A DNA stretch of 35,531 bases, from contig JASJXV010000018.1 in assembly GCA_030123805.1 (NCBI GenBank), forward strand, positions 1 to 35,531. Direction: 5' to 3'. Position 1 is the stretch's first letter. Each line of letters opens with the position of its first letter. Shown one piece after another: positions 1-35,531 of this stretch. This DNA is from Gammaproteobacteria bacterium. GTDB taxonomy: Bacteria; Pseudomonadota; Gammaproteobacteria; Pseudomonadales; Azotimanducaceae. The position numbers and the translations under genes are program-made. The notes beneath the pieces are model-generated. The model did not search any database, was not told the DNA's origin, and was given only the letters and a program-made list of their open reading frames with translations.

Positions 1-2
1 CA

Positions 3-62
3 GGAGTTTCCGTATTAATCAGGGGTATCCGGAGATTATTGGATGATGGATGCAAATTGTGA
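3..62 (+). CDS. Possible 3' end of the gene upstream of mltG (pabC by context), partial
   Basis: The first 60 bases hold an open frame that ends in a TGA at 60-62, overlapping the mltG start by 13 bases. The encoded tail (about 19 residues, ending LLDDGCKL) is too short to identify. In Pseudomonas and Escherichia the gene before mltG is pabC (aminodeoxychorismate lyase), so that is the likely identity by gene order only. A second frame ends at 44-46, so even the frame is uncertain. Confidence 0.25.
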   Translation, partial: GVSVLIRGIRRLLDDGCKL

Positions 63-1108
63 GTAACCTGGGACGACCTTTGACCTATGCTGGAATATGT
101 TTGGTCCTGACGCTTATAATTGCTGCCGGTGGCTGGTTTTATATTCTTAATCAGGTCGATGCAGCCCTGCGACTACAAAAAACCGACCTGGCGTTCGAGT
201 TAAACGAGGGCACTAGCCTCGGCGGAATGGTGCAGGAATTGCACCGTCAAGGATTGATTGAGTCGCCACTCTGGCTGCGGATATACGGTCGTTTGACAGC
301 CAATTCCGGACAGATTAAGGCTGGAGAGTATCTGTTGAGAGTGGCTATGACCCAGAGGGATCTGTTACAACTGATCCGTGAAGGCAGAGTAATACAACGG
401 CAGTTCACGATAATCGAGGGGTGGAACTTACAGCGAATCCGGGCAGAAGTTGCATCCGCGGATGGCTTACTGCATGTCACCACGGACATGACCGAAACTG
501 AAATTATGGCGCAGCTGGGTATTGAACAGTCTCGTGCCGAGGGATGGTTTTTCCCGGATACGTATCGCTATGTAAAGGGCGCCACCGACTTATCTCTACT
601 GACGCAAAGCTTCAGGCGGATGCAAACCATTCTGGAGCTAGAATGGTTGGATCGGGAAAGAAATCTACCCTATCGTCATTCCTATGACGCGCTTGTGATT
701 GCATCCATGATCGAAAAAGAAACCGGGCTGGAATCCGATCGAGACAAAATTGCTGCAGTTTTCCTCAGGCGCTGGCAACAGAAAATAAGACTCCAATCGG
801 ATCCAACCGTGATCTACGGGATGGGAACTCACTTTGACGGTGATCTGCGCAGAAGTGATTTGCGCAAACCAACGCCCTACAATACCTACACAAATTTTGG
901 GTTGCCGCCTTCGCCAATTTGCAGCCCGGGTCAGAGTGCCATTCATGCAGCGCTGCATCCGGCGAATATTACAAGCCTCTATTTCGTTTCCCGGGGGGAT
1001 GGCAGTTCCCAGTTTTCGGATACACTGGAAGAACATAATCGTGCGGTGGTACAGTTTCAACTTGAAAACAAGAAGTCATTACCTGGGAGAGAGTTTGTTG
1101 AGCAGTAA
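50..1108 (+). CDS. mltG: Endolytic peptidoglycan transglycosylase MltG (YceG family)
   Basis: This is an inner-membrane lytic transglycosylase that cleaves nascent glycan strands and is thought to set their length. The 352-residue protein has one N-terminal membrane segment at about residues 11-31, so the catalytic domain faces the periplasm. The family signature ASMIEKETG lies at 218-226, with E222 as the expected catalytic glutamate (E218 in E. coli). It is followed by the conserved LQSDPTVIYG and the YNTY..GLPPSPI block. The length matches the family. The start is the only ATG in this frame near the 5' end; the GGAG at 31-34 is rather far away. The stop overlaps the start of tmk, so the two are translationally coupled. 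Family and reaction are secure. Confidence 0.95.
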   Translation: MQIVSNLGRPLTYAGICLVLTLIIAAGGWFYILNQVDAALRLQKTDLAFELNEGTSLGGMVQELHRQGLIESPLWLRIYGRLTANSGQIKAGEYLLRVAMTQRDLLQLIREGRVIQRQFTIIEGWNLQRIRAEVASADGLLHVTTDMTETEIMAQLGIEQSRAEGWFFPDTYRYVKGATDLSLLTQSFRRMQTILELEWLDRERNLPYRHSYDALVIASMIEKETGLESDRDKIAAVFLRRWQQKIRLQSDPTVIYGMGTHFDGDLRRSDLRKPTPYNTYTNFGLPPSPICSPGQSAIHAALHPANITSLYFVSRGDGSSQFSDTLEEHNRAVVQFQLENKKSLPGREFVEQ

Positions 1109-1730
1109 CGCCAGATTCATCAGTATTGAAGGAGTCGAAGGTGTCGGTAAGACCACCAATCTGAAATACATACAACAGTTTTTCAGCGACAATGGGATAC
1201 CTCTTTATTGCACTCGGGAACCCGGTGGAACCCCGCGAGCGGAGGAAATCAGAAATTTATTACTGCACAAAAATGGCGAGCAGATCAACCGGATGACTGA
1301 ACTCTTGTTGATGTTTGCCGCAAGAACTCAACATATTGCTGCAGTGATAAAGCCTGCACTGGCAAGAGGTGAATGGGTGCTCTGTGATCGATTTACCGAT
1401 TCCAGCTTTGCGTATCAGGGCGGTGGCCGGGGGATACCTATGGAAATTATCGAGGGACTTACGTCACTGGTGCTGGAAGGTTTTAAGCCTGATTTTACGA
1501 TCCTATTGGATTTACCTGTCAATCTGGGGCTTGCGCGCGCTCAGACACGTGGTGAAAAGGACCGATTCGAGCAGGAAGATATGGCGTTCTTCGAGCGCGT
1601 TCGATCCGTATTTCTCGCCAGAGCCAAAGCAAGTCCTGATCGCTATTGCATCATCGATACCACCCCGGCACTTGCAGAGGTACAGCGCGAGTTACATCGC
1701 GTCCTTTCGGAATACGTCCTGAACAGTTGA
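1098..1730 (+). CDS. tmk: Thymidylate kinase
   Basis: The enzyme phosphorylates dTMP to dTDP with ATP in the cytoplasm, for DNA synthesis. The P-loop is EGVEGVGKTT near the N-terminus. The DR-type motif is DRFTDSSFAYQGGGRG and the lid region is RGEKDRFEQED. The open frame extends far upstream inside mltG, but homology begins just before ARFISIEG, so I place the start at TTG 1098, preceded by GGGAGAG at 1085-1091. This gives 210 residues, the usual size; TTG 1095 is an alternative. The gene overlaps the mltG 3' end by 11 bases and lies 9 bases before holB, forming one operon. Confidence 0.93.
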   Translation: MSSNARFISIEGVEGVGKTTNLKYIQQFFSDNGIPLYCTREPGGTPRAEEIRNLLLHKNGEQINRMTELLLMFAARTQHIAAVIKPALARGEWVLCDRFTDSSFAYQGGGRGIPMEIIEGLTSLVLEGFKPDFTILLDLPVNLGLARAQTRGEKDRFEQEDMAFFERVRSVFLARAKASPDRYCIIDTTPALAEVQRELHRVLSEYVLNS

Positions 1731-1739
1731 ATAAATCAT

Positions 1740-2753
1740 ATGCAAGATGTTTCAGAGTTTCCCGCAGAAGTGGTTCCATGGTTGAAGCAACAGTTTCAAT
1801 CGATTGTTGAGCAGGCCGAAAACAACCGCTTACCCCATGCCTTGCTGCTGGGAGGGGAGAGCCATTTGGGTAAGACATCTTTTGCCCTGACGTTTGCCAA
1901 TTATCTGTTGTGTAAGCATTCGGAACAGGGCCAGATTTGCGGCAACTGCAAGGGCTGTCACTTGACCAGAGCAGGGAATCACCCCGATCTGAAACTCATC
2001 GAACCGGTGGAATCCCGTATTATTGTCGTCAATACGATTCGTGAATTGGTGCACTGGGCGAATCAGACTGCTCAGCAGGGTGGTAACAAAGTGGTTATCA
2101 TAAAACCGGCAGAGGCAATGAATGTAGCGGCTGCCAATGCGCTGCTCAAATGCCTGGAGGAGCCTGTTTCTAATACAGTGATCATACTGGTTAGTGACCG
2201 TCCCGGTAGCTTGTTGGCAACAATCAGGAGCAGGTGCCAGCGAATTTTAATTGGCAATCCGAATAGGCAGCAGGCTGAGTCTTATCTGTTGGAAAGACTC
2301 TCAGCAGTCGAGGATATTCCTTTGCTACTGGATATTTCCCGGGGAAGGCCTCTAAAAGCGCTGGAAATGCATGGCCTTGGTACATTGGAGCAAAGAAAGC
2401 TATTGCATCGAGTGCTGCAGAAGTTATGGAGCGGTGACCTCTTGGCTCATGAAGCGGCGAAGCAATTGTTGCAGTCTGATCCAGAGCAGATTCTTGAGAT
2501 GTTGTATCTTTGGCTAGCTGAAATGATTAAACACACACAAATAAAAGACTTTAATTCCATTAAAAACAAAGAATTAAGTGATTTATTTAATCAAATTTGT
2601 AAGGTTAAAGGGCTGACTGGAATCTATCGCTGTTATGATCATGTTTTTGAGCAGTGGACAGCACTCCTCAGCGCATCCAATCCCAATAAGCAGTTGGTGG
2701 TTGAAAATGTTCTGGTAAAATTTGCCGCTCTGGCACCAGACAGGTTGAATTGA
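1740..2753 (+). CDS. holB: DNA polymerase III delta' subunit
   Basis: HolB is a clamp-loader subunit that helps open and load the beta sliding clamp. The 337-residue protein shows an AAA+ fold: a Walker-A-like loop GGESHLGKT near residue 40, a zinc module with cysteines CKHSEQGQICGNCKGC, and the SRC motif in TIRSRCQRI near residue 165. The C-terminal third is the helical collar domain. It starts 9 bases after the tmk stop and precedes pilZ, the Pseudomonas order tmk-holB-pilZ. Length and motifs agree with the family. Confidence 0.93.
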   Translation: MQDVSEFPAEVVPWLKQQFQSIVEQAENNRLPHALLLGGESHLGKTSFALTFANYLLCKHSEQGQICGNCKGCHLTRAGNHPDLKLIEPVESRIIVVNTIRELVHWANQTAQQGGNKVVIIKPAEAMNVAAANALLKCLEEPVSNTVIILVSDRPGSLLATIRSRCQRILIGNPNRQQAESYLLERLSAVEDIPLLLDISRGRPLKALEMHGLGTLEQRKLLHRVLQKLWSGDLLAHEAAKQLLQSDPEQILEMLYLWLAEMIKHTQIKDFNSIKNKELSDLFNQICKVKGLTGIYRCYDHVFEQWTALLSASNPNKQLVVENVLVKFAALAPDRLN

Positions 2754-2844
2754 ACGCATGATCAGATGAGCGAACATGGACAATTCTGGTTGTAGAAAGT
2801 AAAGTGCTGAGATAAAGTCGAGCGAGTCATCAAAGGGATGCCAT

Positions 2845-3201
2845 ATGGGTAGGTTAGCACGTGGTGGTGCAAAGAAGACCATGTTGGCCTTGACCATCAA
2901 GGACAAGGTGGTGTTGTATAATGCATATATACCATTTATCAAAAATGGAGGCATATTCGTACCCAATAAAACCGATTACGAGGTTGGTGATGAAGTTTTT
3001 ATGCTCCTCAATCTGATGGATGAGTCCGAAAAAATACCCATAGCCGGAAAGGTGATTTGGGTGGCAAAAAAGGGGGTGAAGAGTCCCCACACACCCGGAG
3101 TCGGTATTCAGTTTACTGAACCTGATAATCGGGCTAAAGATAAAATCGAAAACTATTTAGCTGGATCACTGAATTCCTCAAACAGTACACATACCATGTA
3201 G
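2845..3201 (+). CDS. pilZ: PilZ domain protein, type IV pilus assembly type
   Basis: The 118 residues match the length and layout of the founding PilZ of Pseudomonas, needed for type IV pilus assembly. The signatures are LTIKDKVVLYNAYIPFIKNG, GDEVFMLLNLMD, IAGKVIWV and GVGIQF. As in that PilZ, the canonical c-di-GMP-binding RxxxR motif is not evident at the N-terminus, so direct ligand binding is doubtful. The start is ATG 2845, with AAAGGG at 2832-2837 as a weak ribosome site; ATG 2838 closes after four codons. It follows holB by 91 bases. The tatD gene that often comes next is absent; the next gene is convergent. Confidence 0.88.
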   Translation: MGRLARGGAKKTMLALTIKDKVVLYNAYIPFIKNGGIFVPNKTDYEVGDEVFMLLNLMDESEKIPIAGKVIWVAKKGVKSPHTPGVGIQFTEPDNRAKDKIENYLAGSLNSSNSTHTM

Positions 3202-3233
3202 TGGTTGGTGTCCCGCATCGATAATCGCAACAT

Positions 3234-3689
3234 TCAGAATTCCTCTTCATACACGCGATAATCGGTCTCTTGCATGCCAACCTTCAGATAGGTCCGTTGC
3301 GCGCGCTTATTTTCCTTTTCAACATAGAGTCTAAGGCCGCAGATAGCCGGATCTTGCCTGGCGCGGTTCCTGATGTGTTTATAGAGAGAAGCGAAGATTC
3401 CCTGGCGGCGAAATTCCGGTAAAATGTAAACGCTTTGAATCCACCAGAAGAGACCGTTTCGCCAGTCACTCCATTCGGCAGTGATCATTAAAGCACCGGC
3501 TATCTCGCCGTCCACTTCTACGACAGTATAGAAACCGAGATCGGGTTCCTTGAACAGTTTCATAATGCCTTTTTGAATCACCTTCGGATCGAGAGTCTTT
3601 TGTTCCGTCTCGCGCGCCATTTTGATGTTGAAATCCACCAATACATCTGCGTCTTCACTGCGCGCTTCTCTGATGAAATAATAAGACAT
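3234..3689 (-). CDS. GNAT family N-acetyltransferase
   Basis: This is a small acetyltransferase of the GNAT fold, moving acetyl from acetyl-CoA to an unknown amine. It starts MSYYFIREARSEDADVL, the usual beta1-alpha1 opening. It carries the acetyl-CoA loop motif VYILPEFRRQGIFASLYKH (R/Q-x-x-G-x-G/A type) and the late CGLRLYVEKENKRAQRTYLK segment. The open frame runs further upstream to 3758, but that part reads into the palindromic element at 3726-3805, so I start at ATG 3689, giving 151 residues. It is a single gene, convergent with pilZ. The substrate is unknown. Confidence 0.8.
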   Translation of the reverse strand: MSYYFIREARSEDADVLVDFNIKMARETEQKTLDPKVIQKGIMKLFKEPDLGFYTVVEVDGEIAGALMITAEWSDWRNGLFWWIQSVYILPEFRRQGIFASLYKHIRNRARQDPAICGLRLYVEKENKRAQRTYLKVGMQETDYRVYEEEF

Positions 3690-3725
3690 AAATATACCCG
3701 TCCAGTATTTGAGTGTAAAAAAGTA

Positions 3726-3805
3726 AAAAAGGGGACGGAGGGAATATTTTTTGATCAATCGGTATATACAGATTGGTTAAAAAATATTCCCTCCGTCCCC
3801 TTTTT
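3726..3805. repeat. 80-bp near-perfect palindrome, REP/MITE-like element
   Basis: The left arm 3726-3752 and right arm 3779-3805 are perfect 27-base inverted repeats with the core GGGGACGGAGGG. The 26-base centre is also largely self-complementary (CAATC...GATTG), so the whole element can fold into one long hairpin. Its position just upstream of the acetyltransferase gene, and the A/T-rich edges, fit a REP or MITE unit of the kind mobilised by REP-associated tyrosine transposases. No transposase is in the window. It could also act as a bidirectional terminator. Confidence 0.75.
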
Positions 3806-3921
3806 GATCAGTATTAAGGAATAGATGTTAGACTGAATTAACTGCGAGACATCCGGGTGGCCCGCATCCGGGCGAGCCGGTGGCGTCAACATTGCGGCAT
3901 TAGTCAGAGATTCCATCGTTC

Positions 3922-4194
3922 TTAATGGTGCTGCGATTCGAGTACCGCAAGAGCACGTTCTGCAACTTCATCATCAAGTAGAAAGCCCAGTGCCCGCGTA
4001 AATGATTCGGGCGCACTTTGCAATATGAGCTCTGCAATCCAGGTGTTGAGTAATGAATGACGGTTGAAGCTGTTTTGCCGCAAAATTGCTAACAGATGTT
4101 GTTGCATGGCTTCATCTTCTGAGGCTACGACCATAAGAGAAAGGAACGGCTCGCTACGAGATTGTGCCTGCCATCGCTTGAGAAAATTGAACAT
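3922..4194 (-). CDS. Small hypothetical protein, helical
   Basis: A 90-residue open frame with no recognised domain. It begins MFNFLKRWQAQS and is rich in leucine, alanine and glutamate, predicting a mostly helical soluble protein (segments near 28-40, 48-60 and 65-85). There is no signal peptide or membrane segment. No clear ribosome site precedes ATG 4194, which lowers confidence. It is transcribed away from the molybdenum hydroxylase operon starting at 4370, so the 175-base gap holds any promoters for both. Function unknown. Confidence 0.5.
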   Translation of the reverse strand: MFNFLKRWQAQSRSEPFLSLMVVASEDEAMQQHLLAILRQNSFNRHSLLNTWIAELILQSAPESFTRALGFLLDDEVAERALAVLESQHH

Positions 4195-4369
4195 ATTATG
4201 TGTTTGCTTTGCTCAATCTGAAGACGATCAAGTGTAATATCAAAGCCAGGCAAAATTCAACAGGAGATAGTGCGCATCTTGTCTGAGCGTGATATATATA
4301 GTTGTTCAATGTGCTGATTATTGTGAGCGACGAAGTCTGCCGTCGTTCCGATGACTGTCTGGAGGAGAA

Positions 4370-5242
4370 ATGGTAGTAATTGAATACGAAGCGCCACAAA
4401 GTCTCGGCGAAGCTGTCAAGCTGTTGAGCGATTGTACTGACAAACCCGCCCGCGTTCTGGCAGGAGGGACCGATCTCATCGTTCAGTTGAGATCACAGGT
4501 GGGGGGTCCACAACTGATTGTAGATTTGAAGAAAATTCCCGAGATGATGGATGCCGTTTTGGATGAGAACGGCTTATCCCTCGGGCCATCAATGTGCTGC
4601 GCCGAACTCACAGCCAGGCAAGACATCAAGACTGTCTACCCGGGGCTCGTTGAGGCTGCCTATTTGATTGGCTCTACCCAAATCCAGGGTAGGGCCAGTG
4701 TTGGTGGCAATCTATGCAACTCATCACCTGCAGCCGATACGATTCCCGCGTTGATAGCGATTGCAGCTGAGTGTCTTATTATCGGACCTGATGGCGAGAG
4801 ACAGGTGCCAGTGGAGGACTTTGTTACCGGCGTTGGCGAGAATTGCATGGCATCCGATGAAATTCTGAAAAGAATTATTGTACCCCTGCCAGCCGCTGGA
4901 ACTGCAGACGCTTACCTGCGCTTCATTCCCAGAACAGAGATGGATATAGCCGTCGCGGGTGCAGGGGTCAGTGTCACCCTGGACAATAATGGGATCTGTA
5001 CGGCTGCTCGAATTGTGATTGGTGCGGTAGCACCAACAGCGTTGCTGGTTCCCGCCGCCGCAGAAGCCCTGGTCGGTAGTGATATGAATGATACTGCACT
5101 CCAGAATGCTGCAGCAGCGGCTTCGGCAGCTTCATCACCCATTGATGATCTAAGAGGCACGATCGAATACAGACAACACGTGGTTGGAGTACTGACGCGC
5201 AGAGCAGCAGTAATCGCCGCCGACCGAGTGAAGGAGAAATAA
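4370..5242 (+). CDS. Molybdenum hydroxylase FAD-binding (medium) subunit, CoxM/XdhB family
   Basis: This is the FAD subunit of a xanthine-dehydrogenase/CO-dehydrogenase-family enzyme; it passes electrons from the iron-sulfur subunit to an external acceptor. The 290-residue protein shows the FAD motifs AGGTDLIVQLR near residue 31 and ASVGGNLCNSSPAADTIPAL near 110. The C-terminal CO_deh_flav_C domain runs from about 175. The start has a strong GGAGGAG at 4361-4367. The small and large subunits follow directly, giving a medium-small-large order. The family is certain; the substrate is not. Confidence 0.9.
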   Translation: MVVIEYEAPQSLGEAVKLLSDCTDKPARVLAGGTDLIVQLRSQVGGPQLIVDLKKIPEMMDAVLDENGLSLGPSMCCAELTARQDIKTVYPGLVEAAYLIGSTQIQGRASVGGNLCNSSPAADTIPALIAIAAECLIIGPDGERQVPVEDFVTGVGENCMASDEILKRIIVPLPAAGTADAYLRFIPRTEMDIAVAGAGVSVTLDNNGICTAARIVIGAVAPTALLVPAAAEALVGSDMNDTALQNAAAAASAASSPIDDLRGTIEYRQHVVGVLTRRAAVIAADRVKEK

Positions 5243-5243
5243 A

Positions 5244-5723
5244 ATGGCCAAGACTCACGTATCCACAACAATTAACAATGAACCTGTGGAGTTTTTATGC
5301 GAGCCTAATCAAACACTACTCGATTGCCTGCGAAATGAATTACAAATGACGGGCACCAAGGAAGGTTGTTCCACTGGTGATTGTGGAGCATGTTCGGTCA
5401 CGGTTAATGGCCGTCTGGTCTGTTCTTGTCTGGTTTTTGGTGTGGAAGCGGAAGGACAAAATATAGGTACCATAGAGGGTATTGGTAAAGCCGAGAATCT
5501 GCATGTGATCCAACAGAAATTTCTCGAACATGCCGCACTGCAGTGCGGTATATGCACACCTGGACTGATTGTCGCCACGGAGGCACTGTTAGCTGAAAAC
5601 CCTGATCCAACAGAAGCAGAAGCCAGATATTATCTGGCAGGCAACCTTTGCCGCTGTACTGGATATGACAAAATTATTCGTGCAGTAATGGACTCTGCCG
5701 CCGAGATGAGAGGAACTGCCTGA
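5244..5723 (+). CDS. Molybdenum hydroxylase [2Fe-2S] small subunit, CoxS/XdhC type
   Basis: The small subunit carries two [2Fe-2S] clusters linking the molybdenum site to FAD. The plant-ferredoxin-type N-terminal domain has C42, C47, C50 and C60 or C62 (motif EGCSTGDCGACSV). The helical C-terminal domain has C101, C104, C136 and C138 (motifs QCGICTPG and GNLCRCTGY). At 159 residues it has the standard length. It starts 1 base after the previous stop, with AAGGAG at 5231-5236, and its TGA overlaps the ATG of the large subunit, so the three are translationally coupled. Confidence 0.94.
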   Translation: MAKTHVSTTINNEPVEFLCEPNQTLLDCLRNELQMTGTKEGCSTGDCGACSVTVNGRLVCSCLVFGVEAEGQNIGTIEGIGKAENLHVIQQKFLEHAALQCGICTPGLIVATEALLAENPDPTEAEARYYLAGNLCRCTGYDKIIRAVMDSAAEMRGTA

Positions 5724-7978
5724 TGAGTGAAGTAAAAGACTACAAATATATCGGACAAAGAACCATTCGCCCGGACGGGTTTGACAAGGTAACGGGGCGA
5801 GCAAATTTTGGCGCGGATCTGACCCTTCCCGGAATGTTGTGGGCAAGAGTAAAGAGAAGTCCTTACGCACATGCCAGGATTATCGATATCGATACCTCAA
5901 AGGCAGAAGCGCTTGCTGGTGTAATGGCCGTTGCTACAGCTGCCGATTTTCCGGCTATCGCATCCGAAACTCTACAGATGGGCGAGACCAGTGCTGACAT
6001 TCGTGACCTGGCGCGGAATAATCTTGCGCTTGAGAAGGTGCTCTATCACGGTCATGCGGTTGCCGCAGTTGCGGCTGTATCACAGACAATCGCTGATCAG
6101 GCAGTGGAATTGATTGAAGTTGAGTATGCAGAGTTAACTCCGGTTATGGATGTACTCGAAGCCATAAAGGATGATGCTCCAATACTGCATGATGACCTGT
6201 TTACCGCCGGGTTGGCTGAAACACCCGAAACCCCTTCCAATATTGCCATGCGAATGGAACTGAAGAAAGGCGATATAGACGCAGGTTTTGCCGAGGCAGA
6301 TGTTATTGTCGAACGAGAATATCAAACGCCGACAGTTCACCAGGGTTATATTGAGCCACATGCATGTACCGTTCGGTATGATGAAGATGGTCAATCGATG
6401 ATATGGTGTTGTACTCAGGGTCACTTTGACGTTCGGGCCAGTACGGCAAAAATACTGAATATGGAGCTGTCAAAAATAAAGGTGATTGCCAGTGAAATAG
6501 GTGGTGGATTTGGCGGTAAGACCACTATCTATCTTGAGCCCGTGGCGTTGGTTCTATCAAAGAAATCCGGCAGGCCAGTTAAACTGGTCATGAATCGGGA
6601 AGAGGTCTTCAGAGCTTCGGGTCCCGGTTCCGCCACCAGAAGCTGGATAAAGGTTGGCGCCAGGAAAGATGGCACCATCACAGCGATGCAGGGCATACTG
6701 CATTACGAAGCTGGGGCGTTCAAAGGTTCTCCGATGGCACCCGGAGTAATGTGTGTATTTACACCATACGACGTCGCAAATGTGCACATCGAAGGTTTCG
6801 ATGTGGTCGTGAATAAACCGAAGGTAGCGGCTTACAGAGCCCCTGGAGCCCCACAGGCGGAATTTGCTGCAGAGAGTGCAATCAACGAACTCGCTGACAA
6901 ACTGGACATGGATCCGATTGAATTGCGACTAAAAAATGCAGCAAAAGAGGGTACACAAGCCATCTATGGACCAAAATTCAAGGCTATTGGTTTGGTAGAG
7001 TGTCTGGAAGCCGCTAAAAACTCTGCACATTACAAGTCTCCGCTGGGTAAGAATCAGGGCCGGAGTATTGCCGCAGGTTTCTGGTTTAATGCCGGGATGA
7101 GTTCAAGTGTAGTTATCAATATGAATCCGGATGGAACTGTTGTTGTCGTCGAAGGATCCCCTGATATTGGCGGCTCTCGAGCATCCATGGCGATGATGGC
7201 GGCAGAAGAACTGGGCATTGCCGTGGAAAAGATAAAGCCGATCATCGCCGATACCGATGGCGTGGGTCTGAACTCCACAACAGGCGGCAGTCGTACCACG
7301 TTTGCTACCGGCATGGCGATTATTGAAGCAGCCCAGGATGTCGTAAAACAAATGAAAGAACGTGCGGCTGCGGTATGGAATGTTACCCTGGACCAGGTTG
7401 ACTGGGTTGACGGTGTGGCTGTCAATACTGCCGATGAAGCCAGGCTATCCGCCGCAGAGATTTGCGCTGCTGCCGGTAGTACGGGCGGCCCAATATCTGC
7501 TCGTGCATCCTTGACTGCGCGTGGCGCTGGACCCAGTTTTGCAGTGCATGTGGCTGATGTGGAAGTCGATCCGGACACGGGGAAAGTGGATGTCATTCGA
7601 TATACTGCCATCCAGGATGCAGGCAAGGCAATTCATCCAGGTTATGTTGAAGGCCAGTATCAGGGAGGGGCCGCTCAAGGGATCGGTTGGGCGCTCAATG
7701 AAGAGTATATCTACGATGAAAATGGTGTTCTGGAGAATGCCGGATATCTCGATTATCGAATCCCACTCGCCTCCGATTTACCCATGATAGAAACCGTTAT
7801 CGTGGAAGTCCCTAACCCATTTCATCCCTATGGCGTCAGGGGAGTAGGGGAATCGAGCATCATTCCACCCCTGGCTGCCGTCAGCAGTGCGGTGAGCAAT
7901 GCAATTGGAGTACGAATGTCTGAACTACCTTGTTCTCCCCCACGAGTGCTGAAAGCTATTCAGAGTAGAGATAACTAA
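5723..7978 (+). CDS. Molybdenum hydroxylase large subunit, CoxL/XdhA family (non-CO type)
   Basis: This catalytic subunit binds molybdopterin cytosine dinucleotide and hydroxylates or oxidises a substrate using water-derived oxygen. The 751-residue protein has GGGFGGK at 260-266, the active-site loop YRAPGAPQ at 371-378, and the conserved catalytic glutamate E710 in GVGE. The loop is not the AYxCSFR of true (form I) CO dehydrogenase, so this is not a CO dehydrogenase. It resembles form II enzymes acting on N-heterocycles, aldehydes or aromatic acyl-CoA esters. No signal peptide is seen, so it is cytoplasmic. It shares 1 base with the small-subunit stop. The substrate cannot be inferred. Confidence 0.92.
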   Translation: MSEVKDYKYIGQRTIRPDGFDKVTGRANFGADLTLPGMLWARVKRSPYAHARIIDIDTSKAEALAGVMAVATAADFPAIASETLQMGETSADIRDLARNNLALEKVLYHGHAVAAVAAVSQTIADQAVELIEVEYAELTPVMDVLEAIKDDAPILHDDLFTAGLAETPETPSNIAMRMELKKGDIDAGFAEADVIVEREYQTPTVHQGYIEPHACTVRYDEDGQSMIWCCTQGHFDVRASTAKILNMELSKIKVIASEIGGGFGGKTTIYLEPVALVLSKKSGRPVKLVMNREEVFRASGPGSATRSWIKVGARKDGTITAMQGILHYEAGAFKGSPMAPGVMCVFTPYDVANVHIEGFDVVVNKPKVAAYRAPGAPQAEFAAESAINELADKLDMDPIELRLKNAAKEGTQAIYGPKFKAIGLVECLEAAKNSAHYKSPLGKNQGRSIAAGFWFNAGMSSSVVINMNPDGTVVVVEGSPDIGGSRASMAMMAAEELGIAVEKIKPIIADTDGVGLNSTTGGSRTTFATGMAIIEAAQDVVKQMKERAAAVWNVTLDQVDWVDGVAVNTADEARLSAAEICAAAGSTGGPISARASLTARGAGPSFAVHVADVEVDPDTGKVDVIRYTAIQDAGKAIHPGYVEGQYQGGAAQGIGWALNEEYIYDENGVLENAGYLDYRIPLASDLPMIETVIVEVPNPFHPYGVRGVGESSIIPPLAAVSSAVSNAIGVRMSELPCSPPRVLKAIQSRDN

Positions 7979-7979
7979 A

Positions 7980-8222
7980 GTGGCAACAGTGATTTTTTCG
8001 AGTGAACTGCAAAAGTTCACTCGAGAGGAACAAACAGACGTGGATGTTCTGAATTACCGGGATCTGGTATCGGCTCTGGAAGACAAATACCAGGATCTTG
8101 GCTCGGACACCTTGATGAAAATGGCAGTCGCTATAGATGGCGAGATAATTCACGATCCCTTATTAGAGAGATTAGCACCGGATAGTGAAGTACATTTTTT
8201 ATACCGAATATCGGGCGGATAA
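7980..8222 (+). CDS. MoaD/ThiS-family sulfur carrier protein
   Basis: The 80-residue protein has the ubiquitin-like MoaD fold pattern and ends in the diagnostic ISGG tail, which would be activated to a thiocarboxylate to donate sulfur, as in molybdopterin synthase. The start is GTG 7980, one base after the large-subunit stop, so it is the last gene of the molybdenum hydroxylase operon. A dedicated copy next to a molybdenum enzyme suggests cofactor supply for it, but a role with another sulfur-transfer pathway is possible. No MoaE, MoeB or cofactor-sulfurase gene is in the window. Confidence 0.78.
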   Translation: MATVIFSSELQKFTREEQTDVDVLNYRDLVSALEDKYQDLGSDTLMKMAVAIDGEIIHDPLLERLAPDSEVHFLYRISGG

Positions 8223-8224
8223 AC

Positions 8225-8435
8225 GTGACTAAAATAGCTATCATCGGCGCGGGTAGCCTGGAATTTTCCAGTCGTCTGACGGCTGATCTGCTCACCTACC
8301 CGGCACTGGAAGATATCCATATTGCATGGGTGGATGGAGTCTGACCCGGAAATGGTGTTTCAGGCAATGTGTTTGGATCCCCTCACATCAATGGTTTGCA
8401 CGTTGCCGCCAGAAATATATGCAGGCTACTCATAG
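8225..8435 (+). pseudogene. Glycosyl hydrolase family 4 relic with internal deletion
   Basis: GTG 8225 opens a frame reading VTKIAIIGAGSLEFSSRL, the NAD-binding N-terminus of family 4 glycosidases (alpha-galactosidase/alpha-glucuronidase type), which stops at 8342-8344 after 39 codons. From 8334, in a different frame, the sequence encodes SDPEMVFQAMCLDPLTSMVC, the C-terminal block of the same family, stopping at 8433-8435. About 350 codons between the two ends are missing. The relic starts 2 bases after the MoaD-like gene and its tail overlaps the end of galE, so one deletion probably removed the middle. Confidence 0.8.
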
Positions 8436-9436
8436 CCATTGGGATTGTCCTGCTGCCAACGCCATGCATCTCTACAGAAGTCCTCTATCCCCAGATTAGC
8501 CTGCCAGCCAAGTTCAGACATTGCCAGACCCGGATCGGTATAGCTAGCATCGATATCTCCGGGTCTTCGCGGACCTATCGTGTAGGGTATTGCAATGTTA
8601 TTAGCTCGTTCGAACGAACCAAGCATGTCCATCACCGAGTAACCATTCCCGGTACCGAGATTATAAATCACCAAACCGGGATGAGAATCAAGTTTCTCGA
8701 TTGCGGAAATGTGGCCTTTGGCAAGATCGACTACGTGTACATAATCGCGTATGCAGGTACCATCGTGGGTCGCATAGTCGTTACCGTAAACAGTCAGCTG
8801 TTTGAGTTTTCCTATCGCGACCTGAGAAATATAAGGTAAAAGGTTATTCGGGATGCCACTGGGATCTTCACCAATCCTGCCGCTCGCATGAGCACCAACA
8901 GGATTAAAGTAGCGCAAAGAGATTATGTTCCAGGCGTTGTCTGAATCATGCAGGTCTCGTAGAATCTCTTCAATCATTATTTTTGTACGGCCGTAGGGAT
9001 TTTCCGCCGATAACGGGCAATTTTCTTTCAAAGGCAAGGAATCCGTCAGGCCATATACCGTGGCAGAGGAACTGAACACCAGATTCTTGACATTGTGTTT
9101 CGTCATCACATCAAATAGATTGACCGATCCACTAACATTATTTCGATAGTAGGCAAGAGGATTTACAATTGACTCAGCTACGGATTTAAGGCCTGCGAAG
9201 TGAATAACAGAGTCGATACTGTGGTCTGAAAACAGCTGATTCAGCTTGACTTTATCCAACAGGTCAAGCGTGTAGAACTTGATGTCATGACCAGTTATTT
9301 CCTTAACTCTGCTTAGCGACATTTCTTTGCTGTTAGACAAATTGTCAATTACAATCACTTCATGGCCTGACTCCAGAAGTTCAACACAAGCATGGCTGCC
9401 TATATATCCCGCGCCACCTGTTACCAGAATCCTCAT
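8426..9436 (-). CDS. galE: UDP-glucose 4-epimerase
   Basis: GalE interconverts UDP-glucose and UDP-galactose with tightly bound NAD, supplying galactose for surface polysaccharide. It is an extended short-chain dehydrogenase: the NAD loop is TGGAGYIGSH at the N-terminus, the catalytic serine lies in FSSSATVYG, and the catalytic pair is Y148 and K152 in YGRTK. The open frame begins at a TTG (9442), but ATG 9436 gives the standard MRILVTGGAG start and 336 residues. It lies downstream of the HAD gene on the same strand and its 3' end overlaps the family 4 relic. Confidence 0.93.
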   Translation of the reverse strand: MRILVTGGAGYIGSHACVELLESGHEVIVIDNLSNSKEMSLSRVKEITGHDIKFYTLDLLDKVKLNQLFSDHSIDSVIHFAGLKSVAESIVNPLAYYRNNVSGSVNLFDVMTKHNVKNLVFSSSATVYGLTDSLPLKENCPLSAENPYGRTKIMIEEILRDLHDSDNAWNIISLRYFNPVGAHASGRIGEDPSGIPNNLLPYISQVAIGKLKQLTVYGNDYATHDGTCIRDYVHVVDLAKGHISAIEKLDSHPGLVIYNLGTGNGYSVMDMLGSFERANNIAIPYTIGPRRPGDIDASYTDPGLAMSELGWQANLGIEDFCRDAWRWQQDNPNGYE

Positions 9437-9456
9437 TGTCAATCTATCCCGATTGT

Positions 9457-10101
9457 TTAGCGCAATGTCATGCCCAATATCTCCTCCAGTTCGCCCAGAG
9501 ACTGTTCTGATGAAAGTACTTTGATCGTTCTCATCCCTAATTCCCTGGCTGGTTTGAGATTAATGCCCAGATCATCCAGGAACACAGCATCTTCAGGTTC
9601 GATATTCAGTTCCGTGCATGCAGTCAGGTAGATGCGTGGATCAGGTTTTCTGTAGCCGACAACGCTGGACTCGACTACAACGTCAAACAGTGACATTACA
9701 TTAGCGACGTCCTCTGCCTTCTTTGTTGTTTGAGACATGCCCGGCCCTTCACCTGCACCCTTGACATTGTTAGTGAGGCATGCCGTTTTATATGAAGATG
9801 ATATTAGTTTTAGGGCCTTGACCATTTCAGGTTTAAGATCTCCTGAAAGTAATTCGATAACCTGTCGACCCGTGATCTCGTAACCCTGAGCACACGTTTC
9901 ATCAGCAAACTCTTTGTCAAATTCATCCAGGGTTACCTGGCTACTCTCAAGACGCGCCCAGGCATTCTTGTCAGGATTGGTCGCATTGACTCTCCTTATA
10001 AAGTCCTTTGGTATGTTGTGTTGTTTTTCGTATCGATTGAAAGACTCGAAAGGACTAGTAGTGAATACACCACCAAAATCCCATAGAACTGCTTTTATCA
10101 T
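9457..10101 (-). CDS. HAD-family hydrolase, ACAD10/YihX-like
   Basis: A cytoplasmic phosphatase-like protein of 214 residues. Motif I is WDFGGVFTTSPF, where the second aspartate of the usual DxD is a glycine, typical of the group that includes the HAD domain of ACAD10 and some epoxide-hydrolase-linked domains. Motif II is CLTNN, and the late motif is PEDAVFLDDLGINLKPA. The DxG variation may lower phosphatase activity or change chemistry. It lies between galE and lpxA on the same strand, with 20 and 41-base gaps, so the three may form an operon. Substrate unknown. Confidence 0.8.
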   Translation of the reverse strand: MIKAVLWDFGGVFTTSPFESFNRYEKQHNIPKDFIRRVNATNPDKNAWARLESSQVTLDEFDKEFADETCAQGYEITGRQVIELLSGDLKPEMVKALKLISSSYKTACLTNNVKGAGEGPGMSQTTKKAEDVANVMSLFDVVVESSVVGYRKPDPRIYLTACTELNIEPEDAVFLDDLGINLKPARELGMRTIKVLSSEQSLGELEEILGMTLR

Positions 10102-10142
10102 CTGATAATCTCGTATAAAAATTGAAAAAAATCAGAGGTTCT

Positions 10143-10955
10143 CTAGCTAACATTGATTTCAAATGTGGCACTCTCTGGTCTGGCGAGGCCTTTCTGAGAG
10201 GATGCTATGGCATCAATCATTAATTGTACACCCGGTACATCTTGGAATTCCAATTGAACCTGCTCTACTGCCTGTTCAAGCCGCAATTCCCTCATGAACA
10301 AGATTCTGAATGCCTTACGAACCTGGGCGATCTCTTCTTTCGAGTAGCCCGCTCTTTCCATGCCAATCTTGTTGATGATACGCATATGAGCAGGAAAACC
10401 CTCTGCTATTGTGAATGGCAAGACATCTTGTATCACTCTGCACATGCCTCCCACCATGGCAGCTTTGCCCACGTGGCAGAACTGATGGACTGCTGAAAGT
10501 CCGCCAATGTTTGCATAATCGCCAATGGTGACATGGCCACCCAGTGTTGCACTGTGACTCATTATGACATGGTTTCCTACTGTGCAATTATGTCCGACAT
10601 GTGCGTGGGCGAGGAGGGCGCAATCATCGCCGACCTGTGTTTTGGTGCCATCTTCGGTACCACTATGAATGCTGACGAATTCCCGTATTATACTGCGGTC
10701 ACCGATGTAAGTGTGTGTGACGTTACCTTTCCTGAACTTCAGATCCTGAGATTGAATGCCCAGTGTGGTAAACGGAAATATATCGCAGTCTGAACCGATG
10801 CAGGTGCATCCATCGACGACAACATGAGATCTAAGGTGGGAATTGCTGCCGATTAATACATGCGGCCCTATAGTACAAAAGGGACCGATTTTGCATCCAT
10901 CTCCAATCTGTGCGTCAGGATGCACAACCGCCAGTTTGTCGATCTCCACGCTCAT
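10143..10955 (-). CDS. lpxA: Acyl-ACP:UDP-N-acetylglucosamine O-acyltransferase, LpxA family
   Basis: LpxA adds the first 3-hydroxyacyl chain to UDP-GlcNAc in lipid A synthesis. The 270-residue protein has left-handed beta-helix hexapeptide repeats over about residues 10-190. It has the catalytic-histidine block AHAHVGHNCTVGNH (H122 matches E. coli H125), then IGGLSAVHQFC and a helical C-terminal domain. The start is ATG 10955, preceded by a G-rich ribosome site; a longer frame to 11051 lacks homology. It is outside the usual lpxD-fabZ-lpxA-lpxB cluster, so it may be a second copy with altered specificity. It has nine cysteines, unusually many. Confidence 0.85.
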   Translation of the reverse strand: MSVEIDKLAVVHPDAQIGDGCKIGPFCTIGPHVLIGSNSHLRSHVVVDGCTCIGSDCDIFPFTTLGIQSQDLKFRKGNVTHTYIGDRSIIREFVSIHSGTEDGTKTQVGDDCALLAHAHVGHNCTVGNHVIMSHSATLGGHVTIGDYANIGGLSAVHQFCHVGKAAMVGGMCRVIQDVLPFTIAEGFPAHMRIINKIGMERAGYSKEEIAQVRKAFRILFMRELRLEQAVEQVQLEFQDVPGVQLMIDAIASSQKGLARPESATFEINVS

Positions 10956-11239
10956 GTCATTTCCCCCCCGAGAATCCGTGGTAGGTACTGCACATACATT
11001 TTGTATTATATCATTCGGGCTATTGCAGTGCGATGTCGATATAGTGGTCACTGTTCTTCAATGACTGCATCATTGCGCGTTTTGACCTGTCAAAAGGTGA
11101 TCAGTTCCCTAAATCGCAACGGGTAGCAACTGTAAAGTGACTAAATACAAAATAGTCATGTTAACTGCGGGTTAGAGCTATACTAACATAGTATTTAAGT
11201 CGCAACATCACATCATCCGAGAGATAAAATTCCTGTCTG

Positions 11240-11332
11240 TGCCAATTTGTTTGGCATTTCATGTACCATGCGTAATCAATATTAAAAAGCTGCCGATTGC
11301 CATTCGAAACTATGGAGTTATCTCCATTTTTT
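11240..11332 (+). ncRNA. Candidate small RNA or fabA leader with terminator
   Basis: Two stem-loops lie in tandem on the plus strand. The first is TGCCAA-TTTGT-TTGGCA at 11240-11256. The second is ATGGAG-TTAT-CTCCAT at 11312-11327, followed by a T run to 11332, the form of a factor-independent terminator. No plus-strand gene ends upstream, so a short transcript from this spacer is implied. A TATACT box at 11179-11184 could be its -10, but no good -35 was found. It may instead be a chance structure. Confidence 0.3.
11312..11332 (+). terminator. Terminator-like hairpin with T run
   Basis: A 6-bp perfect stem (ATGGAG/CTCCAT) with a 4-base loop is followed by six T. It lies 40 bases before the putative fabA -10 box, so it would end any transcript entering from upstream rather than fabA itself. 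Confidence 0.4.
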
Positions 11333-11371
11333 GCGCGCCCCTGATGCAGTTCTTTTTTAATCGGTCAATGA

Positions 11372-11377
11372 TATAAT
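11372..11377 (+). promoter_or_regulatory. Putative fabA -10 box
   Basis: A perfect TATAAT lies about 100 bases before the fabA coding region. The -35 region (TTCTTT at 11350-11355) is poor, which would fit an activator-dependent promoter such as the FadR-controlled fabA of E. coli; no FadR site was recognised. Confidence 0.35.
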
Positions 11378-11474
11378 CCTAATCCACTGCGCTGGTGTGA
11401 ATAACTTACAATGACTTAGAAGCAGGAACGCGCGCGCGCCATTTTTCTCTTTTTCCACTGGGATCAATACCACA

Positions 11475-12017
11475 TTGAATACGTCTGCCCTGGATAGGTC
11501 ACTGATTAACAAGCATTCTTTCAATAGACAAGAATTACTGGATTGCGGCAACGGTAAGCTCTTTGGCCCGGGGAGAGCACATCTTCCAATTGGTGATATG
11601 CTGATGCTTGATCGCATATTGGAAATCAATGAAGACGGTGGTGCGCATAATAAGGGCAAGATTATTGCTGAGTTGGACATTAATCCGGATCTCTGGTTCT
11701 TTGCGTGCCACTTCGTTGGCGATCCGGTGATGCCCGGGTGTCTCGGCCTGGATGCATTGTGGCAACTGGTGGGGTTTTTCCTTGCCTGGAAAGGGTATTG
11801 GGGCGTAGGCAGAGCACTTGGGTGTAACAAGGTGTCTTTTCGCGGCCAGGTTTTACCGGATGCCAGGAAATTGACATACGACATCGACATAGCCCGCGTT
11901 CGCGGTGGTGAGACGGTTCTCGGTATTGCCAATGCCACAGTCAGTGTTGATAAAAAAGAAATATACACCGCCACTGGTATAAAAGTGGGGCTGTTTACGC
12001 ACTTGGATGATTTCTGA
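11475..12017 (+). CDS. fabA: 3-hydroxydecanoyl-ACP dehydratase/isomerase
   Basis: FabA dehydrates 3-hydroxydecanoyl-ACP and isomerises the trans-2 to cis-3 double bond, the branch point to unsaturated fatty acids under aerobic and anaerobic conditions. The active-site motif is [20 protein letters not shown], with H79 and D93 (H70 and D84 in E. coli). No ATG is available: TTG 11475 gives 180 residues, nine more than the E. coli enzyme, while CTG 11502 would match its length and lies near GGATAGG. The start is therefore uncertain. fabB follows after 9 bases, the standard fabAB operon. Confidence 0.92.
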
Positions 12018-12026
12018 GGAATCAAT

Positions 12027-13250
12027 ATGAAACGGGTTGTGATAACAGGCATGGGTGTGGTTTCGCCGCTGGGCAATGATAAGGAAGCCGTAACGAATTC
12101 ATTATTCAATTGCAAGTCCGGAATCCGCTACCGGGAAGAATATGCGGAAATGGGATTACGCAGTCTGGTAGCCGGTAGTATTGAGAACTTGAACCATGAA
12201 GAACTGATTGATCGTAAGATTCGCAGATTCATGGGCGCAGCTGCCATGTACGCTTACATTTCCATGGCTCAGGCTATCGAAGATGCAGGTTTAACAGAGC
12301 AGGATGTCTCTAACATTCGTACAGGTATCGTTGCGGCATCTGGTGGTGCGTCCTCTTCAAACCTCGTGCAGGCGGCTGATATCTTGCGTGAGAAAGGCAT
12401 CAAGAGACTGGGGCCATATCGTGTCACACAGACCATGAGTAGTACAGTTTCAGCATGCCTTGCTTCCCCTTTTGGAATTAAAGGCGTGAATTACTCAATT
12501 ACTTCTGCTTGTTCAACCAGTGCGCATTGTATTGGTCATGCAGGAGAGCTGATTCAACTGGGTAAACAGGATATTGTCTTTGCTGGAGGCGCCGAGGAAG
12601 AACACTGGTCAATGACATCCTTATTTGATGCCATGGGTGCCCTGTCCTCCAAGTACAATGAGACACCAGCCAGGGCTTCAAGAGCATTCGACAAGGACCG
12701 GGATGGATTTGTGATAGCCGGTGGTGGCGGATTTCTGGTGGTGGAAGAGTTGGAACATGCACTTACCCGTGGTGCCAAAATATATGCCGAGTTGGCGGGA
12801 TACGCTGCTACTTCGGATGGATTTGATATGGTCGCACCTTCAGGTGAGGGTGGACAACGCGCTATGGAGATGGCGATCAGCACTATCGACAGGGAGGTTG
12901 ATTACATCAATACCCATGGAACCAGCACGCCATTGGGTGATACCAAGGAAATCGAGGCTATCTGCAGAGTTTTCGGTGATCGTTTGCCAAAAATAAATTC
13001 GACCAAATCTCTTACGGGACATTCGCTGGGATCAGCTGGCGTGCACGAAGCCATATACACCTTGTTGATGATGGCTAATGATTTTATTTGTGAATCGGCA
13101 AATATAGATAATCTGGATCCGGAGATTCCTGATGTCCCGATCGTGCGAACTCGGATCGACAACGCCGGTATCCAGTGCGCCCTATCCAACAGTTTTGGAT
13201 TTGGTGGCACTAACGCCGTGCTGGCATTTCAAAAGTATGTCGAAAAGTGA
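12027..13250 (+). CDS. fabB: 3-oxoacyl-ACP synthase I
   Basis: FabB condenses malonyl-ACP with acyl-ACP and is the enzyme that elongates the cis-3-decenoyl intermediate made by FabA. The catalytic triad is C162 ([10 protein letters not shown]), H297 ([11 protein letters not shown]) and H332 ([15 protein letters not shown]). The 407-residue length is normal. ATG 12027 follows GAGGAA at 12017-12022, and the fabA stop overlaps this ribosome site, so translation of the two is coupled. Confidence 0.95.
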
Positions 13251-13337
13251 CCGGTGTCGTCCCGGTGTTGGATAAGTAACAGGCATTATAGTGGTGATAA
13301 TCCTTTGTGTTGCTACGGGTGAGCTGACGGAGACCCC

Positions 13338-13898
13338 ATGAGAAAAAATCCAATTCAGATAATCTCTCTGATGGTACTATTTGGTCAAACAGTGTGTGTC
13401 TTTGGCAGCCAAACGATACTCGGCCCAAATGACGCAACTCTCTGTTTTCATGAGAGCCAATTGAAATTTGGCCGTGATCCGAGTTCTTGCACACAAGCGC
13501 TCAGGCATGGCGATCTAACCCGTCGGGATCAGGCGGCCACCCATTCAAACAGGGGTATTATCTACTCCAGAATGGATGAGTATGAGAAAGCATTGCAGGA
13601 TCATAATCGTGCCATTGAAATAAAACCGGATTTAACGCAGGCGTACATTAATCGCGGCAATGTTTATTATCATCTCAGACGGTATGAAGAGGCACTGCTC
13701 GAATATCAACGGGCAATTGAAATGGGTAATGGTCCCCTTTATCTACCCCATTTCAACTCTGGTGTAGCTCTTCTAAAACTGAAACGGGACGACCAGGCTG
13801 TGATGGCATTTGAACGTGCGCTGGAACTTGCACCTGAATCACAGCGAGTCAAGAAGAAACTGGCACAAGCAAAAAAGATGGCGTCAGACGCTGAATAG
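13338..13898 (+). CDS. Secreted tetratricopeptide-repeat protein
   Basis: The 186-residue protein begins with a Sec-type signal peptide (MRKN, then a hydrophobic stretch to about residue 24). It then has three TPR units at roughly 68-101, 102-135 and 139-172, with typical consensus such as AYINRGNVYYHLRRYEEALLE. Two cysteines (near 41 and 52) precede the repeats and could form a disulfide in the periplasm. TPRs mediate protein binding; no enzyme domain is present. The partner is unknown. It sits alone between fabB and hemF. Confidence 0.75.
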   Translation: MRKNPIQIISLMVLFGQTVCVFGSQTILGPNDATLCFHESQLKFGRDPSSCTQALRHGDLTRRDQAATHSNRGIIYSRMDEYEKALQDHNRAIEIKPDLTQAYINRGNVYYHLRRYEEALLEYQRAIEMGNGPLYLPHFNSGVALLKLKRDDQAVMAFERALELAPESQRVKKKLAQAKKMASDAE

Positions 13899-14034
13899 TC
13901 TTTGATCTCTAGTAATCTCACCTGCTGCATCGTGACCTGGAATTCCACTGACGCCTCTACCGGGGTGCGTTCCCGAGCCACACATATATAATCCTTTCAC
14001 GGGACTTCTACAGTTGCCATGTCGAGGCTGGCAG
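13884..14034 (-). pseudogene. C-terminal relic of a phytoene-dehydrogenase-like FAD oxidoreductase (COG1233)
   Basis: On the minus strand this gap encodes SPVKGLYMCGSGTHPGRGVS followed by GIPGHDAA. This is the hallmark C-terminal block (GLYLCGAGTHPGGGVxGxPG) of COG1233 oxidoreductases, the phytoene desaturase/carotenoid isomerase relatives. The frame closes at 13884-13886, inside the 3' end of the TPR gene. Upstream it runs directly into the hemF stop, so the first 450 or so codons are gone. Only about 50 codons survive, and there is no start codon in the expected place. It is a deletion remnant. Confidence 0.7.
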
Positions 14035-14035
14035 T

Positions 14036-14944
14036 TCAGGATTTATCTTCGCTTAACCAATCTCTTGGCTTGAGAAAATAACTGTATAACTCTGCTTCCG
14101 GTGATTTCGGCTCGGGCTGCCAGTCGTATTTCCATATCGCTCTCGGAGGCATGGATGCCAGCACAGATTCAATTCGCCGCCCTGACTGGAGTCCGTATCT
14201 GGTGCCTCGATCAATTGCCAGATTGAATTCTGCATACCTGCCGCGACGATACAACTGAAAGTTCTCTTCGCGTGGACCATAAGGCGTATGTTTTCGTTTT
14301 TCCACGATTGGCAGATAGGCAGGCAAGATATGATCGCCAATGCTGCGGATGAACTGAAAACTCCGCTCGAATCCGCCCGACGTCCAGTCGTCGAAAAATA
14401 GCCCGCCTACGCCTCTGGGTTCATTCCGATGCGGTAGGAAAAAATAGTTGTCGCAATCGGTTTTGCACTGCAAATAAACATCTTCTCCAAATGGTGCACA
14501 CGCATCAGACGCTTGCTGATGCCAGTGGATCACGTCCTCTTTGAAACCGTAGTAAGGTGTGAGATCAAATCCTCCACCAAAATACCAACTGACATCTTCG
14601 ACGATAAAGAATCGCAGATTCGCATGCATAGTAGGCACATAAGGATTTCGGGGATGCACAATCACCGACAGGGCAGTTGCCTGGAATCCCTTGCCGCGCA
14701 AGTCAGGATTTCTTTCTGTAGCCGCTGGTGGAAGCTGTGCACCAATCGTATGGCTGAATTGAACTGCCGCTCTTTCCAGATGTTTACCGGCATCCATGAC
14801 TCTCGGTTGAGAGAGTCCACCGGACTCAGGATGAATCTGTTCCAGCGAAAACAGGGCATCACCGTCCGCTCTTTCCAATGCCGAGCAGATCTCTGCTTGA
14901 AGAGCAAGAAGATACGCTTTTACCGGTTCGATTTCTGCGGGCAT
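14036..14944 (-). CDS. hemF: Oxygen-dependent coproporphyrinogen III oxidase
   Basis: HemF converts coproporphyrinogen III to protoporphyrinogen IX with molecular oxygen, in haem synthesis. The 302-residue protein carries the family blocks NPYVPTMHANLRFF, FGGGFDLTPYYGF, RGVGGLFFDDW and YGLQSGRRIESVLASMPP. The frame opens at TTG 14959, but ATG 14944 is preceded by AAAGGA at a 6-base spacing and gives the usual length. It implies that the host respires oxygen at least part of the time. It stands alone, with the COG1233 relic directly downstream. Confidence 0.95.
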   Translation of the reverse strand: MPAEIEPVKAYLLALQAEICSALERADGDALFSLEQIHPESGGLSQPRVMDAGKHLERAAVQFSHTIGAQLPPAATERNPDLRGKGFQATALSVIVHPRNPYVPTMHANLRFFIVEDVSWYFGGGFDLTPYYGFKEDVIHWHQQASDACAPFGEDVYLQCKTDCDNYFFLPHRNEPRGVGGLFFDDWTSGGFERSFQFIRSIGDHILPAYLPIVEKRKHTPYGPREENFQLYRRGRYAEFNLAIDRGTRYGLQSGRRIESVLASMPPRAIWKYDWQPEPKSPEAELYSYFLKPRDWLSEDKS

Positions 14945-15112
14945 AACTGATCCTTTCAAGCGGGATAATGCAAATTACATGCTGTCTATTTCTCTTTATG
15001 GTAGCGGTTGGCATGCCAACTATCCAGATACGCTGACGTGGATAGCAAATTTGTATAGACTGTCCTGGTGAAATTATAACGATGCATGACGTTTAAACTT
15101 CAGGGGAGTTTT

Positions 15113-16324
15113 ATGGACCTCAAGTTCAGTGAAGAGGATTTTGCGTTTCAAAAAGAAGTCCGAGAGTGGATCGAGGATAATCTGCCCCCGGATATGCAGA
15201 ACCGGATTAAACAAAGTCCCAATGGTTCTGGCTCCAGGGAAGATCACGAATACTGGCAGCGGAAACTCTATGAACGCGGTTGGGCCGGTGTTAATTGGCC
15301 TAAAGAGTATGGTGGTCCAGAATTTACGCCGACGCAGCGGTATTTGTACGATCTCGAGATGGCCCGCGCCCATGTACCTCACGTCATTGCTTTTGGTCAG
15401 AATATGGTAGCACCCGTCATCATGGCGTTTGGCAACCAGGAACAAAAAGACAAATATCTACCTGATATTCTTGCCAGCAGAACATGGTGGTGTCAGGGTT
15501 ACTCAGAGCCGGGCGCGGGTTCTGATCTCGCATCGCTCAAAATGAAAGCTGATCGGGACGGTGATCACTACATTGTAACCGGTACCAAAACATGGAACAC
15601 TCACGGGCAGTGGGCGGATATGATTTTCTGCCTGGTGCGTACTTCCGACGAAGATATCCGTCAAAAAGGTATCTCCTTCCTGCTGATAGATATGCAGTCA
15701 CCCGGTATTGATGTGCAACCCATTATTACCCTGGATCAACCTCTTGAAGGCTATCAGGAAATAAACATGATTCATTTCCAGGATGTCAGGGTGCCAGTGG
15801 AAAACCGGATCGGAGAAGAGGGTAAAGGCTGGACCTACGCCAAATATTTGCTCGAGTTTGAGCGTGGTAACGCTTACTCTCATGGTCTCAAAGCGGGTTT
15901 GGGAAACCTCAAAGCTATCGCCGCGGTCGAACAAGATAACGGACGACCTCTGATGGAAGACGATACCTTCAAACGCCGGGTTGCAGAGACAGAAATAGCC
16001 ATTTCGGCCATGGAATTCACGGAATTGAGGATTTTGAGCAGTCTCTCTGCGGGTAAAAATGTCGGACCTGAATCCAGTTTACTCAAATGCCGTGGCACAG
16101 AGTTACAAATGCAACTTACCGAATTGGTGCTGGAAGCCACGGGTTATTATGCCGTACCTTTTTCTAATCCTGGACCGATCAAAGGCTTGAATATTGATCC
16201 CATTGGACCTGATTACGCTGCGCCGGCCGCACCCGGTTATTTCAATACCCGAAAGACTGCCATTTACGCTGGTTCCAATGAAGTGCAGCGTAACATTATG
16301 GCCAAGATGGTACTTGGGCTTTAA
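15113..16324 (+). CDS. Acyl-CoA dehydrogenase family protein (FadE/PimC-like)
   Basis: A 403-residue FAD flavoprotein that would desaturate the alpha-beta bond of an acyl-CoA. It has the N-terminal helical domain, the FAD block QGYSEPGAGSDLASL near 128-142, and the C-terminal IYAGSNEVQRNIMAK. The glutamate of the classic YEG motif is an alanine here (A386). A glutamate-arginine pair (E250 in LLEFERGN) lies where isovaleryl-CoA-type enzymes carry the base. This pattern is common in PimC-like and steroid-degradation enzymes. The start is ATG 15113, with GGGGAG at 15103-15108. It may work alone or as half of a heteromer. Confidence 0.88.
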   Translation: MDLKFSEEDFAFQKEVREWIEDNLPPDMQNRIKQSPNGSGSREDHEYWQRKLYERGWAGVNWPKEYGGPEFTPTQRYLYDLEMARAHVPHVIAFGQNMVAPVIMAFGNQEQKDKYLPDILASRTWWCQGYSEPGAGSDLASLKMKADRDGDHYIVTGTKTWNTHGQWADMIFCLVRTSDEDIRQKGISFLLIDMQSPGIDVQPIITLDQPLEGYQEINMIHFQDVRVPVENRIGEEGKGWTYAKYLLEFERGNAYSHGLKAGLGNLKAIAAVEQDNGRPLMEDDTFKRRVAETEIAISAMEFTELRILSSLSAGKNVGPESSLLKCRGTELQMQLTELVLEATGYYAVPFSNPGPIKGLNIDPIGPDYAAPAAPGYFNTRKTAIYAGSNEVQRNIMAKMVLGL

Positions 16325-16505
16325 CACAAATCTGCAGATCAGGTGCTGAATGATTGAGTTCGGGTTGTCTGAGCCAAACGGTCCATTACGGGAAAGTGTT
16401 ACACACTTCGCTCAGGACTCGATTCCGGTTGTACATTAACGCCATTAAGATGGGCGGGGTCAAGAGCTGTGGGTGTACCCCGCGACGATCGTTGAGAATT
16501 TGCCT

Positions 16506-17432
16506 GTGGAATACACAACTTTAGGCAGAACAGGTCTTCGGGTTTCAGTGATGGGACTCGGAGGCGGAGGCTATAGCCGTTTAGGTATGAGCCGAGATAA
16601 GAGCGAAGCTGAGTCGATCAAAATCATAACAACGGCAATAGAGGGTGGGGTTAATTTTATTGACACTGCCGAAGCGTATAAAACCGAATCCCTGATAGGG
16701 AAGGGCATACGCGGTGTTCCGCGGCATCAAGTGGTGCTTTCCAGTAAGAAAACACCAGGTTCGGGTATCGAAGCAGACGATATTGTCGCCAGTGTCGATC
16801 AGAGTCTCAAGAATCTGGGAACCGACTATATTGACGTGTATCACCTGCATGGCGTTTCTCCCGATAATTATCATCAGATCGTGGCGAAAACTGTTCCTGT
16901 GCTTGAAGCATTAAAAAAGAATGGAAAAATCCGCTTCCTGGGTATTACGGAGAGATTTGAACAGGATACTTCTCATAAGATGTTAGAGATGGCGCTGAAC
17001 GATAATCTGTTTGATGTAGTGATGGTGGGCTTCAACATGATTAACCATTCAGCAAGGAATAAGATATTCAAGCTGACCAGGGAAAAGAATGTCGGCGTGT
17101 TGGACATGTTTGCGGTGCGCAATGCATTAAGTAATCGCCAACGGTTTCAGGAGGTCTTGTCGCACCTTAAGAAAATTGGTCAAATTGATGATGCTACTCC
17201 AGATTCCTGTCTGGATTTTCTAATTGAGGAGGAGGGCGTCGGGTCAATTACAGAAGCAGCCTACAGGTTCTGTAAGTATGAGCCCGGCGTTGATGTGGTC
17301 TTATCAGGCACATCAAATATCGAGCATTTACGACACAATCTTCAAGCGTTGCAATTATCACCCCTTGGTGAATCTGCCTTGAATAGAATTCATGATATTT
17401 TTGGTCGGGTTGATTCGGTCTCAGGATCCTGA
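16506..17432 (+). CDS. Aldo/keto reductase
   Basis: An NADPH-dependent oxidoreductase of the (beta/alpha)8 aldo-keto reductase superfamily. The visible catalytic residues are the aspartate in GVNFIDTAEAY (with its tyrosine), the lysine in VVLSSKK and the histidine in DVYHLHG. The frame opens at GTG 16473, but the family nearly always starts with EYRTLGRTGL, so GTG 16506 (308 residues) is preferred. Neither has a strong ribosome site. The C-terminal helix region contains GTSNIEHLRHNL, a typical cofactor-binding loop. Its stop directly abuts the stop of the convergent FAH gene. Substrate unknown. Confidence 0.85.
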   Translation: MEYTTLGRTGLRVSVMGLGGGGYSRLGMSRDKSEAESIKIITTAIEGGVNFIDTAEAYKTESLIGKGIRGVPRHQVVLSSKKTPGSGIEADDIVASVDQSLKNLGTDYIDVYHLHGVSPDNYHQIVAKTVPVLEALKKNGKIRFLGITERFEQDTSHKMLEMALNDNLFDVVMVGFNMINHSARNKIFKLTREKNVGVLDMFAVRNALSNRQRFQEVLSHLKKIGQIDDATPDSCLDFLIEEEGVGSITEAAYRFCKYEPGVDVVLSGTSNIEHLRHNLQALQLSPLGESALNRIHDIFGRVDSVSGS

Positions 17433-18308
17433 TCATTCAATAATGGTCTCGCCTGATTCCTTCACTATTGTATTCTCAATGGCACCCAGACCTTCAATCT
17501 CTATTCTTACCACATCGCCTTCGGTAAGATAGACTGGCGGTTGCATAGCCATGCCAACCCCTGCCGGGGTTCCTGTTGCTAATACGTCACCCGGTTCCAG
17601 GGTAAAAGCCGTAGTCAGGTGCGCTATTTGCTCGTAACAATCAAAAATCAGATGCCGGGTATTGGAATCTTGTCTTAATTCCCCGTTTACCCAGGTTTTT
17701 AATTCCAGATTATGGGGATCATCAATGTCATCGGATGTCACAAGATAGGGTCCAAAGGGACCGTGGGTATCAAAGGACTTGCCGATCTGAAAGGTTTGGG
17801 CACGTAACTGCCAATCCCTGACACTCACATCATTGACAATTGTGAATCCGGCAATTACTTCATGCGCGCGCTCAACCGGAACGTGTCTGCAACGTTTTCC
17901 AATGATCACACCCAACTCGCCTTCGTAATCAAGCATATCAGATGCTATCGGTAGATCAATTGGATCAAAGGGACCGTTGACGCAGGTAGACTGTTTATTA
18001 AACCAGATCTGGACCTTGGGCTTATCTGTACCCGATTCTTGTATGTGATCGGCGTAATTAAGGCCGATTGCGAGGAATTTACCGGGTTTCATGATCGGAG
18101 CTTCAAGTCGAACCTGCGCAATAGGAATGCATGGTCCTGCATTGGCCAGCGCCTTGCGTGCTGTTTCCATAGCGGCATCTCCGGCGATCAGAAAATCCAG
18201 CATATTTGTGGGCAGATCAGGAGCATCTACCGAGAGATCGATCACACTGTTATCAGATACCAGCCCCAATCGGGTCCGCTTTTCATGGGTAAAGGTTACA
18301 ATTTTCAC
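17433..18308 (-). CDS. Fumarylacetoacetate hydrolase family protein
   Basis: An FAH-fold enzyme that hydrolyses or decarboxylates a 1,3-dicarbonyl compound, commonly in aromatic or ring-cleavage catabolism. It has the metal-binding E129-x-E131 in DYEGELGVIIGKR, then NDVSVRDWQ, GKSFDTHGPFGPYLV and the late ATGTPAGVGM. The long frame reads back into the regulator gene, but homology starts at KIVTFTHEKRTRLGLV, so GTG 18308 is the probable start (291 residues). It begins 4 bases after the TetR stop, making a two-gene operon regulated by that protein. The exact reaction is unknown. Confidence 0.87.
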   Translation of the reverse strand: MKIVTFTHEKRTRLGLVSDNSVIDLSVDAPDLPTNMLDFLIAGDAAMETARKALANAGPCIPIAQVRLEAPIMKPGKFLAIGLNYADHIQESGTDKPKVQIWFNKQSTCVNGPFDPIDLPIASDMLDYEGELGVIIGKRCRHVPVERAHEVIAGFTIVNDVSVRDWQLRAQTFQIGKSFDTHGPFGPYLVTSDDIDDPHNLELKTWVNGELRQDSNTRHLIFDCYEQIAHLTTAFTLEPGDVLATGTPAGVGMAMQPPVYLTEGDVVRIEIEGLGAIENTIVKESGETIIE

Positions 18309-18312
18309 CTGG

Positions 18313-18975
18313 CTAGAGTTTCCAGTTGATAACTTCAGGCAGTGGTGATCTTCGCGGCGCTGAAACCGCTGGTAACGGGCTTTGCGCCAACGCCCTGGCA
18401 ACCACGTCTGGTAACCCAAGCATGCGAAGAATACTGCGAATAGCTTCCTCTGAAACATCCGCTTCGAGATTACCCTGGGCTATTTCAAGTATCACATGAC
18501 GGACCATGCCGTGAATCAGATTTAGCGTAAAGTGGATGTCGCCAATCCTGAAACGACCGGCGGTTACTCCTTTTTGTATATATGAAAGACATTGCGCCAG
18601 ACTTTGATGCAATATCTGGTACCTCGAGCGGCCTGAATACTCCAGAAAAATCAGCCAGTCTTCGTTGTGTTGTGCCTGCTGAAAGGTGTATTTCAGTGTT
18701 GCAGCCATCAACATTGCTGGATCCTTGAGGGTCGAATTAAACCTGTCCAGTTGAGTATCGAACACTTCCTGAATATCATCCAGAACAGCTTCGAAAATAG
18801 CCTGCTTGTGTTCGAAATAATTGTAGAAAGTACCCAAACCGACATCCGCTTCTTCAGTAATGTCCTGAACAGAGATTTTTTCCTGACCCCCTCTGTAGGC
18901 AAGTTTTCGCGTTGCTTCAATCAAGGCGGTACGAGTTCGTTGTCGTTTACGTTCAGTGCGTGATAGATCTGCCAT
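18313..18975 (-). CDS. TetR family transcriptional regulator
   Basis: A 220-residue repressor with the N-terminal helix-turn-helix in ISVQDITEEADVGLGTFYNY (about residues 34-53) preceded by the basic stretch RTERKRQRTR. The C-terminal ligand domain has no recognised specificity. The FAH gene follows after 4 bases, so it probably controls that gene and its own promoter, and perhaps the divergent acyl-CoA dehydrogenase at 19424. An imperfect inverted repeat (GCATCA...TGATGC, 19072-19097) lies in the spacer and could be its operator, but this is weak. Confidence 0.85.
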   Translation of the reverse strand: MADLSRTERKRQRTRTALIEATRKLAYRGGQEKISVQDITEEADVGLGTFYNYFEHKQAIFEAVLDDIQEVFDTQLDRFNSTLKDPAMLMAATLKYTFQQAQHNEDWLIFLEYSGRSRYQILHQSLAQCLSYIQKGVTAGRFRIGDIHFTLNLIHGMVRHVILEIAQGNLEADVSEEAIRSILRMLGLPDVVARALAQSPLPAVSAPRRSPLPEVINWKL

Positions 18976-19423
18976 GTTCGCTGCTACTCAATGCTATTCG
19001 GTGGATGCTTGATTCCCAGTCAGAAGGCCGTCCGAGGATTCCCTCCAGGAGTTGTGATCATACTTTTTTTAGCATCAATTGCAATTGTGAATGATGCACC
19101 CCTATGTTCATTTTAATGCATGGTGTCTAGTGATTGCCGCGGATGAATCGTATACTTTGTGTCTGCGGGTGCTCTGGAGGTGAGAGGGAAGTTACCCCGG
19201 GGCAACTGGTCGCGAAACAGATTGTTTCATGTTACCTGCAACAATAGCGCCCATTTCTAGCCATAATTTCACATATGAACCAATAGGCGATCTATTCAGT
19301 AGTTCTAATCTGCATTTATGTAGTAGAAGTAGATATCTTTAAATTCAATGGTATAGGGATGATACCTACAGTAAAGTATCAGGTATTGCTGGAATGGTGC
19401 CGATCGAACAAGAAGAGAACAAT
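18976..19423. other. 448-base divergent spacer between TetR and acyl-CoA dehydrogenase genes
   Basis: No protein or RNA gene is supported here. It must hold the divergent promoters. Visible are the imperfect repeat GCATCA...TGATGC at 19072-19097 and a TATACT near 19150, without a convincing -35 partner. A short inverted repeat ATACCT...AGGTAT lies within about 60 bases of the downstream start. Confidence 0.5.
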
Positions 19424-20590
19424 ATGGACTTCAATTTCAACGATCAACAAATCGCAATCCGGGATTCTGTGAGCAAGATCTGTGCAGATTTTGGAGAGGA
19501 TTATTGGCTGCAGCGGGATTCAGATGGGAAATTCCCGGTGGAGTTTCTGGATGCCATAACAGCAGGGGGTTGGCTCGGAATAGCAATGCCCGAGGAATAT
19601 GGCGGGGCGGGGCTTGGCATAGTCGAAGCCGCCATCCTGTCCCATACCATTACACGCTCTGGTGCCGGTTTTAGTGGTGCGTCAGCAGTGCATCTAAATC
19701 TCTTCGGCCCTCACCCGATTGTAGTATTTGGTACAAATGAACAGAAACAGCGATTCCTGCCGCGTTTGATTGCAGGCAAAGACAGGGCTTGTTTTGGTGT
19801 TACAGAACCGGATGCCGGGCTGAATACCGCGCGCCTCTCCACCAAAGCTACCCGGGATGGTGACCACTATGTCCTGAATGGACGCAAAATGTGGACTTCC
19901 ACTGCACAAACAGCCAATAAAATACTGATCATCGCCCGTACCACGCCCTTTGAAGAGTGTGAAAAGCCGATGGATGGTTTGAGTCTTTTTTACACAGACC
20001 TGGATCGATCAAAAATTGAAGTACGTTTGATCGACAAAATGGGTCGAAAAGCTGTAGATTCAAACGCTCTTTTTATTGACGATCTGATCGTGCCGGTGGA
20101 AGACCGAATTGGGGCAGAAGGAGATGGTTGGAAGTGTTTACTGCACGGATTGAACCCCGAAAGAATATTGATAGCTGCAGAATCTGTGGGATTGGGGCAG
20201 GCTGCGCTGGAACGGGCTGCAAATTACGCCAGAGAACGGATTGTATTTGATCGACCGATCGGTAAAAACCAGGCGATACAGCATCCACTGGCAGTGAACT
20301 GGATGGAACTGGAAGCGGCTCATTTAATGGCCTTCAAGGCTGCGGCACTTTATGACAACGGGCAATCATGCGGAGCGGAAGCCAATGCAGCAAAATATCT
20401 CGCCGCTGAGGCGGCGCTGAGCGCCTGTCAAAGAGCGGTTTTGACCCATGGAGGTATGGGCTATGCGAAAGAGTTTCATGTGGAGCGATATTTGAGGGAA
20501 ATAATGATAGCAGTCATTGCCCCCGTCAGTCAGGAGATGATTAAATCATTCATCGCAGAAAAAGTACTCGGCCAGGCAAAGAGTTACTAA
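19424..20590 (+). CDS. Acyl-CoA dehydrogenase family protein
   Basis: The 388-residue flavoprotein has the FAD block FGVTEPDAGLNTARLS near 124-139 and the second block NGRKMWTS. The classic C-terminal YEGT motif is replaced by IAVIAPVSQEM. A glutamate at E246 (LNPERILIA) occupies the position of the catalytic base in isovaleryl-CoA-dehydrogenase-type enzymes. The C-terminus AEKVLGQAKSY is typical of this subgroup. I start at ATG 19424 with AGAAGAG at 19411-19417; ten extra residues from ATG 19394 are possible. It is divergent from the TetR-FAH pair, which may regulate it. The acyl substrate is unknown. Confidence 0.9.
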   Translation: MDFNFNDQQIAIRDSVSKICADFGEDYWLQRDSDGKFPVEFLDAITAGGWLGIAMPEEYGGAGLGIVEAAILSHTITRSGAGFSGASAVHLNLFGPHPIVVFGTNEQKQRFLPRLIAGKDRACFGVTEPDAGLNTARLSTKATRDGDHYVLNGRKMWTSTAQTANKILIIARTTPFEECEKPMDGLSLFYTDLDRSKIEVRLIDKMGRKAVDSNALFIDDLIVPVEDRIGAEGDGWKCLLHGLNPERILIAAESVGLGQAALERAANYARERIVFDRPIGKNQAIQHPLAVNWMELEAAHLMAFKAAALYDNGQSCGAEANAAKYLAAEAALSACQRAVLTHGGMGYAKEFHVERYLREIMIAVIAPVSQEMIKSFIAEKVLGQAKSY

Positions 20591-20616
20591 AAGCATGCAT
20601 GACCATCAGCCGGATG

Positions 20617-20632
20617 GGAGGTAAGGATTATC
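20617..20632 (+). promoter_or_regulatory. Strong ribosome binding site with no standard start codon
   Basis: GGAGGT at 20617-20622 is followed at 4 and 7 bases by in-frame ATT (20627) and ATC (20630). In this frame the previous stop is TGA 20600-20602 and the first ATG, GTG or TTG is not met until 20792, in the middle of the second membrane helix. The ATG at 20637 is in another frame and closes after about 25 codons. Confidence 0.55.
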
Positions 20633-23146
20633 GAACATGAAGTCGAACAAGTCGCGGCACAGGTTTCACATATCGCTGATCTTGTATCCGGCATTACTGT
20701 ACTGTTACTGGTAGCCGCACTTACTACAATCCTGAGCAAGAGATTAAGCAAACTGCCGCTGACAATTGCTCTGGTACTCATTGGTATTGTTTTGGCGCAA
20801 CTTGCGGACATAGTTCCTGTTTTGAGTGTCATATCAGATTTCCAGTTAACACCCGATCTGATTCTGTTTGTTTTTATACCTACGCTGATTTTTGAATCCG
20901 CATTTAATCTTGATGCGCGACAGGTAGGAAGAAATATTCTGCCCATTCTTACGTTGGCGGTTCCCGGGCTTATCCTCTCTACAGCGATAATCGGCGTTTT
21001 CATGTGGCTGGTCACGCCATTCGATCTCATCGTCTCACTGCTACTCGGTGCAATTCTCAGCGCGACGGATCCAGTGGCAGTGATATCCATATTCAAGCAA
21101 TTGGGAGTACCCGAACGATTAACAGTACTGGTGGAAGGCGAGAGCCTGTTTAATGACGCCACTTCTCTGGTGATGGCAACCTTGATATCGGGCATTATGA
21201 TTACGCGTGGTTTTTCAGGTGAGGTGGTTTTATCCGGCGTAGGTGAATTTCTCCTGGTGTTCATTGGTGGTGTGGTGGTCGGCTGGGTGCTGGCGCTTGT
21301 CGTTGGTGAAACATTGGGCCGTATTGAATCGGATCCCGCCATCGAGATTACTTTTACCACAATACTGGCTTACTTCTCATTCATCATCGCTGAACACGGT
21401 TTCCATGTCAGTGGCATCATGGCTGTTGTAGCAGCCGGAGTAACCATGGGCAGTTGGGGAAAGTCGAAGATTTCGCCATCCATTGCCGAATTCATGGAAC
21501 ACTTCTGGGAATATCTTGCGTATGTTGCCAACGTACTCATATTTCTGATGGTAGGACTCCAGGTCGATTTATTACACCTGTGGCAGTCAATTGATCTCAT
21601 TGCACTTGTCGTCATAGCAATGTTGGTTTCACGAGCGATTGTGGTTTTCGGATTGGTCCCCATCGTTGGAAAATTACCGGGATCCGATGCAGTGGATAGA
21701 GCATTTCAAATGGTGATGTATTGGGGTGGTCTCAGAGGAGCAATTGCATTGGCCATTGTGCTCTCGCTACCTGAATTTGAACACAAGCAAACTCTGGTTG
21801 CTATCGTTATGGGAGCGGTATTGTTTACGCTGCTTGTGCAGGGACTGAGTATTGAGGCCCTGGTTAAATTGTTAGGCCTTGATAAGTTAAATATCGCTGA
21901 TAGTCTCGCGAAGACGGAAGGGGACCGTAATGCCAGACAGCAAGGACTTGCAAGGTTGAATAATCTCGTAGCGAGTGGGCTCTTTTCCGAAAGAATAGCG
22001 GATCACCTGCGTCACAAGTGTGAGCAGAATCTGGTTGAGTTAAACACACAGATAGCGGAGTTGCATGAGAGCATCGGCGCAACACAGGAGATCACTATTC
22101 TGTCAATGAGATGTTTGGCGAGAGAGAAGGCTCGATACTATGAATTGTTCAGACGGGGCCTGATTAGCGAGTGGGCGTTTCGGGAACTGGATCACACGGC
22201 AAATGTACAGTTGGATGCGGCCAGACATATGGGGAAATTACCCAGCTCAAAAATGGAAACTTCCATAGGTAAAGCCGCCAGTATCTTTGTTATGAGAATG
22301 TTGGAATACGTACCCGGGTCCAGCAGACTAGTCGAGAAAATGCGCACTCGTCGCATTGTCAGAGACTATAATGTTGCCTGGGGGAGGTATCGAGCATCTA
22401 ACAGTGTGCTGCATAATCTGAATAATATTGCCAGGGACCACCAGATTGAAGGCGAAACGGTAGAAAAAGCTCGCACCATTTATGCGAATATACGCCAGGA
22501 TATGAAGCTGCAAATAGACGAAGTTGCCGATCAATATCCTGAATTTGTGGAAACCGTACAACAGCAGCTGGGAGAGCGACTTCTCCTGATTGCTGAACGT
22601 GAATCGGTAGAACAGGCTGCCGAACTGGGAACTATGCAACACGGCATTGCCGATCAGATTCTAAAGGATCAGGACAATCGAATTCGTCAACTTAAGAATG
22701 ATGATGTTTCGGCATCATTGGAAGTGGGTGTTGAAGAGCTATTAAGAAAAGTACCCTTTTTCGAGGCAATTAATGAAGATGATTTTGGTACTGTTGCCGA
22801 TCACCTGAGACCACGCACTGTACCTCGAGGAACCGACATCATTAAGCAGGGGAAAGAGGGCGCTTCCATGTTTCTTATAGCGCGGGGGATTGCTAAAGTG
22901 TTTGTCCGCGAAGGAGAGCGGGAAGTACAGGTTGCAACTCTATACGCAGGTGATTTCTTTGGGGAAGCTGCGTTATTACATGCGCAGCCGAGAAATGCTA
23001 CCACCCGGGCTGCTACGCCCTGTTCGCTTTATGAACTTAAGAAAGTGGATTTGGATAAGCTATGCTCGGACTACCCCAGTATTCAGGCAGCAGTTGAAGC
23101 AGTTGACCGGGAACGACTGTGGTCGAATAATAGCAGTGATGATTAA
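20627..23146 (+). CDS. CPA1 Na+/H+ antiporter with C-terminal cyclic-nucleotide-binding domain
   Basis: An inner-membrane cation/proton antiporter with a cytosolic sensor tail, an arrangement like plant SOS1. About 12 membrane helices occupy residues 15-420, with the family blocks PTLIFESAFNLDARQ, LSATDPVAVISIFKQLGVPE and the ion-binding ND in GESLFNDATS. A long charged helical linker follows. A cNMP-binding domain lies near 700-820, with the phosphate cassette FFGEAALLHAQPRNATTRA. The first helix (SGITVLLLVAALTTIL) requires translation to begin upstream of TTG 20792, so I place the start at ATT 20627 after GGAGGT; this is inference. A universal stress protein follows by 20 bases. Confidence 0.88.
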   Translation: MIEHEVEQVAAQVSHIADLVSGITVLLLVAALTTILSKRLSKLPLTIALVLIGIVLAQLADIVPVLSVISDFQLTPDLILFVFIPTLIFESAFNLDARQVGRNILPILTLAVPGLILSTAIIGVFMWLVTPFDLIVSLLLGAILSATDPVAVISIFKQLGVPERLTVLVEGESLFNDATSLVMATLISGIMITRGFSGEVVLSGVGEFLLVFIGGVVVGWVLALVVGETLGRIESDPAIEITFTTILAYFSFIIAEHGFHVSGIMAVVAAGVTMGSWGKSKISPSIAEFMEHFWEYLAYVANVLIFLMVGLQVDLLHLWQSIDLIALVVIAMLVSRAIVVFGLVPIVGKLPGSDAVDRAFQMVMYWGGLRGAIALAIVLSLPEFEHKQTLVAIVMGAVLFTLLVQGLSIEALVKLLGLDKLNIADSLAKTEGDRNARQQGLARLNNLVASGLFSERIADHLRHKCEQNLVELNTQIAELHESIGATQEITILSMRCLAREKARYYELFRRGLISEWAFRELDHTANVQLDAARHMGKLPSSKMETSIGKAASIFVMRMLEYVPGSSRLVEKMRTRRIVRDYNVAWGRYRASNSVLHNLNNIARDHQIEGETVEKARTIYANIRQDMKLQIDEVADQYPEFVETVQQQLGERLLLIAERESVEQAAELGTMQHGIADQILKDQDNRIRQLKNDDVSASLEVGVEELLRKVPFFEAINEDDFGTVADHLRPRTVPRGTDIIKQGKEGASMFLIARGIAKVFVREGEREVQVATLYAGDFFGEAALLHAQPRNATTRAATPCSLYELKKVDLDKLCSDYPSIQAAVEAVDRERLWSNNSSDD

Positions 23147-23166
23147 TAGGAAAAGATAGCCGCGAT

Positions 23167-24111
23167 ATGAATGATGACAAAGTTCTATTCAATAAAATAT
23201 TTGTAGTTCTTGAACCACAACAACAGGAACAGCTTGCTTTCAATCGAGCTGTATACCTGGCCAAATCGACAGGAGCTTCTCTGCATCTATTCGTCTGTGC
23301 CTACGATATTGCAATCGGGATAGCCACGTTTTTAACCGGTGCACAAAAAGACAATTTCATCCGTACCATTGTCGACGGCAACAAAGTCATGGTTGAAGGA
23401 CTCACCCGACATCTGGATAAGGACGGTATAGAAGTTACCACGGAGGTGATCTGGAATAGCCATCCCAGCGAAGCCATTATCGATGCGTTAAGAGCTTCTG
23501 ATTGTGATCTGCTGATAAAAAAAGCCAAGCTGCATAGCCGATTTCAGGAGGTGATATTCAGTCATCTTGACTGGAATATTCTCAGGTTCTCACAATGCCC
23601 CGTACTACTGGTCAAAAAAGGACAATGGGACGAGATTGGACAGGTTCTTGCTGCTGTCAATGCGGCACCCGAGGATGAAGTGCACAGAGAGCTAAATACC
23701 AAAATCCTTGAAACCAGTAGATATCTTGCCTCAAAACTTAATTTTGAACTGCATCTGGTCTCGGCTTATCCTGCACCGCCGATCTATCTTCCCATGAGCA
23801 GCGATGGAAAAAATCCGGTTAATTATCGCAAAAAAATGTCGCAGATGGTCACTGACAACGTCGGTAGGTTTGCCGAACAATTTTCTGTCGCAGAGGAACA
23901 TATACACCTGGTGGAAGGTCCGGTTGATTGGGTCATTCCGACCGTATCCCGCGACATTGTTGCCGAATTTGTAGTCATGGGAACCGTTGCGCGCCAGCGA
24001 ATGGGTGGCATGGCATTGGGGAACACGGCTGAACATATACTGGATGAACTAAACTGTGACGTGCTGGTATTGAAATCAAGTGACATCGAATCACCACCTG
24101 ATTCAGATTGA
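23167..24111 (+). CDS. Tandem universal stress protein (UspE-like)
   Basis: The 314 residues contain two Usp domains, about 8-150 and 155-305, as in UspE. The second carries the ATP-binding pattern MGTVARQRMGGMALGNTAEH (G-x2-G-x9-GN/S type) and ends DVLVLK. The first domain has a weaker version, LLVKK at its end and SRFQEVIFSHLDWNIL in the loop, so nucleotide binding there is doubtful. It is cytoplasmic and likely co-transcribed with the antiporter, suggesting a shared osmotic or ionic stress response. It is convergent with mnmH, 10 bases away. Confidence 0.88.
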   Translation: MNDDKVLFNKIFVVLEPQQQEQLAFNRAVYLAKSTGASLHLFVCAYDIAIGIATFLTGAQKDNFIRTIVDGNKVMVEGLTRHLDKDGIEVTTEVIWNSHPSEAIIDALRASDCDLLIKKAKLHSRFQEVIFSHLDWNILRFSQCPVLLVKKGQWDEIGQVLAAVNAAPEDEVHRELNTKILETSRYLASKLNFELHLVSAYPAPPIYLPMSSDGKNPVNYRKKMSQMVTDNVGRFAEQFSVAEEHIHLVEGPVDWVIPTVSRDIVAEFVVMGTVARQRMGGMALGNTAEHILDELNCDVLVLKSSDIESPPDSD

Positions 24112-24121
24112 GTTTTGTTAG

Positions 24122-25243
24122 CTAATTCCCAGACAGGAACTCACTCGTGGCGAATCCCTGTTGACAAAGCCAATCCATGATTTCTTCATGAGTGCCTTTA
24201 AACATGATTCTATGCTGCTTCTTCTCCAACTGGTATGCGTACATTGGATCATAGTAATTGATTAGCAGTTCTGCGATCCACTCTTTGTGGAGTTCCGCTG
24301 TTCCGGTCTGTTGCTGCTGCAGAGCAGATTCCATCAAACTATTCAACGCGGCATATCTGGTGCCACCCAGTCGTTTGGAGATGCCATGCAAACTGTTTAA
24401 CAGATATCGTGAATACATCTCAAATGCGGCGCCTTCAGACTGGGCATTGTTTTTATACTCGAACCATTGATCGATGATATATTCTGCATGGATTCGATTA
24501 ACCCGTTCAGCCAGAGTAGCTTCAATAATAATCAACTCTGCAGCGTTCATCCTGGCGAACAGTGGATCTGGCACTTTCAGACGGCCAATCAAGGCACTCT
24601 CATCTTCTACTAGCAGTCGCTGGCATTGTGAATGATGGAGCTGCAATAGCCTGATTGCCAAAAGGTTCTCAAAATTAATTTGAGTTGGCTGCGGTGTGAG
24701 TCTTTTTCCAAATGCCGAACCTCGATGGCAGGCCATTGCTTCAAGGTCTACTTTTGCGTTGAATTGATGTAGTAGGCGGGTTTTACCGGTTCCGGTTTTC
24801 CCGCCAATAATATACAGCTCAGATGCAGCTGCCCATCTTTCGGTGCCAGCAATTAGAAAGCGTCGCAGGGCTTTATAACCACCGTCAATCCGCGGAATTT
24901 CTGTGCCGCATTCCGCTAGCCATGCAGTTGCGATTTTTGATCTTTGGCCACCTCTGAAGCAATACAGGCAAGCGTCTGGATTACGGCGAATGAATTCTTG
25001 CCACTGAGCGATGCGACAGGATTTTAGGTCTCCGCTAACCATCTTATGACCAGCGGTGATGGCCATTGCCGATCCCTGTTGCTTATAAATAATTCCAATT
25101 TGTTGCCTTTCAGAATCGTTGAGAAGGGGTAGGTTTACAGCCGTCGGGAAGGCACCCTTGCTAAACTCAATTTCGGCTCGAACGTCCAGCAACGGCCTGT
25201 TTTCAAGGAACAGACGTGGATAATCCTGCGCTGTGATCAGCAT
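24122..25243 (-). CDS. mnmH: tRNA 2-selenouridine synthase (SelU)
   Basis: MnmH replaces sulfur with selenium (via a geranylated intermediate) at the wobble 2-thiouridine of tRNAs for Lys, Glu and Gln. The N-terminal rhodanese domain has the active cysteine C95 in CLYCFRGGQRSKIATAWL (C97 in E. coli). The C-terminal P-loop NTPase has GGKTGTGKT at 147-155. The 373-residue length is typical. It implies selenophosphate synthetase (SelD) elsewhere in the genome and hence selenium use. It is a single gene, convergent with the stress protein. Confidence 0.93.
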   Translation of the reverse strand: MLITAQDYPRLFLENRPLLDVRAEIEFSKGAFPTAVNLPLLNDSERQQIGIIYKQQGSAMAITAGHKMVSGDLKSCRIAQWQEFIRRNPDACLYCFRGGQRSKIATAWLAECGTEIPRIDGGYKALRRFLIAGTERWAAASELYIIGGKTGTGKTRLLHQFNAKVDLEAMACHRGSAFGKRLTPQPTQINFENLLAIRLLQLHHSQCQRLLVEDESALIGRLKVPDPLFARMNAAELIIIEATLAERVNRIHAEYIIDQWFEYKNNAQSEGAAFEMYSRYLLNSLHGISKRLGGTRYAALNSLMESALQQQQTGTAELHKEWIAELLINYYDPMYAYQLEKKQHRIMFKGTHEEIMDWLCQQGFATSEFLSGN

Positions 25244-25305
25244 GTCTCAGTCTATCCTGGTCAATGGGTGCAAATAAAATACGCTACCGCCAATTACCCA
25301 GATAT

Positions 25306-25430
25306 TCAATAGGTCATCATAGTGTGGAGTTTGCCCCAACGCCACTGCTCGAGATCATCACCCAGCAGGGCGCGCGCTCTCCGGGTGGCATCCATGAGAC
25401 TGGATTTCATAACAGCGAGCAAACCAAATA
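25306..25430 (-). pseudogene. Possible penicillin-acylase-family relic
   Basis: On the minus strand this gap encodes RARALLGDDLEQWRWGKLHT, closely matching the LGxDPxxWRWGxLH block of the penicillin acylase/AHL acylase family, within about 40 open codons that close at 25306-25308. Flanking sequence does not continue the match in any frame. It would be an internal or C-terminal fragment left by deletion. The plus strand is also open here (94 codons), so the call rests on one motif only. Confidence 0.4.
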
Positions 25431-25578
25431 CACCCAATGTTACTGGAGTATGATTGGGTCGATGACCGTCAACCGGGGATGCCGGACAGCGAGCTGTCGC
25501 TCGCTTTTGTGGAAGCCAATATCCGCATCGCCCAGGGTCACTACTTGAAAATTACCGGGGAAACGACCAGGCTCGATA

Positions 25579-26838
25579 TCACTTACCGTAGATATGAATA
25601 GCCATGGAAGCTTCACCATTACCAATGGTACCGCCGCCATTCTCTGCCATAGCAATTCTTGCGCCTTCGACTTGCCGCTTGTCAGCTTCACCTCTGAGTT
25701 GGGTAATCAACTCGTAGTTTTGAGCAAGCCCGGAAGCACCGATCGGATGCCCTCGGGACATCAACCCACCTGAGGGATTGATCGGAATCTGTCCTCCCAG
25801 AGATGTAGCGCCACTTTCTGCAAATGGTCCACCCTCTCCCACAGGACATATTCCCAGCCTTTCCGTGAGTACCAGTTCACCAAAAGCAGTGGCATCGTGC
25901 ACTTCGAGTACATCGACATCGTTCATGCCTACACCGGCTTTTTCGAACGCCATGTTAGCAGCTCTCGCAGCAGGATCACTATCATTTCCCCGGCTACCCG
26001 ATTGCAAAATGGAAGCAAGTATTTTGATCGCACGTGCTGATGGATGCTGCTTGAGAAAGCGTTCACTGACGACGATTGCTGCTGCCGAACCGTCCCCAAT
26101 TGGCGCGCACATGGCCCTCGTCAGTGGATATGAAATCTCTCGATCGGCCATTACTTGTTCTACTGTCTGCGGGAAGGTGTACTGGGCGAGCGGATTCATG
26201 GTTGAATTATTGTGCGCCTTGGCAGCAATGACCGCCAACTGACGTTGGGTAGTACCGTATTGTTCCATGTGGCGGCGAGCACTGGCGCCATAGAAATCCA
26301 TGAAAATAGAATGCCCCTTGTCTTCTGGTAACTCTATACCCTTCTCTTTCGCTTCCTTTTCCTTCTCTGCACGACGCTTTTTGGCTTCTGCTTTTAACGC
26401 ATCCATGTTGCCCAGTGTTTCCTCGACATCCGTGCCGGAGATAAACCCATCCACTTTCGCTGCCCATCGCGGGTCAGGCTGGACATACATCTTCTCTGTG
26501 CCAATGGCCAGAGCGCAGTCATAAATTCCCGACTTGATAGCCATCCACGCCGAATGCAAAGCTGTGGAACCGCCTGCACAGGCATTTTCAACGTTGATAA
26601 TTGAGATGTTATTCAAGCCATGCGGTGTCAAAGCAACCTGACCACGGATTGAATGCTGGAACTGGGAAGAACCCCAGCCGGAATTGGAGAACCATGCTGC
26701 CTGGATGTCTTCTATAGATAAACCAGCATCGTCCAGTGCAAGCTGCATGGATTCACCGGTCATCTGTTTCATGCTCTGGTCGAAATTCTTGCCGAACTTA
26801 ATCATGCCGACGCCGAGTATATAAACGTTGTCACTCAC
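25579..26838 (-). CDS. Thiolase-family protein, SCP-x/lipid-transfer type
   Basis: A 419-residue condensing-fold enzyme of the SCP2-thiolase group, which typically cleaves 3-oxoacyl-CoA, often branched or sterol-side-chain substrates. The nucleophile is C87 in ENACAGGSTALHSAWMA. Later blocks are LEVHDATAFGELVLTE and GGLMSRGHPIGASGLAQ. The second cysteine of classical thiolases is absent (ENGGGTIGNGEAS), as usual in this group. The start is GTG 26838, with AAAGGAGAG 7 bases upstream. There is a charged insertion near 150-180 (EAKKRRAEKEKEAKEKG). A TetR gene lies 189 bases upstream on the same strand. Confidence 0.9.
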   Translation of the reverse strand: MSDNVYILGVGMIKFGKNFDQSMKQMTGESMQLALDDAGLSIEDIQAAWFSNSGWGSSQFQHSIRGQVALTPHGLNNISIINVENACAGGSTALHSAWMAIKSGIYDCALAIGTEKMYVQPDPRWAAKVDGFISGTDVEETLGNMDALKAEAKKRRAEKEKEAKEKGIELPEDKGHSIFMDFYGASARRHMEQYGTTQRQLAVIAAKAHNNSTMNPLAQYTFPQTVEQVMADREISYPLTRAMCAPIGDGSAAAIVVSERFLKQHPSARAIKILASILQSGSRGNDSDPAARAANMAFEKAGVGMNDVDVLEVHDATAFGELVLTERLGICPVGEGGPFAESGATSLGGQIPINPSGGLMSRGHPIGASGLAQNYELITQLRGEADKRQVEGARIAMAENGGGTIGNGEASMAIHIYGK

Positions 26839-27027
26839 ATTATCTCTCCTTTGACAATTATGCTTCCTGGGAAAAACCCGGTATTAATTTCAGAAATTCA
26901 GTTTAGGCAAACATACTACAAATCGCATGAATATGGATTACTGTGTGATACTAATTGCACTCTTTTTTATTTGAAAAAAAATACGCTACTGACAGCTTGA
27001 CTGGAATTGGTGGGTAATCAAGCACCG

Positions 27028-27606
27028 TCAACTCAATGTTGCAACCAGCCAATCAACGAATTTTTCAACTTCCTGCTGTGATTTCTCCGAGAACTTCATG
27101 ATGTAGAGCACATAGGCCACCCCCATCAATAGCGTGGCAAGCTCTTCAGGCGGTGCACCCGGGTTCTGCTCAATACGCTCCTCGATAATTCGATTCGCCA
27201 TACCCTCGATCAGTTTCTCCTGCAATTTCAGAAATCTGGGCCACACTGCTTCCCGAATGGATGCACTCCACTCAAATAGTATGCGGGAATGGTTTGGATA
27301 TCTATCGATGTATTCGAGGAAAATATGCAGAATTCGCCAGATTGTGGGTGTCTCCGGATCGATATCAATATTTTGTGGCAGGTCACCAAATACGCGTTCG
27401 GTTTCACCCAGGACCGCATCAACCAGGTCGTCCCGGGTAGGAAAATAGAAAAAGATAGTCGATACAGCGACACCTGCCCGCTTGGCGATTTCAGCATGAC
27501 GGGCCGCACTGATGCCCTGATCAGCGAAAACTTCCACTGCGATATCGAGTAGTTGTTTCTTTCTCTCCTGCGGAGGATACCTTTTTTTCTGCTGTTGCTT
27601 GTTCAT
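27028..27606 (-). CDS. TetR family transcriptional regulator of the molybdoenzyme locus
   Basis: The 192-residue protein starts MNKQQQKKRYPPQERKKQLL and has the helix-turn-helix in ARHAEIAKRAGVAVSTIFFY (about residues 36-55). The C-terminal domain would sense an unknown small molecule. The frame is open further upstream to 27924, but that stretch crosses the operator region and lacks homology, so ATG 27606 is the start. It is divergent from the molybdoenzyme operon at 27819. The shared spacer holds a duplicated palindrome that is its probable binding site, so it most likely represses both itself and the operon. Confidence 0.87.
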   Translation of the reverse strand: MNKQQQKKRYPPQERKKQLLDIAVEVFADQGISAARHAEIAKRAGVAVSTIFFYFPTRDDLVDAVLGETERVFGDLPQNIDIDPETPTIWRILHIFLEYIDRYPNHSRILFEWSASIREAVWPRFLKLQEKLIEGMANRIIEERIEQNPGAPPEELATLLMGVAYVLYIMKFSEKSQQEVEKFVDWLVATLS

Positions 27607-27664
27607 GGCGACTGCTCGTGCATTGTGGTGCTGAAATGGCGTTCCGAGGTTTATTAGAACACTG

Positions 27665-27722
27665 TTATTGACAATATTATCAATAGTAGCTAAGTTATCA
27701 CTACTGATAATATTGTCAATAA
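27665..27722. promoter_or_regulatory. Duplicated palindromic operator between TetR and molybdoenzyme genes
   Basis: Arms 27665-27682 (TTATTGACAATATTATCA) and 27705-27722 are 18-base perfect inverted repeats. Each arm also contains its own near-palindrome, TTGACAATATTATCAA (27668-27683) and CTGATAATATTGTCAA (27704-27719), centred 36 bases apart. Two TetR-type dimer sites are the simplest reading. Each arm holds a consensus TTGACA (plus strand 27668-27673; minus strand 27714-27719), so bound repressor would cover the -35 of both divergent promoters. A TAAGTT follows the plus -35 at 17 bases. Confidence 0.7.
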
Positions 27723-27818
27723 GAAAAATGAGCATTCTCATATGCTCAGCGCCCCGAAGAAGAAAGTCTTGAGAGAGAACTTTGATCGCAAATTCGTACC
27801 GATCCGGGGGGCGATGTA

Positions 27819-30719
27819 ATGAAAAAAGGTACCACGACTCTGCCGCGCAGGGATTTTCTAAAACTGAGTGGCGGAGCAGTCGGATTGTCACTGGTGACGT
27901 TGAACGGGTGTACTTCACCATCATTCTTGTCCAGTGTTAGTAAAGGCACAGCCAAACTCGCCTATAGTTCATGGGAAGATGTCTACACCAAAGAGTGGCG
28001 TTGGGACAAAGTAAGCTGGGGCTCGCATAATAACCAGTGTCTTCCTGCCGCCTGTTCTTTTCGGGTGTATTCGAAAAACGGTATCGTGTGGCGCGAAGAA
28101 CAGCACGCACAATCCGATGCATCCTCCGACGCCTATCCAGACTATAACCCCATGGGATGCCAGAAAGGTTGCGCCTTTCACAATTTGCTCTACAGCGAGG
28201 AGCGGTTGCGCTACCCAATGAAGCGGGCAGGTGAGCGTGGAGAGGGTAAATGGCAGCGAATCTCATGGGATCAGGCGTTAACAGAAGTTGCCGATGCCAT
28301 CCTTGACGCCCATGCAGAAGTAGGCTCCGACGGATTCCACATTGATTCGCCTCACCTGCATGCCGGATCTGTTGCGACAGCAGGTATCGGCCGACTTGGA
28401 AATCAACTCGGTGCCATTAGCCCCGATACCAATGTTGCCATCGGTGATGATCTAAAAGGTGTTTCCCAGGTGTTCGGCAAAATGCGCATGGGCATGACCT
28501 CGGATAACATGTTCGATGCCGAAATACTGATCTTCTCGAACACCAACTGGTCCTATACGGCAACGCCCATGTATCACTTCATCACCGAAGCGCGATACAA
28601 CGGATCTGAAGTGGTGCTGGTGAATCCTGACTATAACCCTTCCACGATTCATGCGGATATCCACGTGCCTGTATTACCTGCATCGGATGCTGCGTTGTGG
28701 CTGGGTGTGAGCCAGGTCATGATTGAAGAGGAGATCTATCATCGGGACTTCATCCTGGAACAGACGGATATGCCGATTCTGGTGCGCCTGGATAATGACA
28801 AATTCCTGTCTGCTGCAGAGATAGACGGTGGTAGGTCAGACCAGCTTTATTTCTATGATTCCGGAATAGCCGGTATTGCAAAAGCACCTCGAGCCCAATT
28901 GATCTACAACGGTCAACAGGAACTGGATGGTCGTTGGCGGGTGTCACTGAAAGATGGCACCACTGTTGAAGTTGAAACGGTCTTCAGGAAACTGAAAGAT
29001 AAACTTAATCGCGAATATACACCAGAGCTTGCCGGTGCCAAATGTGGCGTTACAGCGAAACTGATTCGGACCCTGGCCCGAAAGATAGCCACTAAACGCA
29101 CTCATTTTTACAACGGCTTCAGTTCTGCCAAAACCTACCACGGAGATCTGTCTGAAAGGGCAACCCTGCTGATGCTTGGCCTCAGCGGCAACTGGGGTAA
29201 ACCGGGCACAGGGTTCAATAACTTTCTGATGACCATAGATCATGTGGGGCATGTTGGCAGTACGGACAAAACCATAGCTCAAGGAAAAATGGCGGATCAA
29301 GCGCGGACTCTGCAGCAAGTAACGCAGCTGGTAAAATCACAGGATCCGGACGCGTCGGAAGAGGATGTCCATCTGGCGCTGGCGGTCATGTCACAACGGC
29401 AGTCAGGATCGGTTCCGCCTGCCATCTGGATGTATCGCTATGCAGGATACAACAAACTCTGGGACAGAAAAGAGTGGCAGGATCCGGCCTTGTCCAAGAC
29501 ATTTGGCGAGTACTTAAGCGAAGGCTTGGCAAAAGGCTATATTGACCCGGTATACCAATGCGATCCTGCGAAACAACCTCGAGTAATCATGTATCAATGC
29601 CATAATCCGTTACGCCGCCAGCGCAGCGGTGCACGGATGTATATTGAAGAGCTGTGGCCCAAAGCCAAGATGATATTCAGTGTAGAAACGAGAATGTCCA
29701 GCTCTGCTGCCTATTCTGATATTTTGCTGCCCGCGGCCTGGTACTACGAAAAGATGGATACCACCATGGTGTTTGCCCACTACCCATTCCAATCAATGCA
29801 GCAACAAGCGGTTAACCCGCCGGGTGAAGCTCTTGCAGAATGGGATATCTATCGAAATCTCATGGCCAAGATCTCTGCACGCGCTGCAGCAAGGGGGATG
29901 AAACAATTTGTCGACCGTGCCGGTGCTACCAGACTTTATAGTGACCTGGAGAGCCGGTTTACCATAAATGGCGAACTAAACAATAATCGGGATGTGGTGC
30001 GCGAAATGGTCGCTTACAGTGCGGCAACAGGAAGTTTCCCCAGTGACTACACTCTGGAAAAATATGAACAGGATGGACAGGCTCGTATCACCAGTCTTGG
30101 TAATAGTACACAGCATCACACCAATGCCAGTGACTGGAATGTGAAAAAACCCAACTTTGCGCTGGGCTGGCATGTGGAGAAAAAATTGCCATATCCTACG
30201 CATACTCGCCGGGCGCAGTTCTATATGGATCACGAATGGTTCATCGAATCCGGTGAGGCGTTACCCGTCCACAAGGATTCTCCACCTGTGGGTGGAGACC
30301 ATCCTTTCCATCTTATCGGTGGCCATGCACGGATCAGCGTGCATACCCTGCATATGTCCAATCCGCATTTCCTGAAACTGCACCGTGGTCAACCGGTGTT
30401 GTTTATTAATGACCAGACGGCCAATGAAAAAGGTATAGCTGATGGTGACCAGGTGCGAATGTTTAACGATTATGACGAGACCGAATTCCAGGCATCGCTA
30501 TCTGCGGCAGTTGGCAGGGACCAGGTAGTTACTTACATGTGGGAACCCTATCAATTCAAGAACTGGAAATCCCACGATGCGATGACCATCGGTCTGCCAA
30601 AACCCACTCAGTTGGCCATGAACTATACCCAGTGTCGCTTTCACTCATCGACGGGTAGCCCCAATCCCACCACTGATCGGGATATTCAGGTGAGCATAGA
30701 AAAAGTGAAGGAGGCATAA
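27819..30719 (+). CDS. Type II DMSO-reductase-family molybdopterin subunit alpha (ethylbenzene/C25 dehydrogenase-like)
   Basis: This is the catalytic bis-MGD subunit of a periplasmic enzyme related to ethylbenzene, steroid C25 and dimethylsulfide dehydrogenases and selenate/chlorate reductases. The 966 residues start with a Tat signal (PRRDFLKLSGG at 9-19) followed by a cysteine, C31. The FS0 cluster motif is H70-x3-C74-x4-C79-x34-C114, with histidine as the first ligand as in this subfamily. The block VAIGDDLKGVSQVFG supplies the likely aspartate Mo ligand (D210 or D211). The C-terminal molydop-binding domain runs from about 820. The beta, gamma and delta genes follow closely. Substrate and direction of catalysis cannot be told from the sequence. 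Confidence 0.9.
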   Translation: MKKGTTTLPRRDFLKLSGGAVGLSLVTLNGCTSPSFLSSVSKGTAKLAYSSWEDVYTKEWRWDKVSWGSHNNQCLPAACSFRVYSKNGIVWREEQHAQSDASSDAYPDYNPMGCQKGCAFHNLLYSEERLRYPMKRAGERGEGKWQRISWDQALTEVADAILDAHAEVGSDGFHIDSPHLHAGSVATAGIGRLGNQLGAISPDTNVAIGDDLKGVSQVFGKMRMGMTSDNMFDAEILIFSNTNWSYTATPMYHFITEARYNGSEVVLVNPDYNPSTIHADIHVPVLPASDAALWLGVSQVMIEEEIYHRDFILEQTDMPILVRLDNDKFLSAAEIDGGRSDQLYFYDSGIAGIAKAPRAQLIYNGQQELDGRWRVSLKDGTTVEVETVFRKLKDKLNREYTPELAGAKCGVTAKLIRTLARKIATKRTHFYNGFSSAKTYHGDLSERATLLMLGLSGNWGKPGTGFNNFLMTIDHVGHVGSTDKTIAQGKMADQARTLQQVTQLVKSQDPDASEEDVHLALAVMSQRQSGSVPPAIWMYRYAGYNKLWDRKEWQDPALSKTFGEYLSEGLAKGYIDPVYQCDPAKQPRVIMYQCHNPLRRQRSGARMYIEELWPKAKMIFSVETRMSSSAAYSDILLPAAWYYEKMDTTMVFAHYPFQSMQQQAVNPPGEALAEWDIYRNLMAKISARAAARGMKQFVDRAGATRLYSDLESRFTINGELNNNRDVVREMVAYSAATGSFPSDYTLEKYEQDGQARITSLGNSTQHHTNASDWNVKKPNFALGWHVEKKLPYPTHTRRAQFYMDHEWFIESGEALPVHKDSPPVGGDHPFHLIGGHARISVHTLHMSNPHFLKLHRGQPVLFINDQTANEKGIADGDQVRMFNDYDETEFQASLSAAVGRDQVVTYMWEPYQFKNWKSHDAMTIGLPKPTQLAMNYTQCRFHSSTGSPNPTTDRDIQVSIEKVKEA

Positions 30720-30720
30720 A

Positions 30721-31773
30721 ATGAAGATTCTGAATAATACAGTTCCCTCCAAGCAACAATTGATGGCATCAGATCGCCAGCTCGCTACCGTAATCGACCT
30801 TAACAAGTGCATGGGTTGCCAATCCTGCGTGGTGGCTTGTAAAAATCTGTGGACTGAACGGGAAGATGCGCATCACATGCGCTGGATGAGTGTCGCAACG
30901 GCTCCGGGATCATTGTATCCACGGGATTTTGAGAAAAAAGGTGGTGGGTATGATCAGCAGGGGAACGCACAGGCTGGTGAATTACCATCTATGGTGGATT
31001 CGGGTGATGCGTTCACTTTCAATCATCAGGAAGTGTTATACGAAGGCAATGCACAAAGTAAGAAACTCGAGCCAACGTCTGCACTCGGGGGAGCACCTGA
31101 GTGGGGCTATAACTGGGAAGAGGACCAGGGTAAAGGTGAATGGCCAAATCCTTATTTTTTCTACATGCCCCGCAAATGTAACCACTGTAGCCAACCGGCA
31201 TGTGTGGATGCATGTTCCAGAAATGCTATTTACAAACGAGAAGATGGTATTGTCCTGATTGATCAGGATAAATGTGAAGGACATCGGCATTGTGTTGCTG
31301 CATGCCCCTACAAGATGATCTTTTTCAATCCGGTGACACAGAAAAGTGAAAAATGCATAGAGTGTTTTCCTCGGATTGATCAGAAAATTGCCAGCGCTTG
31401 TAACCGCCAATGCCCTGGTCGTACACGGGCGTTTGGTTTTCTTGATGATCGCAATAGTCTGGTCTATCGGTTGGTGGAAGAGTTCAAGGTGGCTATTCCG
31501 TTACACCCTGAATACGGTACTACTCCGAACGTATTTTATGTGCCACCCATGTCGCCGCAGGCATTTGATGACAACAATGAGTTGACGGATGAAATGCGGA
31601 TACCCGATTCTGTGTTAGAGGGCTACTTTGGTCCCGGAGTGCATAAAGCACTGGCTATACTGTTAGCCGAAAGAGAAAAGAAGAAGCAGGGTGAAGCGTC
31701 AGAACTTATGGATCTTCTGATCAGCCGTAAGTGGCAGGATCGTTTCGCAGAATTCACTAACCATCCGGTTTGA
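30721..31773 (+). CDS. Iron-sulfur subunit beta of the type II molybdoenzyme
   Basis: This subunit carries four Fe-S clusters from the alpha subunit to the haem subunit, as in NarH, EbdB and DdhB. The cysteine sets are C30/C33/C36/C40, C153/C156/C161/C165, C185/C191/C195 and C212/C215/C227/C231. In the third set the second ligand is H188 (KCEGHRHCVAACP) where a cysteine would make a [4Fe-4S] cluster; relatives have Trp or Tyr and form a [3Fe-4S] cluster. There is no signal peptide; it is expected to be exported folded with alpha by Tat. It starts 1 base after alpha, with GAAGGAGG as ribosome site. Confidence 0.92.
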   Translation: MKILNNTVPSKQQLMASDRQLATVIDLNKCMGCQSCVVACKNLWTEREDAHHMRWMSVATAPGSLYPRDFEKKGGGYDQQGNAQAGELPSMVDSGDAFTFNHQEVLYEGNAQSKKLEPTSALGGAPEWGYNWEEDQGKGEWPNPYFFYMPRKCNHCSQPACVDACSRNAIYKREDGIVLIDQDKCEGHRHCVAACPYKMIFFNPVTQKSEKCIECFPRIDQKIASACNRQCPGRTRAFGFLDDRNSLVYRLVEEFKVAIPLHPEYGTTPNVFYVPPMSPQAFDDNNELTDEMRIPDSVLEGYFGPGVHKALAILLAEREKKKQGEASELMDLLISRKWQDRFAEFTNHPV

Positions 31774-31787
31774 GGGAGGCAAGACAG

Positions 31788-32441
31788 ATGAAGGTACCCT
31801 ATATAAAGCAACACGCCGATGTCTTTCTGGATCCCAACGCCGGGCTGTGGAAGAAATCAGCAGTCGGACGTTTCAATCTGATGCCAACGCCGATCAAAAT
31901 GATCGAACACCTCTCACCTTTTATGGCGAACAGCACTGAGTATGGCAAGGTAAATCAGATCGAAAGCCGGATTGCTCATAATGGCGCCAAAATCACTATT
32001 CTGCTTTCGTGGCAGGATGCCACCAGAAACGATGCAATCAGGGATCTGGACCAATTCATCGATGGCGTTGCAGTGATGTTCCCGTTTACCAGCAACGCCA
32101 ATCCCCTGACCATGGGGGATGCTGAAAATCCCGTCAATGCATGGTTCTGGCGGGCTGATAAAGAAGAGCCCTATGACGTAATAGCCCACGGCTACGGATC
32201 CAGTAAACGTCGCATCGGAAAGGAACTTGGACTAGTCGTGAATTCGAGCTATCAGGATGGTCGTTGGACTGTGGTGTTTCAAAGAGCATTACGCGCAGGC
32301 TTGATTTCTCATCAACAAGTAAATTTTGCCCCGGACAAGGTTACCGGTATCTCGTTCGCTGTGTGGGATGGCGGGAATGCAGACCGAGCAGCGCAGAAGT
32401 CCTTCTCCGGTGGATGGGAACCGCTGGAATTAGAAGCCTGA
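31788..32441 (+). CDS. Haem b subunit gamma of the type II molybdoenzyme
   Basis: The 217-residue protein belongs to the EbdC/DdhC/SerC haem-binding family, which coordinates haem b with one methionine and one lysine. The candidates are M109 (ANPLTMGDAENP, equivalent to M101 of EbdC) and K204 (RAAQKSFSGGW, equivalent to K191). The start is ATG 31788, 8 bases after GGAGG; a frame start at 31770 overlaps beta. No signal peptide is visible at MKVPYIKQHADVF, so export must ride on the alpha Tat signal or differ from DdhC. It is the electron outlet to a soluble carrier such as cytochrome c. Confidence 0.85.
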   Translation: MKVPYIKQHADVFLDPNAGLWKKSAVGRFNLMPTPIKMIEHLSPFMANSTEYGKVNQIESRIAHNGAKITILLSWQDATRNDAIRDLDQFIDGVAVMFPFTSNANPLTMGDAENPVNAWFWRADKEEPYDVIAHGYGSSKRRIGKELGLVVNSSYQDGRWTVVFQRALRAGLISHQQVNFAPDKVTGISFAVWDGGNADRAAQKSFSGGWEPLELEA

Positions 32442-32442
32442 C

Positions 32443-33072
32443 ATGTCTGACGCGATAATACGGAGCCAGGTCTATCGACTACTCGGCGTCTGGTTCAGTC
32501 CTCCTGTTGATGACGTTTGGGCGGATGCATTAACCGATGGCTCACTCAAATGCATGGCCCCTGGTGGAATGTTGCTGCCCTATGCGTTGGATTTGCATGA
32601 ACATCGATTTCAAAACGACATGAGCGTTGCAACATTGGCCCAGGTTTATTCGACCTGTTTCGAAATAGGCAACGCGACGGTCTCTTTTCATGAAAGAACC
32701 TACACCCTTGATGCGACGAATAAGTTGTTCGAGGAACTGTTTCGTTACTACGAACACTTTGGTCTTGATCTAAAGAATAGCGACAACGCTCATTGGCCTG
32801 ATTCAATTCTGGTGGAACTGGACTTTATGCAGTATCTGGTCCATCTGGAATCGATCGCTAGCCGAGAAGAGGATGTTCTGTCCCTACAGAGAGGCCAGCG
32901 CGATTTTCTAAAACGGCATCTCATCCCGTTAGCAACAGGTATTGCAGACAAGCTCCACACTCTGAGCATTACCCCTTATGAGCAACTGGCAAACTTGATG
33001 ATCCGGTATGTGGATCATGATCGTGATTACCTTGCCGGGGCAGTAGACGACGTAATTAGTAGCGCCAATTAG
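32443..33072 (+). CDS. TorD/NarJ-type chaperone delta for the molybdoenzyme
   Basis: A 209-residue, all-helical cytoplasmic protein of the redox-enzyme maturation family (EbdD, DdhD, SerD). Such chaperones hold the alpha subunit during cofactor insertion and guard its Tat signal. It shows the family's central acidic stretch LVELDFMQYLVHLESIASRE (the E-x-D-H/F-x3-L/M region) and an N-terminal helical bundle. It starts 1 base after the gamma stop and is the fourth gene of the alpha-beta-gamma-delta order that is standard in ethylbenzene-dehydrogenase and related operons. Confidence 0.88.
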   Translation: MSDAIIRSQVYRLLGVWFSPPVDDVWADALTDGSLKCMAPGGMLLPYALDLHEHRFQNDMSVATLAQVYSTCFEIGNATVSFHERTYTLDATNKLFEELFRYYEHFGLDLKNSDNAHWPDSILVELDFMQYLVHLESIASREEDVLSLQRGQRDFLKRHLIPLATGIADKLHTLSITPYEQLANLMIRYVDHDRDYLAGAVDDVISSAN

Positions 33073-33155
33073 TGGCTAGCCAGCTATTACACACTTCTAT
33101 ATCGGCATCGAAAGAGTGAGAATGGAACTCAGTTTCCTGTTACACGGTGAATGTG

Positions 33156-33632
33156 ATGACCGAAGTAGATAGTGAATTGGTACAAAAGACCTATACGGCA
33201 ATACTGCAGCACATGGTGGATCACGGTTGGGCGCCACATTACACACAATTGGCCGCGGAATTTGCCATATCCACCGAGGCAGCACGACTTGCCGTAAATG
33301 AAGCTGCGAGCATTGGCATTGGTTGCTGGACCTCGCCGGGTACTGATCAGGTGGGTTCCTGGGCACCCTTCAACAATACACCTACGCACTACCTCGTTAG
33401 TGTGGATGGTGAACGCAAGTGGTTTGGCCAGTGTGGTCTCGAGGTCAATGCCATTCGCTGGTTATTCCCTGGAAAAGAAGTGCTGGTAGAAACACGCGAC
33501 CTGGCCACTGCTGAACCAATCAGGGTTCGCTATAAAGATGAAGAAATTCTCGAAATAACGCCAGATACGACGGTGGGCCACATTAATAATCCGATGTGGA
33601 AGTGGGCTGAATTACCCAGTCCGGATAACTGA
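33156..33632 (+). CDS. MerB-like (alkylmercury lyase family) protein without second cysteine
   Basis: The 158-residue protein has an N-terminal winged-helix-like region (QKTYTAILQHMVDHGWAPHY) and a C-terminal MerB-like region. There, HYLVSVDGERKWFGQCGLEV aligns with the MerB block around C96-A-L-D, giving C-G-L-E here. The second MerB catalytic cysteine (in the CpaTG segment) is missing: the matching stretch is VETRDLATAEPIRV. Organomercury cleavage is therefore unlikely. It follows the chaperone by 83 bases and may belong to the molybdoenzyme operon, perhaps in maturation or sensing. GTG 33147 is an alternative start. Confidence 0.65.
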   Translation: MTEVDSELVQKTYTAILQHMVDHGWAPHYTQLAAEFAISTEAARLAVNEAASIGIGCWTSPGTDQVGSWAPFNNTPTHYLVSVDGERKWFGQCGLEVNAIRWLFPGKEVLVETRDLATAEPIRVRYKDEEILEITPDTTVGHINNPMWKWAELPSPDN

Positions 33633-33638
33633 GAACGT

Positions 33639-33869
33639 ATGAATCTCTTCGCGTGCGAAGACAATGTGTTTAAGTGGTCACAGACTGATCCGGATTCGGG
33701 AGACGGTATCAGACCCCTGGAAGATTGGGCTGCTATGTTCTCAACGGATTTGTTCAAGCGACGCCTTGACCCGGATTACCTCTCCAGGATGGGAGAATAT
33801 GCGCGACAAAATCGCGCGGTACTGGTAGAGCGGGGCATGACCGGACCCTGGTTTATGCGTCCAAAATAG
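33639..33869 (+). CDS. Conserved-looking 76-residue hypothetical protein
   Basis: No known domain was recognised. The sequence begins MNLFACEDNVFKWS and has an acidic middle (DPDSGDGIRPLEDW), then a basic helical part (FKRRLDPDYLSRMGEYARQNRAVL), ending GMTGPWFMRPK. There is no signal peptide. It starts 6 bases after the MerB-like gene, so the two are surely co-transcribed and probably work together. Its single cysteine, near the N-terminus, could be functional. It is convergent with the glutathione S-transferase gene, 16 bases away. Confidence 0.6.
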   Translation: MNLFACEDNVFKWSQTDPDSGDGIRPLEDWAAMFSTDLFKRRLDPDYLSRMGEYARQNRAVLVERGMTGPWFMRPK

Positions 33870-33885
33870 CTACTGCCCAATTAAA

Positions 33886-34608
33886 CTAACGATATTTGTT
33901 GTACAGATCCCGGATCCATTGGGTCTTGTTCCGGTTGCTTTCGACGAATGCCTGCAGGGGACCAGGTAAGTCAGGTGCGGCACTGAGGCCATACTGCATC
34001 TCCATCCGCGCCATCGGAGATAAAATAGCAGCGGCAGCGATGTCGAGTCGACTGAAGCGGCTCCCCATCATAAAGGCATGGCTTTGGTGAAGGTCCTGTA
34101 AGCGGTCAATGCCTGCTTGCAACTTCAGTTCTGCGCCGACTGCGGTCTCGGCGTTGATCGTCATGAATTCACGCATTCTTTGTTGCAGCTGCTCAAATGC
34201 TACCTTATAAAAAGATGCTCCCTCCTCAGGACCATCCACTGTAAACAAAGGCACCACAGCATTTGCATCCTGAAGCAGATGGTGATACCAGAAACATCGA
34301 AGCTCAACCCCAAGCTCATCATCGATGTAGCGTTCCCACTCGACACTTTCCTGAGCATTCCCGTCAACCGCCAGGGACTTTCCGGGAAATGTTGCTTCGA
34401 GATAACTGATTATATCACTGGAATTCTGCACTACCGTTGCATCGTGAACCAACACGGGTACTGCCGATTTTGGTGCCAGCTTCAGGATGATTTCACGATG
34501 CTGTCCAACCAGAAGATTGACTACCTCATAATCCAACTGCTTATAATCAAGCACCCAGCGTACTTTTTCACAGTAATGTGAAATGGGAAACTGATAGAGT
34601 GTAATCAC
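33886..34608 (-). CDS. Glutathione S-transferase family protein
   Basis: The 240 residues show an N-terminal thioredoxin-like domain (MITLYQFPISHYCEKVRWVL, with a cysteine in the active-site position) and the conserved cis-proline and glutathione-binding segment SAVPVLVHDATVVQNSSDII. An all-helical C-terminal domain follows, with the N-capping motif FSRLDIAAAAIL. It could conjugate or reduce electrophiles arising in catabolism; the physiological substrate is unknown. It is encoded opposite to the molybdoenzyme operon and appears to be a single gene. Confidence 0.85.
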   Translation of the reverse strand: MITLYQFPISHYCEKVRWVLDYKQLDYEVVNLLVGQHREIILKLAPKSAVPVLVHDATVVQNSSDIISYLEATFPGKSLAVDGNAQESVEWERYIDDELGVELRCFWYHHLLQDANAVVPLFTVDGPEEGASFYKVAFEQLQQRMREFMTINAETAVGAELKLQAGIDRLQDLHQSHAFMMGSRFSRLDIAAAAILSPMARMEMQYGLSAAPDLPGPLQAFVESNRNKTQWIRDLYNKYR

Positions 34609-34754
34609 CTGATCATCCTGATCAATAATTAAAGGGACAGCTTACTTAATTCAATCGGAGTAGTACAAGCGTTGACAGACGAGTCGGATTTATTTAGCCG
34701 TTTTCATTCAAAACAGGTAGAGCGTTGATATAGGTCGATTATTGACCACTGCGT

Positions 34755-34784
34755 GCAGGCAACATGCCTGCGATGTTATTTTTT
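34755..34784 (+). terminator. Terminator-like hairpin on plus strand
   Basis: GCAGGC-AACAT-GCCTGC (34755-34771) is a perfect 6-bp stem, followed after a short gap by TTATTTTTT (34776-34784). No plus-strand gene lies upstream within 880 bases, so it would end a short unknown transcript. On the minus strand the T run precedes the hairpin, so it does not serve the 34815 gene. Confidence 0.4.
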
Positions 34785-34814
34785 ACGGACATCCGCACCA
34801 TTACGAATCAAAGT

Positions 34815-35132
34815 CTAATCCAGAATACGGGCAATAGATGGCACGACTATTATCCCAACCAGGCCGCCGGCCAGATAGTCGCGCTCTATACCGAAAGATA
34901 GTAAAAAACCCTCGGGCATGTTCGCACCAATGCTCATAAACAGAACCAATACGATAAGCATCAGACGCCGATGTACAATCAACCCCGTAACAGCAACGGC
35001 TACCAGCGTAAGCAGAAGGTAATTGTTATCAAAACCCATTCGCGCCATGATGTTGTCGTGGGTATTCACAACGATAGTTATGAAGAACACAAAAAAAACC
35101 AGAGAAAATCGCAGTGATCCGGTGTTTGCCAT
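34815..35132 (-). CDS. Small integral membrane protein, unknown
   Basis: A 105-residue protein with three or four hydrophobic segments (about residues 8-23, 38-53, 56-72 and 85-102) and short charged loops. No enzyme motif is seen. ATG 35132 is preceded by GGAGG at a 9-base spacing, a strong ribosome site, supporting real translation. It stands alone, with long spacers on both sides. Function unknown. Confidence 0.65.
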   Translation of the reverse strand: MANTGSLRFSLVFFVFFITIVVNTHDNIMARMGFDNNYLLLTLVAVAVTGLIVHRRLMLIVLVLFMSIGANMPEGFLLSFGIERDYLAGGLVGIIVVPSIARILD

Positions 35133-35531
35133 ATCGAGTACCTCCGTTCCAGATTAGCTCTATTCTTTACATCGCAGGTACGCTCCTGGTTTCCTGGCGA
35201 AGGTTTGCTGCTAAAGCTGTATTTATATGAGATATCTAATCAGTTAGTCTCTCCAGCAGATAACAATATGAATTATGTCAATGAAAACAAGGGAATTGAC
35301 AAGCTAACCGACCACAAGTGCTAATGTTCCGATGAAAAGGCCATTAGGGTATAGTCCAAATAAACGGGCTCTTTTGGGAGTCGGCGATCAAAGGTTGCAA
35401 ATCTGCCGAAGTCGAGGATGGATTTCAGGCAGAAGTTGTGCGAAAAAAGGGCGAAAAATGGCTGCAGGCAGTAAGGTTAGCTGCAAATCTGTGGGTCGCG
35501 GGATATCTGAGCCCGCTTTGCGGTGCGATAG
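35133..35531. other. 399-base terminal stretch, no firm gene
   Basis: No complete gene is supported. A plus-strand frame open from about 35349 to the window edge could be the 5' end of a gene starting at GTG 35438 (first residues MRKKGEKWLQAVRLAANLW), but without a ribosome site. The last 130 bases also contain hairpins TCTGCC/GGCAGA (35402-35433) and GCGGG/CCCGC (35498-35516) and a repeated TGCAAATCTG (35396 and 35482), so a structured leader is an alternative. Confidence 0.3.

Follow-up and report, generated by a model that had tools for sequence, protein, structure and literature searches.

Does the molybdoenzyme operon at this locus stand equally close to several type II dehydrogenases and reductases, and are the two small open reading frames behind it really two genes? 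The window, i.e., the whole stretch of 35,531 nucleotides that was analysed, had previously been read from the letters alone as carrying a Tat-exported type II molybdoenzyme operon with two extra genes. We consider it quite likely that the locus is explained by a TetR-controlled hydroxylase of the EbdA clade and an adjacent, independent, selenocysteine (Sec)-containing homologue of the organomercurial lyase MerB (Table 1).

Table 1. Features of the locus, in window coordinates
Feature	Coordinates	Strand	Remarks
TetR-type regulator, HapR-like, divergent	27028..27606	-	192 aa, ATG at 27606; Pfam TetR_N 4.3e-13
Probable TetR operator, 23-nt inverted repeat	27665..27722	.	TTGAYAATATTRTCAA in each arm, 0 or 1 mismatch
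Alpha subunit	27819..30719	+	966 aa; Tat signal RRDFLK; Mo-bisPGD catalytic subunit, EbdA clade
Beta subunit, iron-sulfur protein	30721..31773	+	350 aa; 2ivf_B 522 bits; TIGR03478 503.1 bits
Gamma subunit, haem b, EB_dh family	31770..32441	+	Probable start ATG 31788; Pfam EB_dh 3.6e-28; 2ivf_C 146 bits
Delta, TorD/NarJ-type assembly chaperone	32443..33072	+	209 aa; TIGR03482 113.3 bits; Pfam Nitrate_red_del 1.2e-09
MerB-fold putative selenoprotein, one gene	33156..33869	+	237 aa, in-frame UGA (Sec159); read-through translation
In-frame TGA at the MerB catalytic Cys159 place	33630..33632	+	MerB2 alignment
SECIS-like hairpin UCUUCG-CGUG-CGAAGA	33646..33661	+	+14 to +29 nt relative to the UGA

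Molybdoenzyme genes and their probable regulator

The alpha-beta-gamma-delta order on the plus strand, as proposed in the sequence-only reading, is borne out by the ORF coordinates (27819-33072), and so are the Tat export of alpha (twin-arginine start), its H-x3-C FS0 motif (H70-x3-C74, followed in the alignment by C79 and C114), and the TorD-type delta. Its assignment of Met and Lys as haem ligands of gamma holds for the Met, which lies in a TMG motif and is invariant across 11 aligned sequences, whereas the Lys is not placed with certainty. The operon start at 27607 has to be corrected, this coordinate being the edge of the divergent TetR gene, outside the enzyme genes. All four proteins match the NCBIfam type II subfamily models end to end, beta above the cut-off (503.1 vs 480.7 bits), and alpha (944.5 vs 984.75), gamma (162.1 vs 169.85) and delta (113.3 vs 152.3) below theirs. 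Nine further near-complete alphas and two fragments are encoded elsewhere in the same genome.

The TetR-type protein probably controls the alpha-beta-gamma(+delta) molybdoenzyme genes. The arms of the inverted repeat between regulator and alpha are 96% complementary, and its motif has two matches at ≤2 mismatches in the window, compared to 0.09 expected. An 82% orthologous operon in another genome, L041, has a 68% identical TetR gene ~2 kb from the orthologous alpha and a single match to the motif, with 2 mismatches, ~70 bp before this alpha (0.02 expected).

Relationship to ethylbenzene dehydrogenase

Alpha belongs beside EbdA, as judged from sequence comparison, and is not equidistant from the other type II enzymes. 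The best-match scores were 1087 bits for EbdA (PDB 2ivf_A, 48.7% identity), 370 for PcrA and 156 for NarG, and the NCBIfam EbdA model gave 1156.5 bits. In a tree of 85 type II alpha rows, alpha and EbdA fell within an 11-row clade with an SH-aLRT of 100, and ClrA was placed far outside it. The alphas of two Sterolibacterium MAGs, which served as stand-ins for S25dA, were found elsewhere than the window alpha, six in another starred clade and four more in a third. SerA, DdhA, CmdA and AhyA were not among the sequences in the tree. The kinship to EbdA suggested earlier stands, whereas the equal closeness to steroid C25 and DMS dehydrogenases and to selenate and chlorate reductases does not hold. 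Judged by the criterion that the sequence-only reading had set for its own refutation, the placement in the EbdA clade makes the molybdoenzyme partly less novel.

The active site points in the same direction. H179, D210 and K438 of alpha align with His192, Asp223 and Lys450 of EbdA, which are conserved in 11/11 rows of the clade. The column of Asp223, the Mo ligand, has Asp in all 85 rows; conversely, none of the 74 type II alphas outside the EbdA clade has His at the His192 position. S25dA, CmdA and AhyA are likewise type II alkyl hydroxylases with the Asp ligand and the Lys; according to PMC7803848, however, the ahy, cmd and S25d sequences have another residue at the position of His192, the expected base in EbdA. 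Placement in the EbdA clade together with the EbdA catalytic His supports a water-using type II hydroxylase. Most likely, the molybdoenzyme hydroxylates C-H bonds independently of oxygen and is not a reductase. From the homology to ethylbenzene dehydrogenase, a hydrocarbon-like substrate would lose hydrogen from an activated C-H to Mo(VI), whose ligand is D210, with H179 as the base and water supplying the oxygen, and the electrons would exit via the iron-sulfur clusters and haem b.

It is improbable that the enzyme is ethylbenzene dehydrogenase proper, even though EbdA is the closest solved and named protein and shares the clade and the His/Asp/Lys set. The FS0 H-x3-C motif is also common to both enzymes, beta and the haem-b gamma are homologous to their counterparts in 2ivf over most of their length, and EbdABCD has the same subunit order as the window operon. 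Nevertheless, the identity of alpha is only 49%, all four equivalog cut-offs are missed (EbdA 1156.5 vs 2000, EbdB 549.5 vs 740, EbdC 177.6 vs 400, EbdD 97.7 vs 360 bits), two pocket residues differ (Leu for Trp87 and Phe for Trp481), and alpha forms its own four-row subclade with L126, L170 and L013, with EbdA outside. A pocket unlike that of EbdA indicates a related hydroxylase, in agreement with the hydroxylase of unspecified substrate that had been claimed. The substrate is probably alkyl-aromatic or isoprenoid; no adjoining pathway genes that name it were found. A selenate/chlorate/perchlorate-type respiratory reductase, which would have the identical subunit plan, is very improbable given the position of ClrA (in a tree without SerA and DdhA), the gap between the PcrA and EbdA scores, and a catalytic His common only to the EbdA clade.

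A MerB-family gene interrupted by UGA

The two extra genes proposed downstream of delta are one MerB-family gene with an in-frame TGA. The ORFs 33147-33632 and 33639-33869, into which ordinary gene-calling splits it, share one reading frame with a single TGA between them. The read-through product matched Pfam MerB with 56.6 bits (3.3e-15; cut-off 27) over profile positions 2-123 of 126; the upstream ORF alone gave 40.9 bits over 2-77, and the downstream ORF gave no match. Its AlphaFold2 model (pLDDT 96.4) matched MerB in Foldseek with E 1.3e-09, all 11 matches at E ≤0.001 being MerB, and was superimposed on MerB2 with VIA Z 17.3 and an rmsd of 3.6 over 193 residues at 20% identity. In the alignment, C93 and E96 occupy the places of MerB Cys96 and Asp99, and the UGA that of Cys159, these three being the catalytic residues of MerB. 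From the homology, catalytic positions and predicted fold, together with the TGA conservation, excess hairpins and Sec machinery genes described below, 33156-33869 is a probable selenoprotein and a full-length MerB homologue.

The protein resembles MerB and MerB2 (PDB 3f0o, 5c17) in the whole fold, the Pfam family and the two catalytic cysteine positions, and differs from them in having UGA at the Cys159 place and Glu at the Asp99 place. It misses the NCBIfam MerB cut-offs (27.0 vs 193 and 23.0 vs 200 bits), and no mer operon genes were recognised within the window. SaoL (NF040728), which serves the SAO system as a MerB-like organometallic lyase, is likewise a MerB-family protein and has its Sec at catalytic site 2; this Sec, in the motif CU, is also present in L209 and L210. 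The window protein, however, scores 16.4 bits against the cut-off of 140 and has the motif NU. A 2026 review describes SaoL as a MerB-like protein with one Sec and the motif CU, whereas relatives of the window protein have Sec at both sites; no double-Sec form was found named in the literature searched.

Conservation of the UGA codons and of the following hairpins

The MerB-like gene is present in 8 of the 206 family genomes, that of the window included. All eight carriers have TGA at the Cys159 site, and two of them (G016 and G830) have an additional TGA at the Cys96 site. Among 395 sampled Desulfobacterota genomes there are 61 MerB-like matches, of which 39, in 31 genomes, are Sec/Sec, 5 Cys/Sec and 15 Cys/Cys, the other 2 being frameshifted and unclassed; the NF040728 cut-off was passed by 2 of the 61. 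Every stop at a catalytic site is TGA (52/52 at site 2 and 43/43 at site 1). In codons +4 to +9 past the TGA, pairs encoding the same residue are identical in 147/154 cases, compared to 1144/2584 overall.

Hairpin scores were compared to a null model in which synonymous codons were used and the protein sequence was kept. At site 2, the score after TGA was 16.56 vs 11.78 for the null (n=52), and after Cys codons it was 12.56 vs 12.15 (n=17); at site 1, the values were 15.17 vs 10.03 (n=41) and 8.86 vs 8.51 (n=28), respectively. Thus, the hairpins that follow TGA exceed what the protein requires, and those that follow Cys codons do not. Ranked among the remaining codon positions within each gene, the hairpins had medians of 7% at site 2 and 11% at site 1, with 18/52 and 3/43 in the top 5%. 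The SECIS interpretation is supported for the family and modestly for the window alone, where the hairpin has p 0.043 against the synonymous null (6/8 family members are singly above 0.05) and is unremarkable by whole-region folding (z -0.20). The same hairpin was also scored as a terminator-like site; we think that scoring wrong.

The genome of the window encodes SelA (588.6 bits) and SelB (454.4 bits), both above cut-offs, and a tRNA-Sec with the anticodon TCA. With 36 of 58 relatives having a SelB above the cut-off, the Sec machinery is no special sign. tRNA-Sec passed in 6/8 carriers, the exceptions being G869 (77% complete) and G874 (88%), and SelB was not above the cut-off in G016, a carrier of a double-TGA copy. 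In G869, a selenouridine synthase gene adjoins the MerB gene.

We infer that SelA, SelB and tRNA-Sec insert Sec at the UGA (33630-33632), aided by the hairpin 14 nt downstream. Sec159 and Cys93 would be the counterparts of the catalytic cysteine pair in organomercurial lyase. The likely reaction would be the protonolysis of carbon-mercury bonds, or of related carbon-metal bonds, in which the selenolate would be the metal-binding nucleophile.

A split gene, with a second polypeptide re-started at the ATG two codons past the TGA and folding jointly with the first, is distinctly unlikely. Each half is open by itself and this ATG is conserved in 8/8 family homologues; however, the second TGA of G016 and G830 has no start codon close after it, and in 14 double-TGA, YAAU-type Desulfobacterota genes the Met place is taken by Ser (11), Cys (2) or Asn (1). 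Neither the excess hairpins and frozen codons past the TGA nor the exclusive use of TGA at both sites fits re-starting. A pseudogene broken by a nonsense mutation, which the two called fragments might suggest, has a practically negligible probability, because the identical TGA is found in 8/8 carriers from 7 genera with identities down to 51%, the TGAs coincide with the two catalytic cysteines, and protein conservation was observed to continue past the TGA, an outcome that refutes it.

Relationship between the two parts of the locus

The MerB-like gene and the molybdoenzyme are most likely unrelated and independent, adjacent by chance. A fifth operon gene, acting for example on an organometal or organochalcogen product of the molybdoenzyme, would agree with the shared strand, the 83 nt between delta and the MerB-like ATG, and the absence of a promoter-like site in 32950-34000. 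We nonetheless regard it as improbable: the orthologous operon at L041 has no MerB-like gene within its 10 kb flanks, the gene has no neighbouring alpha in the stretches examined from the 7 other carriers, and in G016 an alpha relative (53%) and the MerB-like gene are on separate contigs. The neighbours of the gene vary among the other carrier genomes, and neither these neighbourhoods nor 20 Desulfobacterota loci showed a recurrent mercury gene beside it; the latter loci had no telling shared gene. The SCP-x thiolase, FAH-family gene, HemF and two acyl-CoA dehydrogenases listed earlier are all present in the window; apart from HemF, these lie at a distance of ~1 to 12 kb, and their link to the molybdoenzyme is a conjecture.

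Implications

The molybdoenzyme adds a distinct subclade to the hydroxylases of the ethylbenzene dehydrogenase type. For the second part of the locus, we see an even chance that it represents a widespread MerB branch in Desulfobacterota and other bacteria, an organomercury or organometal lyase in which Sec replaces either one catalytic cysteine or both. Gene callers and merB surveys would have missed this branch because the gene is cut by UGA at exactly those residues by which MerB is recognised. If Sec occupies both catalytic positions, the lyase would have a metal-binding pair of two selenols, a chemistry not found described for MerB in the literature searched. The tool described in PMC11308531 screened merB reference sequences for two residues, Tyr93 and Cys159 in E. 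coli numbering, so that Sec159 forms would be rejected. Surveys of methylmercury breakdown rely on models and Cys159, and merB genes of the Sec type show up as two or three fragments. Using the double-TGA genes, the identity of mercury demethylators in anoxic sediment becomes testable.

One reading frame with a predicted MerB fold

The sequence-only reading had counted two extra genes behind the molybdoenzyme operon; the two ORFs proved to be one frame with a single TGA between them. The read-through product matches the Pfam MerB profile end to end (56.6 bits, profile positions 2-123 of 126), whereas, taken separately, the first piece scores 40.9 bits over positions 2-77 and the second gives no match. 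In an alignment to MerB2 (PDB 5c17, E 0.0088), the TGA residue aligns with the Cys in GTCKQIHYF, i.e., the Cys159 place (site 2), and the Cys of FGQC falls on the Cys96 place (site 1); counted from the ATG, these are residues 159 and 93. The AlphaFold2 model (alignment of 44) has a mean pLDDT of 96.4, and all 11 Foldseek matches at E up to 0.001 are MerB. VIA-align placed the prediction on MerB2 with Z 17.3 and rmsd 3.6 over 193 residues, and the rows after MerB were LexA-type helix-turn-helix proteins with Z of 4.6 or less. The plasmid relatives amounted to one merB (26.5%).

Features and their coordinates in the window and in compared loci (L, locus; G, genome; C, contig)
Location	Feature	Coordinates	Strand	Remark
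Window	Three xanthine/CO-dehydrogenase-type molybdenum hydroxylase genes	4370-7978		FAD, 2Fe-2S and MoCoBD subunits
Window	FAH-family protein	17433-18458		62% identical to the G008 FAH protein
Window	tRNA 2-selenouridine synthase MnmH/SelU	24122-25243		500.5 bits (cut-off 361)
Window	alpha, beta, gamma, delta	27819-33072	+	
Window	Sec-MerB gene	33156-33869	+	
Window	First ORF of the frame	33147-33632		
Window	In-frame TGA	33630-33632		
Window	Second ORF of the frame	33639-33869		
Window	Hairpin	33646-33661		
L202 (G869)	MnmH/SelU	1748-3202		400.0 bits (cut-off 361)
L032 (G008)	FAH gene	2225-3091		
L199 (G857)	MerR-family regulator and DsbD-type membrane protein	1363-2462		Adjoin Sec-MerB gene
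L286	MerR-type protein	5195-5782		Relative in L271
L168	Thiolase-like gene	6033-7627		34-35% to window SCP-x thiolase
L043	Thiolase-like gene	16972-18141		34-35% to window SCP-x thiolase
L002-L012 (host)	Further type II alphas			Contigs C13, C49, C129, C150, C173, C251

Conservation of the TGA codons

Among 206 genomes of the same bacterial family, the gene was found in eight (seven genera, the window's own included). All eight have TGA at site 2, and two, G016 and G830, have a second one at the Cys96 place. Among 369 genomes drawn from the window's class, two besides its own had weak relatives, both Cys/Cys (site 1/site 2). The model of SaoL, the known Sec-containing MerB-like family (NF040728), gave 61 matches in 51 of 395 Desulfobacterota genomes, and all 61 were aligned. 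It should be noted that their composition represents the reach of this model, not all MerB: 39 are Sec/Sec (31 genomes), 15 are Cys/Cys, five are Cys/Sec, of which two are SaoL above its cut-off, and two are frameshifted. With the family genes included, the stop is TGA in 52/52 cases at site 2 and in 43/43 at site 1. The frameshifted genes (L243 and L263) have a site-1 TGA and an apparent frameshift ahead of site 2, a result of sequencing error or decay; they stand outside the site-2 count and the synonymous-null hairpin test. Two near-identical MerB-like genes, L244 and L241, differ at site 2, where one has TGA and the other Cys, in a group otherwise Cys/Cys; this could be Sec gain, decay or sequencing error.

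Selenocysteine machinery and probable decoding

In the host genome, the SelA and SelB genes are adjacent and score above their cut-offs; a tRNA-Sec is present as well, its anticodon being TCA. SelB is above cut-off in 36 of 58 relatives (below it in G016); therefore, the machinery is needed but is no special sign. The tRNA-Sec passes in six of the eight carriers, the remaining two genomes being 77% and 88% complete. In genome G869, an MnmH/SelU gene immediately precedes the MerB gene on the same strand; the window also has one, some 8 kb ahead of its Sec-MerB gene. An alternative is that the second half of the gene is a separate gene, re-started after the TGA. The best point for such a re-start is that all eight family genes keep an ATG two codons downstream of the TGA, but no start codon follows closely behind the TGA at the Cys96 place in G016 and G830, and where that Met stands, the 14 double-TGA genes of the YAAU type show Ser, Cys or Asn. 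The TGA is very likely decoded as Sec.

Hairpin behind the TGA codons

Across the eight family genes, where two rows share a residue at positions +4 to +9 behind the TGA, they nearly always share its codon as well (147 of 154 pairs, compared to 1144 of 2584 overall). These codons form the SECIS-like hairpin UCUUCG-CGUG-CGAAGA; that of G830 is CUCUUCC-GGUC-GGAAGAG, with differing residues. The loop-adjacent pair is C-G in 31, U-A in nine and G-C in seven of 47 rows. Of 52 rows, 40 have GGUC and seven have CGUG as the tetranucleotide at 20 to 23 nt past the TGA.

As the null model, the same residues were recoded at random with synonymous codons; the rows are related and do not represent independent trials. 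The hairpin score behind TGA codons was 16.56 versus 11.78 in the null at site 2 (p up to 0.05 in 29/52 rows), and 15.17 versus 10.03 at site 1 (27/41). Behind Cys codons there was no such excess, the scores being 12.56 versus 12.15 at site 2 (3/17) and 8.86 versus 8.51 at site 1 (1/28). For the family genes taken singly, p was 0.043 for the window and above 0.05 for six of eight. Comparison with the remaining codon positions within each gene is a weaker control, and it placed 18 of 52 site-2 and 3 of 43 site-1 hairpins in the top 5%, with medians of 7% and 11%, respectively; a Mann-Whitney test on this control ignores relatedness and was not relied on. The plain folding energy of the window's hairpin was unremarkable (z -0.20); whole-region folding energy proved a poor SECIS test, and the synonymous-codon null took its place. 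A consensus scan scored the window's hairpin as an intrinsic terminator, a likely trap for automatic annotation.

History and neighbors of the probable selenoprotein gene

In a quick MerB tree of 65 rows, with both site columns masked and L243, L263, L264, L254, L214 and L244 left out, the genes of the family are nested within double-TGA genes from Desulfobacterota, the nearest being L215 and L221; long branches meet near the roots of this tree, and the root is assumed. With this nesting, the site-1 Cys would most simply be a later change from Sec, G016 being still Sec/Sec, and under the same assumed root the tree suggests transfer of the gene into the window's lineage.

Only 83 nt separate delta from the start of the gene, and no promoter-like site was found in 32950-34000, so that it may be transcribed from the Mo operon in the window. 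It is absent from the 10 kb flanks of the orthologous operon in MAG CSMAG_2577 (G425), no further gene is common to all eight family loci, and 20 of the 61 Desulfobacterota loci had no telling common neighbor among the 14 largest groups inspected, namely pieces of the gene itself or frames antisense to it, a Uup-like ABC ATPase shared by five loci, and groups present in two or three loci. We take the Mo enzyme and the selenoprotein as independent of each other. Several loci have neighbors of their own: Rieske dioxygenase genes and an FAH gene in G008, and a regulator and a membrane protein in G857 (table). Contig G177:C166 (L169/L182) carries another type II alpha and, roughly 5 kb away, a MerB-like gene of the Cys/Cys form.

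The molybdenum enzyme

The alpha-beta-gamma-delta order proposed from the sequence alone was borne out, as was the FS0 motif of alpha (H70-x3-C74, plus C79 and C114); alpha begins with a twin-arginine motif, consistent with the predicted Tat export. Among solved structures, alpha is closest to the alpha subunit of ethylbenzene dehydrogenase, EbdA (2ivf_A, 1087 bits), compared to 370 bits for perchlorate reductase and 156 for NarG; the best matches of beta and gamma are 2ivf_B (522 bits) and 2ivf_C (146 bits). For all four subunits, the scores stay under the NCBIfam equivalog cut-offs of ethylbenzene dehydrogenase; beta is above the type II subfamily cut-off, and alpha, gamma and delta are somewhat under it.

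The best 80 of 568 confirmed relatives of alpha in named genome contigs, together with those from the host genome, its relatives, the draw of the class and Desulfobacterota, gave 161 distinct alphas. A quick search with 83 of these, EbdA, and ClrA as the outgroup (85 rows) placed the window alpha and EbdA in one 11-row clade (support 100, stem 0.49); long branches meet in this tree, but outside the EbdA clade. A four-row subclade unites the window alpha with L126 (82% identical, from CSMAG_2577, a MAG labelled Alphaproteobacteria), L170 from a Desulforhopalus MAG, and L013 from the window's bacterial family. Alphas of two Sterolibacterium MAGs, unverified stand-ins for steroid C25 dehydrogenase, belong to two other clades (six and four rows). 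The earlier placement beside dehydrogenases and reductases alike thus narrows, for the rows covered (EbdA, ClrA and the stand-ins), to the EbdA clade, away from the other two. No locus among 148, later 171, matched the published AhyA primer exactly, and AhyA was therefore left unplaced. Viral contigs gave two pattern matches to alpha, none confirmed; the plasmid relatives were ClrA (2 records), six haloarchaeal and one from Alisedimentitalea, all below 32% identity.

Compared to EbdA, the window alpha has Leu for Trp87 and Phe for Trp481, residues that we take to line the EbdA pocket. In EbdA numbering, the Asp223 position is Asp in 85/85 rows, Lys450 is Lys in 11/11 rows of the EbdA clade and 68/74 others, and His192 is His in 11/11 and 0/74, respectively. 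According to PMC7803848, His192 is the expected base, and ahy, cmd and S25d sequences have another residue in its place. The best reading is a predicted EbdA-type, water-using hydroxylase with a substrate other than that of EbdA; no gene among the neighbors names the substrate.

A HapR-like TetR gene is divergent from alpha, and between them is a 23-nt inverted repeat, the arms of which contain TTGAYAATATTRTCAA. The ortholog in G425 has a TetR 68% identical to the window's about 2 kb from alpha, and a similar site (2 mismatches to the repeat arm; 0.02 expected) about 70 bp before alpha. PADLOC gave no match for the TetR or the selenoprotein.

Beyond the window's own alpha, the host genome (G000; 3.49 Mb, 252 contigs, 94.8% complete) contains nine near-complete type II alphas (36-41% identity), and two fragments sit at contig edges; several have close counterparts in the genomes G425 and G002 and in the MAG from which L056 comes. 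The ortholog's contig (G425:C63, 62.8 kb, L163-L165) has four further alphas, five type II alphas in total. Additional beta and chaperone genes lie there too, together with a glycyl-radical enzyme and the corresponding activase, and the contig has the appearance of an island for C-H activation independent of oxygen. Thiolase-like genes accompany two other EbdA-clade operons (L168 and L043), in L168 followed by a possible DUF35-like protein, recognized by eye.

Discussion

A Sec-containing MerB-like family of the SAO system, with one Sec in the motif CU, is described in two reviews (PMC13188914 and PMC9312934), the newer of which names it SaoL. The window protein differs from this family, scoring 16.4 against the model cut-off of 140, and the four double-TGA relatives scanned, of 39, passed no NCBIfam cut-off. 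In the literature searched, partly as review excerpts, we found no mention of a MerB homologue in which both sites are Sec; none of the MerB terms looked for occurs in the main text of PMC2398784, PMC12013277 or PMC5029168.

The Mo enzyme is a new subclade of a known enzyme kind, and the further alphas of the host, with those and the glycyl-radical enzyme on the ortholog's contig, suggest a specialist in oxygen-independent C-H chemistry. The selenoprotein is a variant of the known MerB kind, the double-Sec form of which is chemically striking; that it acts as a mercury or organometal lyase is about an even bet. A merB survey tool demands Cys159, according to PMC11308531, and this requirement would discard the Sec-MerB branch.
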